64,000 bases of DNA from Salipaludibacillus agaradhaerens. GTDB lineage: Bacteria; Bacillota; Bacilli; Bacillales; Salisediminibacteriaceae. Positions 1 to 64,000 of the stretch are shown one piece after another (position 1 is the first letter of the stretch; every line of letters starts with the position of its first letter). The notes beneath the pieces are model-generated. The model ran no database searches and was not told the DNA's origin. It saw nothing but the letters and a program-made list of their open reading frames with translations. The stretch lies in assembly GCF_002019735.1 (NCBI RefSeq), contig NZ_KV917378.1, positions 1,235,869 through 1,299,868 of the forward strand. The letters are read 5' to 3'. Position numbers and translations under genes: made by a program.

Positions 1-409
1 CTGGCATGTTAGTTTGTCTTAGTACGGCGAAGTTAGCTCGTTTTTTCCCTCGGTTAAACCATTCTGTGATCTTGACTATTTCTGTATTCATCGCGTCTTG
101 ATTATCCTTCGTGGCGTCAGATACATTGCCGTTAAAGATATAACACTCATATCCTTCGCCACCGCCAGCGTTAATGTGAACGGAAATAAAATAATCGGCG
201 CCCCACTCGTTGGCCATTCTAGCACGTTCTGATAACGATAAAAACCTATCATCTGTACGACTGAGAAGAACTTCCACACCGTCCAATCGTTCTAATATTT
301 CAGCCAGTCTTTTAGCTATTTTTAATACTAGTTCTTTTTCTTGTAGCCCATTTCCTACAGCTCCCGGATCGGAGCCGCCATGCCCTGGATCAATAAAAAT
401 CTTAGTCAT
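1..409 (-). CDS. N-acetylmuramoyl-L-alanine amidase (phage endolysin), 3' end outside window
   Basis: Translating the minus strand from the ATG at 409 gives an open frame that runs off the left edge. The start reads as an Amidase_3 (CwlB/LytC) zinc amidase: IDPGHGG with zinc-ligand His10, Glu24 in the LQEKEL stretch, and ISVHINA with His78. These enzymes cut the amide bond between muramic acid and L-alanine in peptidoglycan. Its start overlaps the holin stop as TAATG, so the two are probably translated together as the lysis cassette. Any C-terminal wall-binding domain lies outside the window. Confidence 0.92.
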   Translation of the reverse strand, partial: MTKIFIDPGHGGSDPGAVGNGLQEKELVLKIAKRLAEILERLDGVEVLLSRTDDRFLSLSERARMANEWGADYFISVHINAGGGEGYECYIFNGNVSDATKDNQDAMNTEIVKITEWFNRGKKRANFAVLRQTNMP

Positions 410-876
410 TATACCTCATCCTTTTCAACTTTGATTTTGACTTGCTTATCTTGATTGATCGTAAACTCTTCCTGCACTTCTTCGCCTATTGATTGCTTTT
501 CTTTAATCACGTGCAGCTTGTCTGCTATGCCTGGTGGCACTAAAACCCCCATCTCACTCATGTTTTCAACGATCGATAATCCTTCGCTCGCCATATAAAA
601 AAGAACGGTGGCATAAGTAACAGCCCCGTTTAATCCTAAAATCTGATCTATGACATTTGCGACAATGATCACACCAAAGATTAATAGCTTTCGAGCGTAA
701 CCAAAGAGAGACTTACGGCTCCATAAATTTTGATTTTTGATGGCCTTACTTACCCCCGTGACAATATCAACCGCCATCAATAACATAAGTAAATCTAAAA
801 ACTTTACTTCCCCGAATAAATACAACCTTGCAACTTCTAAATGTTCCAAATCAATTCCTCCTATCAATGTTTTCAT
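409..876 (-). CDS. Phage holin (Bacteriophage_holin_4 / toxin-secretion holin family)
   Basis: A protein of up to 155 residues with hydrophobic segments near residues 28-45, 66-84 and 88-105 and a charged C-terminal tail, as in the TcdE/Bhl holin family. It would form the membrane lesion that lets the downstream amidase reach the wall. The ATG at 876 has GGAG directly against it, which is too close. A TTG at 849 (codon 10) has AGGAGG at a 7-nt spacing and may be the real start, giving 146 residues. It is the gene before the endolysin, as usual in phage lysis cassettes. Confidence 0.85.
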   Translation of the reverse strand: MKTLIGGIDLEHLEVARLYLFGEVKFLDLLMLLMAVDIVTGVSKAIKNQNLWSRKSLFGYARKLLIFGVIIVANVIDQILGLNGAVTYATVLFYMASEGLSIVENMSEMGVLVPPGIADKLHVIKEKQSIGEEVQEEFTINQDKQVKIKVEKDEV

Positions 877-939
877 CTCCTTTTTTAGTTAGAGTACGAT
901 CCCCCTTTTTCTCTCTGTGGGCATAAAAAATAACCCTAC

Positions 940-1161
940 CTACTCGGCAGCGTCTTCCTCTTGTAACGACTCAATTAACATTTCTTTAACCTTTACCATG
1001 AGCTTGTCAATCGGCTCATTTCCTGCATATTCTTCTGGTGTCATCTCAATTCTTGTATTTGAGTCCACACGACCATTAAAACCTCTAAAGTTAAATCTTA
1101 CGTCAACGCTTGATATTTGACCGTCTCTAAACCGTGTATTAATGCTAGTAATTTGGATCAT
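940..1161 (-). CDS. Small phage protein of unknown function (73 aa)
   Basis: A 73-residue protein I do not recognise by family. The first half is beta-rich (MIQITSINTRFRDG) and the last 25 residues are a charged helix. The start codon overlaps the stop of the upstream 46-residue gene as ATGA, and a GGAG lies just upstream, so it belongs to the tail operon. Its position between the tail spike and the holin is typical of XkdX-like accessory tail proteins, but I see no XkdX signature. Confidence 0.7.
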   Translation of the reverse strand: MIQITSINTRFRDGQISSVDVRFNFRGFNGRVDSNTRIEMTPEEYAGNEPIDKLMVKVKEMLIESLQEEDAAE

Positions 1162-1298
1162 TCCTCTCCACTCCCCTTCGCTGAGCTCAATCTCTCAGTA
1201 AGTTGTTTATTTTGTACTCGCAAGATGGCATTTTCTTTTTCCAGTTTTGCTATCTTTAAAGATAGCTCATCAATCACTTGATTTACATCAATGTCCAA
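1158..1298 (-). CDS. Small coiled-coil phage protein (46 aa, TTG start)
   Basis: A 46-residue reading frame with a TTG start preceded by GGAGGTGATAA. It overlaps the 3' end of the tail-spike gene by 11 nt and its stop overlaps the next start as ATGA. The middle (LSLKIAKLEKENAILRVQN) has leucines at heptad spacing and is probably a short coiled coil. The function is unknown. The strong ribosome site and tight packing on both sides argue that it is a real gene. Confidence 0.65.
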   Translation of the reverse strand: MDIDVNQVIDELSLKIAKLEKENAILRVQNKQLTERLSSAKGSGEE

Positions 1299-3975
1299 TA
1301 TTATCACCTCCATATACTGCTATTTCTAAGTTTGCAACTTTACGCTCAAGCTCTATTATTTGATCTTGTTGTCGTTTGACGATTCCTAACAAATAAACAC
1401 CGATCCTGTCATATTGCACGCCGTCCGGCTCTGGAGTCTCTAGTTTAACGGACTCGCCGTCCTCTGTTAATTTTGTAGTCTTATAGTGTACAAGACGAGG
1501 CTCTATCTCGTGCACTTCTTCGGCTATCAAGCCCGCATATGACCAGTCAAAATCATGACATTCCGGCGTTTCTTTTGGACGATACCAGACCGGGCGCAAT
1601 TGTAGCACTTTATCGCAAATGTCTGGGTCTAAGTCCTCAATATTTTTTTTATATTTACGTGATGAGGTAGATCGTGCTAGTGTACCATTGCTGTTAATTT
1701 GCACGTTAGGGCTTGATGCTGTTGTATTGGTGTAAGCGTTTGGACATTGGATATTACCTAATGAGGTAACAATGAGATCGTTTCTAAACGATTCCCCGTT
1801 TGCATGCGATCGGATGTGGAAAGGGATACCAGCTGACCGATTGCCGTAAAAAGTCCAATTATCATTATTTTGATAACCGATTTTATGGCCATTAGCAAAT
1901 GTTATACCGTTATCACTATTACCGTAGATGCCAAGTCCGTCGACCTCAATCCCACCCCTTATCCGTAGGATATCCACTCCGGCATCAATACGATTGGCAT
2001 AAACCCACAACTCCGATGCATCGACTGATAAATGATCCCCATCTGAGCTCGAGATAGAGGCGCCGCCCGATCCGTCGTTACGCTCAAATAATATCCCTCG
2101 ATAACCGCCCTCGTCGCCAAAGTCACGCAAAACGAGATTGTTACCGATATAAACACTCTCCGCAATATCAATGTTTGCGCTGTTTATTTGCACACCATCG
2201 ACTGTTGCGGCGTCAATAGTACCGCTAAATGTACCCGTGGCGGCTGATAAGTGAGTGACCTTTAACTCCCCGTTAATTATTTCTACATCGCCACTTATTG
2301 CCACTTTATCAACATCTATTTTTAAGCCCTCCGTGGACAGATTAACTGATTGGATGATCTCATCTTCTTTGACTCGCAGGTCTATTTCACCGTCCAATAT
2401 ATCTACTGTTGCCTTTACGTCTGTAATGCGGTCACTTTGCTCGGTTATCTTATCGTCGGTTATCTGGATAACCTCATCTTTTTGCTCATCCGTATAATGG
2501 CGAGAGTTATCCTCAGCCTCCTGCGTTTTATCCTCTGTGTAGTCCCGTGATCTGTCCTCGACTTTTTGATCTTGCTCATCGGCGTAGTGTTGTGTATCCT
2601 CTTGGCGATATCCATCTTGCTCATAAGCATAGTCTTTAGCGTCTTGTTCCGCTCGTTTCGCCTCCTCAAACGCCTTGTTGAGGTTTTTTTGCGCCTGCTG
2701 TATGCGTTTTTGCTCTTCTTCCGATAATCCTTCCTGTGCCTCTTGGCGCACTCTCTCAGCCTCAATGCGTGTATATTTAGCTGTTGCCTCTTGATAGTCA
2801 GGGTCCTCTAACTGTCTAAACTTTTTACGTAATTGACTAATTAAAGTGGGACGAGACTCACCAAAGGTAGCCTCTAAGGTAAAACCATTGCCCTCATAAA
2901 TCTCAGTAAACTCTGTCATTGGCGCTCGCATTGTTACGCCCCAATTAGCGTTATACACTTGGACAATATCGCAAAGGTTAAAGTCTTTTTCATACTCAAA
3001 CGGCGTTTCTACACTTACTTTTCCTGTGTTTGGATTCTCTCTTGTCACAGGTGTTAGGATTTGCGCTTCTAAAAATAATTGCGTTTCGAGTTCTTCGAGC
3101 GCCTTTTTTCCACGGTTGGTAAGGATTTCGATTTCTTCTTCTTCAGTTATTTCTTCTCCATCTTCATCCTCGCCTCCAACGTCACGAGCATCCACAAACG
3201 TTTCAAAGCGATCCCACCCCTCTGCCTCCCCTATCTCAATAATAAGGCGCTCCACACCCTCACCTTGTCCACCGACATAAGCAACATTTTTATACTCGAG
3301 ATCAGAGTCAACAAAGTTTTGCGTACTCACCGTGTGCCAGTCAGGGCAAAAAAACACAGGCGTGTTGCCTGCTGGGTTACTCTCCGTAAGGTCTTTTCCC
3401 TCAATGACGTCAAAGACCCATACACGCCTAACGACATCCACATAAACCGTCCACCCTAGTCCTGTGCTTTTCCCGATGTTTTCTAATTCCTCTGCTACGT
3501 TACGGTTTCTTGATTCCCAACTGATGTGCTCGCCTCGTCCTTTATTTGGTGCAACTTCAAAGTGCGGCACTTTACGGGCAGGATCAGCAGGATGAATAAA
3601 GTGGTTAGTAATATAATGCTTCATCACTTCCTCAGCAGTCCCGCTTTTACGGTCGTGACTCGTATGCTCGGGCGGCACAGTTTTACGCTGATTTATGACA
3701 CCTTTAAGCATCGACCCACGGATGACAATGTTTTCCGAGATTTTACCCGACACGTCCAGCGCTCGCTCGACGTGTCGAATAATGGCGGCTTTTTTACCCT
3801 CTTTATCAAAGATGAGCAGATGACCCTTTTTAAAATGTTGAAGCCCTACAGTGTATTGATTAATGTGCAACTCAAAATCACCTATACCGTAAGCGCTCTG
3901 AGTGTAACGTAAACTAATAAATTGACTCGTCTCGTGTAACCACTCCACATCTGGCGTATATACCCTTATTTCCAT
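1288..3975 (-). CDS. Tail spike / tail-associated protein with S74 self-cleaving C-terminal chaperone
   Basis: An 895-residue structural protein. The first ~370 residues match the Siphovirus Gp37-like (ReqiPepy6) tail domain, starting EIRVYTPD. A charged coiled coil with 15-residue repeats follows (~445-510), then a beta-rich shaft. The C-terminal ~125 residues are a Peptidase_S74 intramolecular chaperone: the SSRKYKKNI motif places the serine and lysine of the self-cleavage dyad five residues apart, and LIAEEVHEI plus a terminal coiled coil follow. Such domains trimerise the fibre and are then cut off. The ATG at 3975 overlaps the preceding stop as TAATG, so I prefer it to the GTG at 3984. 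Confidence 0.88.
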   Translation of the reverse strand: MEIRVYTPDVEWLHETSQFISLRYTQSAYGIGDFELHINQYTVGLQHFKKGHLLIFDKEGKKAAIIRHVERALDVSGKISENIVIRGSMLKGVINQRKTVPPEHTSHDRKSGTAEEVMKHYITNHFIHPADPARKVPHFEVAPNKGRGEHISWESRNRNVAEELENIGKSTGLGWTVYVDVVRRVWVFDVIEGKDLTESNPAGNTPVFFCPDWHTVSTQNFVDSDLEYKNVAYVGGQGEGVERLIIEIGEAEGWDRFETFVDARDVGGEDEDGEEITEEEEIEILTNRGKKALEELETQLFLEAQILTPVTRENPNTGKVSVETPFEYEKDFNLCDIVQVYNANWGVTMRAPMTEFTEIYEGNGFTLEATFGESRPTLISQLRKKFRQLEDPDYQEATAKYTRIEAERVRQEAQEGLSEEEQKRIQQAQKNLNKAFEEAKRAEQDAKDYAYEQDGYRQEDTQHYADEQDQKVEDRSRDYTEDKTQEAEDNSRHYTDEQKDEVIQITDDKITEQSDRITDVKATVDILDGEIDLRVKEDEIIQSVNLSTEGLKIDVDKVAISGDVEIINGELKVTHLSAATGTFSGTIDAATVDGVQINSANIDIAESVYIGNNLVLRDFGDEGGYRGILFERNDGSGGASISSSDGDHLSVDASELWVYANRIDAGVDILRIRGGIEVDGLGIYGNSDNGITFANGHKIGYQNNDNWTFYGNRSAGIPFHIRSHANGESFRNDLIVTSLGNIQCPNAYTNTTASSPNVQINSNGTLARSTSSRKYKKNIEDLDPDICDKVLQLRPVWYRPKETPECHDFDWSYAGLIAEEVHEIEPRLVHYKTTKLTEDGESVKLETPEPDGVQYDRIGVYLLGIVKRQQDQIIELERKVANLEIAVYGGDNIGH
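2455..2634 (-). repeat. Four 15-residue repeats in the tail-spike coiled coil
   Basis: This part of the tail-spike gene encodes four back-to-back 15-residue units that begin DYAYEQ, HYADEQ, DYTEDK and HYTDEQ and carry acidic/basic patterns in register. Fifteen residues is about four helical turns, so the period fits a pentadecad coiled coil rather than a plain heptad. It probably forms the rigid stalk between the tail-binding domain and the distal shaft. Confidence 0.7.
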
Positions 3976-5129
3976 TAACGCCACCTACCCTCCGCCTTGT
4001 AGCCTAATAAGCCCGGTCTATCGGCTGTCGTACATATTTGATATATTTCTACATAGGTGGCAGTAAGGGTGCGCACTCCTGGGAATTGAACATAAGAAGA
4101 CCCCGGTATATTGCGTAATACAGGGGTAACAATCGGCCTCTCAATGAAACTTTGTGGATAATCAAACCTTTTAAGATTATAGTAAAGAGCACCAGATGTT
4201 GTATTTGTCCGCAACTCTTCTGTATCTTGGAAATTGATAGTCATCCATCCGTCAGAATATTTTTTCCAACGCCCATTACCTTGATTAAAGGTCCCGGAAT
4301 CCACAACCACAGGAATTTCGACCCAATCACCCCAAGCGACAGACGCCCCGATTGCATTAGACGCGCGTCTAAAAACGCCATAGATTTGATAGTTACGTTG
4401 ATACGCCCAGTCAAAAATAGTAATCTCTTGCACGGCTGTATTTGTACGATTTGCGACTGTATGGACGTAAGCTCTTAACTGGTCAGATGATCTGCCATAG
4501 ATATTTTGGTAGTCTATATCAATACTACCAAGCCATAAAGCTAAATTATCACCACTCGTGTAAAACTGGACAATCCCCTCAGCGTATCGGTCTGGCGCAT
4601 GAGACGGCTGTCTAACGTCAACGGTGTTGATTTGGTCTTGTACTGTCCGAGCAACTTGCACACGACCACACACATCGTGATCTCCACGCTCATCTGTTAT
4701 TTGCGTAGAGTCAATGTACGATTTACCGGCGGTTACTTTTATTTTCGCTAGTGATAGCTCGTAAAAATAGTCATTACGTGTTAATTCTGGTGGCACAGGA
4801 TTTGTTGCTGTCTCGCCTTTTTTAACAAACGCCCGTATATATCGATCCCCAAACTTATCTAAGCGCAACACAATGCGATCAATGCGATCTTGTGTACTAT
4901 CTGCACTATCTAGCGTTAAATCTAAACTGCTACCGTTTGTATATTGATACCCCTCAATAAATGCTGCCCCACTTGATACAGTGACGGTCATACTATCATT
5001 CGCGGATATACTCAGTCCGTTAAAAAAACCATTACCAAGAAAATTCGTAAAAAATTGCGCAAAGTCATCCGCTGCATATTCTCGATTATCACCCTCAGTA
5101 GGATCAAAAAATCTAGAATGTTGAAACAT
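3975..5129 (-). CDS. Phage tail fibre / upper baseplate protein
   Basis: A 384-residue tail protein. The N-terminal ~150 residues have the recurring pattern FFDPTEGDNREYAADDFA, then IEGYQY, then DRIDRIVLRLD and ITDERG, which is the common baseplate-attachment domain of Gram-positive siphophage fibres (BppU-like). The C-terminal half is beta-rich and ends in EGRWR, as in fibre tip domains. A good ribosome site (GGGAGTGAGACG) precedes the ATG. It lies between the distal tail protein and the tail spike, so it probably attaches to the baseplate and contributes to host binding. Confidence 0.75.
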   Translation of the reverse strand: MFQHSRFFDPTEGDNREYAADDFAQFFTNFLGNGFFNGLSISANDSMTVTVSSGAAFIEGYQYTNGSSLDLTLDSADSTQDRIDRIVLRLDKFGDRYIRAFVKKGETATNPVPPELTRNDYFYELSLAKIKVTAGKSYIDSTQITDERGDHDVCGRVQVARTVQDQINTVDVRQPSHAPDRYAEGIVQFYTSGDNLALWLGSIDIDYQNIYGRSSDQLRAYVHTVANRTNTAVQEITIFDWAYQRNYQIYGVFRRASNAIGASVAWGDWVEIPVVVDSGTFNQGNGRWKKYSDGWMTINFQDTEELRTNTTSGALYYNLKRFDYPQSFIERPIVTPVLRNIPGSSYVQFPGVRTLTATYVEIYQICTTADRPGLLGYKAEGRWR

Positions 5130-5149
5130 CGTCTCACTCCCTTATCCAA

Positions 5150-5174
5150 TAAAAAAAGCACCCACATGGGCGCT
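5150..5174 (-). terminator. Intrinsic terminator between distal tail protein and fibre genes
   Basis: On the minus strand AGCGCCC and GGGTGCT arms form a 7-bp stem (one G-U) followed by seven T residues. It lies between the stop of the distal tail gene and the start of the fibre gene, inside the late operon. Confidence 0.75.
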
Positions 5175-5193
5175 CTCATGGTTTATAATCTTT

Positions 5194-6051
5194 TTAAACT
5201 CCTAAATATCTGTTATGCCAAGCAATAGCAACAGCACCATCACGGCGCCCTCTATTAGCGCTATACTTAATCACGTTGTCGCCAGGGACTAAGCTCCATA
5301 AATCGGATGTTCTGTCCAAATAACCAAATGCATTGATGACACTGTTACCTCGATATATCTCCACACGTTTGTGGTTTTTATTGGTGTCAATGTGCAAAAT
5401 GTCGCCGCCGAGTAAATTAACATTAGCCCGTATATACTCTCCTGTTGTCTCGTTGATGACTTGCGGGACCTCTACAGGGCCTTGTATATTAATTTTTACT
5501 GGTGTAGTGACGTCTCCTGTATTTGTTAAGACCTCACTATCCCCACGGGTGCCAAAGCGCAACGGAAAACGTAACGGAAAAGAAAAAGTACCAGCAAACG
5601 CTACAAGCGTCCGTGATACTTCGAGTGGGTCACGCCAATATGGGTCAGGCGCCTGCAAATGAATCAGCGCCTTTTGAAATGTTCTTTGTCTGTTTGTCGA
5701 GCCATCGGGGAAAAAGGGGACTGCCTCGACAACAACATCTATTTCTTTTTCTCCCTCGTCATTAATAAATCTAAGCACTCCCATGCCTAGATTTGGACTA
5801 AATATAGATGATATCTTACGGCGATTAATAGTAAGGTCTGATTCATCGTTTCCTGTTATCTTTATCTGAATTTCAATTGATTTATTTTCTAAAACTGAGT
5901 CTACGTAGGTAGACCCGTCCTGATAAGGTGATTTTTGTGTTTGGACATCAACCTCTGTGCCACCTAACCCCTCTACGTTAATTAAACGATATGGAGCCTC
6001 GTAGAGCTCAATAGACTGATTAGCTGAATTAGTATAGATTAGTTTAAACAA
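5194..6051 (-). CDS. Distal tail protein (Dit, Sipho_tail family)
   Basis: A 285-residue protein of the Sipho_tail (pfam05709) family. The N-terminal part carries SPYQDGSTYVDS, RKISSIF and FINDEGEKEIDV, and the QAPDPYWRDP motif ends the first domain at about residue 140. A galectin-like C-terminal domain follows. Dit hexamers form the hub joining tail tube and baseplate. The start is a TTG directly after the tape-measure stop, with a GGGGG ribosome site 9 nt upstream. The order tape measure - Dit - fibre - Tal is standard for siphophages. Confidence 0.9.
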   Translation of the reverse strand: MFKLIYTNSANQSIELYEAPYRLINVEGLGGTEVDVQTQKSPYQDGSTYVDSVLENKSIEIQIKITGNDESDLTINRRKISSIFSPNLGMGVLRFINDEGEKEIDVVVEAVPFFPDGSTNRQRTFQKALIHLQAPDPYWRDPLEVSRTLVAFAGTFSFPLRFPLRFGTRGDSEVLTNTGDVTTPVKINIQGPVEVPQVINETTGEYIRANVNLLGGDILHIDTNKNHKRVEIYRGNSVINAFGYLDRTSDLWSLVPGDNVIKYSANRGRRDGAVAIAWHNRYLGV

Positions 6052-9000
6052 TCATCTAAACCCCCATTCCATTGCCAGACGTTGTTGCTGCTGTTTTTGT
6101 TTTTTAGCCGACTCACTAGGTGTCGATTCTGCCGGTGTAAAATAATTATTTATATTTGGCGAGTATGTGCGATTACTGCCGCCACTTGCAGGTGATTGAA
6201 AGTTTTTAAGGGCGTTAACAATTTGGTTACCACCGCTCGCATACCTCATCCTTGATGTACCCAAAGCCGCCTCGGGAGTCGATGTCATGATCATTCCGTT
6301 TGATAGGTTATCTAGCTCTTTATACACTGACTTGGCATTATCTCTAATCCCTACAGCAATCCCCTCGGGTATCCATTTACCAACGTCATCACGCATTAAT
6401 CGTGATGGTGAGTTTATTTTTAACGCCTTTTGCATGGTGTTAGCTACGCTGTTTGCGATATTACGAGCTGTAGACATCACTTGACCTCTACCAGCATTAA
6501 GACCAGCGTTTAAGCCAGACATAGCGTTGCGGCCAATGTTATTAAAATCGCTTGGCAATCTATTAAAAGGTCTAGTTAAATTGCGGGCAAATGACTGCAT
6601 TAGTTGTAATTGCATCCGTGTGCCAGTTGATAGCCTAGTCATCATATTACTCATAGCTTTGTGAGTGATAACCGGCAACTTGTTAAGAGAGTTTTCAATA
6701 TCTTTAACAGCTTTGTCATGATTTTTAGAGATCTTTTGAAAACTTTGATCCGAGCTTTTTAAAACAAAATCAAACATCTTTTGGACAGCTTGGATAACCT
6801 TTGATGTACCGTTGTTGATCCCAAGGACTAGACCTTCTGTGACGTTTGTTCCAATGTCCATAAATACTCTTGAGGGGCTGTTGACACCCAATGCTTTTTT
6901 AGCTGCATCTGTCGTATCGTCAGCCATCTGTTTAGATGAGTTCTCAGCATTTTTTGATCCTTGATCAATACCATCAGCCAAACCATCTGGGACGGCATTA
7001 CCGATAGATTTAAAATCGGCAGATTCTATTTGTTGGCTAAGTGTATCCTCTGTATCCGTCACTAAATGTCCTACAGCTTCCATCACGCCAGATTCTTCGA
7101 TTCCTAGCGATTTACTCAATGCATCTGTGGCCGTTTCCCCGCCTTTTGAAAAAGCTTCACTTAATCCCTCTAGTTCTTCGTCTGACGCATTGACTAACGC
7201 ATTGACATGCCCAGCTGATTCAGGTCCTGCATCTCTTAAAGTTTCTAATAACCCTTCATCAACACCACGTTCTGCAAGTGTTGCGATTCCTTCGGCCCAC
7301 TCACCGATAATACGTTGATTCTCTTCCAAGTTAGCTGTCATTTCTTCGACAGTGAGTTCTGCTTCGTCGCTGAGCGTATCAAACATATCTGTAGCAGCAT
7401 CTTTGTAATCTTCCCAGGTGGATTTCATGGATTCCACAGTTGCTTGTTGTGATTCCGACAAGTCCTCAAATGCGATTATCTGATTACTAACACCGTTTTC
7501 TGTGGCTTCTGTGATCGCTTCAATAGACGTTGTCATCTGTTCTTCAGTTTGTTCATATTGTAAGGCGAGTTCGGCATTCGTTTCTTTTAGTAACTCTTCC
7601 TGTTCGTCTAATTCCTCAATAGCTTTTTTATGTTCTCTACCTTTGACGCTTCCCTCTTCTAGTTTTTCGTTCCACTCCTCACGGAGAGCGTTCGTTTCAG
7701 CAAGTTTTTCCTCGACTTCCGCTTGCTCTTTTAAAATCTCTGTTAATCTACTTTGAGCTTCTTGTGCTGTCTCTTGCTCTTTCATTAAATCTATTCTTGC
7801 CTGCAATTCTTCGGAGGACATACTTAAAGCGTCCGCCTCTTCGCTGTATGCGAGATTTAGACCTTCTACGGATCCATTCAACTCTTCGATATATGAGTTA
7901 AGCATCGCTTTCTCAGATGCTGATTTATTTTCTTTATCAGCTAATTCTTCAATTTTTTTCGCTAATTCGTCATTTGCTTTAGCGCTCGCATTAATCTCTG
8001 TTTGATTAGCTTTATAAGCTTCGGATGAGCTATCAACACTATCATTTAAAGCTTGAGTTGATCCGCCCAATTCTTCAACTTCGTCATTTAATCTTTCTGC
8101 CTCTTTGCTTGTCCTATTAAACCATTTAACTACTCCAATTACTGCCGTAACAAGCAAGCCAATCCCAGCAGTCACCCAACCTATAGGACCTAGCATAAAT
8201 CTAATAGCAACACCAAATGCAGTAGCAGCCGCTGTGCCTATAACCTTAGCAGCTGTTAATAGACCAATCTGCCCTGTCATGACACCCATTGCTAACGTGC
8301 TTAATTTGATTGTCCCGGATTGTGCTGCCATTGCCACTGTTTGAGCCTTCGTTGCTGTTGTTGATGCAAACTGTGCTGTCATTTGAGCTTTTGTAGCTAA
8401 AGTTAAAGCTTGAGTTGATCCCATCGCCACCTTTAGAACCGCATTTGATGCTTGTATTGCAGCACTAGCTTTTGTTATCACTGTATAGGCTGCATAAGCA
8501 GTTACCAACCCTATAATAGCTGGCGATAGGGCTTGTACAACAGGTATAGCCGCACTAATGGCTGATGCAAAAAGCTTAACGACAGGAGTAGTCGCTTCAA
8601 TAGCAGAGGACATTAAATTAAACGATTCCATAACAATATCTTTCAAACTATCAATATTTTGAGCAATGTCCTTTCCCGTTACTGCTTCTGCAAGTTTATT
8701 TAACGAATCAATAATGTTTGCAATTCCCCTAGCCGCTGCATTTTGCAAGTTACCTAATGATGTTGCAATCCCTAAGCTGTTTTCTTTGGCCAACTCCGCC
8801 ATGATACCGGTTCCTGTACCAACCTCAATCAATTTATCGTTAAAGTCATCGAGCGTTACAGTTCCATCTTGTAGCGCTTTATATAAGTCGTCTTTGGCGC
8901 TTTTACCCGCATAACCAAAACCCTCGGCAATCTTAACAAGACCCACATCCATCGTCTCGGAGAGGGTATTCCACGTATTCATGTCAAACTGCCCTGTTTG

Positions 9001-9852
9001 TAGCGCCTTAATATATTGCTCTGTCCCTCGTTGAGCTTGAGCAGCACTAGCACCCGACCCAAGTAACGCATTATTTAGAGCTAATGCGGTGTCAGTAGCC
9101 TCATCCATGTTGCCAAATGAGGTATACATGCGCTGAGCGTTGGAAGCTATCTCGTCAAGTTTTGTAGGCAAGCCATCAATACCGTCTGATAGTTTACTCA
9201 TGGCCTGCTCGGATTCTTCTGCCGACACTCCTAAAGCCTGTAGCACTTTAGGGAACTGGTTAAGTGTATCAAAACGGCTAATAGCGTCATCCATGGAGGA
9301 TTTAAGCACACCAAACGCAGCAGCTGAAATGGCAACAAGACCAATAGCAGTTGCAAACTTTTTAATATCACCAGATGCTTGCTGAGAGTCATCGGATACG
9401 CCATCTAAACTATCTGATACCCCTTTGACGCTAGATGATGCATCAGCGCTACTATCAGCTAATCCATCAATAGACCCCTCGGCTCCCTTTAAACTTTTAC
9501 TAGCATCGGCGCCGCTGTCTCCTAAACCATCGATAGCATCACCAGCACCTTTGACACTCGACCCAGCTTTTGAGCTACTGTCTCCAAGTCCGTCGATAGC
9601 ACCCTCAGCACCTTTTAGGTCTCGACTGGTATTTGCTCCACTATCACCAAGAGCATCAATCGCCCCTTCTGCCCCTCTAACGCTAGACGCTGTTTTGGCG
9701 CTGCTATCACTGAGGCTGTCCATACTCCCCTCAGCTGCTTTAATCCCTTTTCCTGTTCTAAGGCCGGATTCTTCTAACCTCTCTAATTCTTTAGCCGCTA
9801 CGTTGACCTCTCTTCCATCCACTTCGATTTTTATCGAGATTTTTCCGTCCAA
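6052..9852 (-). CDS. Phage tail tape measure protein
   Basis: A 1266-residue protein, the longest in the window, as expected of the tape measure that sets tail length. In order it has six 21-residue N-terminal repeats (39-164), a TP901-type core (~170-400, with FDTLNQFPKVL and MDVGLVKIAEGFGYAGKSAKDDLY), hydrophobic segments at ~420-560, a long charged coiled coil (~590-760), and two 'MGVNSPSRVF / KINSPSRLM' type repeats near the C-terminus. The TTG start at 9852 is backed by AGGAGGG 8 nt upstream; no better ATG is available. The downstream dit gene starts right at its stop. Confidence 0.95.
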   Translation of the reverse strand: MDGKISIKIEVDGREVNVAAKELERLEESGLRTGKGIKAAEGSMDSLSDSSAKTASSVRGAEGAIDALGDSGANTSRDLKGAEGAIDGLGDSSSKAGSSVKGAGDAIDGLGDSGADASKSLKGAEGSIDGLADSSADASSSVKGVSDSLDGVSDDSQQASGDIKKFATAIGLVAISAAAFGVLKSSMDDAISRFDTLNQFPKVLQALGVSAEESEQAMSKLSDGIDGLPTKLDEIASNAQRMYTSFGNMDEATDTALALNNALLGSGASAAQAQRGTEQYIKALQTGQFDMNTWNTLSETMDVGLVKIAEGFGYAGKSAKDDLYKALQDGTVTLDDFNDKLIEVGTGTGIMAELAKENSLGIATSLGNLQNAAARGIANIIDSLNKLAEAVTGKDIAQNIDSLKDIVMESFNLMSSAIEATTPVVKLFASAISAAIPVVQALSPAIIGLVTAYAAYTVITKASAAIQASNAVLKVAMGSTQALTLATKAQMTAQFASTTATKAQTVAMAAQSGTIKLSTLAMGVMTGQIGLLTAAKVIGTAAATAFGVAIRFMLGPIGWVTAGIGLLVTAVIGVVKWFNRTSKEAERLNDEVEELGGSTQALNDSVDSSSEAYKANQTEINASAKANDELAKKIEELADKENKSASEKAMLNSYIEELNGSVEGLNLAYSEEADALSMSSEELQARIDLMKEQETAQEAQSRLTEILKEQAEVEEKLAETNALREEWNEKLEEGSVKGREHKKAIEELDEQEELLKETNAELALQYEQTEEQMTTSIEAITEATENGVSNQIIAFEDLSESQQATVESMKSTWEDYKDAATDMFDTLSDEAELTVEEMTANLEENQRIIGEWAEGIATLAERGVDEGLLETLRDAGPESAGHVNALVNASDEELEGLSEAFSKGGETATDALSKSLGIEESGVMEAVGHLVTDTEDTLSQQIESADFKSIGNAVPDGLADGIDQGSKNAENSSKQMADDTTDAAKKALGVNSPSRVFMDIGTNVTEGLVLGINNGTSKVIQAVQKMFDFVLKSSDQSFQKISKNHDKAVKDIENSLNKLPVITHKAMSNMMTRLSTGTRMQLQLMQSFARNLTRPFNRLPSDFNNIGRNAMSGLNAGLNAGRGQVMSTARNIANSVANTMQKALKINSPSRLMRDDVGKWIPEGIAVGIRDNAKSVYKELDNLSNGMIMTSTPEAALGTSRMRYASGGNQIVNALKNFQSPASGGSNRTYSPNINNYFTPAESTPSESAKKQKQQQQRLAMEWGFR
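9361..9738 (-). repeat. Six tandem 21-residue (63-bp) repeats in the tape measure gene
   Basis: Residues 39-164 of the tape measure protein consist of six consecutive 21-residue units with the pattern GAEGAIDGLGDSSAKASSSVK, here shown as a consensus only. Units are diverged at DNA level but in perfect register. Changes in copy number of such a segment would be expected to alter tail length or the N-terminal packing. Confidence 0.85.
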
Positions 9853-9881
9853 TCAAGACCCCCTCCTTTCTTCAGACATAA

Positions 9882-9907
9882 TAAAAAAGCCACCCTATAA
9901 GGATGAC
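9882..9907 (-). terminator. Terminator of the homing endonuclease gene
   Basis: On the minus strand GTCATCC and GGGTGGC arms (7 bp, two G-U pairs) with a 5-nt loop are followed by TTTTTT. The endonuclease stop codon lies in the loop, so the hairpin closes that gene and separates it from the tape measure gene. Confidence 0.8.
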
Positions 9908-10800
9908 TTTCCCCAATATTTTATTTCAGCTTGTTTTCGCGCTTCCTTAGCTTCTTCTAATGTTTTAAAAGAACCGATTGTTATTCTTCTATTTTCAACA
10001 TTTATTCGAACAAGATAACTTTCTCCTCTTCTTCCACTTCTACTTACACCTTTAACTCCTGTGGAATTATCAGAACGTAATCGTTGATTTCTGTTTTGAT
10101 CTATTCGGGTAGACCATGTGCAATTTAATGGTTCGTAATTGCCATTTACATCGATTCTATCGATAGAATGATTAGGTGTTGGCCTTTTCCCCATATCTTC
10201 TAAGAAGTTAGTGAAATCTAACCATCTATCACAAACTTTAATGCCTCTTCCGCCATAATCGTTAAAAGACTTACTTTTAGAATTAATACATCTTTGTAAC
10301 ATACTTGCCCATATTTGATGTTCTGGCGTTCCGGTAAGGCGATGAGTTGAATTTTCGTTGCCTAGCCTCTTAGTTCTAAAACAGCCACAACTTCTAGTGC
10401 TTCCATTAAAAACCATTATTCCTTCACACGAAAATTCTTTCCCGCACTCGCATTGGACCATAAATTGCCGCCTGTTGTATTTAGAACGTTCAATTTCTTT
10501 GATGAACGTGAGAGAATTTACTGTTTTTCCAATGCATTCATCATAAGGATATTTACTTTCGTGTTTATGGAATTTAACTGGGTTGTTGTTTTTATTTCGT
10601 TCCAGCATCTTTTTTCTTCTGGCACATCCGCAATTCTTCGTATGGCCCCTAAGAACATCTAATCCATTATATTCCTTTTCAGAACCGCATACACATTTGC
10701 AAACAAATCTTCTTTTCTTCCTATCGACTTCTTTCAAAATAATAAGATCGTTAAATGTTTTCCCAATACAATTATCATAATCGTATTTAGTTTTCCTCAT
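9895..10800 (-). CDS. Freestanding HNH homing endonuclease with C-terminal AP2 domain
   Basis: A protein of 301 residues. Two N-terminal segments each carry a zinc-finger-like CxC/CGC pattern (CKCVCGSE...CGC and CECGKEF...CGC). The middle has the HNH-type signature YGGRGIKVCDRW, HSIDRID and GNYEPLNCTW, and the C-terminus (~245-301) is an AP2-like DNA-binding fold (TGVKGVS...GSFKTLEEA). Such enzymes nick phage genomes that lack the insertion and so spread. The ATG at 10800 has GGGAGG upstream; a longer GTG start at 10815 overlaps that site and is unlikely. The gene is inserted between the Gp15 and tape-measure genes. Confidence 0.88.
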   Translation of the reverse strand: MRKTKYDYDNCIGKTFNDLIILKEVDRKKRRFVCKCVCGSEKEYNGLDVLRGHTKNCGCARRKKMLERNKNNNPVKFHKHESKYPYDECIGKTVNSLTFIKEIERSKYNRRQFMVQCECGKEFSCEGIMVFNGSTRSCGCFRTKRLGNENSTHRLTGTPEHQIWASMLQRCINSKSKSFNDYGGRGIKVCDRWLDFTNFLEDMGKRPTPNHSIDRIDVNGNYEPLNCTWSTRIDQNRNQRLRSDNSTGVKGVSRSGRRGESYLVRINVENRRITIGSFKTLEEAKEARKQAEIKYWGKSSL

Positions 10801-10889
10801 ATTGTAACCTCCCACAGTTACCCTTTTGTCACTGGTAGGCTGGAATGTAGGTTCTTACTTTTCGCTTCATCGGACTAGCCTGCTCCCTT
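10801..10889 (-). other. Structured leader of the HNH gene
   Basis: About 85 nt lie between the promoter and the HNH start. A stem of CAGTGAC with GTAACTG (one mismatch) closes on AAAAGG just upstream of the ribosome site, and GTAGG/CCTAC-type complementarity lies before it. It resembles leaders that hide the ribosome site of phage homing endonucleases, but I did not fold it by computation. Confidence 0.4.
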
Positions 10890-10898
10890 ATTATACCA
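10890..10898 (-). promoter_or_regulatory. Extended -10 promoter for the HNH gene
   Basis: TGGTATAAT on the minus strand, directly after the stop of the Gp15 gene, is an extended -10 element; I see no good -35. It would give the HNH gene its own transcript, ending at the terminator at 9882-9907. Confidence 0.5.
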
Positions 10899-10902
10899 CA
10901 AA

Positions 10903-11475
10903 CTATTCCACCTCCTCGCCTGTGTCGTTGAGGGCATACACTTTTTGCAGTTTTCTCATGGCCTCTTTATAGTCTGCTGAGTCACCTTTGCTCGGCTTCC
11001 ATCCCCGTATTTGGATAATCCGTTTTAAGATTGTGTCGTCTGGCAAGCCATGTAATAACGCCTGAAACTCTTGCCAATGTAACCGACCTTGTTCGTTTAA
11101 AAGGTTAATATCATAGGCTTGTCTAAAAGAGGCGTAAATGTATTGAGCGTCCTTGTCTAAATCAATCAGTTGCTCTTTTTCTTCATCCTCTTTAACAGGC
11201 ATTGGATTGCCTTTTAAGTCGTACTCGATCGGCTGTTTTTCCTCGTTTTTTATAAATTCTTCGTATATCAGATTCCAGATTTCGACTAGTTTATCTTTTT
11301 CGTAATTATCGTTTCCTAGCAACAAAGCAAGGCACGTATCTGCTTTTTCGTGATCTCTTAAAGTGCTATCGTTAAGCACGTCAAAGACATCTAAGACATT
11401 GTCAAAAGCGAGATCGATAGAGTATTCTTTGTCTCCGTACAAAAAAGAGGTGACTAAAGGGTCATTCAACCGCAT
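10903..11475 (-). CDS. Phage Gp15 family tail assembly protein
   Basis: A 190-residue acidic protein of the bacteriophage Gp15 (pfam06854) family: it starts with LNDPLVTSFLYGDKEYSID, has a FRQAYDINLL segment and LHWQEFQALLHGLP, then an IIQIRGWKP motif. Its place directly before the tape measure gene (apart from the inserted HNH gene) is the slot of the second tail assembly chaperone (gpT position of lambda). It has its own ATG and is not fused by frameshift to the preceding gene, because a TAA in its frame lies directly before the start. Confidence 0.85.
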   Translation of the reverse strand: MRLNDPLVTSFLYGDKEYSIDLAFDNVLDVFDVLNDSTLRDHEKADTCLALLLGNDNYEKDKLVEIWNLIYEEFIKNEEKQPIEYDLKGNPMPVKEDEEKEQLIDLDKDAQYIYASFRQAYDINLLNEQGRLHWQEFQALLHGLPDDTILKRIIQIRGWKPSKGDSADYKEAMRKLQKVYALNDTGEEVE

Positions 11476-11483
11476 TTAATCAC

Positions 11484-11933
11484 CTACTTTTTCTTTGCTT
11501 TTTTGCTCAAGTATTCAGCTTTCTTGGCTTGCGTCTTTTCAGTCCGTTCCGCTTCCAGTTCTTCAATCCGCTTTGCTATCGAGACTCCAACAACATCCAA
11601 TGCATCCTCTAACGCTATGATGTCGGGGTATTTTTTATAAATCTTTTTAAATGTCCCATCACCAAAAATAATGTCGAATTGTACCGCTATAAATTCTTTA
11701 TTTACATCAAAAGCTGCATCGACTGTCTTAACATCTATATTTTCAACGTTCACATCATCGGGAAAATGGATGTGCTTCGCCTTCTCTTGGGCTTCCTTTA
11801 GTTTCTCCTGCGCTATTTCATCCACATTAAAAAAGCGTCTAAGATTCTCTAACGAACTATCAAACCAAAGCTCGACATCCCCTATTTTCACTGGAAACCC
11901 CGTACGTTTTATATCAATCTTTACTCCTGACAT
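11484..11933 (-). CDS. Tail assembly chaperone (gpG-like)
   Basis: A 149-residue protein whose size, charged lysine-rich C-terminus and location after the tail tube gene fit the first tail assembly chaperone of siphophages. It begins SGVKIDIKRTGFPVKIGDVELWFDSS, given here only in part as the start region, and contains FDVNKEFIAVQFD. The ATG at 11933 has AGGAGG upstream; an in-frame ATG at 11948 overlaps that site. It would coat the tape measure protein during tail assembly. Family assignment rests on position more than on motifs. Confidence 0.7.
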   Translation of the reverse strand: MSGVKIDIKRTGFPVKIGDVELWFDSSLENLRRFFNVDEIAQEKLKEAQEKAKHIHFPDDVNVENIDVKTVDAAFDVNKEFIAVQFDIIFGDGTFKKIYKKYPDIIALEDALDVVGVSIAKRIEELEAERTEKTQAKKAEYLSKKAKKK

Positions 11934-11950
11934 GGTAGACCTCCTCATAA

Positions 11951-11980
11951 AAAATAAAAGAGAGGCATGACGCCCCTCTT
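11951..11980 (-). terminator. Terminator after the major tail protein gene
   Basis: On the minus strand AAGAGGGGC and GCCTCTCTT form a 9-bp stem with one G-U and loop GTCAT, followed by TTTATTTTTT. It lies directly after the tail tube gene, inside the late operon. Confidence 0.85.
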
Positions 11981-11984
11981 ACCT

Positions 11985-12446
11985 TTAGCCTTCTGGTGTT
12001 TCGGTTAAAATGGTTTCTTTAGGTAGGGTATCAAAGCGAATATTGCAACTAAATGCCTCGTATTCACTTGCGTCACCAGCACCGGCAACAATAGATGATA
12101 CTGTCGCTCTGCCTACCCATTCTAGTTTTCCGTCTGCTGACACGACTCTGTGCCAGATTTTACGTCCTTCACCTGTTTTGTATTTTAACCCTGCAATTAA
12201 CGCCTGTGCTGGGTCTTCTGGGTCATATGTTCCTTCTGGTGTGTATGCTCCTGCAACGGATGTAATTTCATTTTCTGGCGTTCCATCCCCGTCATAGTAG
12301 GCAATATCTTCCGTTTCCTCCTGCGTGTCATCGCCGATTGTTGTAATCCACTTGGCCAACTCTAACCATTCTGTTCCTGGTTCGCTTTGACCCGGTTCAT
12401 AAGCTTGGACAAAATGTCCGCGTAATGCATTTTTATTTCTAGCCAT
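11985..12446 (-). CDS. Major tail tube protein
   Basis: A 153-residue protein with the features of a siphophage tail tube subunit: acidic, beta-rich, with ELAKWITTIGDDTQEETEDIAYYDGDG and GTYDPEDPAQALIAGL segments (quoted in part) typical of this family. Many copies stack to form the tube. The ribosome site is AAGGAG with good spacing. The gene sits between the Minor_capsid_3-type tail terminator and the tail chaperones, and a strong terminator follows, as suits a highly expressed gene. Confidence 0.85.
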   Translation of the reverse strand: MARNKNALRGHFVQAYEPGQSEPGTEWLELAKWITTIGDDTQEETEDIAYYDGDGTPENEITSVAGAYTPEGTYDPEDPAQALIAGLKYKTGEGRKIWHRVVSADGKLEWVGRATVSSIVAGAGDASEYEAFSCNIRFDTLPKETILTETPEG

Positions 12447-12448
12447 GT

Positions 12449-12847
12449 CTATTCACTCTCCTTAAAAACTGTTATTTTTGCTTGTACATCCAATAAAAAA
12501 ACAAACCATCCTTGATCATCTAACTGATTGATGAATGGTTTGTTGGTTATGATTAGTTCTTCAAATTGAAAACTTCCATCCTGACTCTCTAACACTTTTA
12601 AACTCTCTAACTCGTTTTGGACGAGCCATAAGGTATTGTGGATGCTACTCTGTGACTTCGAGCGCATAGCTAACTCATAATTTAGCTCTTGGTCTTTAGT
12701 GCCATCCATGTATTCCATAACAACTTGAGACCCCGGTAAAGGATAAACAACAAAGGATTCACCTGTACCCAGATAGCCCATTCGGCATTGTATTGGGAGC
12801 TCTGGTATGTCATTTATTCTTTCTACCAACCTCTCCATAAAGTCCAT
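12449..12847 (-). CDS. Minor capsid protein 3 / tail terminator-like
   Basis: A 132-residue protein of the Minor_capsid_3 family. It has a short helical start (MERLVERINDIP), then beta structure with YPLPGSQVVMEYMDG and a closing QAKITVFKESE strand. By position directly before the tail tube it probably closes the tail tube at the head-proximal end. Its ATG overlaps the upstream stop as TAATG, so it is coupled to the Minor_capsid_2 gene. Confidence 0.8.
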   Translation of the reverse strand: MDFMERLVERINDIPELPIQCRMGYLGTGESFVVYPLPGSQVVMEYMDGTKDQELNYELAMRSKSQSSIHNTLWLVQNELESLKVLESQDGSFQFEELIITNKPFINQLDDQGWFVFLLDVQAKITVFKESE

Positions 12848-13173
12848 TACCAGTCAGCTCCCTTCACAAATGCTCGTTCCCAATCTGATATAAAAATCCT
12901 TTTTGCTTTTAAATCCCACCTCGGTCCAGTGCCAGGTGTGGTGTAGTTGTACATAGGCATATAAAAAAGCCTAGCTGCATACGCTGTGCTCCAAATTACT
13001 TCAGATCCATCACCTTTTACATGGCCGGTTTGTCGCAAAATATTGTCACGCATTGGCACAAATGGATTCATATCAGATAACGCTTGATTAGCCAGCGCAA
13101 TCCTGCCGCGCTTTACATTTCCGGTGCTTAATTTTGCTTTTACTTTACTTAAATTAACGTTAACCTGTACCAT
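12847..13173 (-). CDS. Minor capsid protein 2
   Basis: A 108-residue protein of the Minor_capsid_2 family: VNLSKVKAKLS start, then FVPMRDNILRQTG, YAARLFYMP and TGPRWDLKAK. These are hallmarks of the neck/tail-joining family found in A118-like phages. The start codon overlaps the previous stop as TGATG. It belongs to the connector set with its two neighbours. Confidence 0.85.
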   Translation of the reverse strand: MVQVNVNLSKVKAKLSTGNVKRGRIALANQALSDMNPFVPMRDNILRQTGHVKGDGSEVIWSTAYAARLFYMPMYNYTTPGTGPRWDLKAKRIFISDWERAFVKGADW

Positions 13174-13514
13174 CAGACCACCTCTAGCTCATACGAGTAG
13201 ATGGTTTTGTCATAAGCCTCGTAAATCGGTATGACCTTAGTGACTGTATGGTCTTGCCCATCAAAATGCAAAATAGATTGTGCTTTAAACTCTGGCAGTG
13301 GTGTTGTCATATCTCCATAGCAAAAAACAACCGCATTGTATAAGAGTTGTTTACCAGACGTTGTGGACGTGTACTCCGCCCCTCGGTCAATCCGACACTT
13401 ATTAATGGTGACAGGCTCTGCATATTCTGGCTCAGACCAGTTGTTATCCCCCAGGTACTCTTTATACACAAAAGAGTCTATTAAAAAGTTGAGAGGAGGT
13501 TTTGGCATCACCAT
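13173..13514 (-). CDS. Minor capsid protein 1 (head-tail joining)
   Basis: A 113-residue beta-rich protein of the Minor_capsid_1 family, with FLIDSFVYKEYLGDNNW, INKCRIDRG and HFDGQDHTVTKVIPIYEA (in part). It is likely a stopper or head-completion protein. The start ATG follows GGGGTGAGG and overlaps the end of the preceding connector gene by 7 nt. Confidence 0.82.
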   Translation of the reverse strand: MVMPKPPLNFLIDSFVYKEYLGDNNWSEPEYAEPVTINKCRIDRGAEYTSTTSGKQLLYNAVVFCYGDMTTPLPEFKAQSILHFDGQDHTVTKVIPIYEAYDKTIYSYELEVV

Positions 13515-13912
13515 GACCTCACCCCTACACCTGAGTAAAGTAAGCCCGTGCCCTCCAAGTAAATAAAGACATCCTCAGCTAATAAAGGCTTACTCTCGTT
13601 TGATCCTGATGGGTTATAACGGCTAGCGTTTGAGACGCTTGTACGACCTGCGGAAAACGTCTGTGGTGCGTTGTTAATCTCCTCAAATGTAGTGGCTCCA
13701 AGAACGTAAAAATACTCAATCTGTGCGACTAAAGCAAGTTTAAATTGATGGACTCTCCATGTGCTATCCTTCTCGACCTCGTTCCACTTATAAAAGTGTT
13801 GTGTTGCATTATCCAATAACGCTGATGCTTTTGGTAGTAAGCCTTTAAAAGCGTCCTCGTCGATGTCTTTCGTAGTCATTTCTTTAAACTCGTCAAACGT
13901 GAGATAAGGCAT
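13508..13912 (-). CDS. Phage head-tail connector protein
   Basis: A 134-residue protein starting MPYLTFDEFKEM with a helical N-terminal half and a C-terminal half rich in G/S, as in the gp6/gp8-type connector adaptor. It would bind the portal ring. The ATG at 13912 has GGAGGG upstream; an ATG at 13927 overlaps that site and is unlikely. The next gene begins within its last codons. Confidence 0.72.
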   Translation of the reverse strand: MPYLTFDEFKEMTTKDIDEDAFKGLLPKASALLDNATQHFYKWNEVEKDSTWRVHQFKLALVAQIEYFYVLGATTFEEINNAPQTFSAGRTSVSNASRYNPSGSNESKPLLAEDVFIYLEGTGLLYSGVGVRSW

Positions 13913-13925
13913 AGTATCCCTCCTC

Positions 13926-13956
13926 AAAAAAAGGAGAGCTATTCGCCCTCCTCCTT
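13926..13956 (-). terminator. Terminator after the capsid-associated genes
   Basis: On the minus strand AGGAGGAG and CTCTCCT pair with one bulged base, with the stop codon of the 57-residue gene in the loop, followed by seven T residues. It ends the major capsid segment of the late operon. Confidence 0.7.
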
Positions 13957-14112
13957 GTTATCTACGCGCTCTAAAAACTCACCATCCCACTTTTTGAGGT
14001 TTTTCATGGCTTCCTCTGCGCGCTTTACTGTCATGTCGATTTCTTGGTTTTCCGCGTATGCCTCACCTGTCTTTTTATCTCTAAACGGTTGCAACACTTT
14101 GAACTTGGCCAT
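13939..14112 (-). CDS. Small phage structural-region protein (57 aa)
   Basis: A 57-residue frame, MAKFKVLQPFRDKKTGEAYA at the start, with a basic N-terminus, an ENQEIDMTVKRAEEAMKNL segment and an acidic end. The ATG overlaps the capsid stop as TAATG. Small proteins with a 'kFKVLkPFrDKeTge' start are common after phage capsid genes; the function is not known. They may be capsid decoration or head-completion proteins, but that is inference. Confidence 0.72.
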   Translation of the reverse strand: MAKFKVLQPFRDKKTGEAYAENQEIDMTVKRAEEAMKNLKKWDGEFLERVDNKEEGE

Positions 14113-15110
14113 TAACCTTCAGCTCCTGCAGTTTGCGGAACCGTGTTAAAACGGAATTTAACAATCCTAACAGCTTTCGGCTCATATACACGAGTCCAAC
14201 GAGTGCCAGTGTTAATCTCCGCATTAGTAGGAAACACTTCTGCTACGCCACCTTCATTCCACTTAACTCCGCGTGGATGGAGAATGAAAATTTTACGGTT
14301 GATCAGGGCTTCTTCCCCTGAGTAAGAGCGTGCATTCCGGTCTACTTCTGTTTGGATAATTCTTGGATGAGACCCATTTCCAAGAGCAATAGCACTTTGA
14401 CCGAAAATATACATTTCAGCCTGTCCTGTTGCTGTATCGTAGTACATAGAATCGTCAACAGTGACACGTTTCCCATTGAAGTAAGGGATTGGTTTACCTT
14501 GCTCGGATTGTGGTACATCTTCAATTAAGTCTTGCTTCCGTAACTTCGTTTCAACGGCTGAGTGCATCATAACTCCTGTAAGAGCCTCTTTTGCATCACC
14601 CATTAATTGAGTCGCATCTAGGAACGTTTCCATATTGATGGTTCCAGCTGTTCCGTCACGGCCTGTGATGTCATAAACCTTTTGAGACATGCTGTTGCTT
14701 TTAAACACCCCAGATAGGGTTGCTAAAAGAGTTCGCTGCAAGTCACGTGCCCAATAAGCAGCAACTAATTGAGCAATCGCATCCAATGGGTCATCACCAG
14801 ATAGCAATGCAGAAAGCCCGTTAGCGCCCCACGCATTTACTCGTCCATGCTTTCGTGCAACGTCATCGCTTGAAGTGATTTTGTTAACGTCCATGTCCCC
14901 AGAATCCTTCATGATTTGAGACTCTTCATTACCCAAATCATTCCAGAAAGGCATGTCAATTAATGTGTTTGCTCCACCAGCTAAGTTATCAAATTCAGAG
15001 TCATTTGCAATAACCCCACTTTGTACTAATGCCGACAGTTCCATTGTTTTTTGAATCGTATATGGAGTAAAAATCTCCGGTTGAATAACATCTTGTAAAC
15101 GTGTAGTCAT
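14112..15110 (-). CDS. Major capsid protein
   Basis: A 332-residue protein of the Gp13-like / A118-type major capsid family. It starts TTRLQDVIQPEIFTPYTIQ and has the typical ANTLIDMPFWNDLG, DDVARKHGRVNAWGAN and LMGDAKEALTGVMMHS stretches. It builds the HK97-fold icosahedral shell. It follows the scaffold gene and has a good ribosome site (AAAGGAG). Confidence 0.92.
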   Translation of the reverse strand: MTTRLQDVIQPEIFTPYTIQKTMELSALVQSGVIANDSEFDNLAGGANTLIDMPFWNDLGNEESQIMKDSGDMDVNKITSSDDVARKHGRVNAWGANGLSALLSGDDPLDAIAQLVAAYWARDLQRTLLATLSGVFKSNSMSQKVYDITGRDGTAGTINMETFLDATQLMGDAKEALTGVMMHSAVETKLRKQDLIEDVPQSEQGKPIPYFNGKRVTVDDSMYYDTATGQAEMYIFGQSAIALGNGSHPRIIQTEVDRNARSYSGEEALINRKIFILHPRGVKWNEGGVAEVFPTNAEINTGTRWTRVYEPKAVRIVKFRFNTVPQTAGAEG

Positions 15111-15130
15111 TTTAGTATCTCTCCTTTAGA

Positions 15131-15847
15131 TTATTTTCCAGCTTGCGCTTTTAAATTGTTATAAAGCTCCGGATTTTCTTTGTACAATTTCCCTTGCTCT
15201 GTTAAATTCCAATTTTCTTTACTAAAAGGATTTGGCCTTCCTGTTCCTCCGTTCGGATTGCCGGGTGTGACAATCTGCGGTGACTGCTGGCTTTCTTCCT
15301 TTTTTTCTCCTGCAAAATGAGGATAATCTTCAACTACTTGTTTGATAGCCTCTTTAATATCCACCTCTTCATTAACTTTTGTCTTAGCAAGAGTGATAAC
15401 GGCTTCTAAATTCTTCTCGTCTGTAATTCCTACTTTTATCGCTTCATTTTCCGCTTGCAAATCAGCAATAGCAGTATCTTTTTTACTTATTTCCTTCTCA
15501 AACGATGATAGTTTTCCATCTAACTTTTCTCGTTCTGTTTTTTGACTTTCCTGCCACTCTTTGAACTTCTCCATGCCATCTTTGGCGTTCTCAAAGTCCT
15601 CAATACCTAACTCTTTCAAGATCGCTTCTCTAGCTGATCTCTTTTCTTTAGCTGCTATTTTGTTCACGTCATCTTGAGTAAAAGTTTTATCCTCTGCTTT
15701 TTCGGTAGCAGTATCCGTTTGTTGCGTTTGGTCTTGTTGTTGGTCATTTCCTCCAGCTTGGTTGTCGGCTTGCTGGTCGCCCTGATCTCCGCCATTGGCA
15801 AAGTGTTGAATACTTAACGGCAAAAATGGACTGAATAGTTTTTTCAT
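15131..15847 (-). CDS. Capsid scaffold protein (DUF4355 / GP20-like)
   Basis: A 238-residue protein. After a short hydrophobic start comes a Q/D/N-rich linker (20-50), then a long charged coiled coil (~60-130) and a G/P-rich tail ending in TEQGKLYKENPELYNNLKAQ. This layout is that of the DUF4355/GP20 scaffolds, which guide capsid assembly and then leave. It lies directly before the major capsid gene and has the ribosome site GGGAGG. Confidence 0.88.
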   Translation of the reverse strand: MKKLFSPFLPLSIQHFANGGDQGDQQADNQAGGNDQQQDQTQQTDTATEKAEDKTFTQDDVNKIAAKEKRSAREAILKELGIEDFENAKDGMEKFKEWQESQKTEREKLDGKLSSFEKEISKKDTAIADLQAENEAIKVGITDEKNLEAVITLAKTKVNEEVDIKEAIKQVVEDYPHFAGEKKEESQQSPQIVTPGNPNGGTGRPNPFSKENWNLTEQGKLYKENPELYNNLKAQAGK

Positions 15848-15924
15848 TTTAATTTCCTCCCAATTTGGGTAATTTTCCTTCCGTTTCTTTTCCGCCTAAC
15901 GAATAAAAGGCCGTCAAAAATAGA

Positions 15925-15958
15925 TAAGAAAGCACCTACCGAGTCTCACGATAGGTGC
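15925..15958 (-). terminator. Terminator upstream of the scaffold gene
   Basis: On the minus strand GCACCTA and TAGGTGC form a 7-bp stem around a 13-nt partly paired loop, followed by TTTCTTATCTATTTTT. It separates the portal/minor capsid segment from the scaffold-capsid segment. Confidence 0.75.
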
Positions 15959-15960
15959 GG

Positions 15961-16179
15961 TTATTTAATATATTTTTCTATATCTAGTGTAGGTGTTTCT
16001 CCTGCTTCGCCATCAAAAGTGATGTGCTTTACTCTTTCGTGTTCCTTACCATCCTCATAAATTTTTACAGTACGTCCATCACACACGATAACTACTTTGT
16101 GTTCAGAAGGATTTATAAGATCACATCTTTTGTGAACGAAAGTTTCACCGCCAATTTCTAAATTCGGAATATTTCCCAT
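15961..16179 (-). CDS. Small phage protein of unknown function (72 aa)
   Basis: A 72-residue protein starting MGNIPNLEIGGETFVHKRCD. It is beta-rich with IVCDGRTVKIYEDG. The ATG at 16179 has GAGAGGGGTG upstream; a longer frame from 16233 lacks a ribosome site. No family recognised. It lies between the minor capsid and scaffold genes. Confidence 0.65.
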   Translation of the reverse strand: MGNIPNLEIGGETFVHKRCDLINPSEHKVVIVCDGRTVKIYEDGKEHERVKHITFDGEAGETPTLDIEKYIK

Positions 16180-16236
16180 GATTTCACCCCTCTCAGTCGC
16201 TACATTGCCCGTAGCTTGGCAGATATGGATCACCTC

Positions 16237-17397
16237 CTAATTGTCATAAGAAAAGCCCTCCAACAAAGTTGATAAGGGCGTGTAGACTTTTTCTCTTTTG
16301 TAATTCCTACTTAGATACTTTTCATTATTACTTAAATGCTCTCTCATTGCAGCCTGCCTACGCCTTACCATCGACCGCCAATGACCAACATTGTCACTAC
16401 CCAATTCCTCGGCTACCATAAGATTCTTTTTATATTTAACAATCTCCCTCTCAATTCGCCGTTGCGTATCTCTTGCCTTTGCCACTCTCTCGTTTAGCTC
16501 AGCGTCATATTTAGGTTGATTGTTGGTGCTTACCCCAGGGATATAAATAATATGAAGATGGGCACAATTTGCACCTCGATGGCCTCCAGCTGATCCATAC
16601 TCTGCCTGCCAGTATGGATCATAAATAGATCGATATTCACTATCTGCAGGTAATTGCTCCATAGGTCTTAAATCAACCACATTTCCCTGTATAATCGAGC
16701 AAGCGTCCCTAGCCCCTACATGACTTGTGACAAGCACCGTATATACGCCATATTCGCTCATACGCTCTGTTCTCAGCTGGTTGTATGTGTTTCCTAGTGT
16801 TGACTTTAAAACGGTGCGAGTGTATCCCTCTAGGCTCCATGTGTTGCCTCCTCGGTCCGTCAGTCTAGTACGTATACCCTTTTGAGCAAGCTCTGTGATA
16901 GATCGCTCCAATGATTGCTCAAACGTATAGAGGCCGGTGTTAAACATGGCCGCTGTTTTATTTAAAGTATTTTGATAGGCCAGTTGCGCCGATCCTCTAC
17001 CATAACTCGTTGTAATAAGTGATTGATTAACATAATTATCAATGTCACCCCAAACTTGACTATGATAGGCCCTCATAGTGTTATCTAAGTTTGTCGGCAT
17101 CGGCTTAGTCGCATAAGGCATAGCGTTATCTACATTTTGCACAATTTGTTTCCCAACCTCTTCAAACATCCTTTTAATTTCAGGCTCAGCGACATTGGTC
17201 ACTTTTGATAGCAGCTTTGTCACGTCATTGTTAAACAGACGTAACTCTGCTAGTTTTTGAGCTTGCCACTCTGTTATATCACCGGACCCTCTATTTAAAC
17301 GTTTGATAAGGATGCGTATAATCTCCCCCTCAAGGCTTTGATAAAGATCTGACATATTAGATGACCAAAGGTCCAGTTGGTGAGGCGAGACAGTCAT
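16237..17397 (-). CDS. Phage minor capsid / head morphogenesis protein (Phage_min_cap2)
   Basis: A 386-residue protein of the minor capsid 2 family that sits next to the portal. It has a helical first half, the TRTVLKSTLGNTYNQLRTERM segment (in part), then GARDACSIIQG and HRGANCAHLHIIYIPG, which hold conserved cysteines and histidines of the head morphogenesis fold, and a basic helical C-terminus. It is thought to be packaged inside the head in small numbers. It follows the portal gene with a 5-nt gap. Confidence 0.88.
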   Translation of the reverse strand: MTVSPHQLDLWSSNMSDLYQSLEGEIIRILIKRLNRGSGDITEWQAQKLAELRLFNNDVTKLLSKVTNVAEPEIKRMFEEVGKQIVQNVDNAMPYATKPMPTNLDNTMRAYHSQVWGDIDNYVNQSLITTSYGRGSAQLAYQNTLNKTAAMFNTGLYTFEQSLERSITELAQKGIRTRLTDRGGNTWSLEGYTRTVLKSTLGNTYNQLRTERMSEYGVYTVLVTSHVGARDACSIIQGNVVDLRPMEQLPADSEYRSIYDPYWQAEYGSAGGHRGANCAHLHIIYIPGVSTNNQPKYDAELNERVAKARDTQRRIEREIVKYKKNLMVAEELGSDNVGHWRSMVRRRQAAMREHLSNNEKYLSRNYKREKVYTPLSTLLEGFSYDN

Positions 17398-17402
17398 TTA
17401 GA

Positions 17403-18950
17403 TCACTCCTCATTACCAAATAGATGTTTAGCAGCCCTATCACCGATGTTTGTCGGGTCCGTGTCTGTCTGTTCTTTTTGTACCTCTCTAACCCATTGAT
17501 CTGCGGTCTTTTTAGGTACTTTAAATACCCGTTGGATAGCTTCAGCAGAGGGAATAAAGCCAAATGTCTTGGCCTGCCCATAGAAGCGCAACAGCGCCGA
17601 TCTATCTTGAAACACGCCATCATCAAAGTCTACGCCTATGTGTTCAAAAGTTGGTATATCGCCATTAAATAGCTTATATGCTTTGGCTAGCTCAAGCACC
17701 GACACTACCAATCCCTTGATAAACTTTTCAATCTCATTAACGTGGTTATTCCTTGTTCTATAAGTTAGACTGTTCTCGCTGACAATTTCAGTTGCTGTCT
17801 TAACAGATTTGCCATCAAAACTAAAGGTACCAACCGACAATTGCAATTGCATCTCTAATGTTTTTAATGACTGATTGATTGCCGAGGTATATTGTTCTGT
17901 TCTAATGTCGTTTGTTACATCTTTGACAAACTCTTGATCAAACTCCATTCTCGCTAACTTATACACGTTTGTATCTGGGTCAAACACTTGTCTAGGGGGA
18001 TTACCATTTTCATCGACGCGTGTTTTCAGCATTTGATCGCTTAAAAATACTGTACGTTGCCCCATCTTCACTTCCCAATTAAACTGATCAAACGTATCGT
18101 TGATTTGTTTTAGAGTTGGCTTACTATTGTCGGTGATACCCAACCCTAATGGGCTATGTGGATTTATATTATTAAAGCCAGCAGGCTTTAAATAGTTGAA
18201 ATTCGTGCGAGTTAGATGGCTTATTTTTGTTCTTTCATTTAAACCTTCAAACAATTCATCTAAGAGAACCCTTTTCCCAATCTCATTTTTATTGTCTGAC
18301 TTATATAATTCGTTGGATATGACATATAAATCATTTTCCCACTCATGAAATTCGAGTAATGTATAATGAATCTCTTTACCCCGTTCAATTTTCGTTGTTA
18401 CAGACTTAATAACACCTTCTGCAATGGCATTGCTATTAGATTTCAACGGGTAAAAAGCATTTGATAAAGCCCACGCAAATTCTATTTTTCCTGTTGATTG
18501 ATCAACGTATGGCCTTACCGCCAATCCCCCAGTAGCAAACATAGGTTCTAAATATCGCATTAAATTTTTTTTGAAGTCATTATGTTCAAATACACGTTGG
18601 ATAAAATCGTTAGCTGATTTATATGAGTTTCTTGTCTCGTCTTCTTTTTTATCATCCGAGACAACAATTTCACACTGTTCATTAAACACGAGGCCAGACA
18701 GCAGTTCTGAGCTTAATTTCAACATATTCAAATGCATATAATTTCTTTTCTTCAACTCTCCCATGCTGTTAAAGTATTCAACTTGTGGATAGTGACCCTT
18801 GTATTCATTAAAGTTACGTTCAATTCTAGCTAATTCTTCTGGATCAATGTTGATTTTTGGGTGATCATTGATAGATTTTAGTGTGTTATCCCCGGCCAAT
18901 GCATACCCTCCTCTCTTAAAAAAGTTTCTAATGCGGTTGATAATGTTCAA
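17403..18950 (-). CDS. Phage portal protein
   Basis: A 515-residue portal of the A118/SPP1 type. The start region carries IRNFFKRGGYAL, then VEYFNSMGELKKRNYMHLN (part), and the later QTDTDPTNIGD tail. Twelve copies make the ring through which DNA is packed. The start is a TTG preceded by GGAGGTGATACA. The gene follows the large terminase gene with 11 nt between, the standard order. Confidence 0.9.
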   Translation of the reverse strand: MNIINRIRNFFKRGGYALAGDNTLKSINDHPKINIDPEELARIERNFNEYKGHYPQVEYFNSMGELKKRNYMHLNMLKLSSELLSGLVFNEQCEIVVSDDKKEDETRNSYKSANDFIQRVFEHNDFKKNLMRYLEPMFATGGLAVRPYVDQSTGKIEFAWALSNAFYPLKSNSNAIAEGVIKSVTTKIERGKEIHYTLLEFHEWENDLYVISNELYKSDNKNEIGKRVLLDELFEGLNERTKISHLTRTNFNYLKPAGFNNINPHSPLGLGITDNSKPTLKQINDTFDQFNWEVKMGQRTVFLSDQMLKTRVDENGNPPRQVFDPDTNVYKLARMEFDQEFVKDVTNDIRTEQYTSAINQSLKTLEMQLQLSVGTFSFDGKSVKTATEIVSENSLTYRTRNNHVNEIEKFIKGLVVSVLELAKAYKLFNGDIPTFEHIGVDFDDGVFQDRSALLRFYGQAKTFGFIPSAEAIQRVFKVPKKTADQWVREVQKEQTDTDPTNIGDRAAKHLFGNEE

Positions 18951-18961
18951 TGTATCACCTC

Positions 18962-20236
18962 CTACAGTACGTATTGCCTATAAAAGTGGTTGTTTGCATA
19001 TCTGGCTTCATCCATAGCGTGATTCCAATCGTCAATTGGGTTTCCGTCATCATCACGTACATACATACCGATTTCTTTTATAAAGTTGTAATGATCATAT
19101 TTGTTTGTATCCACTAAAAAGAAACGTTCTTCTGTAATAGAGTTTTGGAACCTTTCAATCCCGACTTCTATTCCACCACCTTGATTTTTCGCATCTTGAG
19201 CATTATTGTCTGCTCTTCTAGTAGAAACGTTTATTTTATGAAGCTCTTCTCGGAGAGATTTACAAGCCGGATCTACAAAGACATCAGAATAACCTGTTTC
19301 ATACTTTTCTAAGCACCATTTTATAAATGCTTTTATTTCAAGGGCATAAGTGCTCATTGCCTTTACTTGTCCTGTATCCCTGCCAGAATGATAATAGTTT
19401 GCTACTCGATTTAATCTAAATTTGCCTTTATAACGAGTAACGATATTGCAGCTGCAGGAAGTGGCGTCCGACTGACCGCCGTCTGCGACAAAATAAACCT
19501 CGTGAATTTCTCCTAATAATTTTGGAATAGTGTTTTTATCAGGATCAAACATGGAATATATAACGCCCTCTGGCATAACACGCTTGCCAAACCAGTCACG
19601 ATCCAGCAAATAAGGGTTCTTTTTAAGAATCTCGTATATTTCCTTCTTACGCTCATCACTAATGATCGGGTTGTCTTGAATTGTCCAATGGGTCCACCTA
19701 GTGTTTTGTACGTCAAATACCTCACTTATAACCGGATGGTGCGGCGCTGGTGGGTTTAAATCAGCTAAAAAATACCGGTCCCTTGCAGCAAAGGTCCGGC
19801 GAAACGCTTCTTGTATAAATTTCATATTCAATAAATTGATCTCACAAAACATTACAGAGCCAAGTGACATACCTGTTATAGCACCTACACTATTAACCTT
19901 TGCGCCCCCTTTATAATAAACCCGCTTAATACCTTTAGGCGTGTGTATTTCTAAATGGTCGCCGTGTTCATCATGTTTAATATCAGAGTGGCCATTAAAT
20001 ATATGCATCAACCCAGTACCATCACCGTCTATAAACAGACGGAAAGCTTGTTCTTGGTTATAAGCACCCACTAGATGGTTTGTATCCTCGCAGTTAATTA
20101 AGTAATCAGAGTACCTAAAATGAGCCGCTGTGGTCTTGCCTGATCTAGGTGTACCTTCAAACACATCAAATGTGTAGTCGTAGGGACGATAAATACACTC
20201 AAGCTGTTTATCGCTAAATTCAATCTTTGTTTTCAT
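18962..20236 (-). CDS. Phage terminase large subunit
   Basis: A 424-residue packaging motor of the PBSX/Terminase_3 family. Walker A is GTPRSGKT at residues 28-35. The Walker B position reads SVMFCEIN, with cysteine where most family members have aspartate. The RNase H-like nuclease has acidic residues in FVADGGQSDA, VFVDPACKSL and NHAMDEARYAN. It cuts the concatemer and drives DNA into the head with ATP. The start overlaps the small terminase gene by 17 nt. Confidence 0.92.
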   Translation of the reverse strand: MKTKIEFSDKQLECIYRPYDYTFDVFEGTPRSGKTTAAHFRYSDYLINCEDTNHLVGAYNQEQAFRLFIDGDGTGLMHIFNGHSDIKHDEHGDHLEIHTPKGIKRVYYKGGAKVNSVGAITGMSLGSVMFCEINLLNMKFIQEAFRRTFAARDRYFLADLNPPAPHHPVISEVFDVQNTRWTHWTIQDNPIISDERKKEIYEILKKNPYLLDRDWFGKRVMPEGVIYSMFDPDKNTIPKLLGEIHEVYFVADGGQSDATSCSCNIVTRYKGKFRLNRVANYYHSGRDTGQVKAMSTYALEIKAFIKWCLEKYETGYSDVFVDPACKSLREELHKINVSTRRADNNAQDAKNQGGGIEVGIERFQNSITEERFFLVDTNKYDHYNFIKEIGMYVRDDDGNPIDDWNHAMDEARYANNHFYRQYVL

Positions 20237-21008
20237 AAGCCTTACGCCCCTCTATTAATGCATTCATAAGTGATGTGTCTTTATCATCGCCTTTAATTTG
20301 CTTTGCGCGTTGCTCAATAAGCTCAGTTTCTTTTTTAGCCTTGTTAATGACTGCCGCTATTCTTTCTGCTTCTTGCTTGCGGTCATCGTCATAATTAATA
20401 AGCTCATAAAATTGCTTTAACATGCTTCTGAGTTCACCCATTGCTCTGCTCTGAGAATTTAAAAAAGCCGCTTGTTTATCCCAAGCGAACTGTATTTCAT
20501 ATTCTTTTTCTTCTGACTCGGTATTTCCAGAGCTAAATTCTTTACGTTTCTTCAATTCTTTTGTCGTGTCATACTTATCCTCGACAAACATAATTTGTTG
20601 CGCCCTCATGATGGATGCAAACTGCATCTTTATATTCATCCACAGTATATCCACAGGCTCAATGCTTTCTGTCTGCTCTACTATCTCTAATGTTTCTTCT
20701 GGCAGATACTTTGCAAAGAGACCATGTGTAACCGCTGCAGTGTTGCGTTTTGCGAACTTAGGCTTCGGATTAGGATTGCCTTTATTTCCTTTGGCATACT
20801 GATTGCCTTTTGGCGCTCTGTGAGGTTGCTTCCTTTTGGTTGCATCCCTAATCTTATTGGTTGCATCCTTTTTAGCTGCATCTCTGGACCATTTCTCACG
20901 GCTTTTTCTGCTCTTTAAAGTACCTAATTTAACACCATACTTTTCAGCGAGAGCCTTCAATGTAATGGTTGATGATTCATATTCTTTTTTTATTTTCTGC
21001 CAGTCCAT
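20220..21008 (-). CDS. Phage terminase small subunit
   Basis: A 262-residue protein with an N-terminal helix-turn-helix (MDWQKIKKEYESSTITLKAL, then YGVKLGTLKSRKSREKW), a basic K/N/P linker (~55-90) and a long helical C-terminus, as in YqaS/PBSX-type small terminases that bind the packaging site. I chose the ATG at 21008 (GAGGTG 7 nt upstream); a GTG at 21017 is also possible. Confidence 0.88.
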   Translation of the reverse strand: MDWQKIKKEYESSTITLKALAEKYGVKLGTLKSRKSREKWSRDAAKKDATNKIRDATKRKQPHRAPKGNQYAKGNKGNPNPKPKFAKRNTAAVTHGLFAKYLPEETLEIVEQTESIEPVDILWMNIKMQFASIMRAQQIMFVEDKYDTTKELKKRKEFSSGNTESEEKEYEIQFAWDKQAAFLNSQSRAMGELRSMLKQFYELINYDDDRKQEAERIAAVINKAKKETELIEQRAKQIKGDDKDTSLMNALIEGRKAYENKD

Positions 21009-21107
21009 TACATGCACCTCGCCTCCTTTTTAAATCCTCTTCACAGAGCAGGAACCGCTTATTTACTGTCGTTCCTCTATAAGCCCTGTGAACAGGATTC
21101 ATTGCAT

Positions 21108-21131
21108 AGAAAAAGCACCACAGTGGGTGCT
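21108..21131 (-). terminator. Terminator after the DUF2513 gene
   Basis: On the minus strand AGCACC and GGTGCT arms pair around a 6-nt loop and are followed by TTTTTC. It lies at the stop codon of the DUF2513 gene, before the terminase genes. Confidence 0.7.
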
Positions 21132-21487
21132 TAGAGATATTTCTGTTCAGCGTATTTTACAGCAAGAGAGGATAATACAGAAAAAGGTATTGCTCCTCCC
21201 TCTTCTTTTAGCTTGTTTTTTAGTTTATTCCATATACTTTCATTTCTAATAGCATTTAAAAACTCATGCCCCTTACATCTTATATCCCCTACATACCATA
21301 AGAACACTTGGTCTATGCCTGAGTCCCTCGCTTCTACTAATTCACATTCGTGCATCAGCTTAATGTGATAAGATATTTCTTCACTAGAATAACCTTCTAG
21401 ATCTAATCCTCGTATCAGTTCCCCAGGACGACCATTTTCTTCTAAGTAAATCAGTATGTCTTTTATAAGATCCATTTTCATTTCCAA
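21131..21487 (-). CDS. DUF2513 family phage protein
   Basis: A protein of about 119 residues. KMDLIKDILIYLEENG at the start and the YSSEEISYHIKLMHECELVEA winged-helix-like segment (in part) match DUF2513, common in Gram-positive prophages. The function is unknown; the fold suggests DNA binding. Start choice is open: the TTG at 21487 has GGAGG 8 nt upstream, while the first ATG at 21481 is farther away. It is flanked by the terminase genes and the late regulator. Confidence 0.75.
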   Translation of the reverse strand: MEMKMDLIKDILIYLEENGRPGELIRGLDLEGYSSEEISYHIKLMHECELVEARDSGIDQVFLWYVGDIRCKGHEFLNAIRNESIWNKLKNKLKEEGGAIPFSVLSSLAVKYAEQKYL

Positions 21488-21537
21488 AATTCTCACCTCC
21501 CTCCTCCCTACTAATTCGACAAAAAGAGGGGAATTCC

Positions 21538-21546
21538 TGTTATAAT
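21538..21546 (+). promoter_or_regulatory. Extended -10 promoter on the plus strand (unit 1)
   Basis: TGTTATAAT on the plus strand is an extended -10 element, about 36 nt before the ATG of a 15-residue frame. It faces away from the DUF2513 gene and against the direction of all lytic genes. Confidence 0.55.
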
Positions 21547-21576
21547 AGACCTAATTTTTATATAAGGAGTGTCACA

Positions 21577-21624
21577 ATGCTTAAAGAGTTACTTAATTCT
21601 ATCTTTTTTCCCTTTATAGGTTGA
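21577..21624 (+). CDS. Candidate 15-residue hydrophobic peptide
   Basis: ATG to TGA encodes MLKELLNSIFFPFIG. It has AAGGAG with 8-nt spacing and an extended -10 promoter upstream, and a GC-rich hairpin (21629-21651) downstream. The peptide is amphipathic to hydrophobic and has no family I know. It lies on the plus strand between two minus-strand phage genes. The signals around it are better than expected by chance, but so short a frame needs ribosome-profiling or conservation data. Confidence 0.4.
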   Translation: MLKELLNSIFFPFIG

Positions 21625-21628
21625 AAGA

Positions 21629-21651
21629 ACGGGGGTATTTGACCTCCCCGT
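21629..21651. terminator. GC-rich hairpin between late regulator and DUF2513 genes
   Basis: ACGGGG and CCCCGT arms pair around GTATTTGACCT. On the minus strand TTCTTTC follows, so it probably ends the late-regulator transcript. On the plus strand it would also end the short unit-1 RNA. Confidence 0.5.
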
Positions 21652-21664
21652 CCTTCCTTCCATT

Positions 21665-22117
21665 CTACACACAAGCTTTTTCTTTTGTCATTTTTGCCGA
21701 CATCTCTGACATTTCCGACATATCCGACATTCTCGCCGTGATGTTGTCTCTTAATCTGCTTATATGTTTATCTGATAATCCCATATGTTTGCCTATCCAA
21801 GTCATGCTTTTACCTTCCAAAAGCCAATGTAAAACCTCACCTTCCCTTTGATTTTTAACGAGATGCATCCTGGATTGAATCACTTTTATTTTTTTCTCGT
21901 ACTTGTGAACAATCCGCCACCGCTTCTCTCTTCTCCTGACCTCTTGATAAACCGGATCACTCTGGGTGCCGCCTTGTGGCTTTGGTTGTCCAGACTCATC
22001 GCCATATTGAGCCGTCAAACCTTCACCAGCATCTTCCATGGACTCTCTGATTATCTTGATGCTATTGATCATCCAGTGGTAGTCTTTTAGAGTTTCCTCT
22101 ATTTCTTTTTTTGTCAT
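21665..22117 (-). CDS. Sigma-70 region 4-like late transcription regulator
   Basis: A 150-residue protein. The C-terminal part (NQREGEVLHWLLEGKSMTW, then GLSDKHISRLRDNI) is a helix-turn-helix like sigma-70 region 4, as in ArpU/RinA-type phage regulators that switch on packaging and structural genes. The end carries a short repeat, MSDMSEMSEMSAKM, encoded by 9-bp DNA repeats near 21700-21730. The ATG at 22117 has GGGAGGGG upstream; the TTG at 22132 overlaps that site. It sits just before the terminase block, the usual place for a late activator. Confidence 0.65.
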   Translation of the reverse strand: MTKKEIEETLKDYHWMINSIKIIRESMEDAGEGLTAQYGDESGQPKPQGGTQSDPVYQEVRRREKRWRIVHKYEKKIKVIQSRMHLVKNQREGEVLHWLLEGKSMTWIGKHMGLSDKHISRLRDNITARMSDMSEMSEMSAKMTKEKACV

Positions 22118-22141
22118 GATGACCCCTCCCAAGGCATTTCA

Positions 22142-22150
22142 TGCTATAAT
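22142..22150 (+). promoter_or_regulatory. Extended -10 promoter on the plus strand (unit 2)
   Basis: TGCTATAAT on the plus strand is an extended -10 element about 21 nt before a strong plus-strand terminator. No open frame follows, so the product would be an RNA of about 45 nt. Confidence 0.5.
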
Positions 22151-22170
22151 ACATATGAGGATGATCTACT

Positions 22171-22200
22171 GTCGCCCTGAGAGGGGCGGCTTTTCTTGTT
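22171..22200 (+). terminator. Plus-strand terminator closing a short RNA (unit 2)
   Basis: GTCGCCC and GGGCGGC arms (7 bp, one U-G) with a 6-nt loop are followed on the plus strand by TTTTCTTGTTT. On the minus strand no T run follows. It therefore ends plus-strand transcription although no plus-strand gene precedes it. Confidence 0.65.
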
Positions 22201-22415
22201 TAAACCCACCAACCGCTGTTTTTTAGCATCTGAGCGTGTATAGCAGCGCCTTTATGATTTTGATTATCTATCTCTAGCTGTCTGCGAGTCCTTTTTAAGC
22301 GAGGATATTTCTCGTCAATTTCCGATATAGGCACATAGTAGACCACTGTGTCACTATGTAAACTAGATGGGGACCGAATAATCTCTTTGATCTCCTTGAC
22401 AGCAAACTCCTTCAC
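22200..22415 (-). CDS. Small phage protein of unknown function (71 aa)
   Basis: A 71-residue basic protein with a GTG start that overlaps the RusA stop as GTGA. It has VVYYVPISEIDEKYPRLKR (in part) and ends GWWV. No family recognised. The tight overlap with rusA suggests co-translation. Confidence 0.6.
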   Translation of the reverse strand: MKEFAVKEIKEIIRSPSSLHSDTVVYYVPISEIDEKYPRLKRTRRQLEIDNQNHKGAAIHAQMLKNSGWWV

Positions 22416-22780
22416 ACTGTCACCCCCGTAAGTGCTTTAATCTTCACCAATACTCTAGGTTTTTGTTTGTCAACCTCAAATCCATGTGTAATATCGCCGA
22501 TCTGTGACCACCCATCATTTGTTAGTTTTCCAGCGCCCACGAGGCCGTCAAAAATGAATTTCTGACCCCCGATGATATTGTCTTTGTCTTTACGTTTATC
22601 TTTGCAATACCATGTAATCTCAAAGTCTGCCGCTTCAATCTTAGGTAGTTTACGAGCGTGAAGCATAACCAGCTGTGTGAATGTCCGTTTCATCTGTGCA
22701 TATTCCATGTGGTGCTTTTTACTGGCAGCTATAATTTCATTAGTGCTAGGCAGTGTACCTGGTATTGTAAACTGGATCAT
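22412..22780 (-). CDS. RusA family Holliday junction resolvase
   Basis: A 122-residue endonuclease. The start (FTIPGTLPSTNEIIAASKKH) and the RKDKDNI...FDGLVGAGKLTNDGW segment carry the conserved aspartates of RusA. It resolves branched DNA made by phage recombination before packaging. The ATG overlaps the stop of the upstream 54-residue gene as ATGA. Confidence 0.9.
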   Translation of the reverse strand: MIQFTIPGTLPSTNEIIAASKKHHMEYAQMKRTFTQLVMLHARKLPKIEAADFEITWYCKDKRKDKDNIIGGQKFIFDGLVGAGKLTNDGWSQIGDITHGFEVDKQKPRVLVKIKALTGVTV

Positions 22781-22941
22781 GAGTATATCTCCTCTTCTCT
22801 CTCTGACAACTTAGCAAAGTAAATTAAGTCCGGATCCTGTTGTATTTTAGTCCAGCAAACAGCCCCATATCCGCGCTCGACACTCTTTTTGTCTTTGAGT
22901 TTTCGCCCGCATCTACTGCACTCTGTATGCTTTTGCATCAT
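22777..22941 (-). CDS. Small zinc-ribbon protein (DUF6011-like, 54 aa)
   Basis: A 54-residue frame starting at ATGATG after GGGAGGGG. It reads MMQKHTECSRCGRKLKDKKS and then SVERGYGAVCW, a CxxC...C pattern found in short phage proteins of the DUF6011 type, probably a single zinc finger. The second ATG (22938) may be used. Its stop overlaps the rusA start. Confidence 0.75.
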   Translation of the reverse strand: MMQKHTECSRCGRKLKDKKSVERGYGAVCWTKIQQDPDLIYFAKLSEREEEIYS

Positions 22942-22950
22942 TACCCCTCC

Positions 22951-23526
22951 CTAATATCCATTCGCTTGACGTTCAAAGTTAACTTTGTTTTTCTCTTTGT
23001 ACGCTTGCTCGATCTCTTCCCACGTAAATCCTAATTTTTCACCAAGGCGAATAAACGCTTGTAGTGTATACTCATAGGCATAATCTAGATTATGGTCACG
23101 GTGTCCTAAACAAACATCGACTTCTGCTATTCCTGCAAAACATCCAGAAAATAAACCCAAAACATCATTTGCTTTGAAATAAATATCTAGTTCAACTTCA
23201 GGGAATTTGTCCATTTCTAAATGCAATCCAATACTCAAAATAAAGTGTAGACAGTCAACGTATTCTTCAAGTAGTGGGTTTTTATACTTTGGTTCAGCTC
23301 CAAAAATGACCGCTGAAGGATTATTTAAATGATTAGTTCTTGGTTCCTGGTACTCACTCCAAAACTTAAATCCTCTCCACTCGTTTGCAAGCTCCCCTAA
23401 CTCTACTTGTAAAGCTAGTATTTTCTTAGTTAATAAATCCTGCCCCTCTAATCCTTTTCTTTTAACTATGTCCGCATCTAACTCTTTTTGCATTGCGAAT
23501 AATTCATCTAAATTCAGTTTGATCAC
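22951..23526 (-). CDS. Dimeric dUTPase-like nucleotide pyrophosphohydrolase
   Basis: A 191-residue all-alpha protein of the dimeric dUTPase (dUTPase_2, MazG-like) family. Metal-binding acidic residues are seen in VELGELANEWRGFKFW (E42xxE45) and EEYVDCLHF. It would hydrolyse dUTP to dUMP and keep uracil out of phage DNA. The start overlaps the preceding helix-turn-helix gene by 4 nt. Confidence 0.9.
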   Translation of the reverse strand: MIKLNLDELFAMQKELDADIVKRKGLEGQDLLTKKILALQVELGELANEWRGFKFWSEYQEPRTNHLNNPSAVIFGAEPKYKNPLLEEYVDCLHFILSIGLHLEMDKFPEVELDIYFKANDVLGLFSGCFAGIAEVDVCLGHRDHNLDYAYEYTLQAFIRLGEKLGFTWEEIEQAYKEKNKVNFERQANGY

Positions 23527-23777
23527 GATAGACCTCCTATCACCTGCGACATTTTAATCTTGATATTGTTATCTTTTTTGCTATTGTTCGACATGCTTAA
23601 ATGAAACACCGCCAGAAACAGCTCATTCTTGTCTCTTTTTAAACGTTTTGCTATATCTGTGATTGAGAACCCTTCATTCCATAAAGAATGAATCTCGGCT
23701 AATTCTGAGCGTTTAAACAGGAAGTCTAATTCCTCCAAAATCACAACCGGCTCGTTTGCTTTAAGAGCTTGGGTCAT
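23523..23777 (-). CDS. Small helix-turn-helix phage protein (84 aa)
   Basis: An 84-residue protein. Residues ~28-60 (EIHSLWNEGFSITDIAKRLKR, in part) form a helix-turn-helix of the MerR/homeodomain-like type, common in early phage proteins that bind DNA. No closer family assigned. It overlaps both neighbours, so it is part of the early operon. Confidence 0.65.
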   Translation of the reverse strand: MTQALKANEPVVILEELDFLFKRSELAEIHSLWNEGFSITDIAKRLKRDKNELFLAVFHLSMSNNSKKDNNIKIKMSQVIGGLS

Positions 23778-24024
23778 CTTGATCCTCCTTCTGTTTACTG
23801 TCGCTAAGATATTCAGATAGTTTTTTAGCGCTTTTATCTACTACATTTCCAACCTTTTCGAGCATGCCGCTTTCTAAAGCATCACTGTATTGCTCCCAAA
23901 AAGATCCCTTCATATCTGTTAAACAGATAGTTTTTCTTTTTCGTCTAATAAACACACCGACCTTTTGGGGATTTGTGTCACTGGCCCAGTGGTTAATTAA
24001 TATGTCACCAAATGATAAGCGCAT
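23761..24024 (-). CDS. Phage protein of unknown function (87 aa)
   Basis: An 87-residue protein starting MRLSFGDILINHWASD. It is beta-rich at first (VGVFIRRKRKTICLTDMKG) and ends in a charged helix with an acidic tail. No family recognised. The start overlaps the upstream stop by one base. Confidence 0.6.
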   Translation of the reverse strand: MRLSFGDILINHWASDTNPQKVGVFIRRKRKTICLTDMKGSFWEQYSDALESGMLEKVGNVVDKSAKKLSEYLSDSKQKEDQDDPSS

Positions 24025-24185
24025 TATTGTATCTCCTTTAAAAAATCTAAAAATGCATTCATCTGATCCTCTTTTATTCCGTCGCCGTCGCTACACTCGC
24101 AATCTACTTTAGTATTAAAAGCCTCGCCTTTTAGTGACCATTGTTTATATATAAAACCAGCACCGTTGCATTTAGGGCATGTCAT
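24024..24185 (-). CDS. Small zinc-finger phage protein (53 aa)
   Basis: A 53-residue protein starting MTCPKCNGAGFIYKQW. CPKC and CEC pairs form a DnaJ-like zinc-binding site (CxxCxGxG). AAGGAG lies 9 nt before the ATG at 24185; a longer frame from 24242 overlaps the upstream gene and has no ribosome site. Function unknown. Confidence 0.65.
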   Translation of the reverse strand: MTCPKCNGAGFIYKQWSLKGEAFNTKVDCECSDGDGIKEDQMNAFLDFLKEIQ

Positions 24186-24220
24186 GATGATTGGCTCCTT
24201 CTTTATTGTGTTTGCTTGTA

Positions 24221-24712
24221 CTAGGAAGTAACCTTTTCCCAAGATATAGGAGTAAATATCGTTTCACCTTTTAATTTGTCTTTTATGAAAATGAAAGTCC
24301 CTTCTCCTAAATCTCCGAAAAGACCACCTACATTCCAATCACACATTTTCCCTTTTGACATTTCATCACCACTGTTACATTTGTAAGGATTGGTTGAAAC
24401 ACCATTACAAGAAGGACAACGAAATTCCATTTCTCCGATTGCTTGTAGCATTTCATCGACAGTCTCAAAAACTCTAACTTTATCACCTTTTATTGTTGGT
24501 TGGTTAGCTTCTTGATAGTAATTTATGGCACTATATGTTCTATCTTCTTCCCATGATTTCAGTATTTCTTCTTGCGGAATATCTAAAGCATTTGAGTATT
24601 CAGCTAACTTACCTTTTAAATACATTTCAAGATCCTTTGCTCTTTGTTCTCCAGTTTCGCCACTCCACGAATTACGAGCTTCTTCTTTAAGTTTTTCAAT
24701 TGTTTTATCCAC
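24221..24712 (-). CDS. Phage protein with C-terminal zinc site (163 aa)
   Basis: A 163-residue protein. The N-terminal half is helical and acidic; the C-terminal half has FRCPSCNGVSTNPYKC followed by MCDWNVGGLFG, a likely zinc-binding knuckle. I do not recognise the family. It is in the early region with other zinc-ribbon proteins. Confidence 0.6.
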   Translation of the reverse strand: MDKTIEKLKEEARNSWSGETGEQRAKDLEMYLKGKLAEYSNALDIPQEEILKSWEEDRTYSAINYYQEANQPTIKGDKVRVFETVDEMLQAIGEMEFRCPSCNGVSTNPYKCNSGDEMSKGKMCDWNVGGLFGDLGEGTFIFIKDKLKGETIFTPISWEKVTS

Positions 24713-24764
24713 TTAATATTCCTCCTTGTATTTGGTTGTGGTGTTTTGACGTACTCTACACCAA

Positions 24765-25031
24765 TTATTGATACTTCAAATTGACACTTTCCCAATAAGG
24801 GATATCCCAATCTTTAACTTCTCCAAATCCAATACCATTTTGTAAATCAACATAGTCATAAGTTTTATTGATTACTTCATCGCAAGTTTTACACCAGTAG
24901 GCACTTGATATATCTCCACCATCTACGGAAGTTGTATAACGCATTTCTGTTTTAGCTGGATAAGAATAACCACAACCATGACATTGATGATTTTTCCTTG
25001 TAGTGACTTTTTTATCTGTTAAAACATCCAC
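24765..25031 (-). CDS. Zinc-ribbon phage protein (88 aa)
   Basis: An 88-residue protein with CHGCGYSYPAKTEMRY and later WCKTCDEVI, two CxxC pairs that make a treble-clef or ribbon zinc site, as in phage proteins that read 'kkdhtCdgCgkkI'. Function unknown. Confidence 0.65.
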   Translation of the reverse strand: MDVLTDKKVTTRKNHQCHGCGYSYPAKTEMRYTTSVDGGDISSAYWCKTCDEVINKTYDYVDLQNGIGFGEVKDWDIPYWESVNLKYQ

Positions 25032-25065
25032 TTTTACACCATCTTTCTTGTTTCACTGTTTAAGT

Positions 25066-25230
25066 CTATCGTCCATTAACTTCCGCCAGCTCCGGCAGCC
25101 TGACGTACTCCCCTTGCAACTCCTGATAACTCAATTCCTTTAGAGGTCGTCCATCCCTTGCGTCAAAATAATTCATGGCTTCGAGTTCTCTTAGCATTTG
25201 TTCTCTTTCAGCTAGTTTTCTAAGATACAT
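25066..25230 (-). CDS. Small helical phage protein (54 aa)
   Basis: A 54-residue protein, MYLRKLAEREQMLRELEAMN at the start, helical and rich in E/R/L. GAGGAG precedes the ATG at 25230 by 7 nt; the frame also extends to 25257, overlapping the methyltransferase gene, but without a ribosome site. No function assigned. Confidence 0.6.
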   Translation of the reverse strand: MYLRKLAEREQMLRELEAMNYFDARDGRPLKELSYQELQGEYVRLPELAEVNGR

Positions 25231-25253
25231 ACAATCTCTCCTCATCATTAAAG

Positions 25254-25739
25254 TCATTTAAGGTAAACCATCCAGTGTGTTTTAGCTCTTCTATTGCCGA
25301 TTAAAGGCTTTTGGCCAATTACTTTTACAACTTCGCTAGTTTTGACCTGGTCCTCATTCCACTTGAAGATGAGTGTTCCGTTTGGTTTTAAAACACGCAT
25401 GCATTCATTAAACCCTTCTCTAATTTCATCCTTCCAATTCTCGTTCAACTTCCCGTACTTTAATGCTAGCCACGACTCATCTCCTGCTTTGAGTAAGTGA
25501 GGAGGATCAAAGACCACCATGTAAAATGTTTCATCATCAAAAGGGATGTTTGTAAAATCAGCAATTATATCAGGCTTAACTTCTAATGTTCTCCCATCAC
25601 ACAGAGTTGTTGTAAGTTCTCGGTTATCCATGTAGACTGCATCCTCATTATGTTTATCAAACCAAAACATACGACTACCGCAACAAGCATCTAAAACTCG
25701 CTTTTTTTCTGTATCAGTAAATAGCTCAAGTTGTTTCAT
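25254..25739 (-). CDS. SAM-dependent methyltransferase-like protein
   Basis: A 161-residue class I methyltransferase fold. RVLDACCGSRMFWFD is a variant of motif I, ADFTNIPFDDETF follows, and VVFDPPHLL is the DPPY/H active-site motif of amino-methyltransferases. At 161 residues it has no separate target-recognition domain. It could methylate phage DNA against host restriction, or another target; the substrate cannot be read from sequence. It lies between the replication genes and the zinc-ribbon genes. Confidence 0.75.
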   Translation of the reverse strand: MKQLELFTDTEKKRVLDACCGSRMFWFDKHNEDAVYMDNRELTTTLCDGRTLEVKPDIIADFTNIPFDDETFYMVVFDPPHLLKAGDESWLALKYGKLNENWKDEIREGFNECMRVLKPNGTLIFKWNEDQVKTSEVVKVIGQKPLIGNRRAKTHWMVYLK

Positions 25740-25747
25740 GATGCCTC

Positions 25748-26671
25748 CTATCCGCTACGTTTTTTACGTTTCTCTTCTAACAGTGCCTTAACTTTGGCAG
25801 CTTCTTCTTTTGCCGCCTGCAATTCTTTATCTTCAAAGTCTTCATGAGTCTGGTTATTATCCATCCATTTAGGCTTTGGTACTTCTTGCGCTTGCTTCCA
25901 TGTTGGTATGGACTGTGGCTTGTTTTGCTTTTGATTCTGTTTTTGCTTCTTGTCCTTTTTATCCATCTCATAAGCCCGAATATCCTCAACGGTTTTTAAA
26001 CCACTGTTAGCCCACTCTCTTAAAATAGATTCTGTATAAGAAAATGAGTTAGCATTGTTTTTAACTGTGATCTTTAAAGCCGCTATAACAATTTCATCTG
26101 ACAGATCATCACACCACAAACCAATAGATTCAGAGACATGAGGTTTTAAGACACCAATATTTTGTTGATAAAATTCAAAGGGATTTTCTGATCCTCTACT
26201 ACTACTTATTTCTTTTTCTTTATTACTACATTCTTTTACATTCTTATTATTGTTCCATCGCTGTTCCGTCACTGTTCCATCACTGTTCCGTTTCTGTTCC
26301 ACTGACTCTTTTTTATAGTGCTCAAAAGACTGATATGTCGCATAGTTAACCACTGTGAAGAGTGTTCCATATTCTGTTCTTTTCATTGTTATTTGACCAT
26401 CTTTTACTAATGATTTAAGTTTCCTTTGAATTGTGGTAAGAGGGTACTTTTTAAGCGAGTTTCCTCGGCCTTCTCTGTAACTTAAATCATCCTGTAAATT
26501 TCTTAATGACCTTAGGAACTGCCCCCTTTGCAAATGCATTCCGGCATGTTCTATTCCATCATGCGAAAAGACCGCATTCCCGATAATGTAGAAAAAGATT
26601 CTAAACTTAACGGGGTCGTTCCATATGTCATTTTGAAAAATCTCTCTACTTATTTGGAATGCGCCTTTCAT
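25748..26671 (-). CDS. Phage replisome organizer (DnaD-like)
   Basis: A 307-residue replication initiator. Residues ~1-115 are a winged-helix organizer domain (FQISREIFQND, GQFLRSLRNLQDDLSYREG). A polar linker (~116-165) is encoded by the iteron DNA. Residues ~165-235 are a DnaD-like C-terminal domain (PFEFYQQNIGVL, ESILREWANSGLKTVEDI), followed by a K/Q-rich tail. It would bind the origin inside its own gene and load the host helicase through DnaI/DnaC-type loaders; no phage loader gene is visible beside it. Confidence 0.85.
   Translation of the reverse strand: MKGAFQISREIFQNDIWNDPVKFRIFFYIIGNAVFSHDGIEHAGMHLQRGQFLRSLRNLQDDLSYREGRGNSLKKYPLTTIQRKLKSLVKDGQITMKRTEYGTLFTVVNYATYQSFEHYKKESVEQKRNSDGTVTEQRWNNNKNVKECSNKEKEISSSRGSENPFEFYQQNIGVLKPHVSESIGLWCDDLSDEIVIAALKITVKNNANSFSYTESILREWANSGLKTVEDIRAYEMDKKDKKQKQNQKQNKPQSIPTWKQAQEVPKPKWMDNNQTHEDFEDKELQAAKEEAAKVKALLEEKRKKRSG
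26210..26250. other. AT-rich tract beside the iterons
   Basis: A pyrimidine/purine-skewed AT-rich stretch (TTATTTCTTTTTCTTTATTACTACATTC in parts) flanks the iterons inside the organizer gene. It is a plausible DNA-unwinding element. This is inference from base composition and position. Confidence 0.4.
26251..26305 (+). repeat. Five 11-bp iterons, probable phage replication origin
   Basis: TGTTCC occurs at 26251, 26262, 26273, 26284 and 26295, an exact 11-bp period, with consensus TGTTCCRTCNC. One repeat per helical turn places all copies on the same face. The array lies in the linker-coding part of the organizer gene, as origins do in lambda O and similar phages. An AT-rich tract lies next to it. 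Confidence 0.8.
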
Positions 26672-26683
26672 GAGATCGACCCC

Positions 26684-26827
26684 TTATAACGGTATTTCTT
26701 TCTCCCTCCCAACCCACCGATGCTTAATCACCAGTGAGTCAGGATGGACCTTTTTTATGTGCCAATATTCGACATTTAATCCCACCCAGTTAATCGCCTC
26801 TTTTTGTACTCTGGTTGGCTTTTTCAT
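26684..26827 (-). CDS. DUF6906-like small phage protein (47 aa)
   Basis: A 47-residue frame starting MKKPTRVQKEAINWVGLNVE and ending with VIKHRWVGREKEI. This pattern (KxPTrxQKxxI...LN...W...LVIxHR) is that of the DUF6906 family of early phage proteins. A GGGGTGA ribosome site precedes the ATG. It lies just upstream of the organizer gene. Function unknown. Confidence 0.8.
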   Translation of the reverse strand: MKKPTRVQKEAINWVGLNVEYWHIKKVHPDSLVIKHRWVGREKEIPL

Positions 26828-26845
26828 ATAACTCACCCCTGGTAT

Positions 26846-27490
26846 TTAGTAAGTTCTAATCGGAGACACATAAACCGATACGTCTTCATCGTTTGTCAGA
26901 ACAAAAGGCGACAATATTCCTGTGAATTTTATGAAAACCTTCTCGGACTCTAGTTTTTCGTGAACTTCAAGGGCGTCTCTCATCCGTTCGTTATCGTAAG
27001 AAATAGTTTCCATGCTTCCTGATATTTCGGTAGTTGGGAGCCTGTAATCTAATTCATTTTCGTGGTGGCGAATGTTGAAATTGATCCGCTTTTTTTCATC
27101 AATAGTCACATTTACAATCTTATGCCTTTTGGATTTAAGCATTTTGAACATTTGATTCATTGATCTGTGCATCTGAAGCCAAACCTTAATTTGCTCTCTA
27201 TCAAGAGTAATAACGTGTTTGTAATTCTCACCACCTATTGACCTGAAGATATCTGGGAATTTTCCTGTTGCAAATTCTAATGTGTTAGGATTTATCAGAT
27301 AATCTTGGTCAAACCCATGCAAATTTTCTACAATTAAGGCTTTGCTTGAATCAGTGGCAATGATAGAGCCATCTTTTCTATGTTCGACAAACAACAAGAT
27401 CGGTCTCGTCGTTACCTTCGCTACAAACTTCTTTGACAACTCAATAGCTTTTGAATATTTATCTGAATGAATAAAATTAATATCGCTCAT
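26846..27490 (-). CDS. Short sliding-clamp (DnaN)-like phage protein
   Basis: A 214-residue protein whose C-terminus reads VFIKFTGILSPFVLTNDED and ends YVSPIRTY. This matches the end of bacterial beta clamps, where a strand pattern 'PFvi.p' precedes LPVRTY. Internal strands (NVTIDEKKRINFNI, LDYRLPTTEI) also fit clamp domains. At 214 residues it has room for about two of the three clamp domains. It may be a processivity or recombination clamp, or a decoy for clamp-binding proteins. The assignment rests on the C-terminal pattern. Confidence 0.55.
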   Translation of the reverse strand: MSDINFIHSDKYSKAIELSKKFVAKVTTRPILLFVEHRKDGSIIATDSSKALIVENLHGFDQDYLINPNTLEFATGKFPDIFRSIGGENYKHVITLDREQIKVWLQMHRSMNQMFKMLKSKRHKIVNVTIDEKKRINFNIRHHENELDYRLPTTEISGSMETISYDNERMRDALEVHEKLESEKVFIKFTGILSPFVLTNDEDVSVYVSPIRTY

Positions 27491-27672
27491 TAAATGATCC
27501 CTCCGTTTATTTTTTCAATCTCAGCTGTACGCTGATAATAATTTATAAATTTATAGCCTGGATAATTGTGCTCCAAGTAAGCTGCTATCATGCTTTCGTA
27601 GGCTCGTTTAGGATCGCTGCTGTTTTTTGCTACAAAGACGTAGTATTCCGGTATATGGATTGTTTGCCTCAT
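27490..27672 (-). CDS. Small phage protein (60 aa)
   Basis: A 60-residue protein with the segment AYESMIAAYLEHNYPGYKFI (in part). It overlaps the MBL gene by 4 nt and the clamp-like gene by 1 nt, so it is coupled to both. No family recognised. Confidence 0.6.
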   Translation of the reverse strand: MRQTIHIPEYYVFVAKNSSDPKRAYESMIAAYLEHNYPGYKFINYYQRTAEIEKINGGII

Positions 27673-28370
27673 GAGACATACACCAGCTTTCCAGTGAGCT
27701 CTTGGATCTCTCGCTTGAATCTAGCTTCATCACTGTTAGTGTCTGATAAATGTAGTAAGTGAATCTCTTGAACTCGGCTCAAGTCGTTAGCTCTTAAAAA
27801 CTCTTTCACGTTCTCAAGACTGAAATGAGAGCGTAATAGTCTCTTTTTCATAGCTTTGTGGACCCGTCCAATTTCAATATTTTCATTAAGGATGTCTAGG
27901 CTGTAATTACACTCTAATAGCAGATGAGTAAGTCCTTTAAACTTGTATTTGATGTAGTAGGTATCAGAGGCAAATAACAACTTGTCCCTTGCTTGATTGG
28001 CGAGTAAAAAACCTAATGGCTCTGACACATCATGATGCACATCAAACGGCAATACGGTCCATGTACCGAGCCTGAATGATTGTTTTGATTTAACAAGCTG
28101 CACACGGTGTCCTGTGGCGTTTATTTCACTCGCTGTTCCCTCTGACATATAAACGTCTATTCCAGCTCGCATAACATCTGAGACAGCCTTACAATGGTCT
28201 TGATGCTCATGTGACACCAAGCATCCGGCAATATTAGACGTCTGAAAGTCTAGCTTTCTACGAATCTCCTTAAACGATATACCTGCCTCGATCAAGAGGG
28301 CGGTACTGCCATCAGTGATGTGATAGCAGTTGCCCTTTGATCCCGAAGCTAGTGTTTTGATCTCAATCAT
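27669..28370 (-). CDS. MBL-fold metallo-hydrolase (YycJ-like)
   Basis: A 233-residue metallo-beta-lactamase fold protein. It starts IKTLASGSKGNCYHI as YycJ/WalJ-type enzymes do and carries the metal site SHEHQDH (H54, H56, D58, H59) with later HHDVSEPLGF and ASDTYY. Phage members occur beside RecT and SMC-like ATPases and probably act as DNA exonucleases in recombination; that role is inferred from the neighbours. Its start overlaps the RecT-like stop. Confidence 0.85.
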   Translation of the reverse strand: MIEIKTLASGSKGNCYHITDGSTALLIEAGISFKEIRRKLDFQTSNIAGCLVSHEHQDHCKAVSDVMRAGIDVYMSEGTASEINATGHRVQLVKSKQSFRLGTWTVLPFDVHHDVSEPLGFLLANQARDKLLFASDTYYIKYKFKGLTHLLLECNYSLDILNENIEIGRVHKAMKKRLLRSHFSLENVKEFLRANDLSRVQEIHLLHLSDTNSDEARFKREIQELTGKLVYVS

Positions 28371-29521
28371 TAGAATGGGTCTCCGTCGTCTGCCGCTTTC
28401 TGCTGTGATTGTTCAAAGAGATCATATTCTTTCTGGTGCTTGCTTTCCTGCTGAGGTTCTAACTGTGGTTCTGGTTCGGGCTCTTTCTCTTCTAGTTCAG
28501 GTTCAGTTGTTTGCGAGTGCTCTTCCCCTTCGATAGGTTCAACGTCAATAAACTCTTGATTAGCATTATCTTCAATTTCCTGTTTAACTTGCTTATAAGT
28601 TTCATCAGTCGTCTTTTCGTATTGCATGGAAACGAAGGAGTTCGAGAAGTCTTTTGGAATCTTTTTAGCAACGTTATTACGCATCTTCCTGATGATCATA
28701 GATTCTCTACTTTGAGGGTCTTTCCAAGCAGGACTAATATGCTTTTGCGTTTCTGGATCATCTAACGCTTCATCAAGTGACATATCTTTCACTTTGTTCA
28801 ACACTTCCGATTTCTTTGCTGCAATTTCTTTTTTTTGCTTTGCTGTAGCTTTAAACCGGCTCTCGGCAATGCCGAATGTTTCATTCATGAGATTGTTGTT
28901 GATATGAGCAATTAAATTACGTATGACATCTTCACGCTCTGAAATGTGATATTCAACTGTCTGATCAGTCTTAATGATGGGATATACAACTCTGATAACC
29001 TTGCCTTTTCCTGTTGGCGTCCACTTCGGCGGCTGCATTTCAAGTCCTGTAAATGTCGGGTAAGTGAATTCATCTTCTTCTCTTACAAGCCATATCTGGG
29101 AAACACGATCAACATTACGACCGAACCGGGAGAGGATCGCGTCATTCCCGTCCCCTTCAATTCCCATTTCAATTTGTTTTTTCCATACATCTATAGAATT
29201 TCCGTTGCCATCAACACCTTTAACCTTCACATTCCTAGTCTGAAAATAAACTTCTCTTGGACTAGCAGCCGCATTCAATTTTAGGGAAGCGACATTAAGC
29301 AATATTTCAGTTAAATTGTTTTGATCAAGCTGAGGGTCTGTCCAATCAATCCCTTTTTGATCAAGAGCTTGGTTAATGCTAGTTATTGCATTAACAACAC
29401 ATTGCTTTGAATAATCGTCCATATCGATTCCGTTACCAGTTAATTGACGTTCTATCATCGGTGCATAAGTGTTGTTTATTTTAGCTAATCGCGTGTTAAA
29501 TTGTTGTGTTTGTTCTGGCAT
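28370..29521 (-). CDS. RecT-like single-strand annealing protein with SSB-like tail
   Basis: A 383-residue protein. The first ~280 residues (LTEILLNVASLKLNAAASPRE, in part; then QIEMGIEGDGNDAILSRFG and NNNLMNETFGIAESRFKAT) resemble RecT-like annealing proteins of A118-type phages. The last ~60 residues are an acidic, E/P/Q-rich disordered stretch ending DDGDPF, similar to the C-terminal tip of SSB proteins (DDDIPF). It sits between the MBL and Rad50-like genes. RecT identity is likely but not certain from motifs alone. Confidence 0.6.
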   Translation of the reverse strand: MPEQTQQFNTRLAKINNTYAPMIERQLTGNGIDMDDYSKQCVVNAITSINQALDQKGIDWTDPQLDQNNLTEILLNVASLKLNAAASPREVYFQTRNVKVKGVDGNGNSIDVWKKQIEMGIEGDGNDAILSRFGRNVDRVSQIWLVREEDEFTYPTFTGLEMQPPKWTPTGKGKVIRVVYPIIKTDQTVEYHISEREDVIRNLIAHINNNLMNETFGIAESRFKATAKQKKEIAAKKSEVLNKVKDMSLDEALDDPETQKHISPAWKDPQSRESMIIRKMRNNVAKKIPKDFSNSFVSMQYEKTTDETYKQVKQEIEDNANQEFIDVEPIEGEEHSQTTEPELEEKEPEPEPQLEPQQESKHQKEYDLFEQSQQKAADDGDPF

Positions 29522-29524
29522 TGA

Positions 29525-29704
29525 TTACGCCTCCCCGTTTATCAGTTTTTTGACTTTATTTCCACACTCATCTGATAAAACGCTTGCGGTAATACCAGAC
29601 CCTTTGTTTTTTGAACAAAAATTGGAGAAAGCTTCTCCTAAATCTGTTTGTACTTGCTCATCAGTAACATTTGATAATTCTAATACGATGACTTTACGTT
29701 CCAT
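29525..29704 (-). CDS. Small phage protein (59 aa) in the recombination block
   Basis: A 59-residue frame starting MERKVIVLELSNVTDEQVQT and ending LINGEA. It begins one base after the stop of the Rad50-like gene, and the RecT-like gene follows with GGGGAGG upstream. No family known; position suggests an accessory recombination factor. Confidence 0.65.
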   Translation of the reverse strand: MERKVIVLELSNVTDEQVQTDLGEAFSNFCSKNKGSGITASVLSDECGNKVKKLINGEA

Positions 29705-31687
29705 TTAAACCGCCTCCTTCTGCGTTACTTGCTCGATTCTTAGCTTCTTATCTGACTCAGATACAATTAAACTAATCAACTGTGCATCCATATCAGGTAG
29801 CTTGGTCACTGATTCAGCGTTGTCTATAAAGATTGGCGCTTGAAATCCGTAATGCTCAGAGAGTGTCTGAATGATGTCCAGTCCAACGATAATGCGATGA
29901 CCAGTGTTGAGACCTTTACCGTATGGCACGCCTTCGTAAAGCGTCTCGCACGTTTCTTTTAGTCCATCGTTAATCTGGTTTTCAAAGAGCTTAAACCGTG
30001 CATATTTAAACTTGCTGTTGATCTTGTCCTCTAAAAGTGAAACCTTTTGACGTGTAAACTCTTCTGTGAGATAGAGTTGTTCTTCCAGCTCTTCATATTT
30101 TTTTGCTAGATTGCGCTCTTGCTCTGAAAGTTCTTTTATTCGTTCTTCTGATTGTTTGTGTTGTGCGATTTTTGTTAAATCTTGTTCAACTTCTCGCTTA
30201 CTATCTTTGATTTCTGACAGCTCACTTTGTGCCTGTTCGATCTTCTTGTTAACAGATGTCTTAAGCTCTTCGATGTCCGTTTTAACTTGCTCAATTTCTG
30301 CTTGTTTTGCTTTGTATGTCTCGTTCTCTTCAATGCTTGTTGTGCTATTTTTTAAAGCAGATATCTCACTCTGTAAATCTTGCAACTGAGATTCATAGTG
30401 GTTTAATTGATCTTTTTTAGTAGGGATACTTTCAGCTAGTTTTTTGCTTTCCTCTTGCAACTTTTCGACCTGCTGCTTAAGGTCTAACCCTTTTGTTTTA
30501 ATGCTTTCTAGTTGTTCTGATTTTTCGGCATTAAATGCAGCAAGTGCCTTCTCATGAGCTTCATTAATTTGTTCTGGCGGTAAATCTTGACCGCATGTCG
30601 GACAGTTTTCATCATGCTTATGTTCAAACTCTCGACCGTTTACTTCATGATATTTTTTGAGCAAGCGTTCTTTTTCAGCTGTCAATTCATCAACCTGTGA
30701 TGCTTTGGATTTCATTTGACGCTCAACGGCCATGATTTGAAATTCCATGTCGTCCCTTAGACTTTTAACCTCATAAAACTCTTTTTCTTTGGCGGCAACC
30801 ACTGACTGTGTTTCTGAGTTATGTTCATTTTTAATTGTGATAAGATCGCTTTGCAGCTGTGCGTGTTCTTTTTGTTTCTCCGTCACTTCTGAGCCGTTAC
30901 GGATACGGGATATTTCATCTTCTTTAGCTTGTATTTTTTCCTCGTAATTTTTTAAGTTAGTATTTAATTGTGATTCGTTAAGCCCTGAAACGTCAGGAAG
31001 ATTATGCTTACTTTCATCGATCCTAACCGGTATCATGTCCAGCTGCTTGTTGATCTCTTTCTTTTGTTCTGCGACCATCTTTTTTACATCTTCAATAGAC
31101 TTATTACTAAGCAGATCAGAGAGCTTTGATAGTTTCTTATCAGATGCAATAACGTCCTTCTCTGATACATCACCGCATACCTCTAGCAAGACTTTACGGC
31201 GATCTTTCCAGCTCATTTGTTCGTTAAAATATGCAGGATTCGTCAGGAGTTTAAAAGCGTTTTCGTCCACAATGCTTTTTACTTTTTCATCAAATTCTTT
31301 TTTAGTCCCAATAGGAACATCATCGATATGGTAGTCAACACTGTGGCTAGTAAATTCTTTGTGCGCTGAACCACGCTTCTTGGTCCATTTCTCTTTGTAA
31401 GTTTTTTTGAGTGTTAAGGGCTGATCATCTACAAGAAAGACTCCGGAAACTTCGTGATCTAGTCCGTGAATTTCGTTTCCTGCCTCGTCCAAAGTCTTGA
31501 TTCCAAAGTCTTTTTTGTTGTGACTGTCTTTATCAAATAAGAGCCATGTCATGGCATCAAACAAGGTGCTCTTACCTGTGGCATTATCGCCGAACCCTCG
31601 GATGTCTTCTCCATCCGCATTTAAAGTAAATGACTTAACGCCTTTAAAATTTTTAAGCTCTAAGGATATGAGTTTTAAGGTTTTCAT
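29705..31687 (-). CDS. Rad50/SbcC-like AAA ATPase with zinc hook
   Basis: A 660-residue SMC-type ATPase. Walker A is GDNATGKST (33-41). Two long coiled-coil arms (~200-350 and ~375-560) flank a zinc hook CPTC at 362-365. The C-terminal lobe has APIFIDNAESV near residue 617, a Walker B in which the usual catalytic glutamate is replaced by asparagine, as seen in many phage members. With the MBL hydrolase in the Mre11 role it may form an end-processing pair; that pairing is inference. Confidence 0.82.
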   Translation of the reverse strand: MKTLKLISLELKNFKGVKSFTLNADGEDIRGFGDNATGKSTLFDAMTWLLFDKDSHNKKDFGIKTLDEAGNEIHGLDHEVSGVFLVDDQPLTLKKTYKEKWTKKRGSAHKEFTSHSVDYHIDDVPIGTKKEFDEKVKSIVDENAFKLLTNPAYFNEQMSWKDRRKVLLEVCGDVSEKDVIASDKKLSKLSDLLSNKSIEDVKKMVAEQKKEINKQLDMIPVRIDESKHNLPDVSGLNESQLNTNLKNYEEKIQAKEDEISRIRNGSEVTEKQKEHAQLQSDLITIKNEHNSETQSVVAAKEKEFYEVKSLRDDMEFQIMAVERQMKSKASQVDELTAEKERLLKKYHEVNGREFEHKHDENCPTCGQDLPPEQINEAHEKALAAFNAEKSEQLESIKTKGLDLKQQVEKLQEESKKLAESIPTKKDQLNHYESQLQDLQSEISALKNSTTSIEENETYKAKQAEIEQVKTDIEELKTSVNKKIEQAQSELSEIKDSKREVEQDLTKIAQHKQSEERIKELSEQERNLAKKYEELEEQLYLTEEFTRQKVSLLEDKINSKFKYARFKLFENQINDGLKETCETLYEGVPYGKGLNTGHRIIVGLDIIQTLSEHYGFQAPIFIDNAESVTKLPDMDAQLISLIVSESDKKLRIEQVTQKEAV

Positions 31688-31869
31688 TTATTTTTTCCCT
31701 CCTCTGAAACGATCGTTTTTATGTTCTCAGAGAGCGTTTTTTGAGATATTAACGATTTTTCTTTTCTTGCATGATTACGGTAATTCATCATGGCTTCACC
31801 GGCTGTCTTTGCTTCAATCTCCGTTTCGACAGTAGTTTCTTTTCGTTCGATAATTTTAAAGATACTCAT
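31684..31869 (-). CDS. Small phage protein (61 aa)
   Basis: A 61-residue protein with the pattern VETEIEAKTAGEAMMNYRNH, probably a short beta-alpha unit, and a basic tail. It overlaps the ATPase start by 4 nt. No family known. Confidence 0.6.
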   Translation of the reverse strand: MSIFKIIERKETTVETEIEAKTAGEAMMNYRNHARKEKSLISQKTLSENIKTIVSEEGKNK

Positions 31870-31886
31870 AGATAGTTAACCCTCCG

Positions 31887-31915
31887 TTGTAAAATTTGCG
31901 AAAATCGCATATAAT
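31887..31915 (+). promoter_or_regulatory. Plus-strand promoter with operator-like dyad (unit 3)
   Basis: TTGTAA and TATAAT are separated by exactly 17 nt on the plus strand. The spacer holds a perfect dyad, TGCGA-AAA-TCGCA (31897-31909), where a repressor could bind. No gene follows; a terminator lies 25 nt on. Confidence 0.6.
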
Positions 31916-31939
31916 GTAACTAAGTTATGTTTTTAATTG

Positions 31940-31970
31940 TCCGATCAGATGGCGGTCTGGTCGGATTTTT
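31940..31970 (+). terminator. Plus-strand terminator closing a short RNA (unit 3)
   Basis: TCCGA...TCGGA with an inner CAGA/TCTG stem is followed on the plus strand by TTTTTCTTT. It overlaps the end of the minus-strand gene at 31945. With the promoter at 31887 it defines a plus-strand RNA of about 50 nt. Confidence 0.6.
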
Positions 31971-32145
31971 CTTTATCCTCCGCACGCTCTTTTTCTTCTT
32001 CGTTAATCGCTTCTTGTTCTGATTCATAAACAGCCGCTTCTTCGATTTCTAACATTTCATCTATTACATCATTAATCTTGGTTTCAATTTGTTCCATCTG
32101 TTGTCTAAGTGCCTGTATACGGCAAAGCTTTTCATATTTGGTCAC
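31945..32145 (-). CDS. Small coiled-coil phage protein (66 aa, GTG start)
   Basis: A protein of 66 residues starting TKYEKLCRIQALRQQMEQIE after a GTG, helical throughout with a long acidic tail. GGGAGG lies 9 nt before the GTG at 32145 and is embedded in the last codons of the upstream 33-residue gene. The frame also extends to 32202 but without a ribosome site. Function unknown. Confidence 0.6.
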   Translation of the reverse strand: MTKYEKLCRIQALRQQMEQIETKINDVIDEMLEIEEAAVYESEQEAINEEEKERAEDKEKSDQTAI

Positions 32146-32150
32146 TGTCG

Positions 32151-32252
32151 TTACCTCCCTAACGGTGCAAATTGTAGATAATAGATAGCTTGCAAGAGAC
32201 ACACAAGCGTCAATACAATGTATCCTGCTAACTCTCTTCGTGAGTACCTCAT
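32151..32252 (-). CDS. Single-span membrane peptide (33 aa)
   Basis: A 33-residue frame beginning MRYSRRELAG, with one hydrophobic stretch (YIVLTLVCLLQAIYYL) after a basic N-terminus. Its ATG overlaps the stop of the upstream gene as ATGA and the ribosome site of the next gene lies in its last codons. This packing supports a real coupled gene. It could be a small membrane effector; function unknown. Confidence 0.55.
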   Translation of the reverse strand: MRYSRRELAGYIVLTLVCLLQAIYYLQFAPLGR

Positions 32253-32437
32253 ACTCTCACAAACCCTAACGGGACCAACTCACTTGCAACAAAAGATTGA
32301 TCATGCGTTTTAGCTGAGTCGATAAACGTTTGAATCGCTTTTTCACCGATTTCCTCGTTATTAAGTTCTTTGGCGCTAGAGATATAAACCGGAACACTTT
32401 CTCTATTAACCTCTACATAACAGCGATAATGGTACAT
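32249..32437 (-). CDS. Small phage protein (62 aa)
   Basis: A 62-residue protein with YHYRCYVEVNRESVPVYISS at its start (beta strands) and a helix with LNNEEIGEKAIQTFIDSA. It has a good ribosome site, AGGAGATC. No family recognised. Confidence 0.6.
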   Translation of the reverse strand: MYHYRCYVEVNRESVPVYISSAKELNNEEIGEKAIQTFIDSAKTHDQSFVASELVPLGFVRV

Positions 32438-32448
32438 GTGATCTCCTC

Positions 32449-32718
32449 CTAAAATAGTTTGATAAACGTGACATACTGACCGATAAGCTCTAGGATTTGT
32501 GTTACTTGTCCGGGATCGATCTGCAACATGGCTGCGATGAGTAAATCTTGAGCATTAGTATGTTTCATCCAATTGATAAACGTTGATATCTTAGCTTCTT
32601 TTACATTGTGTTCAAATTTAGAAATACAGCTTTTAGTTAAGTGAAGTTTATCTGCTAATTCGTCTTGTGTTAGTCCTTCACGTTTCCGAGCTGTTTTCAA
32701 TACAGCTCCCCAATCCAA
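32449..32718 (-). CDS. XRE-family helix-turn-helix protein
   Basis: About 89 residues. DWGAVLKTARKREGLTQDEL and ADKLHLTKSCISKFEHN form an XRE helix-turn-helix at the N-terminus; a helical C-terminus follows. I prefer the TTG at 32718 (GGGGTGA upstream); an ATG at 32775 gives a 19-residue longer form with no ribosome site. It may control early genes together with the Cro-like protein. Confidence 0.75.
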   Translation of the reverse strand: MDWGAVLKTARKREGLTQDELADKLHLTKSCISKFEHNVKEAKISTFINWMKHTNAQDLLIAAMLQIDPGQVTQILELIGQYVTFIKLF

Positions 32719-32867
32719 CTGCTTCACCCCCTTTTCAAGTTTCCAAATAGGAAACCTTTCCGACTCGGAAACCATTTACTAGATTAATAGCTTTATAATG
32801 TAAATAGATTGATTACCCCTCCTAGGTCATATCAATTGTCAGGAAGGCTTGTCCGACAAGGTAACTC

Positions 32868-33026
32868 TTACTGAGCTACCTTTCCTTTCTTTTGTTGTTC
32901 CTGCTGTTCTTTCTGTTCTTGCTCTGCTTTAGCTTTCCTGATTAGCGCTTTCGCTACAATCTTGTAGACTATTTCCTGCGCTTCTTTGGAAAACTGGTTA
33001 ATGTGTGGTGATCTTGGTTGTGTCAT
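32868..33026 (-). CDS. Small Q/K/E-rich phage protein (52 aa)
   Basis: A 52-residue frame starting MTQPRSPHINQFSKEAQEIV after GGGAGGGAG. It has a helix, then a run of Q, K and E residues. Function unknown. It fills the gap between the antirepressor and XRE genes. Confidence 0.65.
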   Translation of the reverse strand: MTQPRSPHINQFSKEAQEIVYKIVAKALIRKAKAEQEQKEQQEQQKKGKVAQ

Positions 33027-33101
33027 AAAACTCCCTCCCTTAGTTGATGCTATGCTTGCTCTTGAGTGGGACTACCCTTGTTTTTTTAAAAGAAATTGCG
33101 G

Positions 33102-33863
33102 TTATACAACCTGATAAACGTCATGCTTTTCGATCTCCGGTAAAATATCGTTATCTTTAAGTAAGCTGTAGATAAATAACCGTCCTTTTTGTGTCCACTT
33201 TGTTGTGGGATTAACATCACGTGTGCCATCTCTATGTTTGTATTCAAAAGTGTGTGAGTGGACATACCCTTTACCGTCGTGTTTACGATATAGGAACCAT
33301 TGCTCACCGCGTTTGTATTGAACGCCTAACTCATGAAGTTTTTTATTCAATTGTTGCGCTGTCATGCCGTAATCTTTTGCAATAGATGAAACAGAGACTA
33401 AGCCTGGATTAGATAGGATTTTCTTTGCGTATTCCGCATAAGGTTTCATCTTTTGATTTTCAATTGAGAGCTTTTCATTTTCTTCTTCTTTCTCAACTAA
33501 TTGAAGCAGTGCTTCTTTGTAGTTTTTAGGCAGTTTATAAGGTTGATTGATTTCTCGTTCCATTTCTTCAAATTTGGTAACGTAAGCAGCTGTGAACAAG
33601 ACCCCCTTTTGCCCTGTCATCTTGTTAGCTACCATGTCACATCCTTTTTTTGTTAAAAGGTAATGTTTATAGTTTCGAGTTCCAGAACTGTAATAACTCT
33701 CAATGAAAAAATCAGATAATCCAAAATTGGATTTTCCTAATATTTGGTTGTAATTGTTAATATCTCTTAATAAATGTGAATGCTCTTTGCCTGTCATTTC
33801 TGCCACGTCTCGACTATCAGCAACTAACTTTCCGTTATGCTCAAAAACTTGTAATTGATTCAT
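33102..33863 (-). CDS. Phage antirepressor (Rha N-terminus, KilAC C-terminus)
   Basis: A 253-residue regulator. Residues ~1-100 are a Rha domain (VADSRDVAEMTGKEHSHLLRDI, in part; YLLTKKGCDMVANKMTG). A short coiled coil follows (~115-140). Residues ~145-240 are an ANT/KilAC DNA-binding domain (VSSIAKDYGMTAQQLNKKL, in part). Such proteins counter the repressor or control early genes. It is the third lytic gene after the Cro-like one, the usual position. Confidence 0.9.
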   Translation of the reverse strand: MNQLQVFEHNGKLVADSRDVAEMTGKEHSHLLRDINNYNQILGKSNFGLSDFFIESYYSSGTRNYKHYLLTKKGCDMVANKMTGQKGVLFTAAYVTKFEEMEREINQPYKLPKNYKEALLQLVEKEEENEKLSIENQKMKPYAEYAKKILSNPGLVSVSSIAKDYGMTAQQLNKKLHELGVQYKRGEQWFLYRKHDGKGYVHSHTFEYKHRDGTRDVNPTTKWTQKGRLFIYSLLKDNDILPEIEKHDVYQVV

Positions 33864-34099
33864 GTCAATTCTCCTTTCAGCTTGTCTGTTTCGTTATTTA
33901 TTTCATGTAGCCACTCATAGTCTTCTGTTGAGTAGGCCATGTAGAAAAATGTTTCTAGCAGACCGAGTTTCCTGTTGTAGATCTTCAAGAATTGTTCGCA
34001 TTCTTTCAGATCCCGTCTCTCATCTCTCGTGAGAGTGAAATTCTTTTTCTTTTGCTTGAGCCAGTGGTATCGTTCAAAAACTGGTTGAGGATTCGGCAT
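33860..34099 (-). CDS. Small phage protein (79 aa)
   Basis: A 79-residue basic helical protein starting MPNPQPVFERYHWLKQKKKN. It overlaps the antirepressor by 4 nt and the Cro-like gene by 1 nt. No family known. Confidence 0.6.
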   Translation of the reverse strand: MPNPQPVFERYHWLKQKKKNFTLTRDERRDLKECEQFLKIYNRKLGLLETFFYMAYSTEDYEWLHEINNETDKLKGELT

Positions 34100-34332
34100 T
34101 AGATCACCTCCTGTCTTTTTTGTTCACTTGTAGTTAACTTACTATCCAAAAAAATATAATCAGGGCTTGCTTTAAATACATTGGCAATCTTTACAGCTAG
34201 ATCGTAACTTAGTCTACGTTTTCCGTTCTCGATCATCCAATAATGTTCTTTCGAGACTCCAATACGGTCAGCGACTTGTTGGCAAGTAAGCCGTTCTTGC
34301 ACTCTTATTTGTTTCAACTTATCTAAAGCCAT
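34099..34332 (-). CDS. Cro-like XRE repressor
   Basis: A 77-residue protein, almost wholly an XRE helix-turn-helix (LTCQQVADRIGVSKEHYWMI, then NGKRRLSYDLAVKIANVF). It is the first gene of the leftward lytic operon, divergent from the CI-like repressor, so it is the Cro counterpart. Its promoter carries GTTAAC sites. Confidence 0.88.
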   Translation of the reverse strand: MALDKLKQIRVQERLTCQQVADRIGVSKEHYWMIENGKRRLSYDLAVKIANVFKASPDYIFLDSKLTTSEQKRQEVI

Positions 34333-34350
34333 TGTTTCACATCCTTTCGT

Positions 34351-34459
34351 GTTAACTTGATGTTAACTACAGTTTAGTTCACCATAAGTTAACTGTCAAT
34401 AGGTTTTTATAAAAAAGTTTCTTTTTAGTTAACTTTGTTTAAATTAACATATTGTTAAC
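34351..34459. promoter_or_regulatory. Immunity operator region with GTTAAC sites
   Basis: The hexameric palindrome GTTAAC occurs at 34351, 34362, 34388, 34428 and 34454 between the divergent regulators. Spacings are 11, 26, 40 and 26 bp. Flanks favour AAGTTAACTT-like sites. They overlap both promoters and are the likely binding sites of the repressor and Cro-like protein. Another copy lies inside the cro-like gene (34133). Confidence 0.75.
34371..34399 (-). promoter_or_regulatory. Lytic (cro) promoter
   Basis: On the minus strand TTGACA and TAAACT are separated by 17 nt. A GTTAAC operator lies directly after the -35 and two more lie just downstream of the -10. Confidence 0.85.
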
Positions 34460-34466
34460 TTATAAT
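34438..34466 (+). promoter_or_regulatory. Lysogenic (repressor) promoter
   Basis: TTTAAA, 17 nt, TATAAT on the plus strand, with a GTTAAC operator (34454) directly before the -10. The -35 is weak, as often for a self-regulated repressor promoter. Confidence 0.65.
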
Positions 34467-34501
34467 GGAGATATTATGCAATTTCTAAAGGAGAATTTGA
34501 A

Positions 34502-34876
34502 ATGGATGGTAAGAGATTAAAGATACTCAGACAAAATAAAAAACTAACTCAAGAAGAGCTAGGTAAAATTATAAATGTTTCCAAAGTGTCCATTTCTGGT
34601 TACGAAAGTGGTGACAGAAGTCCAGACACCGATAATTTAAGGCGTTTAGCTGACTACTTTGATGTCACGACTGATTATTTATTAGGTCGTAGCGATCACC
34701 CAGAGTTAACAGCTGAGGATGATGAGAAAAGTTTTGATTACTATAAAAGCAAAATCGCTAAAGAATTTCCTGACATAGACTTGATGTTTAAAGATATGGA
34801 GTCGTTAAGCGCTGAGGATATGAAGGAAGTTTATGAATATATAAAATTTAAAATGAGTCAAAAAAAGGACGATTAA
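34502..34876 (+). CDS. CI-like phage repressor (XRE family)
   Basis: A 124-residue repressor. Residues 5-60 are an XRE helix-turn-helix (LKILRQNKKLTQEELGKI, SKVSISGYESGDRSP); the rest is a helical dimerisation tail (DIDLMFKDMESLSAEDMKEV, in part) with no peptidase domain. It lacks a LexA-like self-cleavage module, so induction probably depends on the ImmA-type peptidase encoded two genes downstream. AAAGGAG precedes the ATG. Confidence 0.88.
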   Translation: MDGKRLKILRQNKKLTQEELGKIINVSKVSISGYESGDRSPDTDNLRRLADYFDVTTDYLLGRSDHPELTAEDDEKSFDYYKSKIAKEFPDIDLMFKDMESLSAEDMKEVYEYIKFKMSQKKDD

Positions 34877-34894
34877 AAGGAGGCGAGATTAACA

Positions 34895-35764
34895 ATGGAG
34901 GAAAAAGAAAACGTTAAGCAAGAGAAGAAGTCGATTAACAAAAGAATTACGATAATAAGTTTGATTCCTGTGCTCATAGTTAATCTGATTTTTACTGATC
35001 TTTTCATGTTTATGTATTACGAATTTATAAGATATTTTCAAGACGGTTTTCAATCTCAAGTACTGCTATTCTTTTTAGAAGAATTCGCATGGTGGTTTGG
35101 GATTTCTGGAGCAGTTTTCTTAGCGACATTTGGCATCTTAAAAGGCATTGATCTACAAATAGATCAAAATGAGAAAGAGTTAAAAGAAAAGAAAAAAGAA
35201 TCAGAGAAACTTTCAGAAAATTTCTCACCAACTAAAAAAATATATAATCAATTAGCTATCGACGAAGAACGTAATAAATGGGCGATTTATGACAAACACG
35301 GATTGATTGAACAGGTGTATGATTATAACGATATAGCAGACTTCGAATTATTGGAAGATGGCAATTCTGTTGCAAGTGGCGGACTCGGAAGAGCTTTCGT
35401 GGGCGGCGCTTTATTCGGTGGTGCAGGAGCCATTGTAGGTGCAGTAACTAGAAAAAATAAAGAATTTTGCAATAGCTTGAAAGCTAAAATCACAATTAAT
35501 AACATGGAAGCCCCTATTGTTTATATCACTTTTATCGAACATAAAACTAAAACCAAAAGCGACGCATATAAATCTGCATATGACCAGGCACAAGAATGTA
35601 TGTCTATATTACAATTAATCTGCAATCAAACAAAAGATTTAGCCAAACCAAAATCAGATAATAATGCTGCTGATGATATAATGAAATACAAGAATTTATT
35701 AGATGCAGGAGCAATTACAGAGGAAGAATACAACCACAAAAAGAAACAGTTGTTAGAATCATAA
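34895..35764 (+). CDS. SHOCT-domain membrane protein in the lysogeny module
   Basis: A 289-residue protein with two membrane segments (~20-44 and ~57-84), a coiled coil (~88-110), a beta-rich middle with a glycine-rich stretch (GGLGRAFVGGALFGGAGAIV), and a C-terminal SHOCT motif (MKYKNLLDAGAITEEEYNHK, in part). It is expressed with the repressor, so it probably acts in the lysogen, for example in superinfection exclusion; this is inference. GGAGG precedes the ATG. Confidence 0.7.
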   Translation: MEEKENVKQEKKSINKRITIISLIPVLIVNLIFTDLFMFMYYEFIRYFQDGFQSQVLLFFLEEFAWWFGISGAVFLATFGILKGIDLQIDQNEKELKEKKKESEKLSENFSPTKKIYNQLAIDEERNKWAIYDKHGLIEQVYDYNDIADFELLEDGNSVASGGLGRAFVGGALFGGAGAIVGAVTRKNKEFCNSLKAKITINNMEAPIVYITFIEHKTKTKSDAYKSAYDQAQECMSILQLICNQTKDLAKPKSDNNAADDIMKYKNLLDAGAITEEEYNHKKKQLLES

Positions 35765-35839
35765 AGGTGTACACCAGTGCACCAAATTTTTCAAACAAAA
35801 AACCGAACATACATTCTACTAACAAGAGGGGGTTATAGT

Positions 35840-36298
35840 TTGTATACACATGTAGAAGATTATATAAATAAACTATTTAAATCTATTGGAGTTAAAAATC
35901 CTACTGACTTAGATATGCATACTATAGCAAACAAAATAGGTGTCAAAATTCAATATAAAGAACACCCATTTAGATTTAATAACGAAGTTTTGTTATCTAA
36001 AGGATCTCAAAAACAGCAATGGATGGATTTTGGCCATGAAGTTGGTCATTATCTAAGGCACTGTGGGTCTCAAGCGATTTTAAATCCTCTATTTATCGAG
36101 TTACAAGAGTGGCAGGCTAATAACTTTGCTTATCATTTTTGTGTACCTACTTTTATGTTGGACAAGCTTACTATTCATAATGCATATGATATTGTAAATA
36201 TGTTTAATGTTGATCATCCTTTTGCATCTAAAAGGCTAGACATGTATTTAAGTAACCACTTTTATAAGGATAAGGAGAGATACTATGTATATAGCTAA
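35840..36298 (+). CDS. ImmA/IrrE-type metallopeptidase
   Basis: A 152-residue zinc peptidase. HEVGH at residues 66-70 is the active site and Glu90 in LQEWQANNFA the third ligand. In ICEBs1 and related phages ImmA cleaves the repressor on induction. The TTG at 35840 has GAGGGGG upstream and gives the typical YTHVEDYI start; the GTG at 35777 is less likely. It belongs with the repressor at 34502. Confidence 0.88.
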   Translation: MYTHVEDYINKLFKSIGVKNPTDLDMHTIANKIGVKIQYKEHPFRFNNEVLLSKGSQKQQWMDFGHEVGHYLRHCGSQAILNPLFIELQEWQANNFAYHFCVPTFMLDKLTIHNAYDIVNMFNVDHPFASKRLDMYLSNHFYKDKERYYVYS

Positions 36299-36461
36299 AA
36301 TGGAGGTGTGGGTAAAATTAAGCGACGCATGCCCCAAAAGACTTGCCAACGGCACATACAGGATACCGACCTTTGACAAAGTAAAGTTGATTAACGGTAA
36401 AGAGTATGGCCGCTTTGATAGTTTTGTAGATTTGGCAAAAGAACATCTGGAGGAAGACTAA
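36285..36461 (+). CDS. Small protein coupled to the integrase (58 aa)
   Basis: A 58-residue frame beginning MYIAKMEVWVKLSDACPKRL, preceded by AAGGAG. It overlaps the ImmA gene by 14 nt and its stop overlaps the integrase start as TAATG. I know no family for it. Translation coupled to the integrase suggests an accessory role in recombination, possibly directionality, but nothing in the sequence proves this. Confidence 0.65.
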   Translation: MYIAKMEVWVKLSDACPKRLANGTYRIPTFDKVKLINGKEYGRFDSFVDLAKEHLEED

Positions 36462-37885
36462 TGAAAATAGCTATTTATGTACGTGTATCGACCGATGAAC
36501 AAGTTAAGTCTGGACACTCAATCGACAACCAAAAAGAACGCCTTATTGCTTTTTGTACGTCTCAAGGTTGGGATGATTATAGTCTTTATATTGACGATGG
36601 CTACACCGGGACAAATTTAAACAGGCCCGCATTAAAAAGAATGGTTAGTCATGTAGAAGAAAAACGGGTTGATGCTGTGATTGTTTACAAGCTAGATCGA
36701 CTTAGCAGACGACAACAAGACGTGTTATATCTATTAGAAGATGTCTTTGAGAAAAACGATTGCGTTTTTAAAAGTGCTACGGAGCCATTTGACACGTCTA
36801 CCCCACTTGGCAAAGCCATGATCGGGATACTGGCCGTATTTGCTCAGTTAGAAAGAGATATGATCATTGAGCGCATGACAGCAGGTAGACGGGCAAGGAC
36901 ATCAAAAGGTATGTGGTATGGAGGTCGAATACCATACGGTTATAATTGGGATAAGGAAAAGCAAGAATTAACCGTAAACCACGAACAAGCTCGCATTGTA
37001 AAGCATATGTACGCCATGTATTTAAAAGGCGCCTCCCGTTTAGAGATCGCTGAATGGGCTGAGAGTAGAACAAATGAACGAGTTTTAAATCACTCTACTG
37101 TACGTGATATCCTTACTCGTGTTTTGTACACAGGTAAGCTGCAAAACAAAGAACAACTAGTGGACGGAAATCACGAGGCGATCATTGACACTGCCACTTT
37201 TGAGGCCGTACAACGTGAATATGAAAAAAGGCGTACCACTAGATTTCAAAAAGGAAAGTTTTTGCTGACAGGATTAATGAAATGTGGCATTTGTGGTGGT
37301 AACGTGGTTAATGTTAAACGTAAAAGTAAATATGCTGAAGGTGGCTACTATCATTTTTATACGTGCAAAGATCAACATGTAAGAGCCAAAGATACAACTA
37401 ATGATAAATGTTGGGTTGGCTATCACCGCCGCCAAATGATAGAAGATAAAGTTATTAAGAGGATCAAGGACTTAGCATTAGATGATGAGTTAGTTAAAAA
37501 AGAGATAGAAAAGTCATCTACTCCCCATGAAGATCAATCCGGTTTGATAAATGAATTAAATGAAAAGTTAAAAGAAACTGTCGTGGGATTAGAAAACTTG
37601 TATGAAGCTATTCAAATTGGCGAAATCAAGGCATCGTTTGTTAGTGGACGAATTACGAAACTTGAAGAGGAACGAGAACGTATACAAACACAGATAGATG
37701 ATTTATCGCTCGACTCCCCTGCCCCAGTGTCTAACGAGTCTGTTATTAGGATGATCAAAAAAATACATGAGTCATGGGATTATATAGAGGAAGAGGAAAA
37801 GAGTTTGTTACTCCGAACCGTCATTGATAAGGTGGTTTTAAAGAAGCATGGAGAAATTGATATTAAGTGGAACTTCGTGAATTGA
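36461..37885 (+). CDS. Large serine recombinase (phage integrase)
   Basis: A 474-residue serine integrase. The catalytic domain (~1-140) has YVRVSTDEQ with nucleophile Ser10, the DRLSRR motif at 79-84 and the [11 protein letters not shown] helix. The recombinase domain (~150-260) and a zinc ribbon (C275, C278, C302, C317) follow, then a long coiled coil (~365-420). It joins attP and attB without host factors, and excision needs a directionality factor. It ends within 30 bp of the junction with spoVR. Confidence 0.95.
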
Positions 37886-37910
37886 CTTCATATTCATGAA
37901 GTTTTGTTTT
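37885..37910 (+). terminator. Integrase terminator
   Basis: ACTTCAT and ATGAAGT pair around ATTC and are followed by TTTGTTTT. It starts at the last base of the integrase stop codon and runs up to the prophage-host junction. Confidence 0.75.
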
Positions 37911-37920
37911 CCCAAAACTC
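37900..37920. other. Prophage-host junction (attachment site region)
   Basis: Similarity to SpoVR ends at codon 57 (Lys, 37908-37910); the following codons differ from the known SpoVR continuation. The crossover core is therefore at or close to the TTTTGGGAAAAC sequence here (minus strand). The other attachment site is outside the window, so the exact core cannot be set. Confidence 0.7.
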
Positions 37921-38111
37921 CAGTGGTTAAATCGTGTAGGCATACCATAGGCCCCAAACGTATATATAATTTCCGCTGGACACACTTCATAGCGCATTGG
38001 ATAAAAATCAAGTCCGAATCCTTTTGCAATATCTGTAATTTCATTAATGGCATTTGTCAACGCCTCATTGTCCGTCATATATGTCTACCTCCTTCTACGG
38101 TCAATTAATAC

Positions 38112-38140
38112 AACTTATGTAAAAACTTCTAAAATGATGA
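38112..38140 (-). promoter_or_regulatory. Candidate sigma-E promoter of spoVR
   Basis: On the minus strand TCATCAT, 14 nt, CATAAGTT resembles sigma-E elements (-35 ATA-rich, -10 CATACAnT), placed about 30 nt before the spoVR ribosome site. spoVR is sigma-E dependent in Bacillus subtilis. The match is partial. Confidence 0.4.
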
Positions 38141-38187
38141 GAAAACTTCAGACAAGGCTAGAAAATCAGCGCGATACACGCCTTAAA

Positions 38188-38201
38188 TGAAAGCGCTTTA
38201 A
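38188..38201 (+). promoter_or_regulatory. CcpA cre site 1
   Basis: TGAAAGCGCTTTAA matches the cre consensus (TGAAARCGYTTWCW-like) closely. It lies about 130 bp before the ilv-leu promoter -35. In Bacillus subtilis CcpA activates ilv-leu from an upstream cre. Confidence 0.75.
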
Positions 38202-38212
38202 AAAAATTTACA

Positions 38213-38227
38213 ATTTATCAGAAAATT
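38213..38227 (+). promoter_or_regulatory. CodY box
   Basis: ATTTATCAGAAAATT matches the CodY consensus AATTTTCWGAAAATT at 13 of 15 positions. It lies between the two cre sites, so CodY and CcpA could compete, as known for ilv-leu of Bacillus subtilis. Confidence 0.75.
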
Positions 38228-38253
38228 TAATTTTTTAGTGACAACCACTAGAC

Positions 38254-38267
38254 AGAAAGCGCTTTCT
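38254..38267 (+). promoter_or_regulatory. CcpA cre site 2
   Basis: AGAAAGCGCTTTCT is a perfect palindrome around the cre core GCGC. It lies exactly 66 bp after the same position in site 1, about six helical turns. Confidence 0.7.
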
Positions 38268-38313
38268 ATATGTGTGATAGTTTTGAAATGTTAGAATTTT
38301 TCACAAATACCTG

Positions 38314-38342
38314 TTGACCTTACCCGTTTTTGGCTGTAATAT
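38314..38342 (+). promoter_or_regulatory. ilv-leu operon promoter
   Basis: TTGACC, 17 nt, TAATAT. Transcription would start near 38349, giving an untranslated leader of about 210 nt before ilvE. Confidence 0.85.
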
Positions 38343-38417
38343 TGGCGTCAATATCATATTTATTTACTAATATTAATTCTTAAAAATCGCCCTTATGACA
38401 ACTAAAATTTTATTCAT

Positions 38418-38497
38418 AACCTTTGATCATTTTAACTTCTTAATAGAGAGTCGTGTTCTTGCTTCTCTCCTCCATTAAACAAAATGATCGTAAGGTT
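38418..38497 (+). ncRNA. Folded leader upstream of ilvE
   Basis: AACCTTTGATCATTTT (38418-38433) is complementary to AAAATGATCGTAAGGTT (38481-38497) apart from a 1-2 nt bulge, and an inner GAGAG/CTCTC stem lies in the loop. A U-rich stretch (ATTCTCTTTTAGTTTTT) follows. It is not a T-box: no T-box sequence is present here. It might be an attenuator or a stability element. Confidence 0.5.
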
Positions 38498-38560
38498 AAT
38501 ATTCTCTTTTAGTTTTTAGTGAATTAAAGCGTCTAAACCTTAAAGAAAGGAGTGATCGGT

Positions 38561-39475
38561 ATGAGTAGCCAGTGGATTTTTCTCGGAGGCGAGTTCGTTA
38601 AAAAAGAAAATGCTGTTATCTCTGTTTATGACCATGGTTTTTTATACGGGGACGGTGTTTTTGAAGGAATTCGCGTTTACAGCGGCAATGTGTTCAAGCT
38701 CAATGAACACCTCCAACGTCTCTATGAATCTGCACAATCAATTATGTTAAATATTCCATACGACAAGGAGGAATTAACACGAATTATTGTGGACACAATC
38801 CGGAAGAATAAACTAGACACTGCTTATATCCGAGTTGTTGTCTCACGAGGACCGGGAAATCTTGGGCTTGATCCTACTTTTTGCTCAAACCCTCAAGTCA
38901 TTGTAATAGCTGAGGCACTCGCTCTTTTCCCTAAAGAACTATACCAGAAAGGCTTGCGCGTCGGTTCAGTTGCCAGCAGGCGAAATAGACCTGACGTCTT
39001 AAGTCCACAAGTTAAATCATTAAACTATTTAAATAATATACTTGTTAAACTTGAAGCAAATCAAGCTGGCGTTGATGAAGCCCTCATGTTAAATGATCAA
39101 GGGTACGTAACAGAAGGATCTGCTGATAATATTTTTATCGTTAAAAATAATGTCATTTATACACCGCCAGTTTACCTCGGTGCATTGGAAGGAATTACAC
39201 GCAATGCAATCATGGACCTAGCTTATAAACATGGCTATGATATGAAAGAAGCCCCTTTTACAAGGCATGATGTCTATGTGGCTGATGAAGTATTCCTTAC
39301 TGGAACAGCAGTAGAAGTGATCGCTGTCGTTGAAGTGGATGGACGTCAAATTCACGATGGTAAACCTGGAAAAATTACAACTCATTTACTCAATGAATTT
39401 AGAAAAGTTGTTCGTACTGATGGCGTCGCCTGTTATGAGTCTACCTCATCCAGTGGAAAAGCGATCGTCAGTTGA
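38561..39475 (+). CDS. ilvE: Branched-chain amino acid aminotransferase
   Basis: A 304-residue fold-type IV PLP enzyme that transfers the amino group from glutamate to the keto acids of valine, leucine and isoleucine. FLGGEFVKKENAVISVYDHG, DGVFEGIR, the PLP lysine K152 in SPQVKSLNYLNN, and EGSADNIF are all present. The ATG at 38561 has AAAGGAG at 8 nt; a GTG at 38552 overlaps that site. It is the first gene of the operon, whereas in Bacillus subtilis the aminotransferase genes lie elsewhere. Confidence 0.95.
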   Translation: MSSQWIFLGGEFVKKENAVISVYDHGFLYGDGVFEGIRVYSGNVFKLNEHLQRLYESAQSIMLNIPYDKEELTRIIVDTIRKNKLDTAYIRVVVSRGPGNLGLDPTFCSNPQVIVIAEALALFPKELYQKGLRVGSVASRRNRPDVLSPQVKSLNYLNNILVKLEANQAGVDEALMLNDQGYVTEGSADNIFIVKNNVIYTPPVYLGALEGITRNAIMDLAYKHGYDMKEAPFTRHDVYVADEVFLTGTAVEVIAVVEVDGRQIHDGKPGKITTHLLNEFRKVVRTDGVACYESTSSSGKAIVS

Positions 39476-39494
39476 GAATACCACAGTTAAATAC

Positions 39495-39818
39495 CGTTAA
39501 AGCGATGACGGGAAAAAAGGGTTAAGGGTCTGTATTCACAGAGAGCCGGGGTTGCTGAAAGCCCGGAAATACAGCTTAATCCGACATCTTCCCTGAGTGT
39601 TTTGTTGAACGACGATGTCTAGTAGGCTTAACCAGGTATTGAACATACCTGTTATCAAAAGGAGCTGCTCTTTAGCCGCTTCATGAGTCAATATCTGTGA
39701 GGATATTGTAAAACCGGGTGGTACCGAGAAAATGTAAAGGCCTTTTCTCCCCGTTGAACCTTCTACATGCCGTATATGTCATGGTGTGAAAAGGTCACGG
39801 AGGAAAAGGTCTTTTTCT
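39495..39818 (+). promoter_or_regulatory. T-box riboswitch between ilvE and ilvB
   Basis: This 396-bp gap holds a T-box leader. Stem I includes CTGTATT/AATACAG (39530-39536 / 39568-39574), an AGAGAGCC...GGTTGCTG distal part, and below it GGTTAAG/CTTAATCC and GGGAA/TTCCC. The T-box core GGGTGGTACCG is at 39716-39726 after a CAATATC/GGATATTG stem. A terminator (39736-39818) pairs GGCCTTTTCTCC with GGAGGAAAAGGTC before TTTTT. The loop between the lower stems reads GACATC, so ATC (Ile) at 39586-39588 is my best specifier; Leu codons CTT or TTA would fall inside the paired segment. Confidence 0.9.
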
Positions 39819-39871
39819 ATTGATTTTGCTACAACTTTAACGATCATAATCGATTACAGGAGGGATGATAG

Positions 39872-41593
39872 GTGAACGTGGAAACTAAACCTAAAACTCA
39901 GCCGAAGACGGCAGTAAAAACTGGTGCGGATATTTTGATTGACTCATTAATTGAGCAAAAGGTAGATACGATTTTTGGATACCCAGGAGGAGCTGTCTTA
40001 CCAATTTACGATGCTTTATACCGTTCAGATGGTGACTTCGAACACATCCTAACACGACATGAACAAGGTGCCATTCATGCTGCAGAAGGATACGCAAGAG
40101 TATCTGGGCGACCTGGTGTCGTTTTAGCAACATCGGGGCCGGGAGCCACTAACCTTATCACAGGGATTGCGGATGCTATGATGGACTCGTTGCCACTTGT
40201 AATTATTACTGGTCAAGTTGCCACATCGGTTACAGGCACAGATGCTTTCCAAGAGGCTGACGTAATGGGGATTACAACACCAATTACAAAGCATAACTAT
40301 CAAGTCCAGTCCAGCTACGACATTCCACGGATCATTAAAGAGGCATTTCACATCGCCTCGACAGGACGTCCTGGACCTGTCGTAGTAGATATTCCGAAAG
40401 ATATTTCAGCTAATCCGTGTTTGAAAGTAGATGAATCAGATTTCCATTTACCAGGATACCAGCCGACTATTAAACCGAACCCGCTACAAATTAAAAAGTT
40501 AACTGAAGCGTTGAAGAAATCAAAAAAACCATTAATTCTTACAGGTGCAGGCGTCATTCATGGTAAAGCTTCAGACCTATTGCTCGACATTGTTGAGGCA
40601 TATGAGCTTCCTGTTACATCTACTCTATTAGGCCTTGGTGCTTTCCCAGGGGATCACAAACTATTCCTTGGTATGGCAGGTATGCATGGCACTTACACGT
40701 CAAATATGGCTATATCAGAATGTGACCTTCTTATAAATATAGGCGCTCGTTTTGATGATAGGCTGACAGGCAATCTTGAGCACTTTGCTACAAATGCAAC
40801 GGTAGCTCATATTGATATTGACCCTGCGGAGATTGGTAAAAATGTGACGACTCATATCCCTATTGTATCCGATTCTCGAGCAGCATTAGAAGAACTGAAA
40901 AAGCAAGTGAATGAAAAGCCTGATCACGGTGCTTGGATGGCTCAGCTGAAAGAAAACAAAGCTAGTTACCCGCTTTGGTATAATAACCCGTCTGAGGATA
41001 TGATTCCGCAATGGTTAATTAAGTCACTCCATGATGCCACTAATGGTGACGCCATCGTCACAACGGATGTAGGACAGCATCAAATGTGGACAGCACAATA
41101 TTACGCATTTGCACAACCAAATAAGTGGGTCACATCAGGTGGATTAGGTACGATGGGATTTGGCTTCCCTGCTGCCATCGGAGCTCAATTAGCTGCCCCA
41201 GAAGAGCCAGTCGTAGCCGTCGTTGGTGATGGTGGGTTTCAAATGACATTACAAGAGCTTTCTGTCCTCCAAGAACGAGGACTTCCTGTAAAAATAATTA
41301 TTGTCAATAATGGGGCACTAGGTATGGTAAGACAATGGCAAGAAGCCTTTTATGATAAACGCTATTCAGAATCCATTGTCAGCGTTCAACCTGATTTTGT
41401 GAAACTAGCTGAAAGTTATAACATTCGTGGTATGAAATTTGAAACACAGAAGCAATTTAACGACAGCATTAAAGAAATTATGGACTATAACGGGCCAGTA
41501 CTCTTGGATTGTCGTGTTTTACAGCAAGAGAATGTCTATCCAATGGTCCCACCAGGAAAAGGTATCCATGAAATGATAGGAGTGAAACCATGA
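39872..41593 (+). CDS. ilvB: Acetolactate synthase large subunit
   Basis: A 573-residue ThDP enzyme that joins two pyruvates, or pyruvate and 2-oxobutyrate, in the first common step of branched-chain amino acid synthesis. [23 protein letters not shown] (in part) with the [14 protein letters not shown] catalytic glutamate region, the FAD/central domain and the [14 protein letters not shown] ThDP-binding site, here [12 protein letters not shown], are present. The GTG start at 39872 has GGAGGG at good spacing. It overlaps ilvN by 4 nt and is controlled by the T-box just upstream. Confidence 0.97.
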
Positions 41594-42111
41594 AACGTAT
41601 CATAACGGCTGTCGTTCAAAACAGAAGCGGTGTTTTAAATCGCGTGACGGGCCTTATGCAGAAGCGCCAATTCAATATTGAGAGTATTTCAGTCGGCAGA
41701 ACGGAAACTGAAGGCATTTCGAAAATGACCTTTGTTGTCCATGTAGATGATCATCAAAAGCTAGAACAATTAACAAAACAACTTAATAAACAGATAGATG
41801 TCCTAAAAGTAACCGACCTTTCTGATAAGGCGATCGTAGCTAGAGAACTAGCACTTATCAAAGTCGTAAGCAATGCACAGCTTCGTAATGAAATTCAAGG
41901 CATTATTGAACCTTTCAGAGCGTCAATTATCGATGTAAGTAAAGACAGTTTAGCCATTCAAGTGACTGGTAAACCAGATAAAATTGAAGCGCTCATTGAG
42001 CTATTACGTCCATATGGCATTAAAGACATTGCCCGAACAGGACTCACAGCATTCGCTCGGGGACACCAACCCCAAGTGACAGAATTCACTTCCTATTCAA
42101 TATTAAAGTAA
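41590..42111 (+). CDS. ilvN: Acetolactate synthase small (regulatory) subunit
   Basis: A 173-residue regulatory subunit with an N-terminal ACT domain ([19 protein letters not shown], in part; [11 protein letters not shown]) that binds valine and a C-terminal ALS_ss domain ([24 protein letters not shown]). Its ATG overlaps the ilvB stop (ATGA), so the two subunits are made together. Confidence 0.96.
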
Positions 42112-42165
42112 GGGACTCTTCCCTACTTAATAATATAACTTTTAAAAATATGCTTGTTAGACGCG

Positions 42166-42186
42166 AAAAAGGCTCGCTGCCTTTTT
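42166..42186 (+). terminator. Hairpin between ilvN and ilvC
   Basis: AAAAAGGC and GCCTTTTT pair perfectly (8 bp) around TCGCT in the 127-bp ilvN-ilvC gap. It has the form of a terminator with the U run as part of the stem. Partial termination or an RNA processing point would give different levels of ilvBN and ilvC-leu mRNA. Confidence 0.55.
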
Positions 42187-42211
42187 AAGGGCTAAAGCCT
42201 AAAAATTCTAA

Positions 42212-44810
<2,599 letters not shown>

Positions 44811-44826
44811 AGGAGGCAACAAAGCG

Positions 44827-45933
44827 ATGACTAAAAAAATTGTCCTTTTGCCTGGCGACGGAATCGGCGCAGAAGTTATTGATTCTGCTAAACAAGTGCT
44901 TGATGCCATTGCAGAGGAATACAACCATACATTTTCCTATGAAACACATGCTATTGGAGGAAGTGCTATAGATGAGCATGGAACGCCTCTTCCTGATGAA
45001 ACAACGGCCGCCTGTAAATCAGCCGATGCTGTCTTGCTAGGAGCAGTTGGTGGACCTAAATGGGATCAAAATCCTTCTCATTTACGACCAGAAAAAGGAT
45101 TGTTAGGCATTCGAAAAGCACTCGATTTATTTGCCAATTTACGCCCTATTCAAGGCTTCGATAATCTTCTACACGCCTCTCCATTAAAGGAAGAGGTCGT
45201 TAAAGGAAGTGACCTACTCATCGTCCGTGAATTGACAGGTGGCTTATACTTTGGTACACCGAGTGAACGCCGAAACAATGGCCACTCTGTCGTAGATACC
45301 CTTGCTTATGAAAGAGCTGAAATTGAACGCATCGTTGATAAAGCCTTTCAAGCAGCCAGTATTAGACGCAAGCATTTAACGTCAGTTGATAAAGCAAATG
45401 TCCTGGAATCTAGTAAATTATGGCGTGAAGTTGTAGAAGAGAAAAAAGAAAATTATCCAGATATCACAGTTGAACATATGCTCGTTGATGCAGCTGCTAT
45501 GCGGCTCATTACAAATCCATCATACTTTGATGTGATCGTCACAGAAAACATGTTCGGGGATATTTTAAGTGATGAAGCTTCTGTTCTTACTGGTTCACTT
45601 GGCATGTTGCCATCTGCTAGCTTAAGAGAAGACAGCTTTGGCCTTTATGAACCTGTCCATGGTTCAGCCCCTGACATCGCTGGTCAAGGCATCGCTAATC
45701 CCCTCGCGATGATTTTATCGGCCGCTCTTCTATTACGTCATTCATTTAATCTAGATAATGAAGCACGTATTGTCGAATCAGCAGTGCAAAATGTCTTAGA
45801 GCAAGGGTACCATACTGGTGATTTAAACATCATAGACGGTCAAAAAGTCGGCACCGAAAAAATGACTGAACGTGTCGTAGATTATATAAAATCAAATAGT
45901 GCCACCAACAGCATCATGAGCTGTTATGCGTGA
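44827..45933 (+). CDS. leuB: 3-isopropylmalate dehydrogenase
   Basis: A 368-residue NAD-dependent decarboxylating dehydrogenase of the leucine pathway. LLPGDGIGAEV, VGGPKWD, RELTGGLYFG and the metal site YDVIVTENMFGDILSDEAS, here in part FDVIVTENMFGDILSD, are diagnostic. A GGAGG ribosome site lies 8 nt before the ATG. It oxidises 3-isopropylmalate made by LeuCD. Confidence 0.97.
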   Translation: MTKKIVLLPGDGIGAEVIDSAKQVLDAIAEEYNHTFSYETHAIGGSAIDEHGTPLPDETTAACKSADAVLLGAVGGPKWDQNPSHLRPEKGLLGIRKALDLFANLRPIQGFDNLLHASPLKEEVVKGSDLLIVRELTGGLYFGTPSERRNNGHSVVDTLAYERAEIERIVDKAFQAASIRRKHLTSVDKANVLESSKLWREVVEEKKENYPDITVEHMLVDAAAMRLITNPSYFDVIVTENMFGDILSDEASVLTGSLGMLPSASLREDSFGLYEPVHGSAPDIAGQGIANPLAMILSAALLLRHSFNLDNEARIVESAVQNVLEQGYHTGDLNIIDGQKVGTEKMTERVVDYIKSNSATNSIMSCYA

Positions 45934-45947
45934 AGGAGTGAGTAAAA

Positions 45948-47363
45948 ATGCCAGAACCAAAAACAATTGTAGAGAAAATTTGGCAAGATCATGTTGTTCA
46001 TCGCGAAGAGAACAAACCAGATTTGTTATACATTGACTTACAGCTCGTGCACGAAGTAACATCACCTCAAGCATTCGAAGGTCTCCGCATGAAAGGACGT
46101 AAAGTACGGAGGCCAGATCGCACATTTGCTACTATGGACCATAATGTTCCTACTATCGCACGCCATATTATTAATGACCCTATTTCAAAAAAACAAATGG
46201 AAACATTAAAGACAAACTGTGAAGAGTTCGGTGTATCTTTAGCCGATATCGATCACCCTGATCAAGGAATTGTCCACGTTATCGGACCAGAGCTCGGTTT
46301 AACACAACCTGGAAAAACAATCGTTTGTGGTGACAGTCATACATCTACACACGGGGCATTTGGTGCTTTAGCATTCGGTATCGGAACGAGTGAAGTAGAA
46401 CATGTCCTTGCCACGCAAACGTTATGGCAAGCACCACCAAAAACAATGAATGTAAAAGTAAATGGTCGCCTTAGCCCAGCTGTCACCGCCAAAGATTTAA
46501 TACTCGCTATTATCGCAAAATTTGGCGTTAAATTTGGCACAGGATACGTATTGGAATATACCGGTGAAGCGATCCAAAACTTGACGATGGAAGAGCGGAT
46601 GACCATCTGTAATATGTCGATTGAAGCAGGTGCTCGTGCCGGTTTAATCAGTCCAGATGAGACAACGTTTAACTACTTGAAAGGCCGTCGCCACGTCCCT
46701 CAAGGAAAAGCTTTCGATAAAGCTGTTGCTTATTGGCAATCTCTCAAAACGGATGAAGGCGCATATTACGATGCTACAGTGGAAATTGATGCTCACGAAG
46801 TAGAACCTCAAGTAACATGGGGGACAAATCCAAGTATGTGTATTCCTATAAGTGGCCTTGTTCCTTCGCCAGAAGATGCCCACTCTCCTTCTGAAAAAGA
46901 AGAAATTGAACGGGCACTTGACTATATGGGCCTTGAAGCTAACCAACCTATTTCTTCTGTGACAATCGATCATGTTTTCATTGGCTCATGTACAAACTCG
47001 CGACTAAGCGACTTGAGAAGAGCAGCTAAAATTATTGAAGGTAGAAAAGTCCACTCTTCTGTCAAGGCCATGGTTGTACCTGGTTCACAGACTGTTAAAA
47101 AAGCAGCTGAAGACGAAGGATTGGACAAAATTTTTACTGAGGCGGGCTTTGAATGGCGTGACGCAGGCTGTAGTATGTGTCTTGCCATGAATGATGACAT
47201 TGTGCCAGCCGGTGAAAGGTGTGCATCCACGTCTAATCGTAATTTTGAAGGACGACAAGGTACAGGGGCGAGAACCCACCTCGTCTGTCCTGAAATGGCG
47301 GCTGCCGCTGCGGTTGAAGGTCATTTTGTGGATGTAAGAAATTATTATGCAACACCTGTTTAA
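45948..47363 (+). CDS. leuC: 3-isopropylmalate dehydratase large subunit
   Basis: A 471-residue aconitase-family subunit. It carries [40 protein letters not shown] (in part), and the three cysteines of the 4Fe-4S cluster in GSCTNSR and the GCSMC pair. It isomerises 2- to 3-isopropylmalate with LeuD. It is preceded by AAGGAGTGAG. Confidence 0.97.
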
Positions 47364-47435
47364 CACTATGTCTTAGCAACACCGTTTTAGAGGAAATCAT
47401 TCCTCTCCCTCACTTTTAGAACAGGAGGCCATCTG

Positions 47436-48020
47436 ATGGAACCTATAAAACAGCATACCGGAAAGGTCTACCCTTTAAATCGATCTAACATTGATACAGA
47501 TCAAATTATTCCGAAACAATTCTTAAAACGAATTGAACGACAAGGATTTGGGCAATTTTTATTTTATAATTGGCGCTTTGACAAAGATGGTGAACTACGT
47601 GAAGATTTCTCATTGAACCATCCTGTTTATAAAGGAGCATCTATCCTTGTAGCAGGTGAAAACTTTGGCTGTGGGTCTTCTAGAGAGCATGCGCCCTGGG
47701 CTATTCAAGATTACGGTTTTCGAATCGTTATTGCCCCTAGTTACGCCGATATTTTTTATAGTAACTGTGGAAAGAATGGCATTCTAGCCATCCAGTTACC
47801 TGAAGAAAAAGTAACTGAGCTTGTCAATAACGCTGAAGGTGTCGAATACTATCTGACTGTCGATTTAGAAAACCAACTCATTACTGACAATCATGGCTTC
47901 AAAGCTACCTTTGAACTAGCTAGCTATTTAAAAGAAATGTTGTTAAATGGATGGGATGAAATCGCGGTAACGCTAACGCATCAAGACAAAATCAGTTCGT
48001 TTGAGAACACTCACAGATAA
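47436..48020 (+). CDS. leuD: 3-isopropylmalate dehydratase small subunit
   Basis: A 194-residue swivel-domain subunit. RSNIDTDQIIPKQFLKRIER, FGCGSSREHAPWAI and SYADIFYSNCGKNG are the standard motifs. It completes the LeuCD enzyme and is the last gene of the operon; a strong terminator follows 40 nt on. Confidence 0.97.
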   Translation: MEPIKQHTGKVYPLNRSNIDTDQIIPKQFLKRIERQGFGQFLFYNWRFDKDGELREDFSLNHPVYKGASILVAGENFGCGSSREHAPWAIQDYGFRIVIAPSYADIFYSNCGKNGILAIQLPEEKVTELVNNAEGVEYYLTVDLENQLITDNHGFKATFELASYLKEMLLNGWDEIAVTLTHQDKISSFENTHR

Positions 48021-48057
48021 TTTTTTGGGGACTTTTTATACCGGCAATGACATATAT

Positions 48058-48093
48058 AAAACCACCGATCTATTTCAAGACCGGTGGTTTTTT
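48058..48093. terminator. Terminator of the ilv-leu operon (bidirectional)
   Basis: AAACCACCG and CGGTGGTTT arms pair perfectly and are followed by TTTTTT; on the other strand A-rich arms give a T run too. It serves leuD on the plus strand and the small YjcZ-type gene on the minus strand. Confidence 0.9.
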
Positions 48094-48098
48094 CACGT

Positions 48099-48209
48099 TT
48101 AACAAACGTAAGCCGTACCAATAATGACAAGTAGAATAAAAAGGACAATGAGCAGCACAAACCCTTCTCCATGTCCTTTCTTACAATCATGTGGTGGGCA
48201 ATAAGACAT
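48099..48209 (-). CDS. YjcZ-family small hydrophobic sporulation protein
   Basis: A 36-residue peptide: MSYCPPHDCKKGHGEGF followed by a single membrane span (VLLIVLFILLVIIGTA) and a final cysteine. This is the YjcZ/YczM family of small spore-associated membrane peptides. AAAGGAGGGG precedes the ATG at 48209; longer frames from 48302 have no ribosome site. It is convergent with leuD. Confidence 0.8.
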   Translation of the reverse strand: MSYCPPHDCKKGHGEGFVLLIVLFILLVIIGTAYVC

Positions 48210-48302
48210 CCTTTTCCCCTCCTTTCTTTTTCTTGTTAATACGTTATGATGATTAAAACAAACTGGAACGGCAGAACCCCCTCCAAAAATCATTAAAAGC
48301 AT

Positions 48303-48332
48303 TTAGCTAATTTTCAACTTTTTCGTTATAAT
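48303..48332 (+). promoter_or_regulatory. prfC promoter
   Basis: TTAGCT, 18 nt, TATAAT, about 65 nt before the prfC start. The -10 is perfect, the -35 weak. Confidence 0.55.
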
Positions 48333-48397
48333 AGTTAATTGGAGCAACTTTAATTATAGAAGTTCAAAAGAGTTATTAATTTACGATAGAGAGGGTT

Positions 48398-49951
48398 ATG
48401 TTAATGATGTCTGTGGATACACCAAGACGAACGTTTGCTATTATTTCTCACCCAGATGCCGGTAAAACAACACTTACTGAGAAGCTTCTCCTTCTGGGGG
48501 GCAGTATAAGAAGTGCAGGAACTGTGAAAGGTAAAAAATCTGGAAAATATGCCACATCAGATTGGATGGAAATTGAGAAACAGCGTGGTATTTCAGTAAC
48601 TTCTAGTGTGATGCAATTACTATATAAAGACGTCCAAATCAACATTCTTGATACACCAGGCCACCAAGATTTTAGTGAAGATACTTATCGTACTCTCACT
48701 GCCGTTGACACAGCAGTTATGGTCATCGATAGTGTGAAAGGAATCGAGGCGCAAACATTAAAACTGTTTAAAGTTTGCCGAATGCGTGGCATTCCAATCT
48801 TAACGTTTATTAATAAGCTTGACCGAGAAGGTAAGGAACCTCTTGACCTCCTATCAGAAATTGAGGAGACACTTGAGATGGAAACATATCCAATGAATTG
48901 GCCAGTCGGTATGGGTAAACGCCTAAAAGGCATATATAGCCTTTCTGATGATACGATTGAAAAATATAATGACTTACACGAGAGAGAGATTACTCCCCTC
49001 GCTGATGATAAGTCATTAGCTGATTATGAACGTGAAACATTAGAAGAGGAAACCCTTCTACTTGAAGAGGCAGGAAATGAATTTTCTATAGAAAAAGTTC
49101 GAAACGGGGCATTGACACCGGTCTTCTTCGGAAGTGCTCTCGCCAATTTTGGTGTACAATCATTTCTCGATCAATTCGTTAAGCTTGCTGCCCCTCCTCA
49201 GCCCAGAAAAGCATCGGGAGAATTTATCGACCCCGAACGTCAAGCGTTCTCTGGATTCATCTTTAAGATACAAGCCAATATGAATCCGAACCATCGTGAC
49301 CGCATTGCTTTTCTCCGTGTATGTTCAGGTAAATTTGATCGTGGAATGGAAGTGATCCTTTCACGAACTGGTAAGAAAATGAAACTGAATCAGTCTCACT
49401 CCTTTTTTGCATCTGATAGGGAAACGGTGGATACAGCCATGCCAGGTGATATTGTAGGTATCTATGATTCAGGTAACTTCCAAGTGGGTGATACAATCGT
49501 AGGTGGTGGGGAACTTCTTCAATATGAAGAAATGCCACAATTCCCACCTGAAAAATTTGCAAAAATAACAGCTAAAAATGCTCTTAAACATAAACAATAC
49601 CATAAAGGAATTGAGCAACTCGTCCAAGAAGGGACCATACAGCTTTATAAAACACCTTACTTTGAAGATTATATTATCGGAGCAGTAGGCGAACTTCAGT
49701 TCCAGGTTTTTGAATATCGTATGAAAAATGAATACAAAGTGGATATCGAATTCAATCATATGACACACGAGCTTGCTCGTTGGGTAACAAAGGGAACCGT
49801 CTCTGATGACATGACAGATAGTAGGAAAATGCTTGTTAATGATCAACAAGGACGATCTGTCTTATTATTTGAAAACGACTTTGCCTTACGTTGGTTCACG
49901 GATAAACACCCAGATGTTGAGTTATCTTCAGGCTGGGACATCCTTGAATAA
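48398..49951 (+). CDS. prfC: Peptide chain release factor 3
   Basis: A 517-residue translational GTPase that recycles RF1/RF2 from the ribosome after termination. G1 SHPDAGKTT (17-25), G2/Switch GISVTSS, G3 DTPGHQDF and G4 NKLDRE are intact, followed by domain II and the RF3 C-terminal domain ([13 protein letters not shown]). The start is one of the ATG codons at 48398-48410; GAGAGGG precedes the first. It stands alone with its own promoter. Confidence 0.96.
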
Positions 49952-50036
49952 TTAATGATTAAGAAAAAAATCTGACCATGTGGTTCATCCTTCGCTATTC
50001 ATCAAAGCCTCAGACATGGAATTATACCCTAAAAGG

Positions 50037-50070
50037 GCTCATCTTATAATATTAAAGATGGGCACCTTTT
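50037..50070 (+). terminator. Weak hairpin after prfC
   Basis: GCTCATCTT and AAGATGGGC pair (9 bp, one U-G) around a 9-nt loop, followed by ACCTTTTCCC. The T run is short, so termination is uncertain. Confidence 0.4.
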
Positions 50071-50382
50071 CCCATCTCTAAAGTCTGATAATTCAGTCAA
50101 TTGTAGTATAATGAAAAAGAAGGACTTGCACGTTAATGTGGCGTGACAGCCCATGAGAAGTTAATTATATTTACTACTCGTCATAAGAAGGCATATGAAG
50201 TCCAGATAAGAAAAACATCATGAAATCCTCTTTATATGAAGAGAATTTGTAATTTCCCTCTCATTAGACATGCATGGCTTCTTCTATAAAATTTCAATTG
50301 TGCCTAGTATAATATCTCATCATTATTTTACACAACATCGTTAATACAACAAATAAACCCAATAATTATAAATCATTCAACA

Positions 50383-50420
50383 TTAACAATACGTACATTT
50401 TCAATGCGTACAAATGTTAA
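50383..50420 (+). promoter_or_regulatory. Dyad upstream of the DUF1538 genes
   Basis: TTAACA and TGTTAA enclose two GTAC tetramers, giving an imperfect 38-bp dyad (TTAACA-4-GTAC-11-GTAC-3-TGTTAA). It lies 65-105 bp before the first DUF1538 gene and could bind a regulator. Confidence 0.35.
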
Positions 50421-50487
50421 ATATGGGGTAAATACTAGTATCATAATAAAATTTACTTAACAAATATAATTATAATGGGGGGATTTA

Positions 50488-51180
50488 ATGAGAGACATGC
50501 TTGAACAGCTCAAGGAAGTAGTGATGGCTATCCTTCCGATGGCCCTGTTAATTATTATTTTACAATACACTGTAATAGGTTTGCCTACTGATCTTTTTAT
50601 TCGATTTCTTGCTGGTGTTGTCATGGTTGGCCTCGGTTTATTTCTTTTTCTAGTAGGAGTACATATTGGTCTTTTACCTATTGGGGAATTAATCGGCTCT
50701 AGCTTACCAAAGACAAACAAACCGTGGCTAATTCTCATTACCGGCTTTCTACTTGGTTTTGTAGTGACAGTGGCTGAGCCAGATGTTCGTGTACTTGCCT
50801 CTCAAATTGACCAAGTATCAGAAGGTGAAATTTCCAACTTAATGCTCGTCTATTCCGTTGCTATTGGAGTGGGGATATTTGTTACGGTAGCGATGGCAAG
50901 AACAATCTTTAGTATTCCGTTAAAATATTTGTTAGTTGGCGGCTATAGCATCGTTTTTATCCTTGCACTTTTTACACCTCAAAGTTACTTACCTATTTCA
51001 TTTGATGCTGGAGGTGTCACGACTGGCCCTATGACAGTGCCTTTCATATTAGCTCTTGGAGTGGGAGTCGCCTCTGTCCTACAAGGGAAATCCTCCACTA
51101 GTGACGGTTTTGGCCTTGTCGCTTTAGCATCCATTGGGCCAATTATTTCAGTCATGATATTAGGAGTGATTTTTGGATGA
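50488..51180 (+). CDS. DUF1538 membrane protein, first copy
   Basis: A 230-residue protein with about seven hydrophobic spans. Signature stretches are HIGLLPIGELIGSSLP, VTVAEPDVRVLA and SFDAGGVTTGPMTVPF, shared with the next gene and typical of DUF1538. The function of the family is unknown; the acidic AEP and DAGG motifs inside the membrane suggest ion or solute transport. GGGGGG precedes the ATG. Its stop overlaps the next start. Confidence 0.85.
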   Translation: MRDMLEQLKEVVMAILPMALLIIILQYTVIGLPTDLFIRFLAGVVMVGLGLFLFLVGVHIGLLPIGELIGSSLPKTNKPWLILITGFLLGFVVTVAEPDVRVLASQIDQVSEGEISNLMLVYSVAIGVGIFVTVAMARTIFSIPLKYLLVGGYSIVFILALFTPQSYLPISFDAGGVTTGPMTVPFILALGVGVASVLQGKSSTSDGFGLVALASIGPIISVMILGVIFG

Positions 51181-51911
51181 TAAGTGCCCTGTTTGAAAAT
51201 ATTGATCATGTTATGATAGAAGTTGCTATGGCAGTAATCCCGTTACTCATTTTTTTCCTTGTGTTTCAATTTTTCTTTTTAAAATTAGATAAAAGCAAGT
51301 TAAAGAATATATTTATCGGTTTAATTTTTACATTCGTCGGCCTTGTGTTATTTTTACAAGGTGTGGAAGTTGGATTCTTCCCTGCTGGTGAAGCGATCGG
51401 TGAGTTGTTAGGAGAACGAGATAACACGATTATCCTCTTACCCTTTCTTGGGTTTCTTTTTGGATTAGTAGCCACCTTTGCTGAACCAGCCATTCGTATA
51501 TTAAATTATGAAGTAGAAAAAGTGACATCTGGCTCTATTTCGAAAAATGTTATGCTTATAACGTTATCATTAGGTGTTGGCGTCTCAATTGCGTTATCCA
51601 TGATAAGAATCGTCATCGGTTTTCCGTTATGGTGGCTACTCATCCCCGGCTATGCGCTTGCTATCTTATTGCTTTTCATCTCAAAAGACCGGTTCATTTC
51701 TATTGCCTTTGACGCAGGAGGAGTCGCCACTGGCCCTATGACAGTCACGTTTATTATGGCGATTGCAGTAGGTGTTGCCTCTGTTACTGAAGGCCGTGAC
51801 CCGTTAATGGACGGTTTTGGAATGATTGCTCTCGTTGCCTTAACACCTATTCTATCCGTACTCATATTAGGCTTGATATATAAACAAAAGGAGCGGTTGG
51901 ATAATGACTAA
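51177..51911 (+). CDS. DUF1538 membrane protein, second copy
   Basis: A 244-residue paralogue of the preceding gene, with EVGFFPAGEAIGELLG, ATFAEPAIRIL and AFDAGGVATGPMTVTF at matching places. The two proteins probably form a heterodimer, as single-chain members of the family hold both halves. The start overlaps the first gene by 4 nt and the end overlaps the P-II gene by 8 nt, so the three are co-translated. Confidence 0.85.
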   Translation: MISALFENIDHVMIEVAMAVIPLLIFFLVFQFFFLKLDKSKLKNIFIGLIFTFVGLVLFLQGVEVGFFPAGEAIGELLGERDNTIILLPFLGFLFGLVATFAEPAIRILNYEVEKVTSGSISKNVMLITLSLGVGVSIALSMIRIVIGFPLWWLLIPGYALAILLLFISKDRFISIAFDAGGVATGPMTVTFIMAIAVGVASVTEGRDPLMDGFGMIALVALTPILSVLILGLIYKQKERLDND

Positions 51912-52617
51912 TGTACAAAAAGACCATAAGCTCTTAGTGACAATAATCAAAAAGGGAAAAGCTAAAAAAATTATGAAAGCTGCTAAGAGCTCCGGAGCAG
52001 AGGGTGGCACAATTTTGTTTGGCAGCGGACGTGGTATCCGAGAAAGGGCAAAAATTTTCGGGCTCGACGCCCTTTACGAAAAAGAATTAGTACTTAATCT
52101 TGTCCCCAGTGATATATTACCTTCAGTGCTCGAAAGTATTACCTCAGAAGCAAAATTAAATGAAAAAGGGCAAGGTATTGGGTTTATTATTGATATTAAA
52201 AAAACGATCGGTATTGCTCACATGACATATGAAGAAAAGGAAAAGGAGGATCTTGACACAATGACAGACACAGTGAATCATGATGGATTTGACCTCATTA
52301 TCACGATTGTTAATAAAGGAGATGCAAGCAAAGTCATTAATGCTTCTACTAAAGCTGGGGCTGAAGGTGGAACAGTGATTAATGGACGTGGCAGCGGTAT
52401 TCATGAGAAAGCCAAACTATTATCTATTGCTATTGAGCCTGAAAAAGATGTCGTGCTAACCCTTATTAAAAAATCTAAGACAAAAGACGTTTTATCAGCA
52501 TTAGAAACAGATGTGAAAATTAACGATCCTGGAAAGGGTATTTCCTTTGTACTTCCAATCGAGCAAACAATCGGCATTCATCATTTAATGGATGATTCAA
52601 CAGTTAATAATAACTAA
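51904..52617 (+). CDS. Tandem P-II-like regulatory protein
   Basis: A 237-residue protein made of two P-II (GlnB-like) ferredoxin folds: domain 1 (~8-105) starts LLVTIIKKGKAKKIM and domain 2 (~130-232) starts LIITIVNKGDASKVI. Each has a T-loop-like GAEGGT segment (GTILFGSGRG; GTVINGRGSG). P-II proteins sense nucleotides and control transporters by direct contact, so this one probably controls the two DUF1538 proteins. No tyrosine of the GlnB uridylylation site is seen. Confidence 0.82.
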   Translation: MTNVQKDHKLLVTIIKKGKAKKIMKAAKSSGAEGGTILFGSGRGIRERAKIFGLDALYEKELVLNLVPSDILPSVLESITSEAKLNEKGQGIGFIIDIKKTIGIAHMTYEEKEKEDLDTMTDTVNHDGFDLIITIVNKGDASKVINASTKAGAEGGTVINGRGSGIHEKAKLLSIAIEPEKDVVLTLIKKSKTKDVLSALETDVKINDPGKGISFVLPIEQTIGIHHLMDDSTVNNN

Positions 52618-52621
52618 AAAC

Positions 52622-52704
52622 GTTATATAAAACGGGCCTTCAATCAGTCGGTGTCTTCGTTCTTCTCACACAGATTGATAGTTACGTGAATTAGGACATT
52701 AGCG
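52622..52704 (+). repeat. Dispersed intergenic repeat, copy A (partial)
   Basis: TTATATAAAACG, CCTTCAATCA, TTCGTTCTTCTC and GTGAATTAGGACATTAGC match copies B and C in the same order. Only the first half of the element is present. Confidence 0.7.
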
Positions 52705-52824
52705 GCCATTTTCTGTATTAAATCATTCAATCATTCATGCTTATTTCATCTCAACCTTAACATTCATCATTTTATTAAAAAAAGGTTGGGATACATTGGA
52801 TAGCACTCACTTTCTTTAAACAAT

Positions 52825-52856
52825 AGAACCATCTTCCAACACTGGAGGATGGTTCT
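52825..52856 (-). terminator. Hairpin after the nitroreductase gene
   Basis: AGAACCATC and GATGGTTCT pair perfectly with an inner CTTCC/GGAGG extension. On the minus strand only ATTGTTT follows, so the terminator is weak by T run. Confidence 0.5.
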
Positions 52857-52871
52857 AAAAACAGTTTTTAC

Positions 52872-53444
52872 TTAAGCTTCCGAAACAATGGTTAGCTTCT
52901 TCTCAGCTTCTGTTCTCGCCTTGGCTTTTGGAGTCGTTTTAATATAACCTACATGTAGTGTTCCAACAACTTTTTCTCCTGGCAATACCCCTATACGCTC
53001 GCGAAAACTTGGATGCCAGCTGTAATTATTTGTTTTCCAAACGACTCCAAGTCCTTCTTCCCATGCAAGGAGCTGGAAATTTTGAATAAGCGCTGCTGTT
53101 GCAGCAAAGTCTTCTTCCCATTGTTTTTGGCGCGGATCTTCGTCCATCACAACGACAATGTGAATAGGAATTAACATATAGTAGTCATACATTTTTTTTC
53201 CGTATTTCTCTCTTTGTTCAGGGGTAGACCCTTCACTCACAGCTTCAGCAAATACTTTCCTTCCCTCACCATGAAAGAGAATAAATCGCCATGGTTCCCT
53301 AAATCCATGATTTGGTGCCCAGACTGCATCGTTCAATAATCGTTTAATATCTTCCAAAGCTACAGCATCAGCCTTAAAGTCTCGAATGGTTCTTCTTTCA
53401 CGTATTATCGCTGCTAACTGGCTTTTTTTATGGCTATCTTCCAT
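52872..53444 (-). CDS. Nitroreductase family protein (YdjA-like)
   Basis: A 190-residue FMN-dependent reductase. RRTIRDFKADAV, the AVWAPNHGFREPWRF FMN-binding stretch and LAWEEGLGVVWKTN are typical of small single-domain nitroreductases. It acts in the cytoplasm with NAD(P)H; the substrate is unknown. It is next to the siderophore genes and could reduce ferric complexes, but there is no Fur box before it, so that is only a guess. Confidence 0.88.
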   Translation of the reverse strand: MEDSHKKSQLAAIIRERRTIRDFKADAVALEDIKRLLNDAVWAPNHGFREPWRFILFHGEGRKVFAEAVSEGSTPEQREKYGKKMYDYYMLIPIHIVVVMDEDPRQKQWEEDFAATAALIQNFQLLAWEEGLGVVWKTNNYSWHPSFRERIGVLPGEKVVGTLHVGYIKTTPKAKARTEAEKKLTIVSEA

Positions 53445-53519
53445 TATTTAACCACTCCTTTTACATAATTAAGATTTAACAACTGTTATTTATGTTCGCT
53501 ACAACCTAGCACCTTGTTA

Positions 53520-54539
53520 TTAGTCCACTTTAATAAGCAGGTAAATAAAGTATGGAGCGCCAAGAGCAGACACAACGAGCCCAACAGGGATCTCTGACGG
53601 TGCGAGTAAATTCCGACCAATCATATCTGCAATCGATAAAAGGAGCGCCCCCATTAAAGCAGAGGCTGGTAATAAAAGTTGGTGTTTAGCCCCGACAAGC
53701 CGACGGGCTAAATGAGGAGATACGAGTCCGAGAAACGAAATCCCTCCTCCTACAGCCACACATGAGCCAGCTAAAGCTACTGCGATAAAAAGGAGAGTTC
53801 GTCTCTCTTTTTCTACAGCAGCGCCTAATCCAGTAGCTACATGGTCACCAAGATTCAATATGTTTAAATACCTTGCTTTATAAATAGCCAAGGGAATGAG
53901 GAATATAATCCAAGGCAATACACTTAAAACAAACTTCCAATTCGTCCCCCAAATACTCCCTGATAACCAAATGGTTGCTTGCATAAAATCAGTAGGGTTC
54001 ATTCTTAATTGAAAAATAATAAGGCCGGCACCAAACGCGGCATTTACGCCAATTCCCACAAGGATTAATCGAACAGGGGTTACGCCCTGCTTCCACGCCA
54101 GTGTATAAATGAGAAAAGCTGCTCCTATTCCTCCAATCAAGGCAAACAAAGGCATGATAAAAATAGAAAATGTGCCAACTGCTGTCATCGTTCCTTGAAA
54201 GAAAAAAATAAACATAACCACAGCTAACCCTGCCCCTGCATTTATTCCTAAAATACCTGGATCAGCTAAACCATTTTGTGACACGCCTTGCAAAATAGCT
54301 CCTGACACTGCTAAACCAGCCCCGATAAGAAGAGCAATTGTCATTCTTGGTAAGCGAAAGTCAAAGAGTACTAACTGATCTTGTGCAGTTCCAGCTCCAA
54401 GAAATGTTTTTAACACATCCAAAGGCCCTATACGGATGTGTCCTAAATTCAAACTCGTAAAAAACGTTACCAAAATCAGCAAAAATAGTATCATCATGAT
54501 GATAAAAGGCTTATTCTTCGATGTCATTCGTCTTTGCAT
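53520..54539 (-). CDS. FecCD siderophore ABC permease (cluster 1, second)
   Basis: A 339-residue permease with about nine to ten spans. SRLPR-type start (LFDFRLPRMTIALLIGAGLA), GLADPGILGINAGAG and GGISFLGLVSPHLARRLVG (each in part) are FecCD landmarks; the last contacts the ATPase. It pairs with the preceding permease to import a ferric siderophore. Its ATG overlaps that gene's stop as TAATG. Confidence 0.92.
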   Translation of the reverse strand: MQRRMTSKNKPFIIMMILFLLILVTFFTSLNLGHIRIGPLDVLKTFLGAGTAQDQLVLFDFRLPRMTIALLIGAGLAVSGAILQGVSQNGLADPGILGINAGAGLAVVMFIFFFQGTMTAVGTFSIFIMPLFALIGGIGAAFLIYTLAWKQGVTPVRLILVGIGVNAAFGAGLIIFQLRMNPTDFMQATIWLSGSIWGTNWKFVLSVLPWIIFLIPLAIYKARYLNILNLGDHVATGLGAAVEKERRTLLFIAVALAGSCVAVGGGISFLGLVSPHLARRLVGAKHQLLLPASALMGALLLSIADMIGRNLLAPSEIPVGLVVSALGAPYFIYLLIKVD

Positions 54540-55591
54540 TATAATCCCCTCCCTTCTCGTCTAGCAAGATAGAGGAAGAAAGGGACACCAATTAAAGCAG
54601 TTATAGCACCAACTGGCGTTTCATAAGGGGGATTAACCATTCTAGCACCTAAATCTGCCAGCACGAGTAAAACCGCCCCTAAAACCGCAGCACAAGGAAT
54701 AATCCATCTATAATCTACCCCGACTAAAAATCTTGTAATATGTGGTATAACAAGACCGATAAAACCTACTGTGCCAGCCACAGAAACGGCTGCGCCAGTT
54801 AACAATAAAACGACCACTGTTCCTATTATTTTTACATAACGGGTTCGCTGCCCTAGCCCTTTTGCTACGTCTTCACCAAGACTGAGTACCGTAATAGACC
54901 GAGATATGATAATAGCAAGTGTTATCCCTACTATTGCAACAGGAATCATTAATTGAACACTGAACCATCTAGCGCCAGCAACACCTCCTGCGTACCAAAA
55001 AGTGATATCCTGAGCAACATGAAAATGGATAGCAATAGCTGATGAAATAGACTGAAGCAATGCTGTTACCGCTGCCCCAGCAAGTGCAAGCTTAACAGGT
55101 GTCAAACCACTTTTCGATAAACTTCCTATCATAAAAACAAGTCCCGCGCCTAAACCCGCCCCTACAAACGACCACATCATTAAACCAACATAAGACGTTC
55201 CTGGGAAAAAGGCAAAGGCGATAGCAATCATAAAGGCTGATCCTGCCGTCACACCCATAATGGATGGAGAAGCTAAGGGATTTCGTGTCATCCCTTGCAT
55301 AATAGCTCCTGAAACAGCTAAAAAAGCCCCCACCAAAGCTGCGGCTAACGCCCTTGGCAATCTTAACTCTTGTATTATTTGATGAGAGGTAAGCTCAGGG
55401 TCAAACTGAAAAACACCTGTCCAAACCGTCTTCATGTTAATATTAGCGGCACCGAATGTAATAGATAATATTAATCCCAGTACTAATACAATTGTTCCTC
55501 CTAATAAAACAGTTATTGCGGTGAAAGGCTTTGAGCGATAAGGTGTATTATTTTCAGTATCCTGTTCAGATTTGTTATTTTTCGTGGACAT
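54539..55591 (-). CDS. FecCD siderophore ABC permease (cluster 1, first)
   Basis: A 350-residue permease of the same family (LRLPRALAAALVGAFLA, MTRNPLASPSIMGVTAGSAF (in part), GTVGFIGLVIPHITRFLVG). The ATG at 55591 has AGGATGGAG upstream; the frame extends to 55618 without a better site. It starts a two-gene operon behind its own Fur box. No ATPase gene lies in this operon. Confidence 0.92.
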   Translation of the reverse strand: MSTKNNKSEQDTENNTPYRSKPFTAITVLLGGTIVLVLGLILSITFGAANINMKTVWTGVFQFDPELTSHQIIQELRLPRALAAALVGAFLAVSGAIMQGMTRNPLASPSIMGVTAGSAFMIAIAFAFFPGTSYVGLMMWSFVGAGLGAGLVFMIGSLSKSGLTPVKLALAGAAVTALLQSISSAIAIHFHVAQDITFWYAGGVAGARWFSVQLMIPVAIVGITLAIIISRSITVLSLGEDVAKGLGQRTRYVKIIGTVVVLLLTGAAVSVAGTVGFIGLVIPHITRFLVGVDYRWIIPCAAVLGAVLLVLADLGARMVNPPYETPVGAITALIGVPFFLYLARREGRGL

Positions 55592-55633
55592 TATTCTCCA
55601 TCCTTTTCCCACAATCAATATACTAATCTTTCT

Positions 55634-55662
55634 TAAGAATGATAATCACTCTTAGTATTATA
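55634..55662 (-). promoter_or_regulatory. Fur box and -10 of the cluster 1 permease operon
   Basis: A 7-1-7 Fur-like site (55634-55648, 11 of 14 consensus bases) lies just downstream of a TATAAT -10 (minus strand, 55657-55662). The -35 is weak. Confidence 0.65.
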
Positions 55663-55722
55663 AATTGACTGTCTTATCACTGCCATAGAGAGGTGTGAGA
55701 CATGTCATGGATAATTAATCTA

Positions 55723-56733
55723 TTAATCTACTAATGCGTTAATAACATCATTAACTTTCATTTTGTCCGCATAAGGTCCTGCCAACATCCAATGTTTCGC
55801 TGATACTTGATAGACATGGTCATTTTGTACAGCAGGAATCGACTGCCAGACTTGCAATTCTTCTATTTCAGACAACTGTTGCCAACTTTCACTATATTCA
55901 TCTTGCGTACCACCAGAAGCACCGGCAGTGACAAAAATATAATCAGCAGTTAATTCAAGTAACTTTTCGAGAGATAACTGTATTCCCCACTGTTCTTCTG
56001 GGTGCTGTTCCATTAACTCTAAAATATAAGGGTCAGGTTGCAAACCTAAGCTATCATAAATTAACCCTACATAACCTTTGTCTGTTTCTTCTTCAGGAAA
56101 AGGGAACCAAACGTATGCCGTTTTTTCTTGCAAGCGAATAAATGCCACTGTAGCGTCATCCCCTACAGCTTCCGTTATCGTGTCTTCAGCGTCACTTAAA
56201 TAGGCCTCAAAATCATCTACAATGAGTTCTGCTTCTGCCCGACGGTCTGTCAGTTCACCTAACTTCACAATATCTTCTCGCCAATTTTCACGACTAAAGA
56301 AAATTGTTGGAGCGATTTTCGTCATGTCTTCATAAACAGCTTCATCATAAGCTGGGATTTCACTCATAATAATAAGATCAGGTTGTGCATCAAGCACCAC
56401 TTCATAATCAAAATCGGCCCCTCTTCCTATACTCGTATCAATCTGATCAGCAAATAATTGCTCTTCTAAGTAATGATCTTCTCCATGCAAAGTAGCGTGA
56501 GCAAGTGGAAGATCTAGTTTATAAACCATGTCTTCTAGGCCAATTGAAACAACACGTTCAATATTATCAGGAATCACTGTTTCCCCGAACTGATGTTGCT
56601 GTACGAGAGGTTCATTATCAGCCGTGTTTTCATTTACATTATGGCTGTCATCCTCTCCTCCAGTGCATGCTGCAAGAAAGAATGTGCTCGAAAGCATCAT
56701 TTTTAAAGCTAAAGAATGTTTTAAATCTGTCAT
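55723..56733 (-). CDS. Siderophore-binding lipoprotein (cluster 1)
   Basis: A 336-residue FeuA/FepB-type binding protein when started at the ATG at 56733. It has a lipoprotein signal: basic start, hydrophobic stretch and lipobox FLAAC with the cysteine at residue 23. The mature part has VVSIGLEDMVYKLDLPLA, PDLIIMSEIPAYDEAVYE and HVYQVSAKHWMLAGPYADKM, each in part. AGGAGG lies 10 nt before the ATG, and a promoter and Fur box lie just upstream, so this gene can be expressed alone. The same frame is open upstream into the AraC gene. Confidence 0.88.
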   Translation of the reverse strand: MTDLKHSLALKMMLSSTFFLAACTGGEDDSHNVNENTADNEPLVQQHQFGETVIPDNIERVVSIGLEDMVYKLDLPLAHATLHGEDHYLEEQLFADQIDTSIGRGADFDYEVVLDAQPDLIIMSEIPAYDEAVYEDMTKIAPTIFFSRENWREDIVKLGELTDRRAEAELIVDDFEAYLSDAEDTITEAVGDDATVAFIRLQEKTAYVWFPFPEEETDKGYVGLIYDSLGLQPDPYILELMEQHPEEQWGIQLSLEKLLELTADYIFVTAGASGGTQDEYSESWQQLSEIEELQVWQSIPAVQNDHVYQVSAKHWMLAGPYADKMKVNDVINALVD

Positions 56734-57669
56734 AAGCCACGTTCCTCCTATAAATAAATGAGAATGATAATCACTACCACTATATAGGAGGCCTGTTCGA
56801 TGTTCAATGGACTTTCTTATGACGCCAACAGGATTATATTCTGATTTTTTATATTTATCCCGATACGCTCCAGGGGTAAAGCCTTTCACTTTTTTGAATA
56901 TTCTAGAAAAGTAATGAGGGTCTTGATACCCCACCTCTGATGAAATAGTGTAAATTAAAGCGTCTGTTTCCTTAAGTAACTCAGCAGCTTTATCAATACG
57001 AATTTTAGTGACGTAAGCAATAGGGCTTAGACCCGTTTTATCTTTAAATAGCAACGATAAATGTGAGGGACTATAATTTAATTTATCAGCTAGCGATTCT
57101 AACGAAATTGTCTCCTTATAATGGGCTTTTATGTAACAAATTGAGCGATATACAGGATCTTTCTCTTCTCTCTTTTCATGTTGATTTTTCAATTCAAGTA
57201 AAAACGAATGGACAATGGTATAAAATAGTGCTTTCGCTCGTATTTGAGTCAAATCTGTTTTCGACTGCCATATCTTATATAATTCTTTTGAGACTTTATA
57301 AATATGAAGAGAACCCTCTACAGTTAATACAGATCGAAAATGATGTAAGCGACTTAGGCTCTTATAATTTTTAAATTCAGGCAATATCATGTCGTAATAA
57401 ACCATCATGACTTCTACAAAATCTAATGCTTGTATCGATAGACTATCGCCTTTAACGGCATGAATTAGCTGTTTGCCCAATGTATAGTATTCTTCACCAT
57501 TTATTTTCACCTTCGCTTTATCTTTTGGCAAAAACATAAAACAATTCTCAGGTAACGGATAAACATTGCAAGTGTTATTTGACGCCACAACTTGCCTTTT
57601 TACGTCTATAACACGACAATTTGCTTCCTTCCAAAAGTGTATAAATGCCTTGATATCCCCTTTCACCAT
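55723..57669 (-). CDS. AraC-type regulator in one frame with the lipoprotein gene (Btr-like layout)
   Basis: One uninterrupted 648-codon frame. Residues 1-165 are an AraC sensory domain, 173-273 two AraC helix-turn-helix motifs (SLESLADKLNYSPSHLSLLF (in part); ALIYTISSEVGYQDPHYFSR (in part)). After KYKKS at 276 a normal AraC protein would end. Instead ~36 odd residues follow, encoded by the promoter and Fur box of the lipoprotein gene, then the lipoprotein from residue 313 with its signal peptide. Bacillus subtilis Btr also joins AraC and FeuA-like domains, but without a signal. Either a read-through fusion is made, or a stop codon was lost. Confidence 0.75.
   Translation of the reverse strand: MVKGDIKAFIHFWKEANCRVIDVKRQVVASNNTCNVYPLPENCFMFLPKDKAKVKINGEEYYTLGKQLIHAVKGDSLSIQALDFVEVMMVYYDMILPEFKNYKSLSRLHHFRSVLTVEGSLHIYKVSKELYKIWQSKTDLTQIRAKALFYTIVHSFLLELKNQHEKREEKDPVYRSICYIKAHYKETISLESLADKLNYSPSHLSLLFKDKTGLSPIAYVTKIRIDKAAELLKETDALIYTISSEVGYQDPHYFSRIFKKVKGFTPGAYRDKYKKSEYNPVGVIRKSIEHRTGLLYSGSDYHSHLFIGGTWLMTDLKHSLALKMMLSSTFFLAACTGGEDDSHNVNENTADNEPLVQQHQFGETVIPDNIERVVSIGLEDMVYKLDLPLAHATLHGEDHYLEEQLFADQIDTSIGRGADFDYEVVLDAQPDLIIMSEIPAYDEAVYEDMTKIAPTIFFSRENWREDIVKLGELTDRRAEAELIVDDFEAYLSDAEDTITEAVGDDATVAFIRLQEKTAYVWFPFPEEETDKGYVGLIYDSLGLQPDPYILELMEQHPEEQWGIQLSLEKLLELTADYIFVTAGASGGTQDEYSESWQQLSEIEELQVWQSIPAVQNDHVYQVSAKHWMLAGPYADKMKVNDVINALVD
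56759..56807 (-). promoter_or_regulatory. Internal promoter and Fur box for the lipoprotein gene
   Basis: On the minus strand TTGAAC (56802-56807), 17 nt, TATAGT (56779-56784), then a 7-1-7 Fur box (56759-56773; 12 of 14 consensus bases). The whole unit lies inside the open AraC-lipoprotein frame. Confidence 0.8.
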
Positions 57670-57704
57670 TCTCTAAACCTCCAATAATTGAGTAACAAAC
57701 GACC

Positions 57705-57866
57705 ATAAAGCGAATATTCAATCATTGGACGCTTTCGTTCTTCTTCCACTAATTTGGTAGTTAGGTGAATATCAGAACTTGAGCATCCCATATCTCCTAC
57801 CTAAATAGATTTACCTTCACTCTCTATTTTGAGGCAGGCGTTTTACGGACGGTTACCTACGATAAA
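57705..57866 (+). repeat. Dispersed intergenic repeat, copy B
   Basis: Full-length copy of about 160 bp. It shares with copy C, in the same order, TTCAATCA, CTTTCGTTCTTCT, GGTAGTT, GTGAAT, CAGAAC, CCTAAATAGATTTACCT, TATTTTGAG, CGTT, TACG and GATAAA. Confidence 0.8.
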
Positions 57867-57916
57867 TGAGAATCATTATCAATTATTATTGTATCTTACC
57901 ACACCAAGACACTCAA
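57867..57916 (-). promoter_or_regulatory. Promoter and Fur box of the AraC gene
   Basis: On the minus strand TTGAGT (57911-57916), 17 nt, TACAAT (57888-57893), then TGATAATGATTCTCA at 57867-57881, a 7-1-7 Fur box with 13 of 14 consensus bases. The start codon is about 200 nt downstream, beyond repeat copy B. Confidence 0.8.
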
Positions 57917-57980
57917 CAGTTTTTCACAATGTATCTATGAAACTTACTGACAAAGAGTTTTAGACATCACAAGCTATCCT

Positions 57981-58143
57981 TTATATAAAACGACCCTTCA
58001 ATCAATGTGAACTTTCGTTCTTCTCCCGCTAATTGGTAGTTGAGTGAATCAGAACATTAGCACCCGCTATCTTCCGCCTAAATAGATTTACCTCTACACT
58101 GTATTTTGAGCCGGACGTTGTACGAACAGTTATCTGTGATAAA
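57981..58143 (+). repeat. Dispersed intergenic repeat, copy C
   Basis: Full-length copy of about 163 bp in the same orientation as B, with TTATATAAAACG at its start as in copy A. B and C are separated by about 115 bp. Confidence 0.8.
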
Positions 58144-58251
58144 AACTTTACTGATAGAAGAATGCATAATTGTTTAAATAGGCATTAAGATTTGCCATAC
58201 GACAGTGCTCCTCACTACATGATGTTCAAATTTACTCATTTGTCATGCCAG

Positions 58252-59076
58252 TTATATGTGGGGCGTTTTAGGAGACATATGATTGCTAACTGCTCTCCCT
58301 CTCCCATGGGGCACACAAAGGGGCGACCCAAAAATAGGATCATAAATAATTTCACAATCCATTTGAAACACCTCTTTTAAAGTATTAACTGTTATGATCT
58401 CTTCTGGTCGACCTTGTGCATAGATTCTCTTGTCCTTGACTGCCACAATGTTATGAGCATAACGACAGGCTAGATTAATATCGTGTAACACCATGACAAT
58501 CGTCCTCTGCTCTTTTTCATTTAATTCGAATAAAAGATCTAATACGTCAACTTGATGGGTCAAATCTAAATATGTCGTCGGTTCGTCTAACAATAATGTC
58601 TTTGTACCTTGAGTCAATGTCATAGCAATCCAAGTACGCTGCCGCTGTCCCCCTGATAAAGCATTTAACGGTCGATCTCTTAAATCCGTTAAGCCGGTTG
58701 CAGCAAGGGCATACTCAACCATTTCTTCATCCTCTTTAGACCATTGCTTCAGCCAACTTTGATACGGATACCTTCCTTGTTTTACTAACTGTCTGACAGT
58801 TAATCCCTCTGGTGAAACAGCACTTTGGGGTAACACAGCCAATTCTTTAGCCACTGCTTTTGCTGGTAACGAAAGCATCTCATTATCATTTAAATAAACC
58901 CCTCCCTTACTAGGAAAAAGTAGCCGCGCCAGCATTTTTAACAATGTCGATTTACCACAACCATTACTTCCAATAAGTACAGTAATCTCACCTTCAGGGA
59001 TCGTCATATTTAAGTTTTCAATAATAGGTTCTTTATTATAAGCAAACGTTACATTTGACGCCTGTAGTCTTGTCAC
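58252..59076 (-). CDS. Siderophore ABC transporter ATPase (FecE/FhuC/YusV type)
   Basis: A 274-residue ATPase with Walker A GSNGCGKST (36-44), signature LSGGQ (140-144), Walker B LLLDEP (161-166) and H-loop His198. It energises siderophore uptake. It is the only such ATPase gene in the window, though there are two permease pairs. In Bacillus subtilis YusV serves several siderophore systems that lack their own ATPase, and this one may do likewise. GTG start with AAGGAG upstream. Confidence 0.93.
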   Translation of the reverse strand: MTRLQASNVTFAYNKEPIIENLNMTIPEGEITVLIGSNGCGKSTLLKMLARLLFPSKGGVYLNDNEMLSLPAKAVAKELAVLPQSAVSPEGLTVRQLVKQGRYPYQSWLKQWSKEDEEMVEYALAATGLTDLRDRPLNALSGGQRQRTWIAMTLTQGTKTLLLDEPTTYLDLTHQVDVLDLLFELNEKEQRTIVMVLHDINLACRYAHNIVAVKDKRIYAQGRPEEIITVNTLKEVFQMDCEIIYDPIFGSPLCVPHGRGRAVSNHMSPKTPHI

Positions 59077-59093
59077 TTGAACACACTCCTTTT

Positions 59094-60137
59094 TTAAAAT
59101 TGATGACGATTTCTAAATAAAAGATAAATAAAAAAAGGTGCCCCTACCCCTGCTGTAAAAATACCTGCTGGAATATCTAAGGGGTAAAACAGTGTTCGCG
59201 CTGCTAAATCTGCTAAAAACATGATCAGTCCTCCAATAAAAAGAGACCCTACAACTAAACTAGTAAATTCCCGTCCTAATAGTGACCTAGCTATGTGAGG
59301 TGCAATAAGACCTACAAATCCTATGGCACCTGCTGCAGCTACGGAAACACCAGCTAAAATAACACTGAAGAGTAAAAGAAAAAACCGATGCCTTTCAATA
59401 GTAATTCCTAGAGAAGCAGCAACATCATCCCCAAGTTGCTGGGCATTCAAACTTCTAGAGAAGTAGACAATACAAGGGAGCAATACCGCTAAAACAATTA
59501 AAAGCATTGTGACATCATGCCAAGAAGCCCCATACACACTTCCAGTCAGCCACAAATAGGCTTGACTAGCTGAAACTGCTGAACTAAACACAAGCATAAA
59601 TGTTGTTCCTGCACTCATGATAGCAGATATGCCAATTCCTACTAATATAAGCCTAAATGGCGAAACACCTTTTTTCCACGCTAAAAGATAAACTGCAAAT
59701 GATGCAATTAGTCCACCTACAACAGCTGCTACTGGCAAGAATGAGATACTGATACTTCCTGATAAAAATGTAATAAATATGACAGCGCCGACAGATGCAC
59801 CACTCGTCACACCGATGACGTCAGGGGCAGCCAGCGGGTTGCGAATAATTCCCTGTAAAATTAATCCCGAAAGACCTAAAGCGCCTCCTGTAAGAAGTGA
59901 CACTAATGTACGAGGCAATCTTGAATTCATAACAATGAATTCACTTCCTCCGCTTCCACCCGAAACGACTACTTTCAGCACTTCTATTGGACTAAGAAGT
60001 TTATGACCTAGTGAAGGCCCGATAATGAGGGCTCCTATAAAAATCAACGAGAGACAGAAAAGGATAATGATCGTTTTATTATTTATTTGAAAGGATAACT
60101 TGTCATTATAAGCTCGCACAGTTATATCTTTTCTCAC
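59094..60137 (-). CDS. FecCD siderophore ABC permease (cluster 2, second)
   Basis: A 347-residue FecCD permease (NSRLPRTLVSLLTGGALGLS (in part), RNPLAAPDVIGVTSGASVG, AIGFVGLIAPHIARSLLG). The GTG start overlaps the preceding stop as GTGA. It forms the membrane channel with the next gene upstream and is followed by the ATPase gene. Confidence 0.92.
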   Translation of the reverse strand: MRKDITVRAYNDKLSFQINNKTIIILFCLSLIFIGALIIGPSLGHKLLSPIEVLKVVVSGGSGGSEFIVMNSRLPRTLVSLLTGGALGLSGLILQGIIRNPLAAPDVIGVTSGASVGAVIFITFLSGSISISFLPVAAVVGGLIASFAVYLLAWKKGVSPFRLILVGIGISAIMSAGTTFMLVFSSAVSASQAYLWLTGSVYGASWHDVTMLLIVLAVLLPCIVYFSRSLNAQQLGDDVAASLGITIERHRFFLLLFSVILAGVSVAAAGAIGFVGLIAPHIARSLLGREFTSLVVGSLFIGGLIMFLADLAARTLFYPLDIPAGIFTAGVGAPFFIYLLFRNRHQF

Positions 60138-61144
60138 AGCTTAGTCAACCCCCGTCGGGAAATATAAATAAAAAAAGGTGCACCTATTACGGCTGTCACA
60201 ACCCCAATAGGAATTTCTTGAGGCATAATAACAATTCGAGCTACTACATCTGCGGTTAAAAGTAAGATAGCCCCAATTAAAGCTGCCATAGGGATCTGCC
60301 ATCTATAATCATTTCCTGTTACAGCTCTTGTGAGATGTGGGACCACTAGGCCAACAAATCCAATCGAGCCAGCAACCGCTACTGAACTTCCAGCTAATAC
60401 CACAACTATGACACCCATGATGAGTTTTACAGCACCGACATTTTGGCCCATGCCTTTAGCTACTTCATCTCCTGTTATTAATAAATTTATTGCACGTCCC
60501 ATAAATAACGCGATCAGAGCTGCTAAAAACATAAATGGTAGTACTGGCAAAAGCATATCAAGCGTTCTACCACTGACAGAGCCAGCTAACCAAAATAACA
60601 CATCTTGAAGTCCAGCCTCATTCATAACAAGAACTGCTTGTGTGTACGAATGAAACAAAGCACTTATAGCTGCACCTGCAAGGACAATTTTTACAGGTGT
60701 TAGGCCATCTCGTCCTAACGATCCTAAAAAATACACAAGCGAAGCTGATATGGCTGCACCAATAAATGCAAACCACATTAATTGAACGAGTGAATGAACG
60801 GAGAAAAAAACAATCGCTATCACAACAAAAAAAACAGCCCCTGTATTAATTCCGAATATACTAGGGGAAGCCAATGGATTTCGTGTTAATGCTTGCATTA
60901 GACTACCTGCTATCGCTAAAGCTGCACCGATCACAATAGCAATTATCGCTCTTGGAAGACGATCATGTCTTATAATAATATGTTCTGTCACCGTATCATC
61001 GTAATAATAAAATGAGGCAATCACTTGCTCAAACGTCACAGTGGTTGGGCCAACAACAATCGTTAAGAAAAAAGTAAACAAAAGCAATACCAACATTGAT
61101 AACAAAAAAATAAGTTTACAGTGATGTGATTTAAAGCCACTCAT
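60134..61144 (-). CDS. FecCD siderophore ABC permease (cluster 2, first)
   Basis: A 336-residue FecCD permease (HDRLPRAIIAIVIGAALAIA (in part), LTRNPLASPSIFGINTGAVF (in part), SIGFVGLVVPHLTRAVTG). It follows the binding lipoprotein gene by 83 bp with no terminator of note, so lipoprotein, permeases and ATPase form one operon on the minus strand. Confidence 0.92.
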   Translation of the reverse strand: MSGFKSHHCKLIFLLSMLVLLLFTFFLTIVVGPTTVTFEQVIASFYYYDDTVTEHIIIRHDRLPRAIIAIVIGAALAIAGSLMQALTRNPLASPSIFGINTGAVFFVVIAIVFFSVHSLVQLMWFAFIGAAISASLVYFLGSLGRDGLTPVKIVLAGAAISALFHSYTQAVLVMNEAGLQDVLFWLAGSVSGRTLDMLLPVLPFMFLAALIALFMGRAINLLITGDEVAKGMGQNVGAVKLIMGVIVVVLAGSSVAVAGSIGFVGLVVPHLTRAVTGNDYRWQIPMAALIGAILLLTADVVARIVIMPQEIPIGVVTAVIGAPFFIYISRRGLTKL

Positions 61145-61227
61145 AGTCTCCCACTTCTCCCGAAAAATAAAAGATTAAGAATCAGTGTGCCACCTTCTTC
61201 CTAATCTTTTTATCATTTTTCAATTTC

Positions 61228-62193
61228 TTATTCTTCTACATTGAATATGTCGTACAGATCATCTATCACCATATGAGCCGATAAATATCCTCCTGCACTA
61301 TTCCAAGTAACCTCATCGACCATAATGACTTGATCATTTTTGACAGCTTCTAGTTCCTTCCATAAAGGATGGCCCGTCCATTCTTCATATGTTTGTTGAA
61401 TTTGATCTGTTTCAGCTCCTGAATTAAAATTAAATATGACCTCAGCATCTGCTTCTGGAATGCTTTCTTTAGACGCTAATTTAATTCCCCATAACTCTGG
61501 GTCGTCATGCCCTTCTGGTCTCGTAAACCCAGCATCCTCTAAAATACCTCCTGCAAAGCCCATATAAAAAATACGTGCATGGTCCGCTCTAAAGTTTGTT
61601 ATGGCAACTTCTATAGGTAATTCATCACCTAACTGTCCTTTAAAATGATCGATTCTTGCATTGTAATCCTCTAGAAGTTGATTGGCTTCAGCTTCCTTAT
61701 TTAAAGCCTTTCCCATTAAATCGAGAGTCCCTTTCCAATCGTAAACCTCATCGCCAACCACAGTCGGTGCAATATCATTAAGATGATCATAAACTTCTTC
61801 ATGACGTGTTCTTGAGGCAATGATTAAATCCGGTTCAAGCTCTGCTATTGCTTCTAAATTTGGCTGTGTTTCTTCTCCTACAAGCTCAACACCATCCAGT
61901 TCATCTCTTAAATATGTATACACAGGTTTTTCTACCCACGACTCAACGATCCCTATCGGTTTCACATCAAGTGCTACTGCCACATCATTTGCTCCTTGAT
62001 ACAATGTCACGATTTTTTCAACCTCGCCTGTAATTTCTGTTTCCCCTAAAGCGTGTTGGATAACGCGAGTTCCTTCGGTGTCTCCCTCTACTTCTTCACT
62101 ACTCACACTCTCTTCTGAATCGCCGCATGCAGCAAGCAAGAAAAATAAAAATAGACTTGGTAAAAGTCTTTTAACGTTAATTATTTTATACAC
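61228..62193 (-). CDS. Siderophore-binding lipoprotein (cluster 2)
   Basis: A 321-residue lipoprotein. Signal KRLLPSLFLFFLLAAC ends in the lipobox cysteine at residue 23, followed by an acidic S/E linker. The binding domain has VALDVKPIGIVESW, LEPDLIIASRTRHEEVYD and GGYLSAHMVIDDLYDIF (in part). It captures ferric siderophore and delivers it to the two permeases downstream. GTG start with AGGAGG at 7 nt; Fur box and promoter upstream. Confidence 0.93.
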   Translation of the reverse strand: MYKIINVKRLLPSLFLFFLLAACGDSEESVSSEEVEGDTEGTRVIQHALGETEITGEVEKIVTLYQGANDVAVALDVKPIGIVESWVEKPVYTYLRDELDGVELVGEETQPNLEAIAELEPDLIIASRTRHEEVYDHLNDIAPTVVGDEVYDWKGTLDLMGKALNKEAEANQLLEDYNARIDHFKGQLGDELPIEVAITNFRADHARIFYMGFAGGILEDAGFTRPEGHDDPELWGIKLASKESIPEADAEVIFNFNSGAETDQIQQTYEEWTGHPLWKELEAVKNDQVIMVDEVTWNSAGGYLSAHMVIDDLYDIFNVEE

Positions 62194-62214
62194 GATAATT
62201 CCTCCTTTTTTTAT

Positions 62215-62263
62215 TGATAATGATTTTCAGTATCAATTATAATATACTTTAATTGTACGTCAA
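62215..62263 (-). promoter_or_regulatory. Promoter and Fur box of the cluster 2 operon
   Basis: On the minus strand TTGACG (62258-62263), 16 nt, TATAAT (62236-62241), then a 7-1-7 Fur box at 62215-62229 (TGATAATGATTTTCA on the plus strand, 13 of 14 bases). It lies between the divergent lipoprotein and AraC genes and may affect both. Confidence 0.85.
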
Positions 62264-62290
62264 CCGCTTTTTCATGGAGGAGTTTATCTT

Positions 62291-63160
62291 ATGACAAACC
62301 AACCTACTGTATTAAACCCTAAGGAATTAGGTTTAATTGAATGTATTCATGCATCCCATCACCTTCTATCTCAAGATATGAAGTCTTATAAACTTGTCAA
62401 CTATACTTTTTTATTTTTCAAAAAAGGAGATGGTGACCTTTACATTAATGAAAAAAGACATTTCATTAAAATGAATCGTTTTTTTCTTCTACATCCAGGT
62501 ATGACTATGCGTATCGCTAATAAAGGAGAAAACCTTATCCATTATTACCACATTGAGTTTCGTAAGATACATGTTCACGACAGCACTTTTAATCATTTGC
62601 AAGGACCTATATATGCAGCACACCCGTCAGCTCTTGCTCACCATACAGAAAATCTTGTCCACAAACCAAAAATGGAAGGCAATCAACAGCTCAAAAAACT
62701 GCGTCTTCAAATGCTTACATATGAATTAATTTATTTTTTGCATACAGACCAACACACCACTTCTCAAAGTAACATTAAAATTGCAGAAGAGTTTATTCAA
62801 ACACATTATCAAGAGGACATTAATAGAGATATGCTAGCTTCTATGACCGGCCTTAGCCCTAGTCATTTTTCTGTAAGATTTAAAAAGGAAACAGGACGAT
62901 CCCCTATGGATTACTTAACTCATATCCGTATTGAAAAAGCAAAAGAACTTCTTACAACAACAAATGACCGCTTAAAAGGAATTGCTAAAAGCGTCGGCTA
63001 TCAAGACGAATTTTATTTTAGTCGTATTTTCAAAAAAGTCTCTGGCATACCTCCGACTGTCTACAGTCAAACAAAACGACCTCGTATTGTAAACCTTGTA
63101 TCTGCTTTTAACGGTCACTTTCATGCTTTAAATCATATCCCTTTTACTTCATTCAAATAA
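62291..63160 (+). CDS. AraC-family regulator of siderophore uptake (cluster 2)
   Basis: A 289-residue regulator with an N-terminal cupin-like sensor (FLLHPGMTMRIANKGENLIH, in part) and C-terminal double helix-turn-helix (~170-265: INRDMLASMTGLSPSHFSVR (in part); AKSVGYQDEFYFSRIFKKVS (in part)). It is divergent from the lipoprotein operon and probably activates it when its siderophore is present. Unlike the cluster 1 regulator it ends in a normal short tail. TGGAGGAG precedes the ATG. Confidence 0.9.
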   Translation: MTNQPTVLNPKELGLIECIHASHHLLSQDMKSYKLVNYTFLFFKKGDGDLYINEKRHFIKMNRFFLLHPGMTMRIANKGENLIHYYHIEFRKIHVHDSTFNHLQGPIYAAHPSALAHHTENLVHKPKMEGNQQLKKLRLQMLTYELIYFLHTDQHTTSQSNIKIAEEFIQTHYQEDINRDMLASMTGLSPSHFSVRFKKETGRSPMDYLTHIRIEKAKELLTTTNDRLKGIAKSVGYQDEFYFSRIFKKVSGIPPTVYSQTKRPRIVNLVSAFNGHFHALNHIPFTSFK

Positions 63161-63185
63161 CACGAACCTTCAATCAGTGGGGGTA
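63161..63185 (+). repeat. Dispersed intergenic repeat, copy D (fragment)
   Basis: CACGAACCTTCAATCAGTGG, directly after the AraC stop, matches the first 20 bp of copies A and C. The rest is missing. Confidence 0.45.
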
Positions 63186-63268
63186 CTGCCCTAAGTGTGG
63201 GATAAATATATACCGAATTTTCACATAGATACCCCACACCACACTTTTTATTATCTTAATACGCTATA

Positions 63269-63304
63269 ATAACCCCCGTATGTGTGATCACATACGGGGG
63301 TTAT
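63269..63304. terminator. Perfect 16-bp inverted repeat
   Basis: ATAACCCCCGTATGTG and its exact complement are separated by 4 nt. It lies between the convergent AraC and TctA genes, so it is probably a bidirectional terminator, although no clear T run follows on either strand. Confidence 0.55.
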
Positions 63305-63351
63305 GAGCGGCTATTCTGAATAAACATCACCTATTTTAGTCCAATGACCAT

Positions 63352-64000
63352 TCAAGATCTTTGCTTATTGCTTCTAAACAGTACCATTATTTTTTTAAAC
63401 AATGGCCAACATAAGGACAGGACCGCTATCGTTAACAAAATAAGTGCAATGGGACGTGTAAAGAAAATAGCGTACGGTTGATCAGGTGACATAACGAGTG
63501 CTCGTCTAAAATTTGCTTCTGCCATTGGCCCTAAAATAAGGCCTAATATTAATGGGCCAAGAGGGTAGTCAAGCCTTCGAAAAAGAAATCCAATAATACC
63601 GCAAACTAGCACGATCCAAACATCAAAATAAGAATTGTTAAGGGCATAAGCACCAATGACACAAAAAAGAATGACAGATAACCAAATGTATTCTTTTCTA
63701 ATTAGCATGATTCTTGAAAATAAGTTAGCCCCTATTAAACCAATGACAATAACTAAAATGTTAGCCATGAGGAGCAATCCCATAATCGTATGGACAATAT
63801 CAGGGTTTTCCAAAAATAAATTAGGCCCTGGTTGCATACCGTACATCATGAGAGAACCGATAAGGATAGCGGTGACTGCATCACCAGGCAGCCCCAGCGT
63901 TAACATGGTAGTGAACGCTCCCCCAATAACGCCATTATTCGCTGTTGTCGTCGCTGCCAGACCACCTAATGAGCCTTTCCCATATTCCTCTTTCTTCTTT
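63352..64000 (-). CDS. TctA-family tripartite tricarboxylate transporter permease, 5' end outside window
   Basis: The frame is open to the right edge (YGKGSLGGLAATTTANNGVI, in part, before MLTLGLPGDAV), so this is the C-terminal ~215 residues of a TctA permease of about 500. Several hydrophobic spans, MYGMQPGPNLF and the RRLDYPLGPLILGLILGP motif are family features. TctA works with TctB and a periplasmic-type binding protein TctC to import carboxylates. The stop is at 63352. Confidence 0.88.
   Translation of the reverse strand, partial: KKKEEYGKGSLGGLAATTTANNGVIGGAFTTMLTLGLPGDAVTAILIGSLMMYGMQPGPNLFLENPDIVHTIMGLLLMANILVIVIGLIGANLFSRIMLIRKEYIWLSVILFCVIGAYALNNSYFDVWIVLVCGIIGFLFRRLDYPLGPLILGLILGPMAEANFRRALVMSPDQPYAIFFTRPIALILLTIAVLSLCWPLFKKIMVLFRSNKQRS

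Follow-up and report, generated by a model that had tools for sequence, protein, structure and literature searches.

The window, i.e., the whole stretch of 64,000 nt of Salipaludibacillus agaradhaerens that was analyzed, comprises most of a prophage and, next to its right end, the beginning of the sporulation gene spoVR. The frame 37863-38078 (minus strand, 71 aa) matches the Pfam SpoVR profile (PF04293) with its residues 4-59 (profile positions 4-60, E 6e-19), departs from SpoVR past codon 57 (..HWSFGK) and ends within the 3' end of an integrase gene (36461-37885, plus strand). From the Pfam match and the reading of the junction, the 5' piece of spoVR occupies 37908-38078 (minus; 57 codons ending ..SFGK), followed by a tail that reads as phage-derived and overlaps the integrase 3' end (37863-37907, minus). 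An earlier, sequence-only reading had recognized this N-terminus of 57 residues and its break at the integrase gene, and had expected the remaining codons past the left prophage end in the same orientation. They were found there, to the left of the window at G000:C1:1231284-1232324 (minus strand; G000 denotes the source genome), as a frame without internal stops that covers profile positions 56-405 (E 2e-126). Both pieces are separated by 41.46 kb. A full-length spoVR elsewhere had been named as counterevidence; a search of the entire source genome (one contig, 4,319,439 bp) returned two SpoVR matches, both partial, and no third one at E ≤ 0.001.

The matching att core that had been looked for at the far end is the trinucleotide AAA, which is common to both junctions (attR at 37908-37910, minus; attL outside the window at G000:C1:1232316-1232318). 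If the pieces are joined in silico at this AAA, the frame continues (GGG-AAA-CAA-TTC) and yields a SpoVR protein of 476 aa with 95.8% identity to the intact SpoVR of another genus member (G007). In G007, where spoVR is uninterrupted, both flanks of the element abut with a 4-bp overlap, and thus the empty site is exact. Judged from these sequences, a chance match is excluded as the explanation of the interruption.

According to the literature, spoVR is a mother-cell gene. Its ribosome site is intact, as described before, and the possible sigma-E promoter corresponds to a sigE-like site, CTCATCAT-14-CATAAGTT (38112-38141, minus); a similar site is found in 7/7 genus relatives. The source genome further contains intact sigK and spoVFB genes and a sigE-like gene. 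Both spoVR halves are under purifying selection (omega 0.03-0.05); the own branch shows 37 synonymous and 10 nonsynonymous changes, the sister branch 39 and 11. This undecayed state fits either a recent insertion or regulated rejoining. Since only one of the eight genus genomes carries the insertion, while each of the seven others has one intact spoVR, the insertion may be recent and the clean halves may be uninformative in this genome.

The inserted prophage

The whole element measures 41.46 kb (G000:C1:1232316 to 1273775), of which positions 1-37910 lie inside the window and the left 3.55 kb outside. That it is a serine-integrase prophage was borne out by its gene content: the integrase (474 aa) shows the Pfam domains of large serine recombinases, namely Resolvase, Recombinase and Zn ribbon, and a scan of 20 called genes against PHROGs recognized phage structural and lysogeny genes. 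The latter form a module at 34099-36298 with two HTH regulators (34099-34332, minus; 34502-34876, plus) and a metalloprotease which we read as ImmA-like (35840-36298, plus), next to an antirepressor (33102-33863, minus; PHROG 63, E 3e-68). Terminase large subunit, portal and major head protein are encoded at 14112-20236 (minus), while the region 409-9852 (minus) comprises the tail tape measure protein (6052-9852) and a holin (409-849). Further recognitions were a RecT-like protein, a DnaD-like loader, repressor-type regulators, an excisionase-like protein and an HNH endonuclease. Consequently, the insert looks like a complete temperate siphophage, completeness being read from its genes and activity being a separate matter. 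Among 1383 phage records, all integrase matches stayed below 60% identity, and a search of viral contigs for integrase relatives gave one partial relative only.

To the left of the window, between attL and a 68-aa ORF, a GAAC-N4-GTTC motif was observed (G000:C1:1232358-1232369), a LexA-like box. SOS control of the left-end prophage genes via this box is possible.

Relatives of the integrase and their targets

Two samples were compared, 397 genomes of the order (integrase threshold E 1e-90) and 398 genomes of the class (E ≤ 1e-75). In the order sample, the sole other integrase reaching the threshold was that of G215 (59% identical), whose prophage of about 46 kb lies within spoVFB, with the first codons after spoVFA and the remainder at the far end. 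In the class sample, 21 genomes were positive, our own included. Twelve of these, from seven families, have spoVR split at codon 57 without an intact copy: the source genome, G421, G449, G470, G475, G484, G560, G628, G640, G682, G734 and G766, the spoVR pieces being on separate contigs in G628, G484 and G421. In G774 and G562 the 5' end of spoVFB adjoins the integrase, an assignment made from this end alone. Other related integrases neighbor a glycerate kinase-like frame (G616, G687) or an MFS-like frame (G608, G695), both named by eye, or a frame without identification (G679), while G623 stops at a contig edge; G572 was left out of the target reading. Among the SpoVR matches listed for 299 order genomes, 42 genomes were re-read (all with at least two listed matches except our own, plus a few), and no further codon-57 split was seen in these.

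For genomes with both ends on one contig, approximate element sizes range from 3.1 kb (G470), 5.9 kb (G682), 7 kb (G640) and 9.4 kb (G734) to 36 kb (G560), 41 kb (own), 54 kb (G766), 57 kb (G449) and 135 kb (G475). The last corresponds to the largest distance between spoVR halves that was seen (G475 C1:533325-668437). By eye, the four smallest elements lack phage structural genes, and their spoVR pieces are still open. As judged by eye from the translations, those of G470 and G682 have a few small genes besides the integrase, whereas those of G640 and G734 carry metabolic cargo, namely genes of pseudouridine and terpenoid type and pyruvate dehydrogenase and transporter genes (again named by eye). 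In the integrase tree, nine spoVR and three spoVFB elements fall into one group, though with support that is not strong (82/85), and our element and that of G215 form a sister pair (100/99). Outside this main group, the pair of G421 and G475 as well as G734 have no resolved position. As the main group contains spoVR and spoVFB elements only, target changes inside it would have taken place between two mother-cell genes.

Apart from G421, where the contig ends at the junction, all spoVR elements were included in the att reading. At the 11 junctions read, GGN-AAR closes the 5' piece, and Y-AAR closes the phage arm that precedes the 3' piece. The attP assembled from both arms reads TTCAT-N16-YAAR-N16-ATGAA in these 11 of the 12 elements, with two exceptions, one T-to-C and one A-to-G, both in G734. 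In the source element the right arm, ATGAA, is located at 37887-37891, 16 nt away from the core; the core is short (AAA) and attP roughly palindromic, with symmetrical TTCAT/ATGAA arms. The attP of G215 is a near-perfect palindrome with the core GT and arms that are 3 bp shorter. Joined spoVR frames are open in 11/11 cases, in nine of them for 398-423 codons beyond the junction (419 in our own). The two others, G640 (L182, L183) and G734 (L184, L185), have a doubly interrupted spoVR: besides the insertion at codon ~57, a second one with a different serine recombinase lies near codon 270, within the NEGWATYW stretch. Here the joined frames are open to or beyond the second insertion, and the last third of the gene after it is open as well.

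A candidate directionality factor

A small gene of the source element (32868-33026, minus) encodes a 52-aa protein, for which we predict the role of recombination directionality factor. It belongs to a family of ~50-aa proteins common to the codon-57 elements, and in Pfam and PHROGs neither it nor any other of the 10 members tested had a match with E below 0.03. The family was built from five small ORFs chosen by eye as seeds (own, G215, G470, G682, G734). The seed HMM, run on 3550 ORFs, matched G560, G484, G640, G449 and G475 (E 1e-11 to 2e-5), and G421 was matched later; the rebuilt HMM added G774 and G562 (E 1e-7), G679 (0.0019) and G766 (0.0075) from 1603 ORFs, whereas the match in G628 was weak (E 0.047). 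Thus, the partner accompanies the integrase in 12/12 spoVR elements, a count that includes four hand-picked seeds and two weak matches. In G687 and G695 the matches were not significant (E 2.4 and 3.6); nonetheless, both share the upstream pattern described below. We take this family as the candidate excision or directionality factor. No such candidate family was found in the literature searched.

A different factor is conceivable. An excisionase-like protein of 72 aa is encoded near attL (G000:C1:1233625-1233843) and matches PHROG 4691, excisionase (E 2e-5); its position resembles that of sprB, which likewise lies near an end of SPbeta. However, a relative of this protein is absent from the sister element in G215 at E 1e-3, whereas the ~50-aa partner is present in G215 and, within the limits given above, in every spoVR element. 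That the 72-aa protein instead of the 52-aa protein serves as directionality factor is therefore doubtful, while it deserves to be kept in mind. The 68-aa ORF adjoining attL was considered as well and rejected; it matches PHROGs of unknown function only and lacks a relative in G215.

Upstream of the 52-aa gene, sequence reading revealed a sigE/sigK-like -10 box, CATAGCATC (33046-33054, minus). A CATA motif at -19 to -31 of the partner start occurs in 17/17 upstream regions compared to 35/419 control genes, and a T at position 8 of the box in 12/17 compared to 12/419, where the 17 rows are homologous and hence not independent, the control set comprises called genes of the same loci, candidates included, and the partner starts of G470, G475 and G679 were shifted by eye (the default start of G475 has no CATA). 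In several regions, GCAAGTGACCAAGC or a sequence close to it was noted by eye 22 nt ahead of CATA. SpoIIID-like sites upstream of the partner gene were not enriched (6/17 compared to 11/35 control CATA genes), scanning the complete prophage with the sigE/sigK consensus yielded no site above the level of shuffled sequence, and the scan per gene upstream of the partner in 11 elements fell below a shuffle p of 0.05 for G449 only. Moreover, G687, G695 and G679 have the CATA box in front of the partner gene as well, and the genes next to their elements have no known role in sporulation; the box is thus not confined to elements in spore genes. Given this and the homology of the rows, mother-cell control of the partner gene is suggested only.

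Discussion

Intervening elements in sporulation genes are a general principle (PMC4191935, PMC6957869, PMC5025042). The source element resembles them: a mother-cell gene lies in two pieces on the same strand, an intact copy is absent, and excision in silico rejoins the gene in frame. According to PMC4191935, the interruption of spoVR itself is already known from vrin, a phage-related intervening element of Geobacillus thermoglucosidasius C56-YS93 (Abe 2013, as cited there). However, vrin is described there as defective, whereas our element looks like a complete phage. SPbeta in spsM of Bacillus subtilis is a complete prophage with a large serine integrase as well (PMC4191935). The excision of SPbeta depends on SprB, a small directionality factor whose mother-cell promoter has a CATA-type -10, and rejoins spsM in the mother cell; our candidate factor would be of this kind, and the same rejoining is proposed for spoVR. 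Differences are the target gene, the position of the CATA boxes of sprB (-38 and -34, beyond the range of -31 to -19 counted for the partner family) and the proteins themselves, as neither HMM nor hhalign detected a relation between SprB (58 aa) and the partner family. The same paper names vfbin in spoVFB of B. weihenstephanensis, and spoVFB is also the target of the relatives in G215, G774 and G562. The skin element in sigK of B. subtilis likewise combines a recombinase with a small directionality factor, Skr (64 aa), under control of sigE and SpoIIID (PMC6957869). In contrast, skin is defective and occupies another gene, sigK being intact in the source genome. Finally, gin in gerE of B. cereus is a non-phage intervening element (PMC5595907), and the codon-57 lineage comprises cargo forms as well (G640, G734). 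While gin has three serine recombinases, as does the codon ~270 site of spoVR, the codon-57 elements read (own, G470, G682, G640, G734) have one. In the literature searched, as far as its text was available, only vrin and spoVR interruption in general are cited; the codon-57 element family is absent from it, and neither this integrase lineage nor a doubly interrupted spoVR has a precedent there.

We consider it probable that the source element is a temperate prophage which intervenes in spoVR and is excised in a regulated manner, thereby rejoining the gene in the mother cell. This is the best explanation because of the lineage rather than because of this one genome: the integrase lineage keeps the same codon across several orders, the spoVR halves are still open around small non-phage elements, and a ~50-aa protein preceded by a CATA box is conserved alongside. 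As the sequence shows, the integrase uses the AA of the conserved lysine codon (SFGK), so that integration splits spoVR in frame with nothing lost. During sporulation, the directionality factor would be supplied by sigE-type transcription in the mother cell, the 52-aa protein being the likeliest candidate. Together with the integrase, this factor would then excise the phage, whereby spoVR would be rejoined under the control of its own sigE-like promoter and SpoVR could act in the cortex. The forespore would retain the prophage and the germ line would thus lose nothing. Upon DNA damage, the same pair would serve ordinary phage excision.

An alternative is plain lysogeny: the conserved codon would serve as attB, spoVR would be inactivated, and lysogens would sporulate poorly or without SpoVR. 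The single occurrence within the genus and the packaging, tail, holin and lysogeny genes agree with an ordinary temperate phage. In addition, 11 of 35 family genomes (two of these 80% complete) gave no SpoVR match, so that some lineages evidently do without the gene. However, the pieces are open in 12 genomes from seven families, in some of them around small elements without recognizable phage structural genes, and the only other target within the main integrase group, spoVFB, is a mother-cell gene too. Thus we regard plain lysogeny as unlikely. It is highly improbable that excision is unneeded because the 3' piece, open for 415 codons from an ATG (M62) 12 nt past the junction AAA, yields a sufficient N-truncated SpoVR, since the first 57 residues belong to the conserved Pfam domain and are conserved in the split gene as well, and the spoVR promoter is on the other piece.

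Beyond regulated excision in the source genome, we favor, with somewhat less confidence, a wider reading. In several orders of Bacilli, one lineage of large serine integrases would have specialized on a single lysine codon within spoVR and would at times have switched to spoVFB, its elements being full phages, metabolic cargo islands or minimal elements of 3-6 kb. These would share a new ~50-aa directionality factor made from a mother-cell promoter, so that spoVR would be a safe gene to attach to, being repaired in the doomed mother cell alone; in some genomes, spoVR would hold two such elements. If so, spoVR is an attachment gene that is both recurrent and phylogenetically deep, and its interruption does no harm solely because the insert can be excised in the mother cell. 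The series from phage to cargo island to minimal element may then represent a possible route from phage to developmental switch, and the ~50-aa partner offers a concrete, short candidate protein for the control of excision.

A second insertion site in spoVR

A second recurrent site at codon 262-275 of spoVR was observed at six loci (L094, L136, L137, L139, L146 and L148, from G016, G183, G188, G207, G103 and G260). It has its own serine recombinase family with 50-56% identity to that of G640, and 5/6 loci showed two further recombinase matches. Besides, orphan 3' ends of spoVR, from codon ~262 to the stop, occur downstream of an intact spoVR at L133, L134, L140, L142 and others. The four that were compared lie ~1-3 kb from the intact copy and are 82-97% identical to it, as if elements at this site brought along a replacement 3' end. 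In G016 (L094/L095, C1:172189-202283), a spoVR 5' piece, recombinases, an intact spoVR and then the 3' piece follow each other within 30 kb, and the island between the pieces seems to carry a whole copy of spoVR.
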